From the NCBI GenBank assembly GCA_015231915.1, contig JADGAR010000008.1:1-60350 (forward strand): DNA of 60,350 bases, written 5' to 3'. The stretch is from Magnetococcales bacterium. GTDB taxonomy: Bacteria; Pseudomonadota; Magnetococcia; Magnetococcales; Magnetaquicoccaceae. The notes under the pieces are model-generated. The model worked only from the letters and a program-made list of their open reading frames with translations. It did not search any database and was not told where the DNA came from. Shown piece by piece: positions 1-60,350 of the stretch. Within the stretch, counting starts at the first letter, position 1. The number at the start of each line of letters is the position of its first letter. The position numbers and the translations under genes were made by a program.

Positions 1-11
1 CTTGGATCCCA

Positions 12-32
12 CCAGGGGGATAATCCCCCTGG
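12..32. repeat. Perfect palindrome (REP-like), 9-bp stem
   Basis: CCAGGGGGA and TCCCCCTGG are perfect inverted copies around a TAA loop, about 100 bases beyond the stop codon of the leftward sugar kinase/nucleotidyltransferase gene. No T-run follows on either strand, so it is not a classical intrinsic terminator; it could block 3' exonucleases or be a dispersed palindromic element. Confidence 0.5.
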
Positions 33-130
33 ACCCCTAATAATTCTTGAAAACGAAATATTCCGAACCTGTCGCGGTTTACGATCCTATATATGATAGC
101 CGAAACGATGATCAAAGCCCCGAAAAAATA

Positions 131-1648
131 TTATTTCAAGATCGAGGTGATGTGTTTTTTCAGCGTCAATTTCTTCACCACGTGCTTGTTGCCGATGATC
201 TCCACAGCCAGGGAACCCAACACGTTGCCGATGAAACCGATCAACTCCTCGGGGGCGTTCAGGCGGGCGGCGGGGGCAGTCACCGACAGAAAGGCATCCC
301 CGGCGCCCACCCGGTCCACGGCATTGAACACAAAGGCCGGCACCTCCACGGTATTGCCATGGACATCACGCATGATGGAGCCGCGTTTGCCGCGCGTCAC
401 CGCCATCTTGCCGCAAGCCAACCTGCGGGCCACCTGATCCAGCAACGGATGGATCTCGTCATGCAACGAACGGCACTCCAGACGCACTTCCGGCTCGGCC
501 AGACACACATAGTCGGCCCGCCGGTAGCGGGAGACGGTGTGATAACCGCGGTTGCCGGCATTGGCCTGGGTGTTGACCGCCAGAAAGGCGTCGGAATCCA
601 CCAGGGTCTTCACCAGGCCATCCGTGATCGCGCCATGTCCGTAATCGGCCACAATCACCAGATCGAAACGACCCAGATTCTCCGTCAACCAGTGCCGCAT
701 CTCCTGTTCGACGCTTCTGGGCAGCGGCGTGTCTCCCTCGATATAGACCTCGAACAGCTTGGTCAGGGCATAGCCTTCCAGATAACGCCGTTTGGTCAAC
801 GTGGGGGCGTCGGGATGGATGTGAAAACGCGGTGTCACGTTTTCGGACAGGGAGTCCCGCAGAAAGGCCTCGTGACTCTCCCTGGCCCCCAGCACCGTCA
901 GCAACTCCACCCGGCTGGCGAATTGCGCCACCTGATTGGCGATGGCGACCGCGCCGCCGGCAAACATGTCGCTGGAGAGATGCTTCAACGCCAGAATCGG
1001 ATCCTTCGAGGATTTGCCGATGGCATTGACATAGTGATAATCATCGAGGATCGCATCCCCCACCACCAGTACCGACAGGGACTCCATCCGGTCCAACACC
1101 GCGAACAGGTCGTCGATGCGATAACGGCCCCGGAACAGACGCAGATATTTGTTCACCTCGTCGGAGAATTTCGACAGATAGCGGTTGATCAGGTTGGTGG
1201 AACTGAACACGATGTCGCCGGTGAAATGCAACTGGGCACCGACCTCCTTGACCACGGCGGCCTCCATGCCCATTTTTCCGGTGTAGTCCTCGCCGGTCTG
1301 CCGGAACTCCACGCCCTTGACGTAGAAATCCGGTTTCAGCAAGCGGAGCGTTTCCTCGGCGGTGGGCCATGGATTGATCGCCACCAGGTCCACGCAGGAG
1401 AGAGCGGAGAGGGCCTCGACGCGCAACCCTTCCGGAAAGGCGGGATGATTCGAGCCTTTGTCCACGAAGCGATCCGGGGTCACCGTCACCACCAGGACAT
1501 CGCCCAGTTGTCGTGCCTGTTGGAAATGCCGCAGATGGCCGATGTGCAGCAGGTCGAAACAGCCGTGACAATGGACGATTTTTTTGCCCATTGCCTTGTA
1601 GGTTGCCACGGCTTTGGCCACTTCCTCGATGCTTTGGATTTTGTTCAT
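131..1648 (-). CDS. Bifunctional cytidylyltransferase-like / PfkB sugar kinase (HldE-like, inverted domain order)
   Basis: The N-terminal about 150 residues form a cytidylyltransferase fold: HGCFDLLHIGHLRHF carries the HxGH nucleotide-binding motif, and a lysine-glycine segment follows (DFYVKGVEF). The remainder is a ribokinase/PfkB domain with the C-terminal catalytic signature DRVGAGDAF, where the Asp is the expected base. In enterobacterial HldE (RfaE) the kinase comes first and the adenylyltransferase second; here the order is reversed. By family it should phosphorylate a sugar and/or activate a sugar phosphate with a nucleotide, probably for LPS heptose or a related glycan, in the cytoplasm. 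The exact substrate cannot be read from sequence. Start chosen at the ATG at 1648 because homology begins there; an in-frame ATG at 1684 would add 12 residues without a good ribosome site. Confidence 0.85.
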   Translation of the reverse strand: MNKIQSIEEVAKAVATYKAMGKKIVHCHGCFDLLHIGHLRHFQQARQLGDVLVVTVTPDRFVDKGSNHPAFPEGLRVEALSALSCVDLVAINPWPTAEETLRLLKPDFYVKGVEFRQTGEDYTGKMGMEAAVVKEVGAQLHFTGDIVFSSTNLINRYLSKFSDEVNKYLRLFRGRYRIDDLFAVLDRMESLSVLVVGDAILDDYHYVNAIGKSSKDPILALKHLSSDMFAGGAVAIANQVAQFASRVELLTVLGARESHEAFLRDSLSENVTPRFHIHPDAPTLTKRRYLEGYALTKLFEVYIEGDTPLPRSVEQEMRHWLTENLGRFDLVIVADYGHGAITDGLVKTLVDSDAFLAVNTQANAGNRGYHTVSRYRRADYVCLAEPEVRLECRSLHDEIHPLLDQVARRLACGKMAVTRGKRGSIMRDVHGNTVEVPAFVFNAVDRVGAGDAFLSVTAPAARLNAPEELIGFIGNVLGSLAVEIIGNKHVVKKLTLKKHITSILK

Positions 1649-1708
1649 GACATCTGTCCCATGATGGATGCTTGGTGAATGCATGGGACACGCAATTTTC
1701 TTGCCAAT

Positions 1709-2185
1709 CTATGAGAAGTCTTTGAGATAAAAACATTCCATCGTGAATCCACCCCCGGCGATCCGAAAACGCTTGCCGATCACCGTGAAGATACTGGCGT
1801 TGCGCAGCCGGAACCCCTGCCCGGTCACGGTGGTGGGCGGGGCCAGATGCAGTTCCCCGTGGCAGGCCAGACGCGCCCGGATCCCCCCGGCGAGCAGATC
1901 GGCCAGTTCCCCCTGCAAATCCAGAAAGGGACCGCCGGCTCCGTCCGCGTGTCTGCCGGACAAGGCGTGGGCCAGGATCCTGGCCGTCGCCATGGAGGAG
2001 CGCACGATCACGGCGCCGCGCAGCGCCCCGCTGAAGCCGATCAGCGTGGCCACCTCGTCGGGATCCTCTGTCTCCGGCATTTCATGCCGGACCGTGGTTG
2101 CCTCCTCGGCCACCTCCAGATCCAAAAACCGGTGAAAGACCTCCTGCACCGATTCCACCATGGCATCCGCAAGTTCTTGGTTCAT
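1709..2185 (-). CDS. CheX/CheC-like chemotaxis phosphatase-type protein
   Basis: About 158 residues with the CheX layout: an N-terminal helix (ELADAMVESVQEVF), then a beta-rich region with a segment typical of the family (FSGALRGAVIVRSS), a second helix (FLDLQGELADLLAGG) and terminal strands. CheX and CheC dephosphorylate CheY-P using an E-x2-N motif on a helix. The helix here reads EL-ADL with no obvious Asn, so catalytic competence is doubtful and it may be a binding-only relative. Start placed at 2185 because CheX proteins begin directly with this helix. An ATG at 2293 overlaps the stop of the upstream gene (ATGGTAG) and could be a coupled start that adds 36 low-complexity residues. No cheA, cheY or cheW lies nearby. 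Confidence 0.6.
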   Translation of the reverse strand: MNQELADAMVESVQEVFHRFLDLEVAEEATTVRHEMPETEDPDEVATLIGFSGALRGAVIVRSSMATARILAHALSGRHADGAGGPFLDLQGELADLLAGGIRARLACHGELHLAPPTTVTGQGFRLRNASIFTVIGKRFRIAGGGFTMECFYLKDFS

Positions 2186-2286
2186 GTCGATCACAATCCG
2201 CGCAATCCGTCTCCCGAACCGCCACGGGCCGGGAAAGCGGCGCAGGGGGGCTGCCGCCGGGAGTTCCCTGGCCAATGGGGTGATGG

Positions 2287-2700
2287 CTACCATTTTGTCA
2301 ACAGCCCGGTCAGGATTCGTTTGGCATTCTCTCCCGCCCCTTGCACGGAGGGGTTGAGCAGCCATTGAATCTGACTCACCGCAACCAGCGACAAGGCAAC
2401 CACCCGTTTGGCCGCCTCGTTCCTGCCGGGATCCACCTGTTCCAGCGCCCTGGCCACCCGCAAGGCGAGGTCGGCGATCTCCCGCAGCCCGCGCCGCCGC
2501 GCCACCTGATGGAACGTCTCCATGTCGCGGCAGATGGAATCGCTCAGTTGCGGATCATCGATGCGCTCTTCCAGGCGATGGAGTTGATCGGTCATACTCG
2601 TCATCCAGTCGCTCGCCTCCCGCTTGAACTGTGCGGGGGGCACGAATCTTACGATCCGATCTTGCGGATCGATCGTCAGTGTCTGTGCGTGGAGTCCCAT
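2287..2700 (-). CDS. Small helical protein, possibly HPt-like, upstream of the CheX-like gene
   Basis: A 137-residue, mostly helical protein with no transmembrane segment. The centre (FHQVARRRGLREIADLA) resembles an HPt four-helix domain around the phosphorylatable His, but the conserved HxLKG motif is absent. Assignment as a degenerate phosphotransfer module is therefore inference only. AAGGA lies 9 bases before the ATG at 2700. The gene is co-directional with the CheX-like gene and reaches into its possible upstream start, so the two are probably co-transcribed and may interact. Confidence 0.5.
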   Translation of the reverse strand: MGLHAQTLTIDPQDRIVRFVPPAQFKREASDWMTSMTDQLHRLEERIDDPQLSDSICRDMETFHQVARRRGLREIADLALRVARALEQVDPGRNEAAKRVVALSLVAVSQIQWLLNPSVQGAGENAKRILTGLLTKW

Positions 2701-3027
2701 GGCATCGATTCCTTTTGGCTGGCGGTTGCTGGTCCGATGAATCTTTGTGGCTTAAGGTCTCCCTCTTTCCCGGTTTGTCCCGTGCTGTCTTGTTAAATAA
2801 AATTTCTGCAAAATATATGCCAGTTAATATTATCATGCCATATTATAACGAAATCATAAAATTACCCCACATGCGGATCTTTGGAAAAATACAAAATATT
2901 GCACGCATAAGTGGGACCGGGAACTCCGCGAAAAATTGGTATATTATGTTTTTCGAGCAATTATCGGGCAATGTCCAAACGATTGCAGGTGCAAGAAAAA
3001 TTGCAGCCCAGCCACAGGAGATCCGCC
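2701..3027. promoter_or_regulatory. AT-rich divergent intergenic region
   Basis: This 327-base gap separates the leftward CheX-like pair from the rightward reductase gene. It is much richer in A and T than its surroundings between about 2795 and 2990 and contains TATAAT-like hexamers (for example around 2940), as expected for back-to-back promoters. I see no RNA gene or conserved ORF in it. Confidence 0.4.
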
Positions 3028-3774
3028 ATGTCGGAACACGCGTTCAAGCACTCCACCGCCCTGATCACCGGCTCGGGCCGACGCATCGGGGCCTCCTGCG
3101 CCCTTGCCCTGGCACGACTCGGCAGCGCCGTGGTCATCCATTGTCACGGCTCCCACCTCGAGGCGTTGGCCTTGCAGCGTTTCATCGAGGCCGAAGGCGG
3201 AACGGCAGGGATTATCCAGGCCGATCTGGCCGACAGCCACGAGGTGGCCGCATTGATCTCCCGCGCCGAGGAGGTGCATGGCCGCGGGCCGGTGGATATC
3301 CTGGTCAACAATGCCGCCGTTTATCAGCCCGGCGGGGTGCGCGACGGTTCCCTGGCCACCTGGAACCGGCATCTGGCCGTCAACCTCACCGCCCCCTTCC
3401 TGCTGATGCAATCCTTCGCCCGACGACTGCCCCAGGGACGACCGGGACACATCATTCAGATCATCGACCAGCATGGTCATCGCCCCAGACCCGGATTCGC
3501 CGCCTATTCCGCCGCCAAGTCGGCCCTTTGGACCCTGACCCGCCAGGCGGCCCTGGAGTTGGCCCCCGCCATTCGGGTCAACGCCATCGGGCCGGGACCG
3601 ATTCTGCCCGCCCCCGACGCCAGCCGCGCCGAATTCGACCGCATCGCGACCGCCACCCCGCTCGAACGCTCCGGATCGGTGGACGATATTGCCGCCGCAT
3701 TGCGCTTTTTGCTGGAAAATGATTTCATCACCGGCGAGATGATCCGCGTGGATGGCGGAGAACATCTGCGCTGA
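3028..3774 (+). CDS. Short-chain dehydrogenase of the pteridine reductase (PTR1/FolM) type
   Basis: A 248-residue Rossmann SDR. The NAD(P) loop is TGSGRRIG: the Arg and the absence of the third Gly are typical of PTR1/FolM, and Arg suggests NADPH. NNAA is the structural motif. At the usual catalytic Ser there is Asp (QIIDQHGH), followed by YSAAK with the catalytic Tyr and Lys; Asp-Tyr-Lys is the known PTR1 triad. Family members reduce dihydromonapterin or dihydropterin/dihydrofolate, so it may serve tetrahydropterin or folate metabolism. The substrate remains inferred. The C-terminal ITGEMIRVDGG is standard for SDRs. Start at the ATG at 3028, preceded by a strong AGGAG eight bases upstream. 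It appears monocistronic; the next gene begins about 50 bases downstream. Confidence 0.85.
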   Translation: MSEHAFKHSTALITGSGRRIGASCALALARLGSAVVIHCHGSHLEALALQRFIEAEGGTAGIIQADLADSHEVAALISRAEEVHGRGPVDILVNNAAVYQPGGVRDGSLATWNRHLAVNLTAPFLLMQSFARRLPQGRPGHIIQIIDQHGHRPRPGFAAYSAAKSALWTLTRQAALELAPAIRVNAIGPGPILPAPDASRAEFDRIATATPLERSGSVDDIAAALRFLLENDFITGEMIRVDGGEHLR

Positions 3775-3827
3775 TTGGCCGACATGACTGTCCGTCTCAT
3801 CCGGGGGTTTTTGAAGGGGGAATGAAC

Positions 3828-4838
3828 ATGCGCATCTTGCTTGGTTTGTGGATGGTCTTTTGGTTGCTGACCGCTCCGGCATGGAGCGCGCCGGAAGAGA
3901 CCCCCATGCGCACCGTCGTCAGCGTGGTGGGACCCCGCAACCTCTCCTATCTGCCCATCGACCTGGTGCCCATCCTCCAGGCGGATCGGGCGGAAGGGAT
4001 CGAGGTCCGCCTGAAACATGTCGAAGGGGGGGGATTGGCCATCAAGGAGCTGCTCGCCCGCAACAGCGAGTTCACGGTGGTGGGGTTTCCGGCCCTGATG
4101 TCCCTGAAAGCCAACGGCGGGGAACTGGTGGGCGTGGCCGCCCTCTCCGACCGCCCGCAATTCGTCCTGATGGTGCGCGCCGCCCTGCGCGACCAGGTAC
4201 GCCGCATCGCGGACCTCAAGGGCCGCATCGTCGGCGTGCATACCAGCGCGGTCAACGCCAAGACCGTGGCCCAGCAACTCCTGGAACTCCTGTTGCGCTC
4301 CGACGGCCTGTCGCCTCGGGAGGTGCGGGTCATCTCCTCCGGTCAGGAGTGGGCCAAGCGCACCGCCATGCTCGACTCCGGACAGGTGGACGCCATCGTC
4401 TCCGAGGAGCCGTTCGCCTCCACCCTGCTGGGCGCGGGCAAGGTCTTCTTCCTGGTCAATCTGGCAGAACCCGAAAGCACCAACAACATCGCCGGGGCCA
4501 ATGTCCTGCACGCCGTCCTGGCCACCCGCCCGGACGTGGCGGCCAACGAGCCGGAAAAGGTCAGGCGCCTCGTCGCCGCCGTGCGTCGCGCCCTGCAGTG
4601 GATCGCCTCCCATTCCCCGGAGGAGCTGGTGGAACAATTGCGGATCGCCGATGAACCGGAAAAACAATATCTCCTGACATGCCTGCGCAAATATCCACGC
4701 CTGTTCAGCAACGATGGCCGCTTTTCCAACCGGCAGATCGCCGAAACCAATACCTTTTTCCATACCAGCACCCCGGAAGCCAAAGGGGTGCGCATGGAAG
4801 ACCTCATCAACGACCAGTGGGCCGGACGCAAAGAGTGA
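3828..4838 (+). CDS. Periplasmic ABC-type solute-binding protein (NMT1/TauA-like)
   Basis: A signal peptide is evident (MRILLGLWMVFWLLTAPAWSA), giving an exported protein of about 310 residues. The mature part has the NMT1/THI5/SsuA-like periplasmic fold signature: ligand-cleft loops GGGLAIKELLA and AALSDRPQFVL, a second lobe around LKGRIVGVHTS and a hinge at DAIVSEEPFAS. Such proteins bind nitrate, sulfonates, pyrimidine precursors or similar small anions. No ABC permease or ATPase follows. Instead the stop codon overlaps the GTG start of a histidine kinase (GTGA), so the protein probably works as a sensory subunit that presents ligand to the kinase. The start at 3828 is preferred over 3822 because the GGGGG ribosome site is correctly spaced only for it. 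Confidence 0.8.
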   Translation: MRILLGLWMVFWLLTAPAWSAPEETPMRTVVSVVGPRNLSYLPIDLVPILQADRAEGIEVRLKHVEGGGLAIKELLARNSEFTVVGFPALMSLKANGGELVGVAALSDRPQFVLMVRAALRDQVRRIADLKGRIVGVHTSAVNAKTVAQQLLELLLRSDGLSPREVRVISSGQEWAKRTAMLDSGQVDAIVSEEPFASTLLGAGKVFFLVNLAEPESTNNIAGANVLHAVLATRPDVAANEPEKVRRLVAAVRRALQWIASHSPEELVEQLRIADEPEKQYLLTCLRKYPRLFSNDGRFSNRQIAETNTFFHTSTPEAKGVRMEDLINDQWAGRKE

Positions 4839-7273
4839 TCCATCCCGTTGGCAAGGCCGAAAAAGGCGTCCTGCTGCGCCAGGCGACCATCCGCGTGGCG
4901 GCTGTCACCCTGGTGATGATCGCCGCCATCGCCCTGGCCACCCTGGGCTTCCAGCACACCGCCATGGAAAAAGAATCCCGCAAGGTCATGACCTCGCTGG
5001 AGCGGTTCTACGCGGAAAAGATCGTCCTGCTGGAACAGGAGTGGCAGGAGATGGCCATCTCGCTCCACAATCTGCTCGAAATGCACGACCTGTTCCGCGA
5101 CCCTGCCCTCGGCTGGGAACGCATGCGCGAAACCCTGGCCCTGGAGAACCATCCCCTCTTTCCCCTGATCCTGGTCGTCGCTCCCGATCACCGCGTCCTG
5201 TTTCACTACGCCACCTCACCGGTCACCCTGCCCGAGCGCTTCGTCCCCTCCGGACAGACCGGCTGGCATGAGGATCCCCGCTCCAGGGTCCTCTACCGCT
5301 GGATCGCGCAACCCTTCTGGCTGGGGGCACTGGGACAGGGCGAACTGCTTTTTTTCGTGGCCATCGAAAACGGTCTGCTCTTCCGCAACGCCCTGCCCTT
5401 CACCGACCTGTTCCTCCTGCAAGGCGATCGCGTCGCGGCCAGCTCCCTGGGCAATCTCGCCAGCGACCCGGAGTCGTTGCGTCCGGGGAGCATCGCGGCA
5501 GACAAAAGCCGTCTGGATCAGCTCTCCATCCCCTGGGGCGAGCCGGCCTCCCACGCCCCCCGGCTGGTGATCCGCCATCACAGCACCCCGATCTTTTCGC
5601 CCATGGAGATCCTCCTGGCGGGCATCACCCTGTTCCTTTTGCTGGCCCTGCTCTTCTGGCTGACCCTGGGGGTGTGGCTGGTCCGCCTGACCCGCCGCAT
5701 CGCCACCCTGGGATGGGCTGCCCGGGGTTTCTCCAGAAAATATCATCTCTCCAGCGCCATGCGGCATCAGCTCAACACCGTCTCCGGCGCGGGACACGAC
5801 GAGGTGACCTCCGTGGTCACGGCGCTGCTTCTGGCCACGGACTCGGTGGAAAAAGAACTTCAGGAACGCCAGCGCGTCCAGGCCGAACTGCAAAAGATCG
5901 GCCACGACAACCGGCAACTGCTCGAACAGGCCGAGCACTACCTGACCTACCAGCGGGTCATCAACGGCCTTTACGCCATCTCCTACCTCAAGATCCCCCT
6001 CAAGGAACAGCTCGAGCGGGCGCTGCAATTCATCCATTCGGTCCCCTGGCTGGCGGTGCAGGCCAAGGGGGCGGTCTTTCTGGCCGATCCCCAACACCGC
6101 ACCCTCCACCTGATCGCCCACCAGGGACTCAATCCGGAGCTGGTCTACCTTTGCCAACAGGTGGCCTATGGCCACTGCCTGTGCGGTCGCGCCGCCCTCG
6201 CCGGGACCATCGTCCACGCCGACTGCATCGACGACCGTCACGACATCCGTTTCGACGGCATGCTCCCCCATGGCCACTACTCGGTGCCCATTCTGTCCGG
6301 TTCCGATCTGCTCGGGGTATTGACCTTCTACCTGGAAGCCGGCCAGATCCGCAATCCGGACGAGGAGAACCTGCTGCAGGCCATCGGCAGCACCCTGGGC
6401 AACATGATCGAACGCAAGAAACTGGAAGAGGCCCTGCTCAGCCAGAACCTCCTCCTGGAAGAGAAGGTGGCGGAACGCACCCGCGAGTTGCAGGCCCATC
6501 TCACCTCCCTGCGAGCGGCCCAGGACCAGCTGATCCAGTCCGAGCGGCTGGCGGCCCTGGGGGGGCTGGTGGCGGGCATCTCCCACGAGATCAAGACCCC
6601 GGTGGGCATCAGCTTCACCGCCGTCACCTACCAGGAGTCGGAGTTGACGAAATTCCTGGCCATCCAGGAGCAGGGACAACTGCGCCGGGAGGACCTCGCC
6701 AACTTCCTCGACAACCTCCGGGAGGCCACCCACCTCATCAAGGCCAATCTGAAACGGGCCTCGGACCTGATCCTGAGCTTCAAGCAGGTGGCGGTGGATC
6801 AGACCAGCCAGGAAAGGCGCCGCTTCCACATGAGGAGCTATCTCGAGGAGACCATCTTCACCCTGCGACCGAAATTGAAGAAGACCCATCATCAGGTCAC
6901 CATCGACTGCTCCGAGGAGATCGAACTCGACAGCTATCCGGGGGCCATTTCGCAGATCATTTCCAATTTTGTCATCAATTCGCTGAATTATGCCTTTGAC
7001 GATCAAGATGAGGGAAAAATCACTATCACGGTTGCCCTGCAGCATGATATGCTGCATCTTGTTTACAAGGACAATGGCCGGGGCATGGACCGGGAGACTG
7101 CGAAGCAGATCTACGAACCGTTTTTCACCACCAATCGCAATCACGGGGGGAGCGGTCTGGGCATGCACATCGTCTACAACCTGGTGACACAGCGTCTCAA
7201 GGGGTCCATCGACTGTATCAGCGCCCCTGGCGAAGGGACGGAGTTCCACATTCAATTTCCCATGGATGGGTAA
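4835..7273 (+). CDS. Membrane sensor histidine kinase with GAF domain
   Basis: About 812 residues. A membrane helix near residues 17-38 and a second near 257-285 bracket an extracytoplasmic sensor region. A HAMP-like linker, a GAF domain (about 380-520), a coiled coil and then the kinase core follow: H box ISHEIKTP (His near residue 583), N box region FVINSLNYAF, and G boxes DNGRGMD and GGSGLGMHI. The GAF domain contains a Cys-rich loop (YGHCLCGRAA) that might bind a cofactor. GTG start at 4835 overlaps the stop of the solute-binding protein gene, indicating translational coupling; the longer open frame would run through that gene in another phase. It should autophosphorylate and transfer to the downstream HD-GYP regulator, which begins three bases after its stop. 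Confidence 0.85.
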   Translation: MIHPVGKAEKGVLLRQATIRVAAVTLVMIAAIALATLGFQHTAMEKESRKVMTSLERFYAEKIVLLEQEWQEMAISLHNLLEMHDLFRDPALGWERMRETLALENHPLFPLILVVAPDHRVLFHYATSPVTLPERFVPSGQTGWHEDPRSRVLYRWIAQPFWLGALGQGELLFFVAIENGLLFRNALPFTDLFLLQGDRVAASSLGNLASDPESLRPGSIAADKSRLDQLSIPWGEPASHAPRLVIRHHSTPIFSPMEILLAGITLFLLLALLFWLTLGVWLVRLTRRIATLGWAARGFSRKYHLSSAMRHQLNTVSGAGHDEVTSVVTALLLATDSVEKELQERQRVQAELQKIGHDNRQLLEQAEHYLTYQRVINGLYAISYLKIPLKEQLERALQFIHSVPWLAVQAKGAVFLADPQHRTLHLIAHQGLNPELVYLCQQVAYGHCLCGRAALAGTIVHADCIDDRHDIRFDGMLPHGHYSVPILSGSDLLGVLTFYLEAGQIRNPDEENLLQAIGSTLGNMIERKKLEEALLSQNLLLEEKVAERTRELQAHLTSLRAAQDQLIQSERLAALGGLVAGISHEIKTPVGISFTAVTYQESELTKFLAIQEQGQLRREDLANFLDNLREATHLIKANLKRASDLILSFKQVAVDQTSQERRRFHMRSYLEETIFTLRPKLKKTHHQVTIDCSEEIELDSYPGAISQIISNFVINSLNYAFDDQDEGKITITVALQHDMLHLVYKDNGRGMDRETAKQIYEPFFTTNRNHGGSGLGMHIVYNLVTQRLKGSIDCISAPGEGTEFHIQFPMDG

Positions 7274-7275
7274 AC

Positions 7276-8847
7276 ATGACCACCTCGACTTCTGACGATT
7301 TCGTTTTTGCCGATTGCGCCGCTCCACCACGGCAGGAGGCCGGGCCGGCGCACCAGGATGCCCTGCCCGAAGCCCCCTGGAAGATCATGGTGATCGACGA
7401 CGACCCCGATCTCCATCCCCTGACCCGGCTGGTGCTCAAGGAGATGACCTTCGAGGGCCGCTCTCTTGCGTTCATCAACGGCTATTCCGGGGCCGAGGCG
7501 CGTCACCTCATGAGGCTGCATCCCGACACAGCCGTGCTCCTGCTCGACGTGGTGATGGAAACCGACAAGGAGGGGTTGGATGTGGTGCGCTACATCCGGG
7601 ACGAGTTGAAAAACCCCTTCGTGCGCATCATCCTGCGCACCGGCCAGCCCGGCCAGGCCCCGGAAGCCGAGGTGATCGCCGATTACGACATCAACGACTA
7701 CAAGGACAAGGTCAACCTGAGCAACCAGGCGCTCATCACCTCGGTGACCGCCAGCCTGCGGGCCTTCAATCTGCTCAACACCATCGAGAGCACCCGCCGC
7801 GGGCTGCGCAAGATCATCGACGCCACCGGCCATCTGTACGAATTCCACTCCCTGGGGCAACTGGCGACCGGCATCCTGACCCAACTGGTCGCGCTGGTCA
7901 ACAACAACACCGAGGGCCTCTCCGAACAGAGCACCGAATGTTTTGCCGCCACGGAAAAACGGGGTACGATCAACATCTACGCCGCCTTCGGCTGCTACGA
8001 GGCCGCCGTGGGCAAGCCCCTCCTGGAGGTGGCCTCCCCCAGGGTGGCGGAAATCGTCCTCGAGGCCCTGCACGCCCGGCAAAGCCGGTTCGGCGAGTAC
8101 GACTATCTCGGCTATTTCCAGACCCGCAACGGCATGGAGAACCTGATCTATCTCAAGAGCAACCGCCGTCTCAAGGAGGTGGACCGGGACCTGATCGCCC
8201 TCTTTTCCTCCAACATCGCCCAGGCCTTCGAACAGCTCCTGCTCAACCGCGAGATGATCAAGACCCAGAAGGATGTCACCTTCACCCTGGGCGACATCAT
8301 CGAGACCCGCTCCGGCGAGGCGGGACAGCACGTCCGGCGGGTGGCGGAGAACTCGCGCCTGCTGGCGCAACTGGCCGGCCTCTCTGCGGAGGATTGCGAG
8401 CTGTTGCGCATGGCCTCCCCCATGCACGACCTGGGCAAGATCGGCATTCCGGACGCCATTCTCAACAAGCCGGGCAAGCTGACCCCGGAGGAGTGGGAGA
8501 TCATGCGCTCCCATACCGAGATCGGCTGCCATGTGCTCTCCGGCACGGATCAGACCATCATCCGCACCGGCGCGATCATCTGCGCCCAGCATCACGAGAA
8601 GTGGGACGGCACCGGTTATCCCAAGGGCCTCGCGGGCGAGGAGATCCACATCTTCGCCCGCATCACCTCCCTGATCGACGTGTTCGACGCTTTGACCCAC
8701 AAACGGATCTACAAGGAGGCCTGGAGCGTGGAGCAGGCCCTGGAGCTGATCCGGCGCGACCGGGGAACCCATTTCGACCCCAGGCTGGTGGATCTTTTCC
8801 TCGACAATATCGACGCCTTCCTGGAGATCCAGAGCGCCTTTCATTGA
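7276..8847 (+). CDS. Response regulator with DUF3369 and HD-GYP phosphodiesterase
   Basis: 523 residues in three parts. The receiver (about 36-160) starts IMVIDDDPD and has its phospho-acceptor Asp in LLLDVV, with Thr in LRTGQPG and Lys in YKDKV. A middle DUF3369 module (about 180-320) commonly links receiver and HD-GYP outputs. The C-terminal HD-GYP domain has MHDLGKIGIPD (metal-binding HD), HHEKWDGTGYP (the GYP motif) and SLIDVFDALT. The domain family hydrolyses cyclic di-GMP to GMP; all signature metal ligands I can check are present. It follows the histidine kinase by two bases, completing a binding protein, kinase and c-di-GMP effector cassette likely to control motility or biofilm in response to a solute. 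Confidence 0.88.
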   Translation: MTTSTSDDFVFADCAAPPRQEAGPAHQDALPEAPWKIMVIDDDPDLHPLTRLVLKEMTFEGRSLAFINGYSGAEARHLMRLHPDTAVLLLDVVMETDKEGLDVVRYIRDELKNPFVRIILRTGQPGQAPEAEVIADYDINDYKDKVNLSNQALITSVTASLRAFNLLNTIESTRRGLRKIIDATGHLYEFHSLGQLATGILTQLVALVNNNTEGLSEQSTECFAATEKRGTINIYAAFGCYEAAVGKPLLEVASPRVAEIVLEALHARQSRFGEYDYLGYFQTRNGMENLIYLKSNRRLKEVDRDLIALFSSNIAQAFEQLLLNREMIKTQKDVTFTLGDIIETRSGEAGQHVRRVAENSRLLAQLAGLSAEDCELLRMASPMHDLGKIGIPDAILNKPGKLTPEEWEIMRSHTEIGCHVLSGTDQTIIRTGAIICAQHHEKWDGTGYPKGLAGEEIHIFARITSLIDVFDALTHKRIYKEAWSVEQALELIRRDRGTHFDPRLVDLFLDNIDAFLEIQSAFH

Positions 8848-9013
8848 AGTTGCATGCCATATTACTTCAATCTGCACTTGTTTTTCTTCGCGCTCGCTGC
8901 CAGAATGCCCCAATGGGTTTCCTGGACTTAACGAGGCGCCGCCATGATCGATCCTTTGCGCATTTTGTATCATATGATGATTTTTGAATTGGTTTGATTC
9001 CGCAGGAGGAAGC

Positions 9014-9364
9014 ATGATATTTTGGCATAATTTATATATTTTTTTATTATTAATTTTTTTGAAATTTTTTATAATATTAATATTTATTTTTTTTGGTATT
9101 GAGATTATATCATCATTATTATTTATTGCGGCATGTTTTAAAATTCTAAGAGATCCTTGGCAAACAATAGTGGCTTATCTTATATTTATTATAATCAAAG
9201 AGTGTTTATATAGAATTTTAATTATTAATAAAAATAATAAATTTTCAATAAAGAGAGATCTGGCTTTTGCTGCCATTTTAAAAAGAGAGCTGACAGTAGC
9301 TGGCTCTGTATGCGTGTTTATTTATATTTTTTGGTTAATTATTAATAACATAATTATAATCTGA
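9014..9364 (+). CDS. Very AT-rich small membrane protein, unknown
   Basis: 116 residues with several hydrophobic helices rich in Ile, Phe and Leu (approximately residues 5-40, 45-65 and 85-112) and a basic middle (RILIINKNNKFSIKRD). I do not recognise a family. Start at the ATG at 9014 because a perfect AGGAGG lies seven bases upstream; an upstream ATG at 8984 lacks a ribosome site. Base composition is far below the GC content of the neighbours and codons end mostly in A or T, a strong sign of recent transfer. It lies directly beside the scarred Rpn/recombinase region. It may be a toxin, immunity or phage membrane protein, but nothing proves it. Confidence 0.55.
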   Translation: MIFWHNLYIFLLLIFLKFFIILIFIFFGIEIISSLLFIAACFKILRDPWQTIVAYLIFIIIKECLYRILIINKNNKFSIKRDLAFAAILKRELTVAGSVCVFIYIFWLIINNIIII

Positions 9365-9380
9365 CTATGTATGTCACCAA

Positions 9381-9449
9381 GTAATCGACCTTGCTGAGGA
9401 GAGCCAAAAAATTATATACTTTATCGAACATGGTAGCGAATCGGGGTGA
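9381..9449 (+). pseudogene. 3' fragment of an Rpn/DUF4351-type gene (second copy)
   Basis: Bases 9396-9446 closely match 10631-10680 (shared GAGGAGAGCCAAAAAAT start and a GCGAATCGGG end). Read in frame, EESQK followed by a diverged tail ends in TGA at 9447. It is the leftover of another copy of the Rpn-type gene whose 3' half sits at 10190-10903, implying that two family members once lay in tandem here. Confidence 0.6.
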
Positions 9450-9484
9450 AGATCCGACCCTAAGCAAGGGCGAGGAGACGAGGG

Positions 9485-9562
9485 ATGGCAACCAAACGCG
9501 ACAAGGCAAAACGCCAACAAGATGAGTTCGATGTCCCGTGGAAGGAGATCGTCGAGGGTTGA
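9485..9562 (+). pseudogene. 5' fragment of an Rpn-family (PD-(D/E)XK) nuclease/transposase-like gene
   Basis: An ATG opens 25 codons reading MATKRDKAKRQ...DVPWKEIVEG and then stops. The PWKEI(L/V)E(G/D) start is characteristic of Rpn/transposase-31-like DUF4351 proteins, which normally continue with a Tyr-Phe-rich segment. That continuation is missing; instead recombinase sequence follows, and the matching 3' part resumes near 10190. The gene therefore seems split by an insertion that also removed its middle, including the nuclease core. Confidence 0.6.
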
Positions 9563-10190
9563 ACTGAGCGGCTGCGCCGCAGCTTGAGCCTCGCACAGCC
9601 CGCGCGCCTTTGCCTCGCTTTCGGGTTATCATCCTCTTCCAACCGGCTGGCATGAGCCAGCTTTCCACCATTTCGGAAGAGGAGATCCACCATGAACACC
9701 TTACGTCAACGTATGATCAACGATCTGAGCCGGACAGGCTTATCCGCACGCAGCCAACAAGTCTATCTGCATGTGGTAGACAGATTGGCCGCCCGATCCT
9801 GGCGTTCCCTTGAGGATCTATCGGAACAAGAGGTCCAAGACTACCTATTTGGCCATTCGCGATAACGGTGCAGCCCGTGGCACCTTCAAAACCTCCTGGT
9901 TCGGGATCCGTTTCTTCTATTTCCACGTTCTTGACCGGGATTGGGCTCTTTTCGGAAAAAAAAGATTCGCCAACCCCGCCAAAAACGCCTACCTCATGTC
10001 ATCTCCCATGAGCAGGTGCAGCACCTGCTGAATGCCGTTGAAAGCCCGGTTCACCGAGTCTGCTTCACCCTGATGTATACCTGTGGGCTGCGCATCTCCG
10101 AGGCCCAATCACTGACCATTCCCCAGGTCGATAGCCAAAACGGCCTCCTGCGCATCATTGGCAAAGGCGACAAGGAACGCGTCGTACCTC
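9560..10190 (+). mobile_element. IS91-type insertion remnant carrying a tyrosine recombinase
   Basis: The segment between the two halves of the Rpn-type gene holds only a frameshifted tyrosine recombinase of the class that accompanies IS91-like elements, plus about 130 bases of upstream non-coding sequence. The replicative Y1/Y2 transposase usually paired with it is absent and no terminal repeats are obvious, so boundaries are approximate. The left edge falls near a GAAC tetranucleotide (9561-9564); IS91 elements are known to favour GAAC or CAAG targets, so this agreement is suggestive only. Confidence 0.5.
9692..10190 (+). pseudogene. IS91-associated tyrosine recombinase, two frameshifts, 3' end lost
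   Basis: The ATG at 9692 has GAAGAGGAG upstream and starts an N-terminal SAM-like DNA-binding domain (NTLRQRMINDL...YLHVVDRLA). The frame changes near 9845 (after EVQDY) and returns to the original frame at the A8 run at 9956-9963. It then continues KIRQPRQKRLPHV into the catalytic domain, where HRVCFTLMYTCGLRISEA carries catalytic Arg I and GKGDKERVVPQ the beta-hairpin Lys. At that point the sequence switches to the Rpn-type C-terminus, so the HxxR and the nucleophilic Tyr are missing. It cannot be an active recombinase. The homopolymer position of the second shift also permits programmed slippage, but the loss of the C-terminus argues for decay. Confidence 0.75.
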
Positions 10191-10903
10191 AAGGCGACCG
10201 CAAAGCGGACTTCGCCACCGGCATGTATGTCTATCACTACCAGGCCTTCGATCTCTACCGGAAACCGGTGGTGGGATTGGCCATCCTGGCGGACGAAAGC
10301 GCCCTGTGGCGGCCACGGGAATACCACTACGAACTGTGGGGAACCCGCCAGAGCTACCAGTTCACCGCCATCAAGCTGATGGACTTCGCCGAGGCCGATT
10401 TGATAAACTCCACCAATCCGTTCGCGGTCGTGACCCGAGCGTACCTGACGGCAAGGAAAACCCGTCAGCGGATGCAAGAGCGCCTCGATCTCAAATGGCT
10501 CTTGATCCGCAATCTCTACGAGAGCGGTTTCAGCCGTCAACAGGTGCTCGACCTGTTTCGCTTCATGGACTGGGTGCTGCATTTGCCAGAGGAGCTGGAT
10601 GCCCGGTTGCGGGAAAGAATCGTTGCCTACGAGGAGAGCCAAAAAATGCCATATATATCAAGTATAGAGCGAATCGGGATGGAGATGGGGGAAAAAATCG
10701 GAGAAAAAAGAGGGGAAAAAAGAGGGAAAAAAATCGGAGAAAAAAAGGGCAGGGCGGATACGCTCCTCCAACTGCTGCACGAACGTTTCGGTTCCGTCCC
10801 GGAATCCATCCGGAAAAAGGTGACCTCCGCCAGCCTGGACGACCTGACCACCTGGATCGGCAAAATCTTCAAGGCCGATTCGTTGCAGGGGGTTTTCCGG
10901 TAA
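10190..10903 (+). pseudogene. Rpn/DUF4351-type 3' part fused in frame to the recombinase
   Basis: From GDRKADFATGMYVYHYQAF onward the reading frame matches the C-terminal two thirds of Rpn/DUF4351 proteins. It has the YELWG segment, a helical central part, and a terminal DUF4351 module (LLQLLHERFGSVPESIR...SLQGVF). A Lys/Gly/Glu-rich tract (10677-10750, GEKIGEKRGEKRG-like) links them. The frame is continuous with the recombinase, so a chimeric protein from about 9941 could be made, but the nuclease active site (D-x-ExQ region) falls at or before the junction and is at best partial (the Q of PQGD). Family role: recombination-promoting nuclease or transposon-associated protein. I treat it as a broken gene. 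Confidence 0.7.
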
Positions 10904-10955
10904 TCGCCACCGCCACATTCACCCATGATTGCCCCCAACGGGGACGCGTGCGGAC

Positions 10956-10984
10956 TTGACCGGAAAAAATTTTTCGGATATCCT
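10956..10984 (+). promoter_or_regulatory. Candidate sigma-70-like promoter of the nusA operon
   Basis: TTGACC at 10956-10961 and TATCCT at 10979-10984 are separated by exactly 17 bases and lie 160-190 bases before nusA, in the first clean intergenic space after the accessory region. No other good match was seen closer to the gene. Confidence 0.5.
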
Positions 10985-11046
10985 TGGCATTGGGTGGAAA
11001 TGGCCATATATTGGCCTGCGACTGATTCGTGCTGTTCTTTAGGAAA

Positions 11047-11072
11047 AGTCGGCTTGGCCGGCTTTTTTTGGT
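11047..11072 (+). terminator. Intrinsic terminator/attenuator in the nusA leader
   Basis: AGTCGGC, a TTG loop and GCCGGCT form a 7-bp stem with one G-U pair, followed by seven Ts. It sits between the candidate promoter (10956-10984) and the nusA start (11143). Unless transcription begins downstream, it would act as an attenuator of the whole operon; otherwise it ends transcription from the accessory region. Confidence 0.55.
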
Positions 11073-11142
11073 TGAATGGGGAGAACAATCCGCGCATGAC
11101 ATTCACCAAATGTGAATTTCAGCCAATACCGGGTATCCTGTC

Positions 11143-12645
11143 ATGAGTGTGGAAATTTTACAGATCGCCGAACAATTGGCCAGGGAAAAGGGCATTCCCC
11201 GCGAGATCGTCATCGAGGCCATGGAAGATGCCATCCGCACGGCATCCAAACGGAAATACGGCGCTCACAAGAACATTCAGGTGGTGTTCGATCCCAAGAC
11301 CGGGGCTTTCAAGCTCAATCAACTGCGGGAAGTGGTGGAATCCGAGGAAGCCGAAGGCTACGAGGGACCGGATACCCACATGTTGATCGCCGAGGCCCGG
11401 AAACTCAATCCATCGGCCAAGGTGGGGGATTTTCTCGCCGAGCCGCTGCCCCCCATGGAGTTCGGACGCATCGCCGCCCAGACCGCCAAACAGGTGATCG
11501 TGCAGAAGGTGCGCGAGGCGGAACGGACCAGCGTCTACAAGGAATACATCGACCGCCAGGGCCAACTGGTCAACGGGCTGGTCAAACGGGTGGAGCGGAA
11601 CAACATCTACGTGGACCTGGGACGCGCTGCGGCGTTTCTGCCCCACGAGCATCAGCTCTTCCGCGAGCACTACCGGCCTGGGGACCGCATCCGCGCCTAC
11701 ATCCACGAGGTGCGGGACGTGCAACGGGGGCCGCAGATCATCCTGTCGCGCACCGTGCCGGAAATGGTCCCCAAGCTCTTCGAAATGGAAGTGCCGGAGA
11801 TCTACGACGGCATCGTGGAGATCAAGGCCGTGGCCCGCGATCCCGGATTCCGCAGCAAGATCGCAGTGCGCTCCAACGACGCCCATGTGGATCCGGTGGG
11901 GGCCTGCGTGGGGATTCGCGGTTCCCGCGTCCAGGGGGTGGTGACCGAACTCCAGGGAGAGCGGATCGACATCATCGAGTGGTCTGCGGACCCGGCGGTC
12001 TTCATCTGCAACGCCCTGGCCCCGGCTGAGGTGGTCAAGGTGGTGATGGACGAGGAGGAGGCCCGCATCAAGGTGGTCGTGGACGAGGATCAACTCTCCC
12101 TGGCCATTGGTCGCCGCGGTCAGAACGTGCGGCTGGCCTCGGAACTGACCGGCTGGAAGATCGACATCATCACCGAGCGGGAAGAGGCGGAGAGCCGCGT
12201 GGAGGAGTTCGACGCCATCGCCAGGGAGTTCATGGCGCGTCTGGACCTCGACGAGGAGGTGGCCACCTCGCTGGTACAGGAGGGGTTCACCACCCTGGAG
12301 GAGGTGGCCTATGTCCCGCTGGAGGAGTTGGCCGGCATCGACGGCTTCGACGAGGAGATCGCCCGCGAGTTGCGTACCCGCGCCCGGGATCAACTGCTGC
12401 ATACCGCCCTGGAGACCGAGGAGCGCAAAGCGGCCCTCTCCATCGATCCGCGCATTTCCCAGTTGCGCGGGCTGAACGACACCATGGTGATCGCCATTGC
12501 GGAAAAGGGGATCACCACGCTGGATGATCTGGCGGATCTGGCCACCGACGAACTGATGGAGATCCTGGGCAGCGGCCTGAGCCGCAAGGATGTGGAACGG
12601 TTGATTCTCGATGCGCGCAAGGTCGCCGGCTGGTTCGAGTCCTGA
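11143..12645 (+). CDS. nusA: Transcription termination/antitermination factor NusA
   Basis: 500 residues with the full proteobacterial layout: N-terminal RNA polymerase-binding domain, S1 domain (NGLVKRVERNNIYVDLGRAAAFLP, about 137-200), KH1 and KH2 (VGACVGIRGSRVQGV and LAIGRRGQNVRLAS, each with a GxxG-type loop), and two acidic helix-hairpin-helix repeats at the C-terminus (about 365-500). It binds RNA polymerase and nascent RNA and modulates pausing and termination. It opens a nusA-ylxR-infB-rbfA-truB-rpsO-pnp operon. The usual upstream rimP is absent: the preceding gene is a mobile-element scar. The start at 11143 fits family length; its ribosome site is weak, and a leader of about 150 bases with an attenuator-like hairpin precedes it. 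Confidence 0.97.
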   Translation: MSVEILQIAEQLAREKGIPREIVIEAMEDAIRTASKRKYGAHKNIQVVFDPKTGAFKLNQLREVVESEEAEGYEGPDTHMLIAEARKLNPSAKVGDFLAEPLPPMEFGRIAAQTAKQVIVQKVREAERTSVYKEYIDRQGQLVNGLVKRVERNNIYVDLGRAAAFLPHEHQLFREHYRPGDRIRAYIHEVRDVQRGPQIILSRTVPEMVPKLFEMEVPEIYDGIVEIKAVARDPGFRSKIAVRSNDAHVDPVGACVGIRGSRVQGVVTELQGERIDIIEWSADPAVFICNALAPAEVVKVVMDEEEARIKVVVDEDQLSLAIGRRGQNVRLASELTGWKIDIITEREEAESRVEEFDAIAREFMARLDLDEEVATSLVQEGFTTLEEVAYVPLEELAGIDGFDEEIARELRTRARDQLLHTALETEERKAALSIDPRISQLRGLNDTMVIAIAEKGITTLDDLADLATDELMEILGSGLSRKDVERLILDARKVAGWFES

Positions 12646-12655
12646 AGCTGCGCCC

Positions 12656-13297
12656 GTGTCGCCCCCTCGGGAGCGACCGGAGGAGGCGCGCGCCAATCCG
12701 TGGCGACGGTGCGCCATCACCCGTAACCGCCGACCCCGCGAGGCTTTGCTGCGGTTCGTGGCCGATGGTACGGGACTCCTGATCGAAGATCTGGCGGGAC
12801 GGCTGCCCGGAAGGGGAATTTACGTCCTGCCGGAAGCGGCACGGGTGACAGCGCTGCTGACCAGACATAAAATGGTCGGCGAGCAGCAGGATGCGGTGTT
12901 GGCGCGTCTGGCCGCCGGATTGACCAAGCGCCTGCTGGACGCGCTGGGCCTGGCCAAACGTGCCGGGGGGTGCGTCACGGGGCAGCGGGAGGTGGAGGCC
13001 CTTCTGAAACACGCGCGCAAACCGCTGCTGCTGTTGGCCACGGACGCGGGAGCCGGCGCCAGGGAGCGCCTGGAACACGCGACGCAAGGCAAGGAAGAGG
13101 TGGAGGTCCTGGAAATCTTGAACCAGGAACAGTTGGGGACGATCCGGGGAGGCCGTTCGGTGGCGGTGGCGGCTGTGACCAACCCGGGATTGGGAGAACG
13201 AATTCGCATCGACGCCGCCCGTTGGCGGTCGTTCATGCAGGTTGCGGAACCCAAAGGAGAAGGTTCTGTTGAGCGAGTTAAAAGACAGAGACGGTGA
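12656..13297 (+). CDS. YlxR (DUF448) / YlxQ-like L7Ae-type RNA-binding fusion
   Basis: The N-terminal domain has the YlxR signature: RRCAITRNRRPREALLRFV and the LPGRGIYV loop. The second half (about residues 75-185) resembles the L7Ae/L30e ribosomal-protein fold (LDALGLAKRAGGCVTG, LLLLATDAG). In Bacillus these are separate proteins YlxR/RnpM and YlxQ encoded between nusA and infB; the fused form is common in alphaproteobacteria. YlxR has been reported to bind RNase P RNA. GTG at 12656 gives a natural N-terminus; an ATG at 12611 would overlap the nusA 3' end by 35 bases and cannot be excluded. The 3' end overlaps infB by 29 bases. Confidence 0.85.
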   Translation: MSPPRERPEEARANPWRRCAITRNRRPREALLRFVADGTGLLIEDLAGRLPGRGIYVLPEAARVTALLTRHKMVGEQQDAVLARLAAGLTKRLLDALGLAKRAGGCVTGQREVEALLKHARKPLLLLATDAGAGARERLEHATQGKEEVEVLEILNQEQLGTIRGGRSVAVAAVTNPGLGERIRIDAARWRSFMQVAEPKGEGSVERVKRQRR

Positions 13298-16184
13298 CGA
13301 GAACGAGAACGACGGCGGAGACGGTCGGCTGAAGCTGAAGGCGCCGCGCCGCATCGTGTTGCGCAAGACGGTCGAGGGAGGATCCATCAAGCAGAATTTC
13401 TCCCATGGCCGCTCCAAGAGCGTGGTGGTGGAGGTGCGCAAAAAGAAGACCTTCGTCAAGAGCGGAGCCGACGAGACCGAGACCATCGATCTCCAGCAGC
13501 CGCCGTCCCAGCAGGCCCAGGAGGCGGCAGCCCGCGACCGGCTCAAGTCGTCCCTCGCGGGGGATGCTGCGGCCAGGGATCGGAGACAGCACATTCTGAC
13601 GCCGATGACTCCGGCTGAGCGTCGGACCTTCGAGGAAAACCAGGAACGCGAGGAGACGCTGCGCCAGGTCCGGGCCGAGCAGGCCAGGATCGAGCAGGAG
13701 GCGCTCCGTCGCCAGGAAGAGGAGGAGAGACGGCAGCGTCTGGAGGTCGAACGCCAGGAGGCAGAGCGGCGCGAGCGTGAACGCCAGGAGGCCGAACGCC
13801 AGGCTGCGGAACGGGCCAAGCGCGAAGCCGAGGCGGTCAAGGCATCGCCACCGCCATCTGTCCAGGAGCTTCCCGAGCCTCCCGCCCCCCCCGCGCCCCG
13901 GGAAGCGGCAGCCCCGCCCTCCCCCCCCAGGCCGAAAACCGTGCCCAAGGCGGTGAGCGTGACCGCCGAGCAGCCGGAATACCGGATCGAACCACCGGCA
14001 CAGCCCGCAGCGGGGCGTCCTGCCAAGACCGAGGCCCCCGGCGGACAGCCCGGCGTGGGCGTGATCAAGGAAGAGATTCCCAAGAACCTCACCCGCGCTC
14101 AGCGGGAGGATCTGGCGCGCAAGAAGACCGAAATCCTGGTGGCCAAACGCCTGACCCAGCTCAACGAGTTGCGGGAGCAAAAACGGCGTCAGGACGAACG
14201 GCGCACGGTTGCGGACAGTGCTGCAGCTGCTGCCGCCACCCCCGGAAGCGGCGAGGCGGCGCAACGGGAAACCCTCAAATCCAAGACCAAGCGCGGCAAA
14301 GGCAAGAAGGGCGCGGCGGGGCCGGCCATGCCCCAGGAAAAGCAGTTGCCGGTGCGCAAGGTGCTCCGTCCGTCCGCCCGTCGCGGCGGACGTTTCGAGG
14401 CCACGCAGCAACCGGTGCTGCGGGATGTGATCATCCCTGAGGTGATCACGGTGGGCGAGCTGGCCAGCCGGATGGCGATCAAGTCCTCGGAGGTGATCAA
14501 GCGGCTGATGGCGCAAGGGATGATGGTGACCATCAACCAGGTGCTGGACCAGGATACCGCGGTGCTGGTGGTGGAGGAGCTGGGACACCGGCCCAAGACC
14601 ATATCCGAGGGTGCGGCCATCGAGGCGGAACTGGCGGACAGCAACGATCTGGACAAGGATCTTACCATGCGCTCTCCGGTCGTGACGATCATGGGGCATG
14701 TGGACCACGGCAAGACCTCGCTGCTGGACGCGATGCGCAAGACCGACGTGGCGGCGCGGGAGTACGGCGGGATCACGCAGCACATCGGGGCCTATCAGGT
14801 GACGCTGGAAAACGGCGCCTCCATCACCTTCCTGGACACGCCCGGCCACGCCGCCTTCACGGCGATGCGGGCACGCGGGGCCAAGGTGACGGATATCGTG
14901 GTGCTGGTGGTGGCTGCGGACGACGGGGTGATGCCCCAGACCATCGAGGCCCTCAACCATGCCAAGGCCGCCGGGGTGCCGATCGTGGTGGCGATCAACA
15001 AGATCGATCGGCCCCACGCCAATCCGGATCGGGTGATGCAGCAGTTGTCCGATCAGGGGCTGGTGCCGGAGGCCTGGGGCGGCGAGACCATCTTCCTGAA
15101 CGTCTCCGCCAAGGCCGGGATCGGCATCGAGGAACTCAAGGAGATGATCCTGTTGCAGGCAGAGATCCTCAATCTGCGCGCCAACTTCGGCAAAAAGGCG
15201 CGGGGCTACATCATCGAAGCCAAGCTGGACAAGGGCAGAGGGGCGGTTGCCACCTGTCTGGTGGTCAACGGCGTGCTGCGGGTGGGGGACTACTTCGTGG
15301 TGGGGGCCGAGTGGGGCAAAATCCGCGGGCTGCTCAACGACAAGGGGCAGTCGATCCTGGAGGCGTTGCCCTCCATGCCCGTAGAGGTGATCGGCCTCTC
15401 CGGGGTGCCCACCGCCGGCGACGACCTGATCACCATCCCCGACGAACGGCGCGCCAAGGAGATCGCCGCCTTCCGCATGCGCAAGAACAAGGAACAGGAA
15501 CTGGCCAAGCAGTTGCAACTCCCCACCAAGGCGGACGACCTGTTCGACCAGATCAAGCAGGGCGAGATGGACGAGGTGAAGGTGGTGGTCAAGGGCGACG
15601 TGCAGGGATCGGTGGAGGCGGTGGTGGATGCGCTTCTCAAGATCACCCACGAAAAGATCCGGGTCAACATCATTCACTCGGCGGTGGGCGGCATCACGGA
15701 ATCGGATGTCATGCTGGCCATGGCCTCACGGGCGCTGGTGGTGGGATTCAACGTGCGGGCCGACGCCAAGGCGCGGGAACTGGTCAAACGGGAACGGGTG
15801 GACATGCGGTTCTACACCGTGATCTACGACCTGGTGGACGACGTGACCAGCGCCATGGAGGGCAGGCTCTCCCCGATCATGAAGGAAACCGTGCAGGGCC
15901 GCGCCGAGGTGCGGGATCTGTTCCGTATTTCCAAGGTGGGCCTGGTGGCCGGCTGCATGGTCCTGGACGGCGTGATCCACAAGCCGGACACCATCCGCCT
16001 GCTGCGTGACGACGTGGTGTTGCATGTGGGCGGCATTCACGCCCTGAAGCGCTTCAAGGACGACGTGCGGGAGGTCCGCGACGGCGTGGAGTGCGGCATC
16101 AGCCTGGAGAAGTTCTCTGACCTGCGGGTGGGGGACGTGCTGGAGGCGTTCACCCGCGAAGAGGTGCGGGCGACCATCGGCTAG
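13269..16184 (+). CDS. infB: Translation initiation factor IF-2
   Basis: About 971 residues. A long basic and charged N-terminal region includes an IF2-associated segment ([21 protein letters not shown]), a Glu/Arg-rich coiled coil ([19 protein letters not shown]) and a Pro/Ala linker. Next come the IF2_N motif ([20 protein letters not shown]) and the GTPase domain with GHVDHGKTS (G1), DTPGH (G3) and NKID (G4), then domains II to IV that bind initiator tRNA. It delivers fMet-tRNA to the 30S subunit. TTG at 13269 is chosen because AAAGGAG lies 9 bases upstream; this overlaps the ylxR-like gene by 29 bases, consistent with translational coupling. Confidence 0.96.
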
Positions 16185-16194
16185 GGGTGCCGCG

Positions 16195-16482
16195 ATGATG
16201 CGGGTCGTGGTGCTGGAGGTGCGCCTGGAACTGCCCGGTTTGCGTTCCCTCAAGGAAAAACGCGGGGTGGTCAAGGGGTTGCTGGAACGGATACGCCATC
16301 GTTTCGACGTGGCAGCCGCCGAAGTGGAAGGGATGGACCGGCCTGAGCAGGCCGGTCTGGGTTTCGCCGCCGTCGGCAACGAGGTGGCGGCCTTGCAGAG
16401 CCGCCTGCAGAAGGTGGTGGATTTCATCGACGCCAGCGGGGAGGGGGTGCTGTCGGATTATCGGGTGGAGATTGTGGCATGA
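16195..16482 (+). CDS. DUF503 (YlxP-like) protein
   Basis: 95 residues with the DUF503 pattern: a first beta strand (RVVVLEVRLELPG), the family hallmark SLKEKRGVVKGLLERIRHRF, then strand and helix segments ending in the DYRVEIV strand. The function is not established; the gene is almost always between infB and rbfA, so a role in ribosome assembly is an inference from context. It starts 10 bases after infB and overlaps rbfA by four bases (ATGA), so translation of the two is coupled. Confidence 0.85.
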   Translation: MMRVVVLEVRLELPGLRSLKEKRGVVKGLLERIRHRFDVAAAEVEGMDRPEQAGLGFAAVGNEVAALQSRLQKVVDFIDASGEGVLSDYRVEIVA

Positions 16483-16883
16483 CCATTCGCGTGGAGCGCG
16501 TCCGGGGCCGGATTCGCGAGGAGATTGCCGACATGTTGCAACGGGGCGAGGTCCACGATCCCCTGCTGTCCCTGAGCATGATCTCCATTACCGATGTCAC
16601 GCTGAGCCGGGACCTGCAATATGCCGTGGTCCATTTCTCGGTCATGGGCCAGGATGTGGCGAGCGTTCTGGCCGGGCTGCAACGGGCGGCGGGATTCATG
16701 CGTTCCCGGGTGGGACGCAGCCTGGGTCTGCGGCACGCGCCGGAGTTGAAATTCGTGCCGGATCTCTCCTTCGCGCAGGGGGATCGCATCGAAAAATTGC
16801 TGAAAACCATTCAGATCCCCCCCGTCTCCCCCGGTGAAAGCGCCGTGCCGGAACGGTTGGAGGAAGACGGACAGGAACCATGA
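16479..16883 (+). CDS. rbfA: Ribosome-binding factor A
   Basis: 134 residues of KH-type fold: the N-terminal helix RVRGRIREEIADMLQRG, then SMISITDVTLSRDLQYAVVHFSV, which is the core beta-helix-beta of RbfA, and RHAPELKFVPDLSFAQGDRIEKLL near the C-terminus. RbfA binds the immature 30S subunit near the 5' helix of 16S rRNA and assists late maturation and cold adaptation. Overlaps of four bases at both ends (with DUF503 and truB) place it in the middle of a tightly coupled block. Confidence 0.95.
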   Translation: MTIRVERVRGRIREEIADMLQRGEVHDPLLSLSMISITDVTLSRDLQYAVVHFSVMGQDVASVLAGLQRAAGFMRSRVGRSLGLRHAPELKFVPDLSFAQGDRIEKLLKTIQIPPVSPGESAVPERLEEDGQEP

Positions 16884-17815
16884 GACAGGGACGCGGCAGG
16901 CGGTCACGTGCCGAGCTTAACGGCTGGCTGGCCATTCACAAGGAGGCGGGATGGAGTTCGACCCGCGTGGTGGAACGGGTGCGCTATCTCACCGGCGGGG
17001 CCAAGGCGGGCCATGGCGGGACCCTGGATCCCTTTTCCGAAGGGGTGCTGCCCGTGGCCCTGGGCGAGGCCACCAAGACCCTCTCCATGGTGCTGGAAGG
17101 CAACAAGGGCTACCGGTGCTGGATCCGCCTGGGCGCGGAGTCGGATACCGGGGATCCCACCGGGGTGCTCACGCCGTGCGACGCGCCCCTGCCGAACCGG
17201 GAGACCCTGCAGACCGCCCTGGCTGCCTATGTGGGCGAACGGGACCAGATTCCCCCCGCCTATTCGGCCATCCATGTGGATGGGGAACGGGCCTACGAAA
17301 AGGCACGGCGCGGAGAGAAGGTGGAACTTCCCCCCAGACGGGTGGTGTTTCATCGTGTGGAACTCCTGAACTACGCCGATGGCCTGGCCGAGGTGGAGGT
17401 GGAGTGCGGCAAGGGAACCTACATGCGCGCCCTGGCCAGGGATGTGGGGCGGGATCTGGGGTGTCTGGCCTACCTGGAGCGTCTGCTGCGCACCAAAACC
17501 CTTGGCTTTGCCCTGATGGAGTGCATCACCCTGGACCGGCTGGCGCAAGCCGTCGAGCAGGGCCTGTTGAATGAAGTGCTCATGCCCGTGGATCGGGCGC
17601 TGGACGACATCCCGGCGCTGCGACTGCGGTTGGAGGCCTGGAGCCGTCTCATGAACGGCCAGGCGGCCTGGATCGATGCCGGAAGCGTGGAACCGGGAAC
17701 GGTTCGTCTGCTCTCTCCGGAAGGACAATTCGGTGCCATCGCCACGCTTTCGGGGGGCCTGGATGCCTCCGGACGCCGGCTGTGTACCCCGAAGCGTCTG
17801 TTCCGTGTCGCCTGA
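16880..17815 (+). CDS. truB: tRNA pseudouridine-55 synthase TruB
   Basis: 311 residues. [19 protein letters not shown] contains the catalytic Asp of the TruB family, followed by [40 protein letters not shown] and the RALARDVG segment. A PUA-like C-terminal region completes it. The enzyme isomerises U55 in the T-loop of elongator tRNAs in the cytoplasm and also acts as a tRNA chaperone. Start ATG overlaps the rbfA stop (ATGA). A start at 16907 would be shorter, but homology and coupling favour 16880. Confidence 0.95.
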
Positions 17816-17868
17816 CAAGACTGGCCAATCGGATCAACTCAGTTTTTTTCAATAAAGGAGACTCACCG

Positions 17869-18138
17869 ATGTCGATTACCCAGGAACGCAAGCAAACCCT
17901 GATTGCCGAATACGCCCTCAAGCCTGGCGATACCGGTTCCCCGGAGGTGCAGGTCGCGCTGCTCACCGAACGGATCAACAATCTGACCGAGCATCTGCGC
18001 TCCAACATCAAGGATCATCACTCCCGGCGGGGACTGCTGAAGATGGTCGGTCTGCGGCGGCGTCTGCTCACTTATGTCAAGGATCAGAGCCAGGAGCGGT
18101 ATCAAACGCTGATCAAACGGTTGAATCTGCGCAAATAA
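17869..18138 (+). CDS. rpsO: 30S ribosomal protein S15
   Basis: 89 residues, exactly the family length. [35 protein letters not shown] is the N-terminal signature and [19 protein letters not shown] the 16S rRNA-binding helices. S15 binds 16S rRNA early in 30S assembly and in several bacteria represses its own translation by binding the leader. ATG at 17869 has AAAGGAG eight bases upstream; the 53 bases between truB and rpsO are short but may contain its own control site. Confidence 0.97.
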
Positions 18139-18158
18139 CACAAAGTCGCGTTTCCCAT

Positions 18159-18186
18159 CCGCCCGCAGGGGTCTTTCTGCGGGCGG
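18159..18186 (+). terminator. Strong hairpin between rpsO and pnp
   Basis: CCGCCCGCAG and CTGCGGGCGG pair perfectly over 10 bp around an 8-base loop. No T-run follows, so rather than a simple terminator it may be a processing or partial-termination site; in enterobacteria the rpsO-pnp junction is cut by RNase III and controls pnp autoregulation. Confidence 0.6.
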
Positions 18187-18205
18187 GTATCACTCCTAGG
18201 CAAGA

Positions 18206-20299
18206 ATGGATAGCGTAGAGAATATGTTTAACATACATAAAAAGAGCGTACAATTCGGTGCGCAGGTATTGACCATTGAAACGGGACGCATTGCCCGGCA
18301 AGCGGACGGTGCGGTGCTGGTCACCTACGGGGAGACCATGGTGCTGGTCGCGGTCACCGCCGAGAAAGAGGTCCGACCTGGTGTTGATTTTCTGCCGTTG
18401 GGCGTGCATTACCAGGAAAAATTCTGGGCTGCGGGCCGGATTCCCGGCGGGTTCATCAAGCGCGAGACCCGGGCGTCGGACAAGGAGACCCTGACCTCGC
18501 GGCTGATCGACAGGCCGTTGCGTCCGCTGTTTCCGAAGCATTTCACGCAAGACACCCAGGTGGTGGCGACGGTGCTGTCGTTCGACGGGATCAACAACGC
18601 GGACATTCCGGCGATGGTGGGGGCCTCGGCGGCTCTGGCCATCTCCGGGTTGCCCATGGAAGGCCCCATATGCGGGGCGCGCGTGGCATTCATCGAGGAT
18701 CGGTATGTTCTGAACCCCACGATCCAGGAGATGGAGAACAGCCGTCTGGATCTGGTGGTGGCCGGGACCGAAGATGCGGTGAACATGGTGGAATCGGAGG
18801 CCGATTTTCTCACCGAGGAGGAGATGCTGGGCGCGGTGATGTTCGGTTTCGAGGGGTACCAGCCGGTGATTCGGGCGATCCGGGAGCTGGCTGCGGAGTG
18901 CGGCAAGCCGGCCTGGAATGTGGCGCAACCTGCGGAAAACACCGAGCTTGTGCAGGCCGTGCGCGCCGGATACCTGGAGCGCATGCGCTCGGTGTACGAA
19001 ATCGCCGACAAGATGGAGCGGCAAAAGGCGGCGGCGGAACTCAAGCAGGAAGCGGTCGATGCCCTGAGCGGTGAGGATAAGCAGTTGGCCGGGGGGGTCA
19101 AGACGGCATGCAAGCATCTGGAGTCCGAGGTGATCCGGGAGCGGATTCTTTCGGGCGGGTTGCGCATCGATGGCCGGAGTCTGACCCAGGTGCGTCCCAT
19201 TGTCAGCGAGGTGTCGGTATTGCCGAGGGTGCATGGTTCGGCGTTGTTCACGCGGGGCGAGACGCAGGCCCTGGCCACGGTGACGCTCGGTTCCAAGCGG
19301 GACGAGCAGATCGTGGAGGGGTTGCTGGGTGAAAGCCGCGAGCGGTTTTACCTCAATTACACCTTTCCTCCCTATTCCGTGGGCGAGACCGGACGGCTCG
19401 GTGCCCCCGGTCGGCGTGAGATCGGTCACGGCAAGCTGGCCACCCGTGCCCTGATGGCGGTTCTGCCGGATGCAGAGGCGTTTCCCTACACGTTGCGGGT
19501 CACCTCGGAGATCACGGAGTCCAATGGTTCCTCCTCGATGGCGACGGTGTGTGGTTCGGTATTGGCCATGATGGATGCCGGGGTGCCGTTGAAGAGCATG
19601 GTGGCCGGGATTGCCATGGGGCTGGTCAAGGAGGGGGATCGTTTCGCGGTGTTGTCGGACATTCTGGGGGACGAGGACCATTTCGGCGACATGGACTTCA
19701 AGGTGACCGGCAATTCCGACGGTATCACCGCGTTGCAGATGGACATCAAGATCACCGGGATCAATCGTGAGATCATGTCGGTGGCGTTGCGTCAGGCCCG
19801 CGATGGGCGCTTGCACATTCTTGGGGAGATGAAGAAGGCGTTGTCCGAGCCGCGTCCGGAGATGTCTCCGCATGCGCCGCGGATTTTCACCATGAAGATT
19901 CATCCGGACAAGATCCGGGATGTGATCGGCACCGGCGGCAAGGTGATTCGCGGGATCACCGAGGAGACCGGCTGTCAGATCGACATCTCGGACGACGGGA
20001 CCATCTCCATTGCCTCGTCCAATGGCGAGAGCGCCAGGGCGGCGGAGCGGATCATCAAGGGGATTGTTTCGGACGTGGAGAAGGATGCCATTTACGAAGG
20101 GAAGGTGGTGCGGGTCACCGATTTTGGTGCCTTCGTCAACATTCTTCCCAACAAGGACGGCCTGGTACACATTTCCCAGCTTTCCAATCAGCGGGTGGCC
20201 AAGGTTTCCGATGTCATCAAGGAAGGTGACATGGTCAAGGTCAAGGTGTTGGAGATCGACCGTCAGGGTCGTGTCAAGCTGACCATGAAGGATTGCTGA
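18206..20299 (+). CDS. pnp: Polyribonucleotide nucleotidyltransferase (PNPase)
   Basis: About 697 residues with both RNase PH-like cores ([21 protein letters not shown] and [23 protein letters not shown]), a linking helical domain, then KH ([15 protein letters not shown], GxxG loop) and S1 ([24 protein letters not shown]) RNA-binding domains at the C-terminus. It degrades RNA 3' to 5' by phosphorolysis and is a degradosome component. The conventional N-terminus is MFNI, which starts at 18224; the ATG at 18206 adds six residues and has a closer AGG, so both are possible. A GC-rich hairpin upstream suggests post-transcriptional control. Confidence 0.96.
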
Positions 20300-20331
20300 T
20301 TTTTTTCCCCCCCATTCCTCCTCCAATCCGG

Positions 20332-20355
20332 TGCGCGGTCACTCGAGAGCGCGCA
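20332..20355. terminator. Weak hairpin between convergent pnp and methyltransferase
   Basis: TGCGCG and CGCGCA form a 6-bp stem around a 12-base loop in the 75-base gap between convergent genes. A T7 run lies upstream at about 20300 rather than after the stem, so it is at best a bidirectional end signal. Confidence 0.3.
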
Positions 20356-20374
20356 TCGGTTGCGGGGGGGAGTT

Positions 20375-21229
20375 TCAAACCTTTTGAAACACGCCCAGAA
20401 TCGATGTTCCCCATGGAAAACGCAGCCAGTGGCCAAGGGGAGTTTCTGCAGCGAAGACCGCACTCAGGAGCGCATTGACCGGCGCGCTCGGGATACGGTG
20501 TTGTCGCAGTATCCGTCTCCTCCGTTCCCGTTCATCGAGGGGCCTGGCGCCTGGGCGTAAACGGCTGAACAGGTACAGCGGCGAGAGAAAGAACATGAAA
20601 TAACGTGCATCACACAAGGTCAGGCCCGTGGCATGGGCCAATTGGCGAAAATCCGCGCGGCAATAGCGACGCTTGTGATTCCAGAATGCATCATTATAAC
20701 TCCAAAATTGCTGCAAAGCCGGCGTGGTGACGAAAAGATGGCCACCTGGCTTGAGCGCCTCCTTGATCTGCCGCAGGACGTGCGCATCCTCATGAACATG
20801 TTCGAGCACATCGAGCAGGAAGGCTGCATCCCATTGATCATGCATGCACAGATTCATCAAATCGACATGATAGCGTTCGGTGGTGGGCGACAATACCTCT
20901 CCCGCCATGGTCAGCGCCTGCAGGGAAGAATCGGCCAGGGCCAGGTGCGAAAATTGGCTTTGGCCATGCTGTTCGAGATGGCGTACCCAACCTCCAACCC
21001 CGCCACCGAAATCGATCACGGCGGGTAACGAACGCGTCCCCGGAGAGGCATCCTGGCGGAACAGGACAGGTTTGCAGGCCTCCAGCAGAAACCGGTGTCG
21101 GCCACGATACCAGAAATGCCTTTGTTGCATATTCAACAAGGTTGCAAAGCCGGATTCATCATAATCCTCGTTTCTGTGGCTGACCGGGACCGGGGGATGA
21201 TGAATCCCTGCCAAAAGCGTATATGCCAT
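20375..21229 (-). CDS. Class I SAM-dependent methyltransferase
   Basis: About 284 residues. Motif I is VIDFGGGVGGWVRHL, the acidic strand-2 end is LALADSS, and the strand-4 motif is AAFLLDVLEHVHED, followed by EALKPGGHLFVTTPA: the standard order of a class I methyltransferase of the UbiE/Coq5-like Methyltransf_11/23 type. The N-terminal FWYRGRHRFLLEAC is typical of methyltransferases acting in polysaccharide or lipid clusters. A hydrophobic C-terminal segment (YFMFFLSPLYLFSRL) may contact membrane. The substrate is unknown. Start chosen at 21229; an ATG at 21253 would overlap the preceding gene by 14 bases. It is probably co-transcribed with the upstream metallohydrolase. Confidence 0.75.
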   Translation of the reverse strand: MAYTLLAGIHHPPVPVSHRNEDYDESGFATLLNMQQRHFWYRGRHRFLLEACKPVLFRQDASPGTRSLPAVIDFGGGVGGWVRHLEQHGQSQFSHLALADSSLQALTMAGEVLSPTTERYHVDLMNLCMHDQWDAAFLLDVLEHVHEDAHVLRQIKEALKPGGHLFVTTPALQQFWSYNDAFWNHKRRYCRADFRQLAHATGLTLCDARYFMFFLSPLYLFSRLRPGARPLDERERRRRILRQHRIPSAPVNALLSAVFAAETPLGHWLRFPWGTSILGVFQKV

Positions 21230-21239
21230 CTCCTGCCTC

Positions 21240-21956
21240 TCAACCTCCTGCATGGTGGGAGTGCCAGGGCAATTGAATCGTCCTCAACTGTTTTCGCAAC
21301 AGCGGATAATCCGGCAGAATGGACCCCACCAATGCCCAGAAGGCCGGGGAGTGATTCATGTGTACGCGGTGGCACAGCTCGTGGACGATGACATAGTCCA
21401 CCACCCGCGACGGATGCAACATCAGCTGCCAGTTGAGATTGATCCCCCCTTGCGCCGAACAGCTCCCCCAGCGGCTCTTCTGGGCGCGGATGGACACCCT
21501 CGTCACGCTCACCCCCATCTCCTGCGCGCGTTTGTGTACCCGTTCGGGCAGATGGCGCGCCGCCTCCCGGCGATACCAACCCGCCACCATGGTCTCCAAT
21601 CCCCCATGGGTCAGGGGTGCCGGGACCTGCAGCTCGTCACCGAGCCGTCGGGGACGGGCGGTCTCCTCGCCCACCACCCGCAACGTCAAGGCGCCATCCA
21701 GAAAAGGCAACAAAAAACCGTCCTCCAGGGACGGAACCCGGCGCGCCGCCCGACGCGCCAGCAACCATGCCCCATGTTCGCGCAGGAACGCCTCCACGCT
21801 CCCCTTGCCCACCAGCCAGGGCACCCCCACCTCGACCGCACCGTCCGCCGACACGCGCAGACTCAGCCGGCGGCGCAGCACGGAGCGCGTCAACCGGTAA
21901 ACCACTTCCTCTCCCTGAATCACCAATGCGCCGGTGGTGGCGAACATGCGTTTCAT
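21240..21956 (-). CDS. YgjP-like zinc metallohydrolase (DUF45/SprT-type)
   Basis: About 238 residues. VDYVIVHELCHRVHMNHSPAFW contains the HExxH-type zinc site with a third His downstream, characteristic of the YgjP/DUF45 M48-like family, and KSRWGSCSAQGGINLNW is the other family signature. The N-terminus is a beta-rich domain (RLTRSVLRRRLSLRVSADG). Family members are presumed metallopeptidases or hydrolases; no physiological substrate is established, although they often accompany restriction systems or housekeeping genes. The start at 21956 is preferred because TTAGGA lies at normal spacing; an earlier ATG at 22013 gives an unlikely Arg-rich extension. Confidence 0.8.
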   Translation of the reverse strand: MKRMFATTGALVIQGEEVVYRLTRSVLRRRLSLRVSADGAVEVGVPWLVGKGSVEAFLREHGAWLLARRAARRVPSLEDGFLLPFLDGALTLRVVGEETARPRRLGDELQVPAPLTHGGLETMVAGWYRREAARHLPERVHKRAQEMGVSVTRVSIRAQKSRWGSCSAQGGINLNWQLMLHPSRVVDYVIVHELCHRVHMNHSPAFWALVGSILPDYPLLRKQLRTIQLPWHSHHAGG

Positions 21957-22084
21957 GTCGTCCATCCTAACGGGAAAAAAATGACCCCGCAACCGCCACA
22001 CCCTTCTCGCCACGGAATGAAAGCGCTATAGTGACGCATGGCACAAAGCCGCACCCCATTCCATACTCCAAGGAACAACCGCGC

Positions 22085-23317
22085 ATGCAAACCGGCTATT
22101 TTGGCGAATTCGGCGGGGCCTTCATCCCGGAGATCCTCCACGAAACCTTCCGCCGCCTGACCGAGGCCTACGAAACCGCCCGCGCGGACCCGGCGTTCTG
22201 GAACGAATACCTCCGGCTCATGGAAAACTACTCCGGTCGCCCCACCCCTTTGACCTTCGCCGAGAATCTCTCCCGCCGGTTCGACCGCCGCATCTACATC
22301 AAACGGGAAGACCTCAATCAAACCGGGGCGCACAAGGCCAACAACGTCATGGGGCAGGGCCTGCTCATGCGGCGCATGGGCAAAACCCGCGCCATCGCCG
22401 AAACCGGCGCCGGCCAGCACGGCATGGCCTGCGCCACCATGGCCGCCCGCATGGGCTTCGAATGCACGATCTACATGGGCGCCGAGGACGTGGAACGACA
22501 ACGCTCCAATGTCTTCTGGATGGAACGCCTGGGGGCCACCGTGGTCCCGGTCACCTCCGGCTCCCGCACCCTCAAGGACGCGGTCAACGAGGCCATGCGC
22601 GACTGGGTCGGCAGCATGGACAACACCCACTACGTCCTCGGCACCGCCTGCGGCGCCCATCCGTTTCCCGCCATGGTCTCCTGGTTCCAGTCCATCATCG
22701 GCCACGAGGCCAGGCAACAAATCCTCGCAGCCGAGGGCCGCCTGCCCACCCACGTCTACGCCTGCGTCGGCGGCGGGTCCAATGCCATGGGGATCTTCCA
22801 GGGGTTCCTGGACGACCCTCGCGTCCACCTGGTGGGCGTGGAGGCCGGGGGCAAGGGCCTGGCGAGCGGTCGCCACGCCGCGCGCCTGGCCTCCGGAACC
22901 GGGGTCGTCGGCGTGGCGCAAGGCTACAAGACCTTCTTTTTGCAAAACGACGACGGCCAGATGCTGGATACCCACTCGGTGGCCGCCGGCCTGGACTACG
23001 TGGGGGTCTCGCCCATCCTGGCCCACCTGCACGCCAGCGGTCGCATCCGCTGCGAGGCGGCCAGCGACCGCGAGGTGCTGGATGCGCTGCAACTCCTCAT
23101 GCGCCAGGAAGGATTGATCCCGGCCCTGGAGTCCAGCCACGCCGTGGCGCAGGCCTTCAAGGAACTCCCCACCCTCCCCCCCGAGGCCGTGGTGATCATC
23201 AACCTCTCCGGACGCGGCGACAAGGATATTTTCACCATTGCCGACGCCCTGGAAGATCCGGGCTGGCGCCGCTACATCCGCAAGAAGGCCGCCGAATACT
23301 CCGTCAGCGAGGCATGA
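22085..23317 (+). CDS. trpB: Tryptophan synthase beta chain
   Basis: 410 residues. YIKREDLNQTGAHKANN carries the PLP-binding Lys, AETGAGQHGMACA the Glu and Gln of the active site, and CVGGGSNAMGIF the phosphate-binding glycine loop of PLP. It condenses indole with L-serine to give tryptophan in the cytoplasm, as an alpha2-beta2 complex with the next gene product. ATG at 22085 has AAGGA upstream; a GTG 54 bases earlier is open but non-homologous. It is followed after one base by trpA. No other trp gene is in the window, so the pathway is split over the chromosome. Confidence 0.96.
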   Translation: MQTGYFGEFGGAFIPEILHETFRRLTEAYETARADPAFWNEYLRLMENYSGRPTPLTFAENLSRRFDRRIYIKREDLNQTGAHKANNVMGQGLLMRRMGKTRAIAETGAGQHGMACATMAARMGFECTIYMGAEDVERQRSNVFWMERLGATVVPVTSGSRTLKDAVNEAMRDWVGSMDNTHYVLGTACGAHPFPAMVSWFQSIIGHEARQQILAAEGRLPTHVYACVGGGSNAMGIFQGFLDDPRVHLVGVEAGGKGLASGRHAARLASGTGVVGVAQGYKTFFLQNDDGQMLDTHSVAAGLDYVGVSPILAHLHASGRIRCEAASDREVLDALQLLMRQEGLIPALESSHAVAQAFKELPTLPPEAVVIINLSGRGDKDIFTIADALEDPGWRRYIRKKAAEYSVSEA

Positions 23318-23318
23318 C

Positions 23319-24143
23319 ATGTCGCCCACTTCCCTGGAAATCCATATCCGCGCCCGACTGGCCGAACAGGCAACGGATCACCCCATCCTGCTCATGTCCC
23401 ACCTCGTGTTGGGACACCCCTCCCTGGAGGAGAACCGCCGGGTGATCGCGGCCATGGCCGACAACGGCGTGGACCTGATGGAGCTGCAAATTCCCTTTTC
23501 CGAACCCATCGCCGACGGCCCGGTCATCGCCCAGGCCAATCAGTCGGCCCTCGACCACGGCTTCCGCGTGGAGGAGGGGTTGGCCTTCATCGGCGAGACC
23601 GTGCGGCGTCACCCGCAGATCCCGTTTTTGATCATGACCTATTTCAATATTCTTCTCGCGCGCGGGGTGGAGCGGTTCATTCGCACAGCGGCGGAGTTGG
23701 GCGTGCGCGGGCTGATCATTCCGGACCTCCCGCCCCAGGAGGCTGCGGCGGCCATGGCCGCCTGCCGGGAATTCGGCAAGGGGAATCTGGATTGGATTCA
23801 ACTGCTGACCCCCACCAGCACGGACGAACGCCTGGGCTATATCGGGGAACGGGCGGCGGGATTCTGCTACTGCGTGGCCCGCAAGGGGGTGACGGGCAAA
23901 CGAACCGATTTCGACGCGTCCTTGCGCCACTTCATCACCCGCTGCCGTGCCGTCACCTCCACCCCGCTGGCGGTGGGCTTTGGGGTCAAACGCCCCGAGG
24001 ACGTGGACGCCCTGCGGGGTGTGGCCGACATCGCGGTGGTGGGCACTGCCGCCATGGAACACCATGCCGCCGGGGGCGCGGCGGCGGTGGGGACGTTCTT
24101 CGGGGAACTGTCGCGCGGTCGTCGCACTGCCGCTACTGTTTGA
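23319..24143 (+). CDS. trpA: Tryptophan synthase alpha chain, divergent subclass
   Basis: 274 residues of TIM-barrel type. Catalytic Glu is in DLMELQIPFSEP and the catalytic Asp in ADGP, as in the well studied alpha chain (Glu49 and Asp60). Neighbouring residues differ from the common enzyme: SEP instead of SDP, HLVLGHPSLEE instead of a TAGDP-type loop, and YCVARKGVTG in place of YLVSRAGVTG. A subclass with these sequences exists in some proteobacteria, judged from memory of the family. It cleaves indole-3-glycerol phosphate to indole. The start lies two bases after the trpB stop. The 3' end overlaps the convergent gene by 11 bases. Confidence 0.9.
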   Translation: MSPTSLEIHIRARLAEQATDHPILLMSHLVLGHPSLEENRRVIAAMADNGVDLMELQIPFSEPIADGPVIAQANQSALDHGFRVEEGLAFIGETVRRHPQIPFLIMTYFNILLARGVERFIRTAAELGVRGLIIPDLPPQEAAAAMAACREFGKGNLDWIQLLTPTSTDERLGYIGERAAGFCYCVARKGVTGKRTDFDASLRHFITRCRAVTSTPLAVGFGVKRPEDVDALRGVADIAVVGTAAMEHHAAGGAAAVGTFFGELSRGRRTAATV

Positions 24144-25401
24144 ACTCCTGCGCCAGCGCCTCCCTGGCCGAGACGGTCTTTTTCGGTTCCAGGCTCTCGC
24201 CGAGGACGTTTTGCAGGATCCAGGCGTAGCGTTGCCGCGCCTCCCTGGTGGCGGTGTCCGCCACTGCCTGCAGCTTGGAGAGCTTGAAATAGTCCCCGCC
24301 CAGCAACTGCAGGGCCTTCAACGCCGACAGCTTTTTGGAGATTCCCACGGCCAGCATCTGCTTGCCGACGGGATGCCCGATGCGCTGATAGGCCATCTCC
24401 AACTGCTGCGGATCCCCCTGGTCCACAATCCCCATGCAGAGGATCTTGCCGGCCATGGAGTTGCCATGCACCACCTTTGCGGCCTTGGCCATCTGTTTGG
24501 GGCGGCCCTTCTCCTCCAGGCTGCGCTGCACCAGCTTGGCGCTCAGGATCTCGCCGCCTTCCGTGTCGTCGGAGACGTATTTTTCCAGCAGGGTGATCAG
24601 GGCACTGGTATCGGCCAGCTTGGTCAGGGCCACGGCCAGAATGGTGGTGGCCTTGGCGTTGCCCTTGGTGGCGGACAGGGCGCGCACCAGGGGTTCGATG
24701 GCCACCTCCTTGCGATTGACGATCCCGGTGGCCAGGATGATCGCGCCGGGCGAGGTGTTGGACAAAAGCTTGATGGCTTCCAGCATTTGCTCCATGGAAC
24801 CGCGACCCATCACCTCCATGGCCCAGATGATCTCTGCCTCCGGCTGATTCGGCGGCGCAGTGGCGATGGCGCGGATGATGTGATTGACCGTTCCCTGGTC
24901 CGCGATCCCCATGGCCAGGGATTTCATCGCCTCCGGGCTGATGGTGGCATGCCGCAGTCCGTCGATCAGGGGATTGACCCCCTTGTGGGAAACGATGCCA
25001 TGCGCCAAAGCGTTGACCAGTTCCACGTCGTTGGCGACCTTGGACATGGCGTCCACCATGTGAAAGGCCTTGACCTCCCGATGGCGCAGAATTTCCGCGA
25101 CCATGGTGCGCATCTGTTCCGGGTCTTCCTGGATCTTGCCGAGGGCCTCCAGCATTTTCTTGAGGCGTCCTTCCTGGATGACGCTCTCCACATCGACGCT
25201 GCTTTTCTTTTCGTCCTCGACCACCGGGGCGCCGCCACGACGGCCCCCTGCCCCTGGGGTCTCCCCGGTCTCCTCGGACGCGGCGACGAATCGGTGATCC
25301 AGATTGTCCAGAGCCTGAGACGCCTCATTGCCGAGCGCTTCCTCCAGGGTGGCGCGGATCTTGGCCAACTGCTCGCTTGTGTATTGATCCCGGTCCGGCA
25401 T
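24133..25401 (-). CDS. Helical-repeat protein of unknown function
   Basis: 422 residues, soluble, almost entirely alpha-helical. After an acidic/Gly-rich linker (about 45-70), repeated units of roughly 35-40 residues with a pattern of Leu-Ala-Gly helices recur: KSLAMGIADQGTVNHIIRAI, GAIILATGIVNRKEVAIEPL, GKILCMGIVDQGDPQQLEMA. This resembles HEAT- or ARM-type solenoids that act as protein-binding scaffolds. No catalytic motif is seen and I do not recognise the family. It is convergent with trpA, overlapping its end by 11 bases, and has a 114-base intergenic upstream region shared with the divergent exonuclease gene. Confidence 0.6.
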   Translation of the reverse strand: MPDRDQYTSEQLAKIRATLEEALGNEASQALDNLDHRFVAASEETGETPGAGGRRGGAPVVEDEKKSSVDVESVIQEGRLKKMLEALGKIQEDPEQMRTMVAEILRHREVKAFHMVDAMSKVANDVELVNALAHGIVSHKGVNPLIDGLRHATISPEAMKSLAMGIADQGTVNHIIRAIATAPPNQPEAEIIWAMEVMGRGSMEQMLEAIKLLSNTSPGAIILATGIVNRKEVAIEPLVRALSATKGNAKATTILAVALTKLADTSALITLLEKYVSDDTEGGEILSAKLVQRSLEEKGRPKQMAKAAKVVHGNSMAGKILCMGIVDQGDPQQLEMAYQRIGHPVGKQMLAVGISKKLSALKALQLLGGDYFKLSKLQAVADTATREARQRYAWILQNVLGESLEPKKTVSAREALAQEFKQ

Positions 25402-25515
25402 GGTCCCCTATCCCTCGCATTCGAAATTGCAAAATCGATCCTTGGATCTTGTCAACAAACCATCATACAATGAGCACCTGTCTAGGATACCATCTCCACG
25501 CAGGGAAAAAAAGCC

Positions 25516-26145
25516 ATGAACAGCACGCAGAGCGTCGTTTTGTTGGACGACCTGGACGAGGAACGCCAGCGCCTTTATCTGGCGAGCCGTTATCTGGCCG
25601 TGGATACCGAGGCCATGGGTCTGAAAACCCAGCGCGACCGTCTTTGTGTGGTGCAAATGTGCAACGAAGACGGGGTGATCACCCTGGTGCAGACGCGCCA
25701 TTACCAGGCGCCCCGTCTGCGTACCGTTCTGGAGGCCCAGTCGGTGCAAAAGATCTTCCACTTCGCCCGGTTCGATTTGGCGGCCCTCAAGCGGTGGCTC
25801 GACATCGAGGTCGCGCCGGTTTTTTGCACCAAGATCGCCTCCCGTTTGACCCGTACCTACACGGATCGTCACGGTCTCAAGGATCTCGTGGCGGAATTGC
25901 TGGCCATCGAACTCGACAAGGAGCAGCAATCCTCGGATTGGGCCGCGCAGACCCTCTCACCCCGGCAGATCGCCTATGCCAGTTCGGATGTCATCCACCT
26001 GATCGAGATTTACCGGCACCTGCTTGCCCGGCTGGAGCGTGAACAGCGCCTCGAACTGGCCCTCGCCTGCATGAATGTCCTGCCCACCCGGGTCGCCCTC
26101 GACCTGGCGGGATGGGAGGAAGAGGACATCTTTGCGCATCATTGA
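25516..26145 (+). CDS. RNase D-like DEDDy 3'-5' exonuclease
   Basis: 209 residues comprising just the exonuclease domain: Exo I is YLAVDTEAMG (Asp and Glu), Exo II HFARFDLAAL (Asp) and Exo III YASSDVIHL (Tyr and Asp), i.e. the DEDDy set. The HRDC domains of full-length RNase D are absent, a compact form usual in alphaproteobacteria. It should trim 3' ends of tRNA or other structured RNA with two metal ions. GGGAAAAAAAGCC lies before the ATG, a moderate ribosome site. It appears monocistronic; the following gene is convergent. Confidence 0.88.
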   Translation: MNSTQSVVLLDDLDEERQRLYLASRYLAVDTEAMGLKTQRDRLCVVQMCNEDGVITLVQTRHYQAPRLRTVLEAQSVQKIFHFARFDLAALKRWLDIEVAPVFCTKIASRLTRTYTDRHGLKDLVAELLAIELDKEQQSSDWAAQTLSPRQIAYASSDVIHLIEIYRHLLARLEREQRLELALACMNVLPTRVALDLAGWEEEDIFAHH

Positions 26146-26162
26146 ATCCCGCGCATGGCGAC

Positions 26163-27317
26163 TCAATGGATCATCTGCAACAAATGCGCGGCCTTTTCCT
26201 GCATGTCGCGCTCCGTGTCGGCGTAACGACCGGCAATCTGTAGGAATTGATCCTGAATGGCGACGAAAGCATCCAGAATGTCCGGATCGAAATGGGTGCC
26301 CCGCCCCTCGCGCATGATCGCCACCGCCTCCGCGTGAGGCATGCCGGGTTTGTACACCCGCCGGCTCACCAGTGCATCATACACATCCGCCACCGCCATC
26401 AAACGCGCGGACAAGGGGATCGCCTCCCCGGCCAGTCCCTCGGGATAGCCGCTGCCGTCCCACTTCTCCTGATGGGAGCAGGCAATCTCCTTGGCCATGG
26501 CCAGGAATTCCACCCGGGTGCCCAACCGCTCCTCGGCCATGGCAATGGCATCCCGGCCCAGGGTGGTGTGGGTCTTCATGACCTCGAACTCCTCCGGGGT
26601 GAAACGGCCCGGCTTCAACAGGATCCGATCCGGAATCCCCACCTTGCCGATGTCATGCAACGGCGCCGATTTGAACAACATCTCGATCACGCCGTCATGC
26701 AACTGCCCGGCAAAGCGGGGATGCTCCCGCAAATGCTCGGCCAGAGCCTTCACATAATATTGCGTGCGCCGGATGTGATTGCCGGTGTCCGAATCCCGCG
26801 TCTCGGCCAACGAGGCCATCGCCAGAATCGTCACATCCTGAATCGCCATCACCTCCTGGGTGCGCCGCGCCACCTCCAGCGCCAGATAGTCGTTCTTGTC
26901 CCGCAAGAAATCCGCCGTGGCCTTGAGCGCCAGATGCGTCTTCACCCGCGCCAACACGATCGGCGGACTGATCGGCTTGGTGATGTAATCCACCGCCCCG
27001 AGATCCAAGCCCCGTTTCTCGTCCTCCACCTCTGCCTTGGCGGTCAGAAAAATGACCGGAATGTCCCGGGTGCGCGCCTTGGCCTTGAGCTGACGGCATA
27101 CCTCGTAACCGTCCATGCCGGGCATCATGATGTCCAACAGGATCAAATCCGGGGGCGGATCGCCGTTGGCGATCTTCAACGCCTTCTCCCCCTGATTCGC
27201 CACCTTGATCTTGTACCACTCCTTGAGCAGACCACTCATCAACAGCAGATTGTCCGGGGTGTCGTCCACCACCAAGACCATTGGCCGGCTCAAGATCTCA
27301 TCCGTCATCTCTTCCAT
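26163..27317 (-). CDS. Response regulator with HD-GYP phosphodiesterase (RpfG-like)
   Basis: 384 residues. The receiver (about 10-130) shows VLVVDDTPDN, phospho-Asp in LILLDIMMPGMDGYEV, Thr in FLTAKAE and Lys in ITKPISP. A helical linker leads to HD-GYP (about 170-384): PLHDIGKVGIPD, SHQEKWDGSGYPEGL and ADVYDALVSRRVYK. Metal and GYP residues all appear intact, so cyclic-di-GMP hydrolysis is expected. It lies 24 bases after the large hybrid kinase, whose HPt domain probably phosphorylates it. GGGAG lies three bases before the ATG. Confidence 0.9.
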   Translation of the reverse strand: MEEMTDEILSRPMVLVVDDTPDNLLLMSGLLKEWYKIKVANQGEKALKIANGDPPPDLILLDIMMPGMDGYEVCRQLKAKARTRDIPVIFLTAKAEVEDEKRGLDLGAVDYITKPISPPIVLARVKTHLALKATADFLRDKNDYLALEVARRTQEVMAIQDVTILAMASLAETRDSDTGNHIRRTQYYVKALAEHLREHPRFAGQLHDGVIEMLFKSAPLHDIGKVGIPDRILLKPGRFTPEEFEVMKTHTTLGRDAIAMAEERLGTRVEFLAMAKEIACSHQEKWDGSGYPEGLAGEAIPLSARLMAVADVYDALVSRRVYKPGMPHAEAVAIMREGRGTHFDPDILDAFVAIQDQFLQIAGRYADTERDMQEKAAHLLQMIH

Positions 27318-27341
27318 GCGCTCCCAACCCCCTGCCCCGCG

Positions 27342-30992
<3,651 letters not shown>

Positions 30993-31079
30993 TTCGCAAG
31001 CCTCATATGCTTTGTTTGCAAGAGTATCTTGCAAAAAGTCGGATGCCGCTGGCAAGGCAGCCGCGACCGTGAAGCCGGT

Positions 31080-31109
31080 ATTTTGGCCTATAATCCCATG
31101 CAACGTCAA
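31080..31109 (-). promoter_or_regulatory. Candidate promoter of the hybrid kinase operon
   Basis: On the minus strand TTGACG (31104-31109) and CAAAAT (31080-31085) are 18 bases apart, about 90 bases before the kinase start. The -35 hexamer is close to consensus, the -10 only moderate. Confidence 0.4.
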
Positions 31110-31239
31110 GAATTGCGAATAGGGCGCATCACGACTGCGGGCAAAGGTTCATCTTGAGGGGGGGTGGAGATCGATGCGGGGAAAAGGGTTTCAGGATGAC
31201 GGCCATGACAGACTCCATGGAACGTTGTCGCCCCTGCTC

Positions 31240-31376
31240 GGACTTTTATGCTGCCCGCCAGACGCTTCAGGATCGATTGCAAGGGGGTGACCACCTCCCC
31301 TTGCTCGGCATCGGGGTATGCCCTATGAGCAAATCACTATAACGGTTTCCATATTATTTTTTTCGGCATGAAATGA
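31240..31376 (+). repeat. Direct repeat, copy A
   Basis: Two blocks shared with copy B at 31735-31944: the first runs from GACTTTTATGCTGCCC through GATCGATTGCAAGGGGGTGA, the second from CTATGAGCAAATCAC through TTCCATATTAT to CATGAAAT. Copy A lacks an internal segment of about 80 bases present in copy B. It ends exactly where the truncated coiled-coil gene begins. Confidence 0.7.
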
Positions 31377-31380
31377 CGGG

Positions 31381-31716
31381 GTGCCGTCTGCCCAAGCCGA
31401 AGTTCAGGCCAAGGCACTGTCTGGAGTCCTTCAGAAGGTGGAAGAAGCGCGGCTCAATGAGTTGGCCACCAAGGGAGATATCAAGGAACTTGAAGTCAAG
31501 ATCGAAACCACCAAGGCGGAACGGAAGCGGGACATGAAGGAACTGGAACTCCGCATGGTGATCAAGATGGGTGCCATGATCCTTGGCGGGATCGGCCTGC
31601 TTTTCGGACTCATGCGGGCTTGGCCCCTCCCTGTGCAGTACGTTCCCTCCGTTCAGGAGATGCGCCTGCCTGCTCCATCTCAACCCGGCCAGGGAATGCC
31701 TGTCCCTTCCAGATGA
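31381..31716 (+). pseudogene. Truncated DUF1640/CCDC90-like coiled-coil membrane protein
   Basis: 111 residues starting at a GTG without a ribosome site: VPSAQAEVQAKALSGVLQ, then NELATKGDIKELEVKIETT and further heptads, then a membrane helix (MGAMILGGIGLLFGLM). Intact family members start 15-20 residues earlier with a segment preceding the (A/D)GVPxxQAE motif. Here an in-frame TGA at 31369 inside repeat copy A cuts that segment off. The C-terminal tail after the membrane helix is Pro-rich and atypical and runs towards repeat copy B. I regard it as a 5'-truncated gene, possibly still expressed. Proteins of this kind often lie next to mobile elements; function unknown. Confidence 0.6.
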
Positions 31717-31734
31717 TGAATCTGCCCCTGCTTG

Positions 31735-31944
31735 GACTTTTGTGCTGCCCACCAGACGCACCAGGATCGATTGCAAGGGGGTGACCGCCTTCTCCTGCTT
31801 GGCATCTTCTGGCGCGCTCCTGGCGCGTCTGACGAAGGCAATGCGAGAGGTAGTACCGCTCTGATGGAGGCATCTTTTCGTGGTTATCCTATGAGCAAAT
31901 CACCATAACGGTTTCCATATTATCTTTTTTCGGTATGAAATCAC
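31735..31944 (+). repeat. Direct repeat, copy B
   Basis: Same two blocks as copy A, in the same orientation, separated here by an extra stretch of about 80 bases (31790-31875). Percent identity in the blocks looks around 85-90 by eye. It sits between the coiled-coil gene and the Fic remnant. On the minus strand both copies can be read as a short conserved peptide (TPLQSIL-RL-GS-KV-AGA), suggesting derivation from a coding sequence that I cannot identify. Confidence 0.65.
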
Positions 31945-31961
31945 AACAAGGCATTCCATGT

Positions 31962-32590
31962 TTATTTTTCGGCCCGGAAAATATCCAGGTAGGGCCGGAA
32001 CCGGAAAAAGCGGTTCCTCTGGCAGCCGGTGACTTCCTCCAGCAAATGCAGCGCACCGAGTGCCGCCACCAGTTGATTGGCGGCCTGGTATTGGAGCCCC
32101 AGTTCCGACGCCACTTGCGCAACGTTGACCACCGGACGCCGGTAAAGCAATTGAATCAATCGCCGCCCATTTTCCGCTCGCCGTCCCAGGGTGACAATGC
32201 GTCCATCGATCTCCTGGCGCAGGGCCAACAGTTGGTGGAAGGTCTCCTTGCCTTGCTCGGCGGTTTCTTCCACGGCCTGGAGGAAGAAGCGGCACCAGTG
32301 GCCGAGGTCGTTGGATTCCCGCACCCAGGTCAAGGCGTCGAAACAGGCCCCCCGGTGTTTCTCCAAATGGGCGGAAAGGTAGAGAGGATGAGGTGTGGCA
32401 CCTGGATGGTGTCGTTGTGCCAGAAGGCTTCCAGATCGCCCAGCAAATCGGGCAGGTCGTCGTGGTGGGGTGGGATGAAGGCGGCGTCGGCCAGGGTGGC
32501 CCCGCCCACCCAATTCTGACTGCAGCGGAACTCGCCCGGAGTTTTGCGCTCGCCGCGCACCCCCTGCAAGGAACACTGTTTCAGGTGATT
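31962..32590 (-). pseudogene. Fic (AMPylase) family remnant lacking the catalytic motif
   Basis: On the minus strand one frame reads [23 protein letters not shown]...[18 protein letters not shown]...QVPHLI (32590 to about 32385), the central Fic region. The frame then changes and continues [30 protein letters not shown], plus the C-terminal winged-helix part, to the stop at 31962. Between PHLI and LYLSAHLE an intact Fic carries about 40 residues including HPFxxGNGR; that whole catalytic loop is deleted. The N-terminal part with the inhibitory-type helix is also gone. Fic enzymes add AMP or similar groups to proteins. This copy must be inactive. Confidence 0.8.
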
Positions 32591-32643
32591 TAATTGTTTT
32601 TATTTGGCTTTTGGAACTTCTCGGAACCTGCTGGAAGGATTTT

Positions 32644-32719
32644 TGGCTCCCTGACCCGGACTCGAACCAGGGACAAGGTGGTTAACAGCCACCTGCTCTA
32701 CCAACTGAGCTATCAGGGA
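32644..32719 (-). tRNA. tRNA-Asn(GTT)
   Basis: Minus strand, 76 bases with encoded CCA. Acceptor TCCCTGA pairs with TCAGGGA; D-loop AGCTCAGTTGGTAGAGC; anticodon arm GGTGG-CTGTTAA-CCACC with anticodon GTT; T-arm CCTGGTTCGAGTCCGGG. All arms pair. The 3' end faces the degraded island at 31.2-32.6 kb. Confidence 0.95.
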
Positions 32720-32876
32720 ACAGTTCAGCAAAATAGCCGATTTTTTGGAGCGCGTCAAGCCTTTTTTTGACCTGTTGCGACATCATCCGCACAGCGTCAA
32801 ATTCAATTGCATGGCACATCATTTGCTTGAGATACCACAGCCTCAACCCAAACCACTTCTCCCAACGGAGGGTAAA

Positions 32877-33113
32877 ATGGATCTCATCAGTGCCGCCGGT
32901 TTCCTGATCCAACGCGCAGTGCAAACCGCAACCCAATTGCAGCAACAACATTCCCGCGAAAAAGAGACCCGCACCAACCCGGTCCTGGCCCGCGGCAAGA
33001 ACGACGCCGGCCTGGGCGAACCCATCGTCACCCCGGTGCGCTCCTCCGCCTATCGCGTGACCATCTCCCCGGCTGCCCAGCAGCGCCTCTCGGTCGGTGG
33101 TGTCGCTTCCTGA
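32877..33113 (+). CDS. Small hypothetical protein
   Basis: 78 residues, soluble, no recognised domain. It begins with a hydrophobic/amphipathic helix (DLISAAGFLIQRAVQTATQL), continues with a Gln/Lys/Glu-rich stretch and ends in a short hydrophilic tail. The start at 32877 is supported by GGAGG eight bases upstream, the main reason to believe it is real. It lies 16 bases before the NnrS gene in the same direction, so the two could be co-transcribed. Confidence 0.5.
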   Translation: MDLISAAGFLIQRAVQTATQLQQQHSREKETRTNPVLARGKNDAGLGEPIVTPVRSSAYRVTISPAAQQRLSVGGVAS

Positions 33114-33128
33114 GCCGCCAGGCAAATA

Positions 33129-34319
33129 TTGCCCATTCCACGGCTCGGAACGTTGAAAATTTTTTCCCGCACGGCCCAGGGCTTCCATATCTTCTTCCCC
33201 CTGGCCGGACTCTGGGCCGTGCTGGCCATGACCGCCTGGCTCGCCATCCGCGCTGGCCTCCTGCCAGCGCCCGAGGGCAACCTGCCAACGGCATGGATCC
33301 ATGGCCACGAGATGCTCTTCGGCTTCACGGCTGCAGCAGCGGCAGGCTTCATGCTCACCGCCACTCCGGTCTGGTCAAAAACCCCACCGCTGACCGGCCT
33401 CCCCCTCCAGGGCATCGCCATCGCCTGGCTCCTGGGACGCGCCGGCATGATCCTCAACCACCTCCTCCCCCCCTGGTGGCCCGCCCTGGCCGATACCATC
33501 TTCTTTGTGGGCTTTCTCGCCTTCATCTCTCCCACCCTGTGGTCCACCGGCAATCGGGTGCATCGCATCTTTCCCATCCTCCTGGGACTGTTCGCCCTCG
33601 GCGACCTCCTGTTCCACATGGAAACCCTCGCCGGCTTCCCGACCGCCCGCGCCGGCCTGGGACTCGGCGGCAACGCCATCCTCTTCTTCCTGGTCATGAC
33701 CGGCGGACACATCATGCCCATGTTCACCCGCGAGGCCCTCAAGGCCAGAGGGGTCGATCTGCCCTTTCCCATCTCCCCGGCACTGGAAATCCTCGGGGCC
33801 GTCACCATCTCCCTGCTGACACTGGCAGACCTCTTCCTGCCGGACCACCCCCTGGTCGCCTGGACCTGCCTGGCCGCCGGCCTCGTCCAGGTCGTCCGTT
33901 TCCTGCGCTGGCACGGATACAAAACCCTCCATGACCCATTGCTCTGGGTGCTCCATTTGGGATACTTTTGGCTGGTGGCGGGATTGCTGCTGCGGGGCTT
34001 CGCCCGGCTCACCGGGAGCCATGACGACATCTCGGTGCGACACGCCCTGTACGTCGGGGCCATGGGACTCTTCACCCTGGGCATCATGTCCAGGATCTCC
34101 CTGCTCCATACCGGGCGTCCGGCGGTGGCGCCCCGTCCGGCAACCATGGCCTTCCTCACGGTCGCCATCGCGGCGGTGATCCGGGTTTTCCTCTTCCCCG
34201 GAGACCCCACCCTCGCCACCTGGCTGGCCGGCGGACTGTGGATCATCGCCTATGCACTGTTTTGCGGCGCTTTCTTGCCCATTCTGAACGCTCCCGCTCC
34301 GGCCAAGCCGGCGGGATGA
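33129..34319 (+). CDS. NnrS-family membrane protein
   Basis: About 396 residues with around 12 hydrophobic segments. GFHIFFPLAGLWAVLAM and WIHGHEMLFGFTAAAAAGFMLTATPVW at the N-terminus, HIMPMFTREAL in the middle and RHALYVGAMGLFTLGIMSRISL near the C-terminus are the family signatures; the conserved His residues are thought to bind haem and copper. NnrS proteins are inner-membrane proteins linked to relief of nitric oxide or iron-nitrosyl stress. TTG at 33129 is used; another TTG at 33153 is possible, and neither has a perfect ribosome site. No nitrite or NO reductase gene is nearby. Confidence 0.85.
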   Translation: MPIPRLGTLKIFSRTAQGFHIFFPLAGLWAVLAMTAWLAIRAGLLPAPEGNLPTAWIHGHEMLFGFTAAAAAGFMLTATPVWSKTPPLTGLPLQGIAIAWLLGRAGMILNHLLPPWWPALADTIFFVGFLAFISPTLWSTGNRVHRIFPILLGLFALGDLLFHMETLAGFPTARAGLGLGGNAILFFLVMTGGHIMPMFTREALKARGVDLPFPISPALEILGAVTISLLTLADLFLPDHPLVAWTCLAAGLVQVVRFLRWHGYKTLHDPLLWVLHLGYFWLVAGLLLRGFARLTGSHDDISVRHALYVGAMGLFTLGIMSRISLLHTGRPAVAPRPATMAFLTVAIAAVIRVFLFPGDPTLATWLAGGLWIIAYALFCGAFLPILNAPAPAKPAG

Positions 34320-34339
34320 CCCTCGCGGGAGGTACTAAG

Positions 34340-35074
34340 ATGAGCGAACTCCATTTCAAGGTGCTCGGCCAGGACGGCGCCTGCTGCCACGGCGGCTCCG
34401 GTCGCTGGAACACCAACGGGGAGTGGATGCCCACCGTGCATGGCAATCTCGCCCCCTGCACCCGCGGCTACCACCTGTGCCGCTCCCACGACCTGGTCGA
34501 ATGGCTCGGCCCGGTCATCTGGATCGCCGAGGGCCAGGGCAGATCCTTCATCACCCCGCAATACCTCATCTTCCAGGAAGCCAGGGTGATCCGCTCCCTG
34601 TCCGCCTGGACCCCGGAGGTGGCCAGACGCTTCGCCGCAGAGTGCGCGCAACGGGTATTGCCCATCGTCGAAGAACGCCTTGCCGACGCAACCCTCCCGC
34701 GCCAAACCATCGAAGCCGCACTGGAATTCGCCAACGGCTCCCTTGCGTTCACCCGTCTCGCCGAACCGGCCCAGCGCACCTGGCTGCTCTCCCGCCAACT
34801 GGATGGCGCCGCGCGCGACGCCATGATCGCGATCTATGGCACCGTGGTCTGGGAAGCCGATGGCATGGCAGCCTGGGCAGCCGCCGGATCGGCCAGAAGC
34901 GCCGCTGGCGCGATCGTCCGGGAGAAGACCATGCAAGAGGCCAAGGCGAACAATCTCCACCCCCGCGAGGCGGAAAAAAAGGCCGATATCGCCGCCAACG
35001 CCGCCCTGCGCGCCGAACGGGAGTGGCAAACCAACCGCCTGTTCGAACGGCTCGGCAATCTCGAGGCGCAATGA
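34340..35074 (+). CDS. Hypothetical protein, possibly phage-related
   Basis: 244 residues. The N-terminal 65 residues (FKVLGQDGACCHGGSGRW, then TRGYHLCRSHDLVEWLG) resemble a domain I associate with phage and plasmid proteins of unknown role. The rest is helical and ends in a Lys/Ala-rich segment (EAEKKADIAANAALRAER). There is no signal peptide or membrane segment. GGGAGG lies 8 bases upstream of the ATG at 34340. It starts 20 bases after nnrS and is probably co-transcribed with it. Cysteine pairs in the first domain could bind metal, but no standard motif is evident. Confidence 0.5.
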   Translation: MSELHFKVLGQDGACCHGGSGRWNTNGEWMPTVHGNLAPCTRGYHLCRSHDLVEWLGPVIWIAEGQGRSFITPQYLIFQEARVIRSLSAWTPEVARRFAAECAQRVLPIVEERLADATLPRQTIEAALEFANGSLAFTRLAEPAQRTWLLSRQLDGAARDAMIAIYGTVVWEADGMAAWAAAGSARSAAGAIVREKTMQEAKANNLHPREAEKKADIAANAALRAEREWQTNRLFERLGNLEAQ

Positions 35075-35081
35075 ACCGGCC

Positions 35082-35807
35082 TCACTCCGTCCCCGCCAGC
35101 AGGGTCTGCGCCGCAAGATAATCCTCCGGCACGCCGATGTCGATGAAATCGCCGTCGCTCACCACGCCCGCCACGTTCAACGTCGCGATGCGCGCCTGGA
35201 GAAAATCGCTCTCGAAGGAAAAACACCCGGTCAGCGCTTCCTGGAGGGCCGTGTCTACCAGAAACACCCCGCCGTTGATCCAGCCCGGCCCCCCAACCCC
35301 CTTCTCCCGAAATCCCACGACCCGTCCGTTGTCGTCGAGGCTCACCGCCCCATAGCGGCCACAATCCGCCATCGGCTTGACGGCCATCGCCACCTCGGCC
35401 CCCTGCCGGATACGGCTTTCCACCAGCCGGGCCAGGGGCACGTCGAACCAGGTATCCCCGTTGAGCAGAAACGCCCCCGCACCCCGCACCCGCGCCAGCC
35501 CCAGTCGGATCCCCCCGGCGGTCCCCAAAGGCTGCTCCTCCACGGCGTAGTCCAATTCCATCCCCTGGAAATGCGCGCCGAACCCCTCCATGATCACCTC
35601 GGCGCGATAGCCCACCGAGAGAACCACCCGCCGCACCCCCTGACGCGCGAGCCAGCCCAGCAGACGGGCCAGAAAGGGCCTGCCCGCCACCGGCGCCATG
35701 GGCTTCGGCAGTTCAGGCACCAGCGAACGCAGCCGTTTGCCCAGCCCCCCCGCCAGCACGATGGCCTCGTCGGGAAAGATTTCTGCTTGCTTGACGTTGA
35801 CAATCAT
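35082..35807 (-). CDS. Sugar-phosphate nucleotidyltransferase (HddC-like)
   Basis: 241 residues of GT-A-like nucleotidyltransferase fold. LAGGLGKRLRSLVPELPKPMAPVAGRPF is the nucleotide-binding signature with the catalytic Lys; GTAGGIRLG and LLNGDTWFD (metal-binding Asp) follow, with GRYGAVSLDD and WINGGVFL toward the end and FIDIGVPEDY at the C-terminus. This pattern matches D-glycero-alpha-D-manno-heptose-1-phosphate guanylyltransferase (HddC) and closely related mannose- or glucose-1-phosphate enzymes. It would provide an activated sugar for surface polysaccharide. It pairs conceptually with the sugar kinase/nucleotidyltransferase at the left end. Divergent from the next kinase with a 26-base gap. 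Confidence 0.8.
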   Translation of the reverse strand: MIVNVKQAEIFPDEAIVLAGGLGKRLRSLVPELPKPMAPVAGRPFLARLLGWLARQGVRRVVLSVGYRAEVIMEGFGAHFQGMELDYAVEEQPLGTAGGIRLGLARVRGAGAFLLNGDTWFDVPLARLVESRIRQGAEVAMAVKPMADCGRYGAVSLDDNGRVVGFREKGVGGPGWINGGVFLVDTALQEALTGCFSFESDFLQARIATLNVAGVVSDGDFIDIGVPEDYLAAQTLLAGTE

Positions 35808-35833
35808 GGCACTAAACCATCATTAAGGGTCCG

Positions 35834-37060
35834 ATGACACGGCTGACGCAAGCCGATACTCGCGAGGGGATGATAGCAGAGAAAAACATGGTGACCAGGA
35901 ATCTCCGAAAAAAAAGAACGGCGGGCAACCGGACCCCTCCTTCGGCGCGTGTGTTCAAGCACTCCCCCGACATCATCCTGACGGTGGACCACAAGCGGCG
36001 CATCCAGTTCATGAGCCGGGCCATGAACGGCTTCAAACCCGCCGAGATGATCGGTCGGGATTCGGTGCCGCTGTTTCCCGCCCGCATCCGTCCCTGGTAC
36101 CGGCAGGCCCTGGCGCGGGCCTTCGTCAACCGGGAGAACGGACAGGCGCAGTTTCCCACCGAGGCCTCGGTCTGGTGGGAGATCCGTCTGGTCCCGATCC
36201 AGCGGGAGGGGATGGTCACGGAAGCCATGCTCATCATCACGGAGGTGACCGAGGCGCGCATCCGGCAGGCGCAGGCCATTCGTCACGCACGGTTGGCCAC
36301 CATCGGGGTATTGGCCGCCAGCATCGCCCACGAGATCAACAATCCCAACAACGCCATTCTGTTCAACGCTTCCCTGATGGAACGCGGCTGGCAGGATGCG
36401 CTGCCCATTCTGGAGGAGTATCATCAGGCCAACGGCGAGTTTTCCCTGGGGGGCCTGCCCTACGGCGAGGCGCGCACCGTCCTGCCCGGGCTGCTCCACG
36501 AGATCACCCTCAACACCATGCGGGTCAAGAGCATCGTGGACAACCTGAAACATATGGCCAGACGCGACCGGGAGGAGACCGCACGGGCGCCGGTCAATCT
36601 CCATGACGCCATCCAGGCCGCCCTGATGATCCTCAACCACAAGATCCGCAAGCATACCGATCATTGCGTCTATCTGCCGCAAAAGACGGCGTTGACGATC
36701 CTGGGGAACTCCCGGCAACTGGAACAGGTGTTCATCAATGTGATCCTCAATGCCCTGCAGGCCCTGACCGACCGGAAACAATCCGTGCGCATCCGCACCT
36801 CCCTGGAGACGACCGGCCAGGAAACGATGGCGCTGATCACCGTCGAGGACGAAGGGTGCGGCATCGATGCCGCCCATCTGTCGCTGGTGACGGAACCATT
36901 CTTCACCACCAAGAGCGACATGGAGGGCACGGGCCTGGGCTTGTCCATCTCCAACCTGATCGTGCGCAGCCATCAGGGAAGCATCGGCTTCGACTCGGTC
37001 CCTGGATCCGGCACCACGGTCACCATTCGTTTTCCGTATCGACCGCCTGAGGAAAGTTGA
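35834..37060 (+). CDS. PAS-containing cytoplasmic histidine kinase (NtrB-like)
   Basis: About 408 residues without membrane segments. A PAS domain (about 40-150: FKHSPDIILTVDHKRRIQF) precedes HisKA with SIAHEINNPNNAILF (His near 166), an N-box region (VFINVILNALQAL) and G boxes DEGCGID and GTGLGLSIS. The HEINNP H-box is typical of kinases paired with NtrC-type regulators. The downstream regulator begins seven bases after its stop and is the obvious partner. Start is uncertain: ATG at 35834 (AAGGG upstream), 35870 or 35888 are all possible, affecting only an unconserved basic leader. Confidence 0.85.
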   Translation: MTRLTQADTREGMIAEKNMVTRNLRKKRTAGNRTPPSARVFKHSPDIILTVDHKRRIQFMSRAMNGFKPAEMIGRDSVPLFPARIRPWYRQALARAFVNRENGQAQFPTEASVWWEIRLVPIQREGMVTEAMLIITEVTEARIRQAQAIRHARLATIGVLAASIAHEINNPNNAILFNASLMERGWQDALPILEEYHQANGEFSLGGLPYGEARTVLPGLLHEITLNTMRVKSIVDNLKHMARRDREETARAPVNLHDAIQAALMILNHKIRKHTDHCVYLPQKTALTILGNSRQLEQVFINVILNALQALTDRKQSVRIRTSLETTGQETMALITVEDEGCGIDAAHLSLVTEPFFTTKSDMEGTGLGLSISNLIVRSHQGSIGFDSVPGSGTTVTIRFPYRPPEES

Positions 37061-37066
37061 ACCGTC

Positions 37067-38503
37067 ATGAGCACCCCCCCTGCCTCCGAACCCTTGATCG
37101 CCCTGGTGGATGACGACACCTCGATGCTGTATGCGGCGCGGGTGTTGTTGCGCAGCGCCGGTTTCTCCAACATCGCCGTTCTGGAGGACAGCCGCGCCAT
37201 TCTGCCCCTGTTGGAGACCACCGATGTGGCCGTGGTGGTATTGGATCTGGTCATGCCCCACATCGGAGGGGATCGGCTTTTGCCGCAAATCGTGCATCGT
37301 CATCCGGAGACGCCGGTCATCATCATGACCGCCACCGACGAGGTGTCCACCGCCGTGGAGTGCATGAAGGGCGGCGCCTTCGACTTTCTGGTCAAGCCGG
37401 TGGACGAGAATCGCTTTGTTTCCTGTCTGCGCAAGGCGCTGGAGTGGCGCGATCTGCGACGGCAGGTGGGGGCTTTGAAGCGTTCCCTGCTCACCGGACG
37501 GTTGGAGCACGAGGCGGCCTTTGCCCCCATCGTAACCGGTCATCCCAAGATGCGTGCGGTGTTTCAATACATGGAATCCATTGCCGGGACCAACGAACCG
37601 GTGCTGATTACCGGGGAGACCGGCGTGGGCAAGGAGCTGATCGCCGAGGCGCTCCATCGGGTATCGGGTCGAGGTGGGGAACTGGTGCCGGTGAATGTGG
37701 CGGGCCTGGATGACGCACTGTTTTCGGACACGTTGTTCGGACACAAGAAGGGGGCCTATTCCGGAGCCGACGACAACCGCACCGGTTTGATCGCTCGCGC
37801 GGGCCAGGGGAGTCTGTTTCTGGACGAGATCGGCGATCTGGGTCAGGCCTCGCAGGTAAAGCTCTTGCGGCTGTTGCAGGAGCGCAAGTATTACCCCCTC
37901 GGTTCGGACGTGCCACGGGTGAGCGATGCCCGCATCCTGTGCGCCACCAACCGGGATCCGGACCAGTTGATGGTGGATGGTCATTTTCGTTCGGATCTCT
38001 ATTTCCGGCTTCAGGTGCATCGCATCGAGATTCCGCCGTTGCGGGAGCGTCCGGAGGACATTCCCTTGCTGGCGGAACATTTTCTGCGCGAGGCGGCGCG
38101 GGAGATGCGCAAGGAGGTTCCGGAGCCTTCGGAAGAGATCTACGCTTTGCTGGAGGCCTGTCGGTTTCCCGGCAACGTGCGGCAATTGCGCGCCTTGATT
38201 TACGACGCCGTTGCCCGCATGAATCAAGGGCATCTGCCGTTGGAGCCGTTTCGTCAGGCGGCCAAGAGCGCCCCCGGGCCTTCCCGGAGCGTGTTTCGGC
38301 TGACGGGAGAGGGGGGGGGCGGTTTGTTTCGCAACGTGGCAGGTCGCTTGCCCACGTTGCAGGAAGCCGAGCAGGAACTGGTCGAGGAGGCGATGACGCG
38401 GGCGCAGGGCAATCAGGGGGTGGCAGCCGGTTTTCTGGGCATCTCCCGGCAGGCCCTCAATCAGCGGCTGAAAAAGAAACGGGAAGAGCCGGATGGGTCT
38501 TGA
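37067..38503 (+). CDS. NtrC-family sigma-54-dependent response regulator
   Basis: 478 residues. Receiver with VALVDDD-type acidic pocket, phospho-Asp in VVLDLVMPHIGG and Lys in DFLVKPVDE; AAA+ domain with Walker A GETGVGKE, sigma-54 contact loop GAYSGA, Walker B SLFLDEIGDLG and the arginine-finger region near FRSDLYFRL; and a Fis-type helix-turn-helix at the C-terminus (GVAAGFLGISRQALNQRLK). The usual loop is GAFTGA; Phe to Tyr and Thr to Ser are both conservative but unusual together. It should activate sigma-54 promoters when phosphorylated by the kinase upstream. Targets are unknown. Confidence 0.9.
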   Translation: MSTPPASEPLIALVDDDTSMLYAARVLLRSAGFSNIAVLEDSRAILPLLETTDVAVVVLDLVMPHIGGDRLLPQIVHRHPETPVIIMTATDEVSTAVECMKGGAFDFLVKPVDENRFVSCLRKALEWRDLRRQVGALKRSLLTGRLEHEAAFAPIVTGHPKMRAVFQYMESIAGTNEPVLITGETGVGKELIAEALHRVSGRGGELVPVNVAGLDDALFSDTLFGHKKGAYSGADDNRTGLIARAGQGSLFLDEIGDLGQASQVKLLRLLQERKYYPLGSDVPRVSDARILCATNRDPDQLMVDGHFRSDLYFRLQVHRIEIPPLRERPEDIPLLAEHFLREAAREMRKEVPEPSEEIYALLEACRFPGNVRQLRALIYDAVARMNQGHLPLEPFRQAAKSAPGPSRSVFRLTGEGGGGLFRNVAGRLPTLQEAEQELVEEAMTRAQGNQGVAAGFLGISRQALNQRLKKKREEPDGS

Positions 38504-38572
38504 ACCAACCGGCATGGAATGATTGAGCACTGGGCTGCGACGACTCGCAGGTACAGGGACGACATTTTCAAA

Positions 38573-38601
38573 GCGGCGTTTCAATGGCATTTTCACGCCG
38601 C
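38573..38601 (-). terminator. Candidate terminator beyond the trailer end of the CRISPR array
   Basis: GCGGCGT and ACGCCGC are perfect inverted copies around a 15-base loop. On the minus strand the stem is followed by TTTGAAAAT. It lies about 16 bases beyond the last degenerate repeat, in position to end the leftward pre-crRNA transcript; it could also serve the rightward regulator gene. Confidence 0.4.
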
Positions 38602-38617
38602 CATTCGCGCCTGTTTG

Positions 38618-38783
38618 AGTTCAATCCGCGCCCCTGCGCGGGGGGCGACTCCTCCGGAACCGACTTTCTGACGTAGCGCTGGCAGTTTCAATCCGCGCCC
38701 CCGCCCCCGCGCGCGGGGCGACCCCCCGAACAAGATCGGAAACGGGGTCAGCAAGTTCCCCCCGCCCCCGCGCGCGGGGCGAC
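38618..38783 (-). repeat. Degenerate leader-distal CRISPR repeats
   Basis: The last three units of the array depart from consensus in length and sequence: a 5'-altered unit at 38618-38649, a 38-bp unit at 38685-38722 with six extra bases in the GC stem, and a 29-bp unit at 38755-38783 that has lost most of the TCAATCCGCG part. This decay marks the oldest end of the array and confirms its polarity. Confidence 0.85.
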
Positions 38784-41700
38784 CCCTGTGCGCAGCGCCA
38801 ATTCGTCCAGCTGCCTGGTTTCAATCCGCGCCCCCGCGCGCGGGGCGACTTGGTCGTGTTTTATGGCGCGCGCAATCGCGTCGTTTCAATCCGCGCCCCC
38901 GCGCGGGGGACGACGACCGGTGGCCGGCACGGAGCGGTCGCTGATGGTGTTTCAATCCGCGCCCCCGCGCGGGGGGCGACGCACTGGCGGGAGGAAGTGA
39001 ATTGGAATTTAAGAGTTTCAATCCGCGCCCCCGCGCGGGGGGCGACGCCGACGGCGGGCGAATTGGTGTCCATCCTCAAGTTTCAATCCGCGCCCACGCG
39101 CGGGGGGCGACTCCACAGAGGCGCTGGACGCCATGACCTTGTCGGTTTCAATCCCCCCCCCCCCGCGCGGGGGGCGACGCCATCTTAATCTGATGCTGGA
39201 GTGCTATCCTGGTTTCAATCCGCGCCCCCGCGCGGGGGGCGACATCGCCTTCCTCTGGAGTCGGTGCCGGTTGACCTGTTTCAATCCGCGCCCCCGCGCG
39301 GGGGGCGACCTCCGCTCCAAGGTGGTCGCTCCGCTCCGATCAAGTTTCAATCCGCGCGCCCGCGCGGGGGGCGACCCTGACGGTGCGATGCGCAGACGTG
39401 CCGGGAAGAGTTTCAATCCGCGCCCCCGCGCGGGGGGCGACATCGTGGGAGCGGTGCGCCATCGGCAGGATTGGGTTTCAATCCGCGCCCCCGCGCGGGG
39501 GACGACCTCCCGCACCGTCACCCTTGATGGCAACGGTGTTTCAATCCGCGCCCCCGCGCGGGGGGCGACGATCAGTATCCGCGCCATGGAACCGCGCGCC
39601 ATGGTTTCAATCCGCGCCCCCGCGCGGGGGGCGACGGCTCGCACCCTGTTGGGTCAGATTGCCATAGGGTTTCAATCCGCGCCCCCGCGCGGGGGGCGAC
39701 TGCGTGCGGATGGCACATGGGTGGTGCAGGCTGGCGTTTCAATCCGCGCCCCCGCGCGGGGGGCGACCCGGCAGTGCCGCGCCATCATTGCCTGGTCGGC
39801 GTTTCAATCCGCGCCCCCGCGCGGGGGGGCGACGCAAGTCCAGAGCGTTGATCCACACCGGGGAAAAGTTTCAATCCGCGCCCCCGCGCGGGGGGCGACC
39901 CGGCCTGGTATGCGCCCCAGAGGTTCGTGTCAAGTTTCAATCCGCGCCCCCGCGCGGGGGGCGACGACCCAGCGCGCTGGAGGTTGCACCACCATTGCGG
40001 TTTCAATCCGCGCCCCCGCGCGGGGGGCGACGACCGTGCGCGCCACGCCCATCGAGACGTTCAAGTTTCAATCCGCGCCCCCGCGCGGGGGGCGACATCT
40101 CGCCCTGGCGGCGAGGGTGGAGGTGCTGGAGTTTCAATCCGCGCCCCCGCGCGGGGGGCGACCTATCCTTGGCAGGAGGAGTGCCGCACTACGGTTGTTT
40201 CAATCCGCGCCCCCGCGCGGGGGGCGACGGTCAAACGTGAGGCGGTTCCGGGGGTGGAAGGTTTCAATCCGCGCCCCCGCGCGGGGGGCGACCCATGACG
40301 CAGGGTCATGAGTCAGACCGCACTCAAAGTTTCAATCCGCGCCCCCGCGCGGGGGGCGACTTATCGTCGATGGCATATTGATCCAGCCAAAAACGTTTCA
40401 ATCCGCGCCCCCGCGCGGGGGGCGACGCGCAACAATGCCAATGAAGACTGATGGTTGACCGTTTCAATCCGCGCCCCCGCGCGGGGGGCGACGTTGTCGG
40501 CACTCCTTTTCGGGTATGGGGTAGCCGTTTCAATCCGCGCCCCCGCGCGGGGGGCGACGCCAGTTTTTCGATTTGTTGCGTGTTCAAGACCAGTTTCAAT
40601 CCGCGCCCCCGCGCGGGGGGCGACTTGCGCATCCACTCAATCCCCGCACGCACACCGATGTTTCAATCCGCGCCCCCGCGCGGGGGGCGACGCACAACTG
40701 GACCACCAAGGAGGGCAAGGCCGAAGTTTCAATCCGCGCCCCCGCGCGGGGGGCGACCGTCAAATCACGTTCCCAAACGGCGATACGCCACAGTTTCAAT
40801 CCGCGCCCCCGCGCGGGGGGCGACAATTATGCAACGGCGCGGGATCACGGAAGCAGGGGTTTCAATCCGCGCCCCCGCGCGGGGGGCGACTTCGAAAGCG
40901 CCGCCAGTTACCCAGGGAATGGAGTTTCAATCCGCGCCCCCGCGCGGGGGGCGACTCGGCGGAATCAGGGGCTGGAGCACGGAGATGGGTTTCAATCCGC
41001 GCCCCCGCGCGGGGGGCGACGCTCGCCGGTGCAGTGCTGCTACCACCTCAAGGAGTTTCAATCCGCGCCCCCGCGCGGGGGGCGACCGCATACGGTTGCC
41101 CGTGCTGCGCGCGCTTGTTGTTTCAATCCGCGCCCCCGCGCGCGGGGCGACGTGATTGGACCGGTTACACGCACCAATGGCGGGTTTCAATCCGCGCCCC
41201 CGCGCGGGGGGCGACCATACAGATGCGGTATCCTCCCAGATTTTGGGTAGTTTCAATCCGCGCCCCCGCGCGGGGGGCGACTGGCGGCCTAGGTCGCGAC
41301 GATGACACCGTTCGGTTTCAATCCGCGCCCCCGCGCGGGGGGCGACGACGAGGGCAACCGGAGACGAAGTATCCTTGCAAGTTTCAATCCGCGCCCCCGC
41401 GCGGGGGGCGACATCACGGGTTAGATGATTGCTCCCCGGATTTGGGGTTTCAATCCGCGCCCCCGCGCGGGGGGCGACGAATTGCCTTCCAGGCTATTGT
41501 TCTAAGGCGCTGTTTCAATCCGCGCCCCCGCGCGGGGGGCGACTTCTGATTTCGCCCTTGGACGCGTTGATGCACGGGGTTTCAATCCGCGCCCCCGCGC
41601 GGGGGGCGACGTTCCCGGCCAGCAGGGTGGTGCCGTTGTCGGGTTTCAATCCGCGCCCCCGCGCGGGGGGCGACGTAGGCGTACCTCAACTGCCAGGATC

Positions 41701-44700
41701 ACCCGGACGTTTCAATCCGCGCCCCCGCGCGGGGGGCGACGAATATGGGCAAACATTCAATCCTGGATCGCGAGTTTCAATCCGCGCCCCCGCGCGGGGG
41801 GCGACCGTGGCGCCGACAGGCGGCAATGCGGTGGGCAAGGTTTCAATCCGCGCCCCCGCGCGGGGGGCGACACAACGGCTGGCGGATATCAATCGGTTGC
41901 AGAGGGTTTCAATCCGCGCCCCCGCGCGGGGGGCGACGCTGATTGCATGCACAGGGTGATCGGCTACGAGGTTTCAATCCGCGCCCCCGCGCGGGGGGCG
42001 ACACCCGCCGGGGGGCGTGATGGAAACGACAGGGCGTTTCAATCCGCGCCCCCGCGCGGGGGGCGACGCAATGGCAATCATCCGGAATTGCCGACATAAA
42101 CGTTTCAATCCGCGCCCCCGCGCGGGGGGCGACCTTGTCGTGTTTTATGGCGCGTGCTATCGCGTCGTTTCAATCCGCGCCCCCGCGCGGGGGGCGACCT
42201 GTCTGCTGGATGGCCTCGAAAACGTCTTGCTGGTTTCAATCCGCGCCCCCGCGCGGGGGGCGACATTGCTGATCTTGCCGGTCAATAGATAATCCTCCGT
42301 TTCAATCCGCGCCCCCGCGCGGGGGGCGACTGTGTGTTTGCTGGCAATGGGAGCGAGGTACTGGTTTCAATCCGCGCCCCCGCGCGGGGGGCGACCCTGC
42401 GGGGTGCCGTCTTGGGAGGGGCGCAAAGTGTTTCAATCCGCGCCCCCGCGCGGGGGGCGACGCTATATTATGGAGCGGTTGACCCGTCAATGGGCGTTTC
42501 AATCCGCGCCCCCGCGCGGGGGGCGACTGGGTATTGACGAGAGCTGCCGATTCGTTTTTCTGTTTCAATCCGCGCCCCCGCGCGGGGGGCGACTTTATAC
42601 CACACCCTTTAGGGGGTGTGGTTAAATGTTTCAATCCGCGCCCCCGCGCGGGGGGCGACCCGGGGTCTCCACCCTGGTGACCGGATCAACATGTTTCAAT
42701 CCGCGCCCCCGCGCGGGGGGCGACTTGCGCAAACCGTTGATTCTGTTGACTTCTTCGAGTTTCAATCCGCGCCCCCGCGCGGGGGGCGACCAGCCCTGGC
42801 CAAGCGGGTGATGGGCGATGGCAACGTTTCAATCCGCGCCCCCGCGCGGGGGGCGACTTGACTTTTTTTGAGTGTTGTCGCAAGATTAAAGTTTCAATCC
42901 GCGCCCCCGCGCGGGGGGCGACGTTGACGGAGGATTTCTGGCTCCGTTGCGGTCCGTTTCAATCCGCGCCCCCGCGCGGGGGGCGACGTCTGGACGGCAA
43001 ACACGGACCTTGCCCACTGTGGTTTCAATCCGCGCCCCCGCGCGGGGGGCGACCCTCCCAGGTTGACGGTTGATGTGGACGAATTCGGTTTCAATCCGCG
43101 CCCCCGCGCGGGGGGCGACGGTTCAAGGCGGTGAGGTGGTGGGAGACCTGCCGTTTCAATCCGCGCCCCCGCGCGGGGGGCGACCGTTTGGTCCGTTCAT
43201 CGAGGCCGTTTTGCAGCGTTTCAATCCGCGCCCCCGCGCGGGGGGCGACTTGGCCGCAGTCTGATCGGCAGCGATTTTTGTCTTGTTTCAATCCGCGCCC
43301 CCGCGCGGGGGGCGACGGGTACGTGTGGCACCCTCGCCGACATGGCGGCGTTTCAATCCGCGCCCCCGCGCGGGGGGCGACCGGAAAAACCGGACGGCGA
43401 GTTGATGCCACCAAAGTTTCAATCCGCGCCCCCGCGCGGGGGGCGACATTTCGGCGATGCAACCGTTTGTCGAGGCTGGAAGTTTCAATCCGCGCCCCCG
43501 CGCGGGGGGCGACCAACAAGCGCGTATCATCGATCCCTTCTTGTCCGGTTTCAATCCGCGCCCCCGCGCGGGGGGCGACGGTCGATTACGCCAGGCGCGG
43601 AGGATGAGCCATCGTTTCAATCCGCGCCCCCGCGCGGGGGGCGACAGGAGGTGTCATTGCTGGAGGGGTCACGCCCTGGCGTTTCAATCCGCGCCCCCGC
43701 GCGGGGGGCGACGATCCACCCGTTGCCACCCAGGAAAATCACCATCGTTTCAATCCGCGCCCCCGCGCGGGGGGCGACGATTAGAAATCACCTGCTCGCC
43801 CTGGTGCAGACGTTTCAATCCGCGCCCCCGCGCGGGGGGCGACCAGCGCGAGTTGGCGGCCTGCTGCTGCGAGACTCAGTTTCAATCCGCGCCCCCGCGC
43901 GGGGGGCGACTATCTTTGGCCGCATCGGTGCCGGGTTTTTCGAGGTTTCAATCCGCGCCCCCGCGCGGGGGGCGACCAAATTCCTTCAAAAATTCATCCA
44001 GTTTCATGGAGTTTCAATCCGCGCCCCCGCGCGGGGGGCGACGATCACTTCCCTCCACCCCTCCGCAGCTTGGCGGTTTCAATTCGCGCCCCCGCGCGGG
44101 GGGCGACGGGCGACAAATTTCGCGTCCGGCATGGGGTAGAAGTTTCAATCCGCGCCCCCGCGCGGGGGGCGACTATCATGTTCAATTTTTTGTCAATCAA
44201 ATGTGCTGTTTCAATCCGCGCCCCCGCGCGGGGGGCGACGTGGTCAGATCGCCGACCACCGCCGCCGGAACGTTTCAATCCGCGCCCCCGCGCGGGGGGC
44301 GACTATCGCCTGGCGAGTGTGATACAACTGTATCCAACGTTTCAATCCGCGCCCCCGCGCGGGGGGCGACCAACAAGCGCGTATCATCGATCCCTTCTTA
44401 TCCGGTTTCAATCCGCGCCCCCGCGCGGGGGGCGACGCCGCCAAGCGCTCCCTGCCCGATAACGACCGCAGTTTCAATCCGCGCCCCCGCGCGGGGGGCG
44501 ACTTACAGCGCATCCACCCTGGCCGCCAGGGCCTGGTTTCAATCCGCGCCCCCGCGCGGGGGGCGACGCTGATCTTTCCGCCGGTCAATAGATAATCCTC
44601 CGTTTCAATCCGCGCCCCCGCGCGGGGGGCGACAACGAGGGCGATACCAAGGTGGTCGACACCACGGGTTTCAATCCGCGCCCCCGCGCGGGGGGCGACC

Positions 44701-47700
44701 GAGTGTGTCGGTTTCGGCTGACGTCAACGTCAGTTTCAATCCGCGCCCCCGCGCGGGGGGCGACGTCAAGCAGGCTAAGATCAACCTCAATCGCGAAGTT
44801 TCAATCCGCGCCCCCGCGCGGGGGGCGACGCCTCTATTATGTGGTGCGCGGGTGGGGAGTGGGTTTCAATCCGCGCCCCCGCGCGGGGGGCGACTCCGCA
44901 ATCTGTGGCCATGTCTGTGTCGAGAGCGTTTCAATCCGCGCCCCCGCGCGGGGGGCGACTGGGTATTGACCAGCACTGCCGATTCGTTTTTCTGTTTCAA
45001 TCCGCGCCCCCGCGCGGGGGGCGACCTCACCGAGGGTGGAGACGATGCGGAATGGCGCAGTTTCAATCCGCGCCCCCGCGCGGGGGGCGACGCAAACCGA
45101 TTCCTCGCCGCGAGATCTACATGCCGTTTCAATCCGCGCCCCCGCGCGGGGGGCGACATGCTGAATAGGCTTGACGCTTTGGACATCGATGTTTCAATCC
45201 GCGCCCCCGCGCGGGGGGCGACTCCTAACGGCGGCTGGTGTCCACGATTTTATGGCGTTTCAATCCGCGCCCCCGCGCGGGGGGCGACAAGGATTGCGGC
45301 CACAAGTGGCAATGGCATGCTGTTTCAATCCGCGCCCTCGCGCGGGGGGCGACGAGGAGGCGGTTGAATGGCGAGAGTTTGTTGAAGTTTCAATCCGCGC
45401 CCCCGCGCGGGGGGCGACCAATCAGCCCTTCCAGGGCGCGCAGTTGCTCGTTGTTTCAATCCGCGCCCCCGCGCGGGGGGCGACAGGATTCGCAAAGCTG
45501 TTCAACGTGCAGATGCGGTTTCAATCCGCGCCCCCGCGCGGGGGGCGACTTCTGCGCTACCTGCAACGGCAGGGGAAGACGCTGTTTCAATCCGCGCCCC
45601 CGCGCGGGGGGCGACCCGCGCGAGGCCCTGGCTCCCGAGGGGATGCGCAAGTTTCAATCCGCGCCCCCGCGCGGGGGGCGACGGCGCACGGACAAGGCCC
45701 TCGCCGAAGCTTTGGGTTTCAATCCGCGCCCCCGCGCGGGGGGCGACAAGGGCATCGTGGAGCAACTCAACATTGTGGAGGTTTCAATCCGCGCCCCCGC
45801 GCGGGGGGCGACGACAACCTCGTACAACTCTTTGGCGTTTGCCATGTTTCAATCCGCGCCCCCGCGCGGGGGGCGACCAGGCAAATCCCGCCACAAAATC
45901 TGGCACGACCTGTTTCAATCCGCGCCCCCGCGCGGGGGGCGACGAACATCAGCCGCAAACGGGTCGATGTCCTATGGGTTTCAATCCGCGCCCCCGCGCG
46001 GGGGGCGACTGCTCCAGGGTGATATTGTTGTCGCGCAGCACCGTTTCAATCCGCGCCCCCGCGCGGGGGGCGACACAACGCCAGTTCCTCGAAGCACCAT
46101 CTTCATCAGTTTCAATCCGCGCCCCCGCGCGGGGGGCGACGCCAGACAGTACCAATAGGGCGTACCAGGCGGTGTTTCAATCCGCGCCCCCGCGCGGGGG
46201 GCGACACTACAAGCCGGGAGATGGACCGCCCCGACGGCAGTTTCAATCCGCGCCCCCGCGCGGGGGGCGACGTTGTCGGCACTCCTTTTCGGGTATGGGG
46301 TCGCCGTTTCAATCCGCGCCCCCGCGCGGGGGGCGACTGCATCGTTGGCCACCCTCCGACGACTCAAAATCGTTTCAATCCGCGCCCCCGCGCGGGGGGC
46401 GACCCAGGGAAATCGACAGCGTAGTGCCTCCCTTGTCGTTTCAATCCGCGCCCCCGCGCGGGGGGCGACGAGGCCGTTTTGCAGCAAATTGGCGTAGCTC
46501 TTGTTTCAATCCGCGCCCCCGCGCGGGGGGCGACTCCCAACTCACGCGCTTTGACGGCGTAGTTGGCAGTTTCAATCCGCGCCCCCGCGCGGGGGGCGAC
46601 CTCTCACTCCAGTAATTCTTTGCCCATCATCAGGGTTTCAATCCGCGCCCCCGCGCGGGGGGCGACCAACTCGCCGTCCGGATGCTCTGGCGTCAGCAGA
46701 GTTTCAATCCGCGCCCCCGCGCGGGGGGCGACGTCATCCACTTTCCATCATTGATGCATGTGGAATGTTTCAATCCGCGCCCCCGCGCGGGGGGCGACAT
46801 GCGGATGCGGTGATCGGCGGATTTCCATGTCAGTTTCAATCCGCGCCCCCGCGCGGGGGGCGACGTGATGTTGCTCCCTGTTGGCGGGGGGATTGCGTTT
46901 CAATCCGCGCCCCCGCGCGGGGGGCGACAAAAATGTCTGTCGCTGTCGGTCCCTGGCTGTGTTTCAATCCGCGCCCCCGCGCGGGGGGCGACGGCTTATA
47001 GGGGTTGGCACCACCACCCCATCGGCGTTTCAATCCGCGCCCCCGCGCGGGGGGCGACATGCGGTGCGCCATCAACTTGGCATTGGAGTAGCGTTTCAAT
47101 CCGCGCCCCCGCGCGGGGGGCGACCCGTGTCCGCGACCTACTCATGCTCAAACGGCAAGTTTCAATCCGCGCCCCCGCGCGGGGGGCGACGCGACGCATG
47201 CGCGCAACTCGCGTCCACTCTCGGTTTCAATCCGCGCCCCCGCGCGGGGGGCGACCTCATAGGTCAGACCGGCATACTCCGCGAGCCAGGTTTCAATCCG
47301 CGCCCCCGCGCGGGGGGCGACCGGCTGCTGGCCGTGCGCTTTGCCCGCACCGTGGTTTCAATCCGCGCCCCCGCGCGGGGGGCGACTGGCCGATGAGGCC
47401 ATCGGGGCAAACATCCGGGTGTTTCAATCCGCGCCCCCGCGCGGGGGGCGACTGGTTTATCTTGTTTCGCATGGCCTTTTGTCGGGTTTCAATCCGCGCC
47501 CCCGCGCGGGGGGCGACTCCAATTGATCGAGGCCGACCGGGTGAGCAATCCGTTTCAATCCGCGCCCCCGCGCGGGGGGCGACTGGCGATTTTCCTTCAA
47601 GCGTTGGGGTGGAACAGAGTTTCAATCCGCGCCCCCGCGCGGGGGGCGACGGCAATGAGCGCCGTCTGGCTGGAGTACACGCGCAGTTTCAATCCGCGCC

Positions 47701-47783
47701 CCCGCGCGGGGGGCGACTGATGGCGGACTGGCGGATCAGCTCGTCCCTGAAGTTTCAATCCGCGCCCCCGCGCGGGGGGCGAC
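38618..47783 (-). CRISPR. Type I-C CRISPR array, about 140 repeats
   Basis: A 32-bp repeat (plus strand begins GTTTCAATCCGCG and ends GGGGGGCGAC) recurs every 65-67 bases from 38618 to 47783; I count about 140 units by eye, with 33-36 base spacers. The repeat contains a CGCCCCC/GGGGGCG stem with a GCGC loop, the substrate shape for Cas5c. In type I-C systems the crRNA strand ends in ATTGAAAC, so transcription runs leftward from the AT-rich leader next to cas2. Consistently, degenerate repeats sit at the left (trailer) end: 38618 (5' end altered), 38685 (38 bp), 38755 (29 bp, internal loss). Scattered variants: 38883 and 39475 (GGGGGACGAC), 39080, 39145 (34 bp), 39344, 39801 (33 bp), 41120, 44076 and 45322. 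Spacers are mostly unique; near-duplicate pairs are listed as findings. Confidence 0.98.
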
Positions 47784-47998
47784 CCTCACCATATAACAAA
47801 TTGATTATATGGATAAATTTACAACATATCCGCGAACAATATTTTCATCATAAAAAAAATTATAAAACTTCTAAAATATCCATTCCTCCTTATCACCATG
47901 AAATGCAACAATTTATCTTTCAAGCAACCCAATTGTAAAAATCGTTGTGCGCTTGAGGTTCGCGGAGGTGGGACAAGAGCCAAGCCGATAAAAAATGA
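47784..47998 (-). promoter_or_regulatory. CRISPR leader and pre-crRNA promoter region
   Basis: 215 bases between the first repeat and the cas2 stop codon. The part next to the array (47784-47940) is strongly AT-rich, unlike everything around it, which is characteristic of leaders used by Cas1-Cas2 for oriented integration. On the minus strand a TATAAT is present in the T/A-rich stretch near 47855 but I find no convincing -35, so the promoter position is only approximate. No protein-coding signal is seen. Confidence 0.75.
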
Positions 47999-48289
47999 TC
48001 ACACAATTAACGGCCCATCAATATTGTAACTGCTTTTTATGCCGAAATGCTCCACGCGCTGCTGCCACTCGGTGCCTAAATGATAAAAGCGAATACTGTC
48101 CTGGGTAAGATCGATAATCTCAAGCAAGGTTTGCTTGAATTTTGTAAATTGTGCCGGATTCACCTTGCACTCGAATACGGAATTCTGCACGCGCTGCCCG
48201 TAATCCATGCATACCTTGGCGACACGGCGCAACCTGCTGCGACCGGCGGCGTTGGTCGTTGCAACGTCATATGCCACAAGAATATACAT
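47999..48289 (-). CDS. cas2: CRISPR-associated endoribonuclease Cas2
   Basis: 96 residues, ferredoxin-like fold. [10 protein letters not shown] carries the conserved first-strand Asp, and the [12 protein letters not shown] segment and C-terminal FYHLG are family typical. Cas2 dimers bridge two Cas1 dimers in the spacer-integration complex. It is the last gene of the operon, 12 bases after cas1, and its stop borders the leader. AGG-containing ribosome site is present upstream of the ATG at 48289. Confidence 0.96.
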
Positions 48290-48301
48290 CGGCTGCCTAC
48301 C

Positions 48302-49342
48302 TCACCGCCATAAAAAAGCCGGATAGGCATCCAAATCCCCGCGTAAATGACGCGCCAATAACCGCGCCTGCAGGTGCGGCAGCAATCCATACGTCACCTT
48401 TTCATTGAGAAAGGGGTGCATGAATTCTTCCTGCTTACGTTCCTGCCAGGCAATCAGTACCTTCTTCCTGGATTCCTCGCGCAGCAAGACCGCGCCATTC
48501 TCCCGCCGCTCGAAATCGGCTCCGGTTACCTGCCTGCGATTGATCAGACTCAAAGCCAGACGATCCGCCAAGACCGGACGAAACTCCTCCATCAAATCCA
48601 ATGCCAACGAAGGACGACCAGGACGATCACGATGCAGGAATCCTACCGCCGCATCCAAACCGGACGCCTCCAAGGCAGAACGACAATCGTGCCCCAACAT
48701 GCCATAAAGAAAGGAAAGCAACGCATTGACCGGATCCAGGGGAGGCCGTCGATTGCGCCCGGAAAATCGCAAATCCGGATCGCCTCCCGACAGTAAATGT
48801 TCAAACACGCCAAAATACCCTTGCGCCGCATTCCCTTCCTCGCCACGCAGCGCATCCGCGCTCTTGGCCATCGCCACCCCTCGCAATGCCCTTCCCAGAT
48901 CATCCACGGCCTGGGACAACGCCTCGGCCCCAGGCGCTTCGGGACGATCCCGTCGCGCCCGCTGCAACACGCTGCGGCAATTGGCGATCTTGGCCGCAAC
49001 ACAGTTGGCCGCAATCGCCAGACAGGCCTCCTCCCGGTCCGCGCGCCGGTACTGCTCACGCCGCAACAGCACGTTCCCCCTGGCAAAGCCGGTTGCAGCC
49101 GCCAGAAAATGGCCGTATGGCGTACAAAACGACAACGTGATCCCCCCCTCGGCACATGCGGCCATCAATTGGGCCGATGCCCCGATGTCCCAACCCAAAC
49201 AGACGATACCGTCCAGATTGTGCAAGGGAATCCGCAGCCGGGTCTCCCCTTCCACCCGCACCTCCACCGCTTCGCCCTGCTTGCGCAACCATGCCCCTTC
49301 CTGGGTCACGAACAAGGTATTGAGATGTTGCGCCATCGACAT
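48302..49342 (-). CDS. cas1: CRISPR-associated integrase Cas1 (type I-C)
   Basis: About 346 residues. N-terminal beta domain (LNTLFVTQEGAWLRKQGE; LHNLDGIVCLG) and helical catalytic domain with the metal ligands Glu in EGNAAQGYFGVF, His in FLHRDRPGRPSLA and Asp/Glu in EEFRPVLADRLAL. The C-terminal half also shows NRRPPLDPVNALLSFLYG, a Cas1 hallmark. It inserts new spacers at the leader end with Cas2 and Cas4. The start at 49342 overlaps the cas4 stop as TAATG; a second ATG lies two codons downstream. Confidence 0.96.
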   Translation of the reverse strand: MSMAQHLNTLFVTQEGAWLRKQGEAVEVRVEGETRLRIPLHNLDGIVCLGWDIGASAQLMAACAEGGITLSFCTPYGHFLAAATGFARGNVLLRREQYRRADREEACLAIAANCVAAKIANCRSVLQRARRDRPEAPGAEALSQAVDDLGRALRGVAMAKSADALRGEEGNAAQGYFGVFEHLLSGGDPDLRFSGRNRRPPLDPVNALLSFLYGMLGHDCRSALEASGLDAAVGFLHRDRPGRPSLALDLMEEFRPVLADRLALSLINRRQVTGADFERRENGAVLLREESRKKVLIAWQERKQEEFMHPFLNEKVTYGLLPHLQARLLARHLRGDLDAYPAFLWR

Positions 49343-49998
49343 TACTCCTCGCTCAACAGCCTTTCGATACGCTCCGCAAACCAGACGGATGCCTGCCCCA
49401 GGGCCTCTCGCCGACGGGGCAGGCAAACCTCCAACAAAGAACAGCCACGACACACACCGGCACGATAGACCCCAGGGGGCGTCACACCCCCTGCCAACAA
49501 ACCGTGCAGCCTACGCGCGGCCTCCCCGGTCGCCCGACGCAATTCCGGCGTCAATTCCACCACCTCGCGACGCCGCGACTCGCCATAAAACAGTGCCCCC
49601 TTCGTCACGGGCTGTCCCAGCATCTCCTCCAGACACAGCCCCTGCGCGCACAACTGGATCCGGTCGGCCTCATGGGACTTCGAACGACCCCGTTTGTACT
49701 CCACGGGCACAATCGCCCGCCAATGACTGCCGGTCCCAACGTGAAACTCCACCACATCGCACTGACCGATCAACCCCAACGCCTCCGAGGCAACGGGCAG
49801 ACCGCGGGCGATGCGCAGCCCGGGTCTGCCCTCCCCGGTCTCCTCATGGACCCTGGCATGCAAAACGTTCCCCTCGGCGGTGCGACGATTGTCGATCCAC
49901 ACCCCTTCCAAATGGATCAAGGCGCATTGCCGCTCGCAATAAATCAAATGTTGCAAAGCCGACAATGGCGCATATCCCTCTTCCGACCCTGGAACCAT
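49342..49998 (-). CDS. cas4: CRISPR-associated exonuclease Cas4 (type I-C)
   Basis: About 218 residues with RecB-like nuclease and iron-sulfur motifs. The first Cys is in LIYCERQCALIHLEGVW, EGNVLHARVHE supplies the conserved His, GQCDVVEF and VPVEYKRGRSK the acidic and Lys catalytic residues, and CRGCSLLEVCLP the three C-terminal Cys for the 4Fe-4S cluster. Cas4 trims prespacers so that spacers derive from PAM-flanked sites. The start at 49998 overlaps the cas7 stop (TAATG) and the stop overlaps cas1 in the same way. Confidence 0.95.
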   Translation of the reverse strand: MVPGSEEGYAPLSALQHLIYCERQCALIHLEGVWIDNRRTAEGNVLHARVHEETGEGRPGLRIARGLPVASEALGLIGQCDVVEFHVGTGSHWRAIVPVEYKRGRSKSHEADRIQLCAQGLCLEEMLGQPVTKGALFYGESRRREVVELTPELRRATGEAARRLHGLLAGGVTPPGVYRAGVCRGCSLLEVCLPRRREALGQASVWFAERIERLLSEE

Positions 49999-50936
49999 TA
50001 CAGCCGCCGGATCAGCGTGACCCCGTCGGCCACCCCTGCACGACTGGCGCCCACGGCGAGCACCTGGTCCAGAGCAACGCCGTCGAAGGTGACCAGATAG
50101 TCCGCAAATGACCTGGGCGGCTTGCCTGGCGTGCGCGCGCACACCGCAACCCGATCGAACAAGGCATGAGCCGCCGCACTCCCCAGTGCGTTTTCATGCT
50201 GAAATACCAACAACGTCCGCGCCGCCATCTCCCCGCGACTGGCGGAACGGTCATGCTCGAACATGTTTTGCAACGCCTCCCACAGCAGCTCCAGATCCGC
50301 TGCGGAAAAACCCGTCTGGCTGGCCAGCGGCGCGCTGACGAATCCATGGGTGCGATACAGGCCATAGGGTATGGTGAATTTGCGACCCATGGTCCGGTTG
50401 TCCCCTTCCTGCTTCTTCGCCTCCTCCTCGGTGGTCACCGCCATGCGGGTGATGCTGTGCTCGGCGGCGATCACCGGATCGCTGCTGCGGCCAAAGGTGA
50501 ACTGCACCGGCCCGCGTACCTGACCGCAGTTGGTCCCGGTGGTCATGACCGCCCCGAATGCCCGCACATCGAAAAAGTTGCGGCACATCCATTCGCGCGC
50601 CTTTTCCGTCTGCTCCCCTCCCCCCTTGCGTTTGCCCTCCGCTTTCTCCTGCGTGAAACCCAGCGCGGCAAATGCGCGATCATGCTGATGATTCAAGATC
50701 GCCTTCTCCCGCACATAGATCTCGTTGCGTGGCCCGCTGGCACTGTCGTCGGCATTCTGGTGGCCGGCATGACGCAGTTGCACGTAGTTGCGGATCTTGC
50801 GCTTGAGACAAACATCGGTCACCAGACCGTGACCGGTCTCCGCATCGACCCGCGGCAGATTGCCGGCGTCCGGATCGCCGTTCGGATTGCCGTCCTTGAC
50901 ATCAAACAGGTAAACGAAGTCGTAACGATGGTTCAT
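49998..50936 (-). CDS. cas7: Cascade backbone protein Cas7 (Csd2)
   Basis: 312 residues. Starts [22 protein letters not shown], the standard Cas7c N-terminus, with [14 protein letters not shown], the [14 protein letters not shown] loop and [13 protein letters not shown] further on; [11 protein letters not shown] and the C-terminal segment match Csd2. Multiple copies form the helical filament around the crRNA spacer. ATG overlaps the cas8c stop (ATGA) and has AAGGAGG ahead of it, which is the strongest ribosome site in the operon and fits the high copy number of this subunit. Confidence 0.96.
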
Positions 50937-51298
50937 GGTTGTTCCTCCTTGGCAGTGAAAAAATCCTGTCGTTGATGATAATAGCCGATGGCAAACAGCC
51001 CCTGCTCCTCCAGGGAGAGCGTGGCCGGAATCTGCGTAATGGCGCTCATGATCTCCTGGACCGTCTTTTCGCGATTCACCTTGGCGCCCACGGGGAGCTT
51101 GCCGAGATGGTGCTGATAGGTGCGCAACAGGCGCGGAAACACCGTGCCGGGCGTGGCCGAGGCCGCGCCGTAATAGCGGTCCCGGATGGTGGCGTTGATC
51201 CCGGGCAACGCCTCCGACTGGGTTTTCTCCAGGGCGGCGAACAGACGGCCCAGACGGTAGGCCGGATCAGTGCGGGTGGTATCCAGACTCACGGTCAT
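50933..51298 (-). CDS. cas11c: Internal in-frame small subunit Cas11c (predicted)
   Basis: Within cas8c an AAAGGAGAG purine run immediately precedes an in-frame ATG at 51298 ([19 protein letters not shown]), and a GTG at 51292 follows with AGGAG at ideal spacing. Translation from either gives about 120 residues, nearly all helical, ending at the cas8c stop. In Desulfovibrio vulgaris and other type I-C systems the small subunit is made exactly this way, by internal initiation in cas8c, and is of similar size. The match in position, length and ribosome site makes this likely but unproven here. Confidence 0.7.
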
Positions 51299-52714
51299 CT
51301 CTCCTTTCCAACGGGGTGAACGGTTCAGCCATGCCTTGAGCATGGCTGCGCGCAAATCGTTAATCTGTCGATTGGGATGTTGCCGGTCGTCCCGGTCGGC
51401 ACGTATCCGCCGGATCACGGCAGACGCCACGGCATCGGGATAGGCGGTCTTGTTGACGATGGCCCGCATCAGGGCGCCCTCCAGCAATGGCGCCACATCC
51501 TTGCCGTCGCGGGCGGTCTCCCTGAGCAGCATCCAGACGGGCGGGAATTCACGGCCATGGGGTGGACGCACGATCCGCAAGTCGGCAAAATGGGCGCGCA
51601 GGCGCTCCACAAAATCCCCAAGGGTGGAAACATGCCAGAAACGCACGGAAATCCGTCCCGCGTTCGGCGAAAGTCCCAGCAGGTAAAACGGCGTGCCAGG
51701 ATCGTCCGGCAGCAGGTGGCTCCCTTCCCGCAAGGCCTGCATGCACACCCTGAGTTGGTCCAGAACCACCGGATCCTGACCTTCCGGCGCGCTCTCGTCC
51801 GCTGTTTCCACACCATTGGAAAAGAGCATGGCGAGCCAATCCTCGGACACGGTTTTCTTGCCGGTCCAAAAGATCACGGTGTCGTTGTGCATGCGCAGGC
51901 GATGCCTGTCGCGGCGCGTCCCGTTCAGCAGGGCGTTGAGGGCCGTGCAGTAGCGGAACGTGGCCAGTTCCGAGACCGGGGCATTATGGCTTTGCGCCTT
52001 ACCATAGGAGGTGAAGGCATCGCAATTGAACGAAACCAGCAGGGCGCCGGTGGATTGGGCATCCTTGACCCCCTTGATCTTCGGTTCGTGAATTCTCGCC
52101 AAGGGCTGATCCCGGCTCCCGCTGATCAGGCACATCCCCAAACGTCCGGTGCCCTTCTCCCGCCCCTGCCACCAGCGACGCACGGCGGGCCGGTCATGCA
52201 CATACCCCTCTTCCCCCAGGATCCGAAACACCCCGAAGCCGCTGCCCAGTTCCGCCAGCAGGGGATGGTTGACCGCCTCCTCCGGGGACCAATTTTCCAG
52301 AAAGCGGCATACCGCCGCATACGCGGGATCCGGGATCGCCTGCTGTGCCGCAAGATGGTGGTCGCGAAACCTGCAAAACGATTCCAGGGTGCGCTCCGGC
52401 TTGGCATCCTTGGGGTCGTATCCCAGCAGGTAGCGGGTATTGTCCCACAAAAAACCGGGATTGATCCCTTGTCCGGTCGGTTTGGCCTGGCCGGGCAGAC
52501 GCATGGGTTTTGGTCGGCGCACGGTTTTCTCCTTGCCGCGCGCAGCCGGGATGACGTGATCCTCCTGCTCGTCGGCAAAGGCGTGCAGCCTCCCCTCGGC
52601 AGTCAGCACCACGGCAAAGGAGACGTTCTGGGTGCTCCAGCCCGGCTCGGCGATGCCGTAGTCCGGATCGAGGGAGAGCCGGTCGTAGAGTTCGTATAGG
52701 GCTTGCAGGATCAT
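50933..52714 (-). CDS. cas8c: Cascade large subunit Cas8c (Csd1)
   Basis: 593 residues. N-terminus [13 protein letters not shown] and the [11 protein letters not shown] region are typical of Csd1, as are [49 protein letters not shown] (a family hallmark) and [18 protein letters not shown]. Cas8c recognises the PAM and recruits Cas3. The start at 52714 overlaps the cas5 stop (ATGA); a longer open frame to 52816 would overlap cas5 heavily. The 3' part includes a likely internal start for the small subunit Cas11c. Confidence 0.95.
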
Positions 52715-53439
52715 TGTCCGAGCACCTCCTGCGTCTCGCGCCGACAGGCGGCCACGTCCACCACGCCATCCACCATGCGGGCGCGGAAGAAACGCGGCTG
52801 GCACCGTTCGTCGCAATGGTGCGGACGGGCGGTGATCCCGGGATGGCCGGCATGCTCCATGTCATCGAGCATGAATCCCAGGTGCCGTTCGTTGCGCAAC
52901 TCCTCGGGACACTGGGAAAACCCCTCCGGGCCGACTGCGGAAAAATAGGCCGGGAACTCCCGACACCCCAGGTAGGGGCGATGAAAACAGGCGCCATCGC
53001 GCACCCGGCGGTTGAACTGGTCCAGGTGCTTGGCCACCGGCTCGGCCAGGGTGTCGCCATTGCGCTCCCGCGCCTCCAGCACGTCGATGTGGGCCTCGAT
53101 GCCATACAAAACGTTGGTCAAAAGCAGGGTGGCCCGCTGCTGGCGGTTCTCTTCGGCGTACACCACCGGCGCATCGCCCTGGCCGCGCATGGCCGCTTGG
53201 CTCACCGTGACCTTGAGCGGGTCCACCTCGTTGCGCCGGATGTTGGCGAACCGGATCGGGGCCAGCACCCGGATGCGGTCGATCACCCAGCGCATCTGGG
53301 GTTTCCAGTAGATGGCCTCCAGCACCCCGCGCGCCCCGGACGGGGTCATGACATCGTAGGAGACCCGTTCGGCCTTCATCTCCGGACGGGTCCAGCAGGC
53401 GTATTCGCCCCAGACCAGCAATCGAATTCCTTGGCTCAT
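52711..53439 (-). CDS. cas5c: Cas5c (Cas5d), pre-crRNA endoribonuclease and Cascade subunit
   Basis: 242 residues. RLLVWGEYACWTRPEMKAERVSY and TPSGARGVLEAIYWKP are the N-terminal signatures, with NEVDP, QRATLLLTNVLYGIEAHIDV and RDGACFHRPYLGCREFPAYF further on. In type I-C, Cas5 replaces Cas6: it cuts at the base of the repeat stem and stays on the 5' handle. By comparison with Bacillus halodurans Cas5d, Tyr44 and His117 occupy the positions of catalytic Tyr46 and His117; the Lys116 counterpart is not evident by eye. GGGAG lies upstream of the ATG; 31 bases separate it from cas3. Confidence 0.94.
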   Translation of the reverse strand: MSQGIRLLVWGEYACWTRPEMKAERVSYDVMTPSGARGVLEAIYWKPQMRWVIDRIRVLAPIRFANIRRNEVDPLKVTVSQAAMRGQGDAPVVYAEENRQQRATLLLTNVLYGIEAHIDVLEARERNGDTLAEPVAKHLDQFNRRVRDGACFHRPYLGCREFPAYFSAVGPEGFSQCPEELRNERHLGFMLDDMEHAGHPGITARPHHCDERCQPRFFRARMVDGVVDVAACRRETQEVLGQ

Positions 53440-53470
53440 GGCATTTTTTCTCCCATTGTCGGTGACGGTT

Positions 53471-55747
53471 TCAGACGATCAGGTCAGCCGGGTCACATCC
53501 TTCCTCCCGAGCGACCCGCAATCCGGTTGCGGACGCATAATCCCTGGCAAGATCCAACAGGACCCAGAAACGCTCATGCAGACATTCGATGGCCAGCGCC
53601 CGCGCCAGCCGGTCGTGTTGCCAAACCGGCACGCTCACCACGTAACGCTGCAATACCCGGGTCGCGCGGGCCAGCAGCGCCGGCTCCGGATGGTGCAAGG
53701 CGCGCAGCCGTCCGATCTCCTGGCGTGCCCGATCATCCCACGGGATGATGACGGGACGTTCCCGGTTTTCGATCAGCCGGAACCCTTCCGTCGCAGTGCG
53801 GAATTGAAACAAAAACGGCTCCTGACGATCCCCGAACCGAAAGCAATCCATGATGGAGGGGCGATCCCAGCCGCTGCCGGTCTCGCCTCCCTTTTGCCAG
53901 TAGTGCAGACGGAAATAGCGCTCGATGGCCGCTGGCGAGAGGCAATCGGCGCGTCCTTCCGGCAGGGCCAGCACCTCTTGCGCGCATTGCGCCGCCTGGC
54001 CAAGATCCCCCGCCGGATGGAAATGGGCCTCGGCAGGGATGAACAGCCAGGTGACCCCAAGATCCGGCAGGCGGCCCTCCCGGTTGCAGCGACCGGCGGC
54101 CTGGGCGAGGGCATCCAGGCCGGCCATGGCCCGACAGACCACCGGAAAATCCAGGTCCACCCCTGCCTCCACCAGTTGGGTGGCCACCACCCGGCAGGGT
54201 TGGCTGGTTTGCGTCAGCCGCTGTTTGATATGATCCAGGAGGCTCAGGCGATGGGCCGGGCACATCAGGGCGCTCAAGTGGAAGCAGGTCTCGCCGGGCA
54301 CCCGTGCGGCCAGGCTCTGATAAAGCTCCCTGGCGTGGCGGCGGGTATTGACGATGGCCAACACCCGTTCCTGCCCGGCCAGAAGCGCTGCGGTCTCCTC
54401 CAGGGAGAGGGATCCCCGATCCTCGATCCGCACCCGGCGGAGCGCGGCATGCAGACCGGCGGCTTCCGGGACGATCTGCCGAATTTCCTGCAGGCCGATC
54501 TTGAAGGATTCCCGCCACTGCAAGGCAGGCTGGGTGGCGGTGGCAAGCACCACCGTGCAGCCGTAATGGCGGACCAGCTCCCGCAGGGCCGCCAGACAGG
54601 GCGCCAGCAGAGATACCGGCAGGGCCTGCGCCTCGTCCAGGATGATGACCGAACGGGCGATGCGATGCAGTTTGCGGCACTCCCCCGGACGATTGGCGAA
54701 CAGGGTCTCGAAAAAGCGCACGTTGGTGGTGACCACGATGGGGGCATCCCAGTTCTCCGTGGCCAGGCGCGTCTCCTCGGAGGCCAGCGAGGCATGGTGC
54801 TCGAGCACGATCTCCTCCCCCAGGGGGGCGAAGGCCTCCCGATAGACCCGCGCGTTCTGTTCGATGATGCTGGTGAAGGGAATGGCGCAGATGATCCGCC
54901 GCAAGCCGTGCCGCGCCGCGTGCCGCAACCCGAAGGCAAGCCCGGAGAAGGTCTTGCCCCCGCCTGTGGGGACGTTGAGCGCGAAGTTGCCCGGCGCCTC
55001 GATCGCGGCCTGCAGGCAGGCGCGCATCACCTCCGCGCGGTAGCGGCCCACCGTGCCGACGGCATGGGGAAATTTCGCTGCCAGATAACCTTGCAGATGG
55101 TCCGCCAGCTCGGCCATGGACGGCACGGCCTGTTCCCGGCTGACGGCCCGCTCCGGGTTCATGAACGACTCGGTGGCCAGAAAATCGGCATCCTTCAGAC
55201 AGGAAAAGAGCATCCGCGTGAAAAAGGCGCAGGCAAAGGCATCCCGGGGCAAAGGCAGGGGCCTGGGAAATCCGGGGGCTGTGAGCAGTCCGGGGGGGAT
55301 GAACTCCTGCCAGGGTTCGATCGCCTTGCGCAGGCGCTGTTTCAAGACGGCCTCGCCGGTGCCGCTCCAATCCGGCAATCCGGCGTGGTGGCCGGCGATG
55401 GCGAAGGCGAACAGGAGTCCCACGCCGGGAATGGTCTGCACGGCGTGTTGTGCCCCTGCCGTCGCGTGATCCACCCGGCCCCGCCTTTCCAGGGCATGGG
55501 CATCGTCCAGGCCGGCCAGCAGGTAGCTTTGGAATGCCCGTGACCCCTTGCCCAGGTCATGCCACCAGCCGAGCAGTCGCCCGGCATCCTCTGCCAGGCT
55601 GGCCAGGCCTGGGGGGGCGCCGGCGGGGATCATTTCCAGGGCAAAGCGGGCTGCCCGTGCGGCGGTGCGCTCGAGATGGCCCGCAGCATCGGCGCAGAGG
55701 GGTTCCTTCTCTTTTGTATGTTGATGCAGATGAGCATACAGAATCAT
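53471..55747 (-). CDS. cas3: Cas3 helicase-nuclease (HD domain at N-terminus)
   Basis: 758 residues. The HD nuclease domain has WWHDLGKGSRAFQ, DHATAGAQHA and AGHHAGLPDW. Helicase motifs follow: NVPTGGGKTFSGLAF (Walker A), IILDEAQALP (Walker B, Gln where DEAH has His), LATATQPAL (motif III), and in the second lobe NTRRHARELY, QLVEAGVDLDF and QAAGRCNREGR (motif VI). It is recruited by Cascade to unwind and degrade target DNA 3' to 5'. First gene of the operon; a plausible promoter lies 50 bases upstream. The C-terminal part beyond the helicase is usual for I-C. Confidence 0.96.
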   Translation of the reverse strand: MILYAHLHQHTKEKEPLCADAAGHLERTAARAARFALEMIPAGAPPGLASLAEDAGRLLGWWHDLGKGSRAFQSYLLAGLDDAHALERRGRVDHATAGAQHAVQTIPGVGLLFAFAIAGHHAGLPDWSGTGEAVLKQRLRKAIEPWQEFIPPGLLTAPGFPRPLPLPRDAFACAFFTRMLFSCLKDADFLATESFMNPERAVSREQAVPSMAELADHLQGYLAAKFPHAVGTVGRYRAEVMRACLQAAIEAPGNFALNVPTGGGKTFSGLAFGLRHAARHGLRRIICAIPFTSIIEQNARVYREAFAPLGEEIVLEHHASLASEETRLATENWDAPIVVTTNVRFFETLFANRPGECRKLHRIARSVIILDEAQALPVSLLAPCLAALRELVRHYGCTVVLATATQPALQWRESFKIGLQEIRQIVPEAAGLHAALRRVRIEDRGSLSLEETAALLAGQERVLAIVNTRRHARELYQSLAARVPGETCFHLSALMCPAHRLSLLDHIKQRLTQTSQPCRVVATQLVEAGVDLDFPVVCRAMAGLDALAQAAGRCNREGRLPDLGVTWLFIPAEAHFHPAGDLGQAAQCAQEVLALPEGRADCLSPAAIERYFRLHYWQKGGETGSGWDRPSIMDCFRFGDRQEPFLFQFRTATEGFRLIENRERPVIIPWDDRARQEIGRLRALHHPEPALLARATRVLQRYVVSVPVWQHDRLARALAIECLHERFWVLLDLARDYASATGLRVAREEGCDPADLIV

Positions 55748-56016
55748 TGAACGCTCTTTAATGTTAACAGTTTGTCAATATGGCATGTAAAATAGATTAT
55801 AGGATATATAAAAGAAAGGCAAGGTAAAATGATCTCCAGCCTTGCAGATGGAGATGATCTCATGATTTTCTATGGGACAATTTTGGCATCCACGCTATAT
55901 GAAAAACATAAATTATAAATGTAAACGCAAAAATTTTGACTATTGATCATCAAAAAATGATCATGATGATAGTGGTTGGGATTGAAATGTGAGGGCGGGT
56001 GAGGACATAGAAAAGA
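55748..56016. promoter_or_regulatory. AT-rich region upstream of cas3 with inverted repeats
   Basis: Non-coding, 269 bases. Two inverted repeats stand out: ATCTCCA/TGGAGAT around 55829-55853, and ATCATCA/TGATGAT around 55946-55970. Either could bind a repressor of the cas operon. Near its right end GGATTGAAAT (about 55980) repeats the handle of the crRNA except for the last base. I see no ORF. Confidence 0.4.
55796..55817 (-). promoter_or_regulatory. Candidate cas operon promoter
   Basis: On the minus strand TATAAT lies at 55796-55801, about 50 bases before the cas3 ATG. CTTGCC is 16 bases further upstream, a partial -35 match. The surrounding AT-rich sequence supports a promoter; no other perfect -10 is present at suitable distance. 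Confidence 0.45.
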
Positions 56017-56838
56017 TCAATCATTCCCGGCAGGCATGACCAGCGGATAACCCTGCCGGGTCCACTCCTGAATGCCGCCGATCAGCTCGCAGGCCTTGAG
56101 ATTGCTTTCCTGGAAAGCTTCCAAGGCAATGGCGGCGCGCGGGCCGGAACGACAGATCAACACATGGGGCGCATCCGCCGCGAACTGCCCCGGATCGAAT
56201 TGCGCGGAAAAGGATCGCCGGAACGGCGCCGTATCCTGACGATCGACCAGATTGTGATCGCAGGGCATCAACAAGGAACTGCGGATGATCCCAGCGTTCT
56301 GTTCGATGCCGGTGCGCAGGTCCACCAGCACCATGCCGCCATGCCCCAGCTCCAGGGCACGGTGCAGATCCCGCGCCGAGATCATTTCATTGAAAAGCGC
56401 CTTTTCGGTGATCGCACGGGTTTCGACCCAGGCGAAGCAGCCCCGATATTTGCGATCTTCCTGATTGATATGGGTTTGCAACCAATCCAGCAGAAAGGTT
56501 TCCAGATGGATGATCGCATCGGCCCGGCGGGCGGCGACATCGATTTCCAACCGACGCAGGTGACCGATCAACTGCCCATGTTGCGCGATATGCGCTTCCA
56601 GATGCGCATAACCATGTTGGCGCATCAGGTTTTCTTCGGCTGCGAAGTGTTCCCGGGTGTATTTGTCCAGGCGCGGGAAGAGCGAATCGACCTGATCCCA
56701 GTCATCCTCGCACGGCACGCACTCCTGAAAACGCCTGGCCAGGCGTTCGAACTCGATCACGTAAAAAAGCAGGCGTTTGTGATCGTTGTTGAACCGCTCG
56801 ACACCGACATCCTCGATGAACAGCTCCTGTGTGATCAT
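56017..56838 (-). CDS. Bacteriohemerythrin fused to a rhodanese-like domain
   Basis: About 273 residues. The N-terminal 140 residues are a hemerythrin four-helix bundle: NNDHKRLL (His), then REHFAAEENLMRQHGYAHLEAHIAQHG (His, Glu, His, His) and WLQTHINQEDRKY (His, Asp), all expected di-iron ligands. The C-terminal about 100 residues form a rhodanese fold with LVDLRTGIEQ and the active-site loop LICRSGPRAA, where the Cys is present. Hemerythrin would sense or carry O2 and rhodanese would move sulfur or act as a redox switch; the combination is uncommon. Start at 56838 matches hemerythrin N-termini and has AGGTG nearby; ATG at 56883 is an alternative. Confidence 0.82.
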   Translation of the reverse strand: MITQELFIEDVGVERFNNDHKRLLFYVIEFERLARRFQECVPCEDDWDQVDSLFPRLDKYTREHFAAEENLMRQHGYAHLEAHIAQHGQLIGHLRRLEIDVAARRADAIIHLETFLLDWLQTHINQEDRKYRGCFAWVETRAITEKALFNEMISARDLHRALELGHGGMVLVDLRTGIEQNAGIIRSSLLMPCDHNLVDRQDTAPFRRSFSAQFDPGQFAADAPHVLICRSGPRAAIALEAFQESNLKACELIGGIQEWTRQGYPLVMPAGND

Positions 56839-57023
56839 ATTCACCTGATATTCCAAGATCGCGTTCGTCCGGAACAGACCCACGCATGGGATCGCGTGTC
56901 ATGAGGGAGAGAGTAGCATGGCCGCAGAGGTTGTTCAACCGGCGTGCCAGGGAGGAGCGATCAGGACGGCCACCCACGAGGTGGCCGTCCCGGTTTGGTT
57001 GTCGTCGCGGATGGACCTGCGGA

Positions 57024-57236
57024 TTACTGCTTGTGCGAACCGTCGCACAAAGGAGGTGTGCCCGTTTTGCCGCACATGCAGACTGCGGCCTGTCCCGCCT
57101 TTTCCATCACGACGCGGGCGGGGGAGTGGCTGCTGCCCTTGTGCGAACCGTCGCAAAAGGGTTGAGTGGCGCTCTTGCCGCAACGGCAGACGTAATGCTC
57201 CCCGGCGGGCAGCTCGACGATTTGTGGTTGAGCCAT
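57024..57236 (-). CDS. CDGSH iron-sulfur domain protein
   Basis: 70 residues with two CDGSH-type centres: CRCGKSATQPFCDGSHKG and CMCGKTGTPPLCDGSHKQ, each C-x-C-x9-CDGSH, expected to hold a 2Fe-2S cluster with three Cys and one His. The double-motif form is like the mitochondrial MiNT (CISD3) type. Role presumed in redox or iron-sulfur transfer in the cytoplasm. The ATG at 57236 has AAGGAGAAC upstream. Divergent from the LysR regulator with a 134-base gap, so regulation by that protein is plausible. Confidence 0.92.
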   Translation of the reverse strand: MAQPQIVELPAGEHYVCRCGKSATQPFCDGSHKGSSHSPARVVMEKAGQAAVCMCGKTGTPPLCDGSHKQ

Positions 57237-57285
57237 GGTCTTGTTCTCCTTTTTCGCAAGTGAATGGGTGGCCTGGTCCGAACGG

Positions 57286-57314
57286 ATGATACATTGGGAT
57301 ATTTTCATGCACAA
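57286..57314 (-). promoter_or_regulatory. Candidate promoter of the CDGSH gene
   Basis: On the minus strand TTGTGC (57309-57314) and TATCAT (57286-57291) are exactly 17 bases apart, about 50 bases before the ATG. Just upstream, at about 57330-57341, TGAT-AAA-ATCA is a small palindrome of the kind LysR regulators bind. Confidence 0.5.
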
Positions 57315-57370
57315 TAGGCCATTCTGTGATAAAATCATTTCCAAATCATGAACAATGACGGGAGATGCAC

Positions 57371-58282
57371 ATGGATCGGCTGCGATGGATGGAAACCTTT
57401 GTCAAAGTGGCGGAATTGGGCCATTTTTCCGGTGCGGCGCGCGGCCTGGGCGTAAGCAGGGCAGCGGTCAGCAAATACGTCGAGGCACTGGAAGAGCGAC
57501 TCGGGGCGCAATTGATCCACCGTACCACCCGGCGCCTGTCGTTGACCCGGGAAGGGGAGGCCTATCTGCAACGATGCCGCCGCATCCTGGAGGAGATCGC
57601 CGACGCGGAAGCATCGGTCGGGGAGATGCGGGCCTCGCCTCGGGGCATTCTGCGGATCAACGGGCCGATGTCCTTCGGTCATCTGCACCTGGCCCCGGCC
57701 ATCGCCGATTTTCTGACGCGCCATCCCGATATCCAGGTGGAGTGCGAATTGAACGATCACTACGTGGGGGTGGTGGAAGAGGGATGGGACGTGGTGGTGC
57801 GGATCGGGACCCTGGAGGATTCGAGCCTCATCGCCCATCGGTTGGCCCCGGCCCGGCTGGTTTTATGCGCGTCGCCGGACTATTTCGCGCAGCATGGCAC
57901 CCCGGAGCGACCGGAGGCGTTGAGCGCCCATCGCTGCCTTGGCTACAGCCATGCCGCAGCGGGCAACGCCTGGAGGTTCCACGGGCCGGAAGGACAAACG
58001 GCCCGAGTGCCCTTTTCCTCACGCCTGCGGGTCAACAACGGCGACGCCATCCGCAAGGCGCTGCTGCTGGGGTTGGGCATGGCGGTCATGCCGACCTTCA
58101 TCGTGGGCGAGGATCTGCAAACCGGGGCGCTGCGGACGGCCATGACCGATTGGCGCTGCGAGGAGTCCTCCATCTGGGCGGTCTGTCCGCCAAGCCGCCG
58201 TTTGAGCGCCAAGGTACGGGCCTTCATCGATTTTCTGCACCGACGGTTCGGTCCACGACCCTATTGGGATCTGGTGGCGTGA
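57371..58282 (+). CDS. LysR-family transcriptional regulator
   Basis: About 303 residues. The winged helix-turn-helix is at the N-terminus (RLRWMETFVKVAELGHFSGAARGLGVSRAAVSKYV...LGAQLIHRTTRRLSLT), followed by the linker helix and a periplasmic-binding-like effector domain (LRINGPMSFGHLHLAPAIADFL; VVVRIGTLEDSSLIAHRLAP). This is the CrgA/AaeR-type subclass. ATG at 57371 is six bases from GGGAG; ATG at 57365 is also possible. Likely an activator or repressor of the divergent CDGSH gene and of itself. The ligand is unknown. Confidence 0.9.
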   Translation: MDRLRWMETFVKVAELGHFSGAARGLGVSRAAVSKYVEALEERLGAQLIHRTTRRLSLTREGEAYLQRCRRILEEIADAEASVGEMRASPRGILRINGPMSFGHLHLAPAIADFLTRHPDIQVECELNDHYVGVVEEGWDVVVRIGTLEDSSLIAHRLAPARLVLCASPDYFAQHGTPERPEALSAHRCLGYSHAAAGNAWRFHGPEGQTARVPFSSRLRVNNGDAIRKALLLGLGMAVMPTFIVGEDLQTGALRTAMTDWRCEESSIWAVCPPSRRLSAKVRAFIDFLHRRFGPRPYWDLVA

Positions 58283-58301
58283 CCGTCGTGGTGCAGGCGC
58301 G

Positions 58302-60008
58302 TCACGGTTTGCGCGCCGCGGCATCCGGCATCTCTGCCCGGATCCGGGCGGTCTCGGTGGCGGAGAGCCGACCGGCCACCTCGTCACGGTACGCCTCCGC
58401 CTCCTTGAAGCCCAGCAAGACCGCCTGATGCAGCCAACGGTAGGCCTGGCCGGCATCCCTGGTCACCCCCACCCCTTTTGCGTACAGCAGACCGAGATTG
58501 TACATGCCAGCCGGTTCCCCCGAGCCGGCGGCAAGCCGGAACCATTTCACCGCCTCGTCGTTGTCCTGCTCGACTCCCCTCCCCTCGTGGGAAAAGACCC
58601 CCAACTCGTTTTGCGCCAGGGCATGCCCCTTGGCGGCGGCTGCCTGGAACCATTTTACCGCTTCCCGATCATCCTGCGTCTCCCCATCCGTCCCATTGGC
58701 GGCGATCACCCCCAGGGCGTACATGGCTTCGACCGCGCCCTGATCTGCGGATTTGGCGAACCATTGCTTCGCAAGGCGGTGATCCTTGGCCACCCCCAGG
58801 CCGTGCAAATAGAGCGCACCCACGTCGTACTGCGCCAGGGCATCCCCTCTTTCGGCCACCTTCAGCAGCCAGCGGGCACCTTCCGCCGCATCCTTGGGCA
58901 CCCCGCGCCCCTGGAAGTTCATCATGCCCAGCACATACTGGGCCGTGACATCCCCGGCATCGGCGGCCCGGCGATACCAGTTGGCCGCCTCCTGATCGTT
59001 GCGCGCCACGCCCCGGCCCTGGGCATGGATCCCGCCCAGGACGAACCAGGCGTTGACATCCCCCTCCCCGGCCATCTTGAGATAGCGTTTCACCAATTCC
59101 AGGTCATCCCGCGCCATGCCTCGGGCCTGCAACATCCCGAGATTGTGCCAGGCCATGGGATGTTGCTGCCGTATGGCCGCCTGCAACCATTTGGCCGCCT
59201 CCCGCTCCTCCTTCGGCACCCCCTGGCCATTGGCGTACAGCAACCCAAGGTTGTTCTGCGCCGCCGCGTTCCCCTCTTCGGCGGCCTTGAGATACCAGCG
59301 GGCCGCCTCCTGGTAATCCTGGGCCACCCCCTCGCCTGTGGCCAGCAGCAGACCCAGATGGTGCATCGCCTCGACGTTGTTTCCCTCGGCGGCCTTGCGG
59401 ATCCATTTGGCCGCCTCTTTGGGATCGCGAGCCACCCCGTCGCCCTTGGCCAGCATCACCCCCAGGTTGTAGCGGGCCGCGACATGTCCGCGCTCCGCCG
59501 CCTTGCGAAACCATTGAGCCGCCTCGGCCACATCCCGTGCGACCCCCTGGCCGCGATCGAGCATCACGCCCAGATTGTACTGGGCGGCGGTGAAATGCTT
59601 CTCCGCAGCCAGACGGAACCACATGGCGGCGACCTTGTCGTCATGCGGCACGCCCCTGCCCTTGAGATACATCTCCCCAAGATAGAACTTCGACTCCACG
59701 TCCCCCTTCCTGGAGGCGTTGCGATACCACTCCGGCTTGCGGTACCAGATTTCGGTCTTGTCGATGCCGAGCCGTTCGAGACGCGGCAGGGCGATCCGTT
59801 CGGGGTATTTGCGCTCCAGTTCCACCTGCCGCTCGGTCAATTCCTGCGGCTCGCGCAAGGTTTCGGCGATGGCGAGATTGCGGCCATAGCGGGGATTTTC
59901 CAACCTGGCGTTGGTCACCACGCATCCCTGAGTGAACGCGGCGACGCCGATGACCAGCGCCCCGACCACGATCCGGCGGCGGCAACCAGCAAGGATGTTG
60001 ATATTCAT
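58302..60008 (-). CDS. Sel1-like repeat lipoprotein
   Basis: About 568 residues. The N-terminus has a signal sequence with a lipobox-like Cys (VVGALVIGVAAFTQGC), suggesting an exported lipoprotein. From about residue 105 to the C-terminus there are 12 or so Sel1 repeats of 36 residues with the pattern A-x-x-x-LG-x-x-x-x-x-G-x-GV-x-x-D-x-x-x-A-x-x-W-x-x-x-A-A, for example YNLGVMLDRGQGVARDVAEAA. Sel1 solenoids bind proteins and often act in envelope signalling. The start at 60008 has GAGGG upstream and begins the signal peptide. It follows the MORN-repeat gene by 10 bases, so they form an operon. One repeat is shorter (LGMLQARGMARDDLEL). Confidence 0.85.
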   Translation of the reverse strand: MNINILAGCRRRIVVGALVIGVAAFTQGCVVTNARLENPRYGRNLAIAETLREPQELTERQVELERKYPERIALPRLERLGIDKTEIWYRKPEWYRNASRKGDVESKFYLGEMYLKGRGVPHDDKVAAMWFRLAAEKHFTAAQYNLGVMLDRGQGVARDVAEAAQWFRKAAERGHVAARYNLGVMLAKGDGVARDPKEAAKWIRKAAEGNNVEAMHHLGLLLATGEGVAQDYQEAARWYLKAAEEGNAAAQNNLGLLYANGQGVPKEEREAAKWLQAAIRQQHPMAWHNLGMLQARGMARDDLELVKRYLKMAGEGDVNAWFVLGGIHAQGRGVARNDQEAANWYRRAADAGDVTAQYVLGMMNFQGRGVPKDAAEGARWLLKVAERGDALAQYDVGALYLHGLGVAKDHRLAKQWFAKSADQGAVEAMYALGVIAANGTDGETQDDREAVKWFQAAAAKGHALAQNELGVFSHEGRGVEQDNDEAVKWFRLAAGSGEPAGMYNLGLLYAKGVGVTRDAGQAYRWLHQAVLLGFKEAEAYRDEVAGRLSATETARIRAEMPDAAARKP

Positions 60009-60018
60009 TCGGCTACCC

Positions 60019-60350
60019 TCATTCGGATGAACGATAAAAAATCGTCGATAATTTGCCATCATGCCACTTCCCCTTATAGCCACGTCCTGACGAAAACACG
60101 AACTCTCCTTCGCCATGCATCCTGCCGTTTTTCCAGTGACCCATGTATTTGGCGCCATCGGAATACAGGTAGGTCCCCAGACCATTTTTGCAATCCCCCT
60201 CGATACAGCCTTGCTCCAGTTTGACCGGTTTTTTCTTTTCGGCCATTTCCTTTTCCAGGCGTTCTTTTTCCAGGCGTTCCTGTTCCAGGCGTTCTTTTTC
60301 CAGGCGTTCTTTTTCCAGGCGTTCCTGTTCCAGGCGTTCTTTTTCCAGGC
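60019..60350 (-). CDS. MORN-repeat protein with tandem RLEKE coiled coil, 5' end outside window
   Basis: The frame is open to the window edge. The distal part (from 60246) reads MAEKKKPVKLEQGCIEGDCKNGLGTYLYSDGAKYMG, with MORN-type motifs (GKNGxGTY and YxGxWKNGRMHGEGEF, YKGKWHDG). Upstream, 60248-60350 encodes repeats of R-L-E-(K/Q)-(E) in units of 15 bases, a perfect highly charged coiled coil. MORN repeats bind membranes or proteins. An internal ATG at 60246 could start a 75-residue product, but the continuous frame with regular repeats argues that the gene starts further right, beyond the window. Confidence 0.7.
   Translation of the reverse strand, partial: LEKERLEQERLEKERLEKERLEQERLEKERLEKEMAEKKKPVKLEQGCIEGDCKNGLGTYLYSDGAKYMGHWKNGRMHGEGEFVFSSGRGYKGKWHDGKLSTIFYRSSE
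60248..60350 (-). repeat. Tandem 15-bp coding repeats (RLEKE/RLEQE)
   Basis: CGCCTGGAAAAAGAA and CGCCTGGAACAGGAA units alternate at least seven times without a frame break, continuing past the window edge. Perfect 15-base units are prone to slippage, so copy number may vary between strains. Confidence 0.9.

Follow-up and report, generated by a model that had tools for sequence, protein, structure and literature searches.

The window analysed here is the whole stretch of 60,350 nucleotides (positions 1 to 60350 of contig C122 from the 4.02 Mb draft genome of a Magnetococcales bacterium). It contains a long CRISPR array with a full type I-C cas operon beside it, coding for Cas8c/Csd1, Cas5c, Cas7/Csd2, Cas3, Cas4, Cas1c and Cas2. 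The cas genes were assigned via NCBIfam models, mostly above the curated cut-offs; the core of Cas3 scored slightly below its cut-off and the HD domain above.

38618..47783, minus strand: CRISPR array, 140 repeats and 139 spacers by array parsing; distal ~300 nt degenerate
47784..47998, minus strand: AT-rich putative leader, judged by its position between cas2 and the first repeat
47999..48289, minus strand: cas2
48302..49339, minus strand: cas1 (type I-C Cas1c)
49342..50142, minus strand: cas4; true start probably at about 49970
49998..50936, minus strand: cas7 (Csd2)
50933..52816, minus strand: cas8c (Csd1)
52711..53439, minus strand: cas5c
53471..55747, minus strand: cas3 (HD nuclease and helicase)

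The crRNA orientation of the array is the minus strand, with the leader side at high coordinates, and the spacers run from the oldest at low to the newest at high coordinates. They were numbered from the leader end, S1 being the newest and S139 the oldest. The repeats are 32 nt long (GTCGC...ATTGAAAC; consensus on the crRNA strand GTCGCCCCCCGCGCGGGGGCGCGGATTGAAAC), and array parsing gave spacers of 33-35 nt. Decay is evident at the distal end (38618-38914), where the final repeats are heavily substituted and irregularly spaced. TTC was found as the PAM in 40 of 72 and 20 of 25 cases, mainly from sister arrays, and S4 supplied TTC for the present array. Gene content (Cas3-Cas5c-Cas8c-Cas7-Cas4-Cas1-Cas2), repeat, spacer length and PAM are all those of type I-C CRISPR-Cas systems with a TTC PAM, from which the present system does not differ; it is a complete and ordinary representative whose array is long.

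From the nucleotide sequence, five pairs of near-identical spacers far apart in the array had been reported to share their start points. Array parsing confirmed all ten spacer coordinates, and the members of each pair begin at the identical base on the PAM side in crRNA orientation. The reported differences also proved correct, with one mismatch each in S23/S111 and S52/S65, three in S43/S80, four in S86/S136 and a 3-nt indel in S49/S84.

S23, 46272..46305, minus strand: newer; differs from S111 at position 4, in the seed
S111, 40493..40526, minus strand: older partner of S23
S52, 44371..44404, minus strand: newer; differs from S65 at position 5, in the seed; synonymous Leu codon at the N-terminus of a Mu-like major capsid protein
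S65, 43514..43547, minus strand: older partner of S52
S49, 44568..44601, minus strand: newer; has an extra GGA codon
S84, 42265..42298, minus strand: older; without GGA, runs 3 nt further (AAT) and is therefore also 34 nt long
S43, 44960..44993, minus strand: newer; mismatches to S80 at positions 19, 20 and 23
S80, 42528..42561, minus strand: older partner of S43
S86, 42134..42166, minus strand: newer; mismatches to S136 at positions 9, 12, 31 and 33
S136, 38850..38882, minus strand: older partner of S86, within the degenerate distal end

When all spacers were compared against each other, the five pairs reached local scores of 24-31, while the maximum of the reversed-spacer null was 11. The members of a pair lie 13 to 88 spacers apart, and we found no clustering in time of the five pairs within the array, their mean separation (44.6 vs. 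46.7) being no closer than random. The sequence-only reading had interpreted S86/S136 in the reverse frame, which indeed contains one synonymous Leu codon, but also two changed residues; the crRNA sense fits better, with synonymous changes in an Ile and an Ala codon. Three weaker pairs were absent from that reading: S20/S70 with a 16-nt overlap at a stagger of 17, S17/S67 with a 15-nt overlap on opposite strands, and S50/S117, which are homologous with opposite strands.

S20, 46470..46502, minus strand: 16-nt overlap with S70; lambda-type portal gene
S70, 43185..43217, minus strand: overlaps S20
S17, 46667..46700, minus strand: opposite-strand overlap with S67; Mu-type portal gene
S67, 43382..43415, minus strand: Mu-type portal gene; a diverged homologue with TTC PAM occurs in loci L236/L254
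S50, 44503..44535, minus strand: S74-type tail-fibre gene, C-terminus; a homologue lies on contig C58 of the own genome
S117, 40097..40130, minus strand: same tail-fibre end as S50, opposite strand

The origin of the pairs is most directly read from S49 and S84, which differ by the GGA codon, while both are 34 nt long, the shorter allele having been extended by three more bases of the template. These AAT bases of S84 could not have been supplied by any repeat, and a deletion within the array would have left a spacer of 31 nt; therefore, mutation in the array is contradicted by this pair. The spacers flanking the pair members, whose duplication the sequence-only reading had named as evidence against independent capture, are not duplicated in any case. 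Moreover, the four ungapped pairs contain 9 substitutions in 135 positions, compared to 7 in 4288 for the repeats counted outside the decayed distal end, an approximately 40-fold difference (Fisher p about 2e-10) which persists with p 4e-6 if S86/S136, adjoining the decayed repeats, is left out.

The same pattern recurs in related arrays. In eight genomes of the same order, the I-C arrays (927 spacers including those of the present array) contained 28 same-start variant clusters, whose mismatch distances were divisible by three in 79 of 154 cases vs. 48.2 expected, a value reached by none of 5000 simulations. Such 3-nt periodicity characterises coding DNA that is under selection. Same-start pairs numbered 50 vs. 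12 at the other 16 offsets, close to the expectation for site sampling in proportion to TTC density. Because the same-start class also leads in 42 I-C arrays of other phyla (31 vs. 7, with 8 variant clusters), the phenomenon is general. In the array of the sister genome G005, one prophage site was captured both as 34 and as 35 nt next to a TTC PAM, the extra base being the next one of the prophage. In addition, b12 of G005 matches its own prophage, and one variant base of b14 is present in the prophage of G009, both with TTC.

Targets were sought in a set consisting of the Mu-like prophage of G005, its capsid relatives in the order and 119 further phage loci. At the protein level, S52/S65 matched the N-termini of Mu-like major capsid proteins with a score of 44 (null 30), the sole difference between the two spacers being a synonymous Leu codon. 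Merged S20 and S70 matched lambda-type portals with a score of 65 (null 41), and S17/S67 matched a Mu-type portal; the target genes were confirmed with PHROGs. For S23/S111, S43/S80, S86/S136 and S49/S84, no protein-level target in these phage loci stood clearly above the null. The phage targets are partly established, with probable assignments at the protein level for S52/S65 and the two overlapping pairs only. An initial reading of S52/S65 as DKKGSMIRA was wrong, the capsid being encoded in the reverse frame, and the initially assumed capsid family PF20036 was replaced by PF03864, which matches. Further single spacers were assigned as follows.

S1 (newest), 47718..47751, minus strand: Mu-like terminase large subunit (FRDELIRQSAI)
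S4, 47518..47551, minus strand: lambda-type portal gene; 4 mismatches, TTC PAM, in contig G018:C4
S61, 43779..43811, minus strand: Mu-like tape measure
S81, 42462..42495, minus strand: Mu-like terminase large subunit

Matches at the DNA level were few, namely those of S4, S103 and S48, all in one phage contig of G018 in which reversed spacers had none. S103 has its closest match, with 4 mismatches, inside a phage-borne phosphoadenosine phosphosulfate reductase gene (L017:15304-16209, in the G018:C4 phage). In the host's own genome, a tail-fibre-like gene with an S74 chaperone (L019:9416-12331, contig C58) resembles S50 and S117 at its 3' end, with 5 mismatches each and no TTC PAM. Concatenated S1-S102 gave no match in the 50,697 phage records of INPHARED. 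For the five pairs, no exact or DNA-level protospacer was found in these records, and none at the DNA level in 61 related genomes (searched with S1-S64) or in ~1.5 Mb of related phage contigs. Codon-degenerate patterns of S86/S136 and S52/S65 gave no match in IMG/VR. A portal search of IMG/VR with a single protein returned nothing, but with an alignment of two portals it returned 40 loci.

The Mu-like prophage of G005 carries the Mu portal (PF06074), Mu F and a capsid of the E family, and 26 of 48 genomes in the order, the host among them, contain relatives of its capsid (3 of the 26 hits weak). It adjoins the trailer end of that genome's own I-C array (G005 C56 1-21000; L121:1-11000, L221:1-10000), and 34 of the 133 spacers in that array match the prophage with at most two mismatches, mostly with a TTC PAM. 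This self-targeting may be tolerated by an anti-CRISPR, or the activity may have been lost, or an assembly join may be responsible. The host's own Mu-like prophage (G000:C112:8782-9690, L188), which is related to the array targets, is matched by none of the array spacers.

In all five pairs the members share their PAM-side start, differ in the manner of coding alleles and lie between unduplicated neighbours. Together with the length-compensated indel, the excess of pair over repeat divergence, the order-wide codon periodicity and the protein-level targets of S52/S65 and the two overlapping pairs, this demonstrates that the pairs arose by independent capture of homologous sites rather than by duplication within the array, and gives good support to the earlier proposal that these sites came from related phages.

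If the spacers are treated as draws from TTC sites, five same-site pairs among 139 spacers correspond to about 1,900 available sites (95% range 820-5,900). At about 30 TTC per kb, this represents a target pool of ~64 kb (27-197 kb), equivalent to one or two phage genomes, although acquisition hotspots would turn this pool size into an underestimate. Because five recaptures fit such PAM-limited draws, recurrent sampling of few phage lineages is sufficient to explain them, and escape is not needed. The best explanation, in which we have high confidence, is that PAM-limited, long-term resampling of related phages yields the allelic spacer pairs. The complete type I-C system would have sampled a small recurring set of related phages over a long time, including at least the Mu-like and lambda-portal-type families, and its choice of spacers would be restricted to TTC-flanked sites. 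With TTC-limited choice and repeated sampling of the same lineages, a site already sampled would be captured once more from a later relative that had diverged, and the array would retain both alleles, the older one distal. Primed adaptation via partly matching older spacers may speed up such recapture.

There is a precedent for this kind of event in the type I-C array of Legionella pneumophila ST222, where spacers of one array form pairs directed against overlapping parts of a single mobile element, LME-1 (Rao et al. 2016; PMC5071653). The newer spacer of these pairs matches perfectly, whereas the older one has seed or PAM mismatches, which was read as escape followed by primed acquisition (PMC5071653). 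In Legionella, the element is known and both interference and priming were tested, whereas the target phages of the present array are known only through relatives; in turn, the present array has five same-start pairs, and an indel pair and codon periodicity are part of the evidence. Same-site recaptures are known events, and the present array records them with unusual clarity.

The sequence-only reading had gone further and suggested that the host may have been re-immunised, possibly by priming, against escape variants. On an escape-driven reading of the pairs, a seed mutation would evade the older spacer, the mismatched crRNA would prime adaptation, and the escaped site would be recaptured, as reported for Legionella type I-C (PMC5071653). 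This would refine PAM-limited resampling and is compatible with it, and we consider it possible, if somewhat doubtful. Both one-mismatch pairs differ within the seed, at positions 4 and 5, and among the I-C arrays of 51 genomes a seed mismatch was present in 13 of 19 low-divergence clusters vs. 7.8 expected (p about 0.01 for a subset picked post hoc), and the mirrored distal window of these clusters showed no excess. However, the enrichment fails over all clusters (p = 0.11), the seed is unchanged in three of the five pairs, and resampling alone accounts for the observed number of recaptures. It is only suggested by these data, then, that one-mismatch recaptures reflect seed-escape variants.

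It is improbable that the members of the pairs were captured in separate lineages and united later by recombination of two arrays. Four of the five pairs, as well as S17/S67 and S20/S70, have one member on either side of the interval S53-S64, where a single crossover would suffice for them, but both S86 and S136 lie on one side of it, and at least two exchanges would be needed. Furthermore, the repeats are uniform without a visible junction, and no spacer is common to the array and any of the eight related arrays. Less probable still is a duplication of units followed by point mutation in the array: segmental duplications likewise yield repeated spacers in one array, as in units 110-113 and 114-117 of the G030 array (L125, G030:C158), but the copies of this clean four-unit event are identical and consecutive, neighbours included, which applies to none of the five pairs, and the indel, the low repeat divergence and the codon periodicity in related arrays also contradict it.

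As a more speculative extension, to which we give rather little credence, long I-C arrays might generally be time-ordered records of phage escape, in which low-divergence recaptures are gated by seed mismatches. The direction in which the phages evolved could then be read from the order of alleles, and the size of the phage pool (about 1,900 TTC sites or some 60 kb in the present case) from the number of recaptures. If PAM-limited resampling of related phages is the true origin of the pairs, the same-start, codon-periodic signature would distinguish recapture from duplication without phage genomes and would be applicable to any long array, and the recapture rate would estimate the amount of phage DNA faced by a host, here 27-197 kb. 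A single array would then represent a time-ordered record of how the capsid, portal and terminase genes changed in the phages attacking one bacterial lineage.
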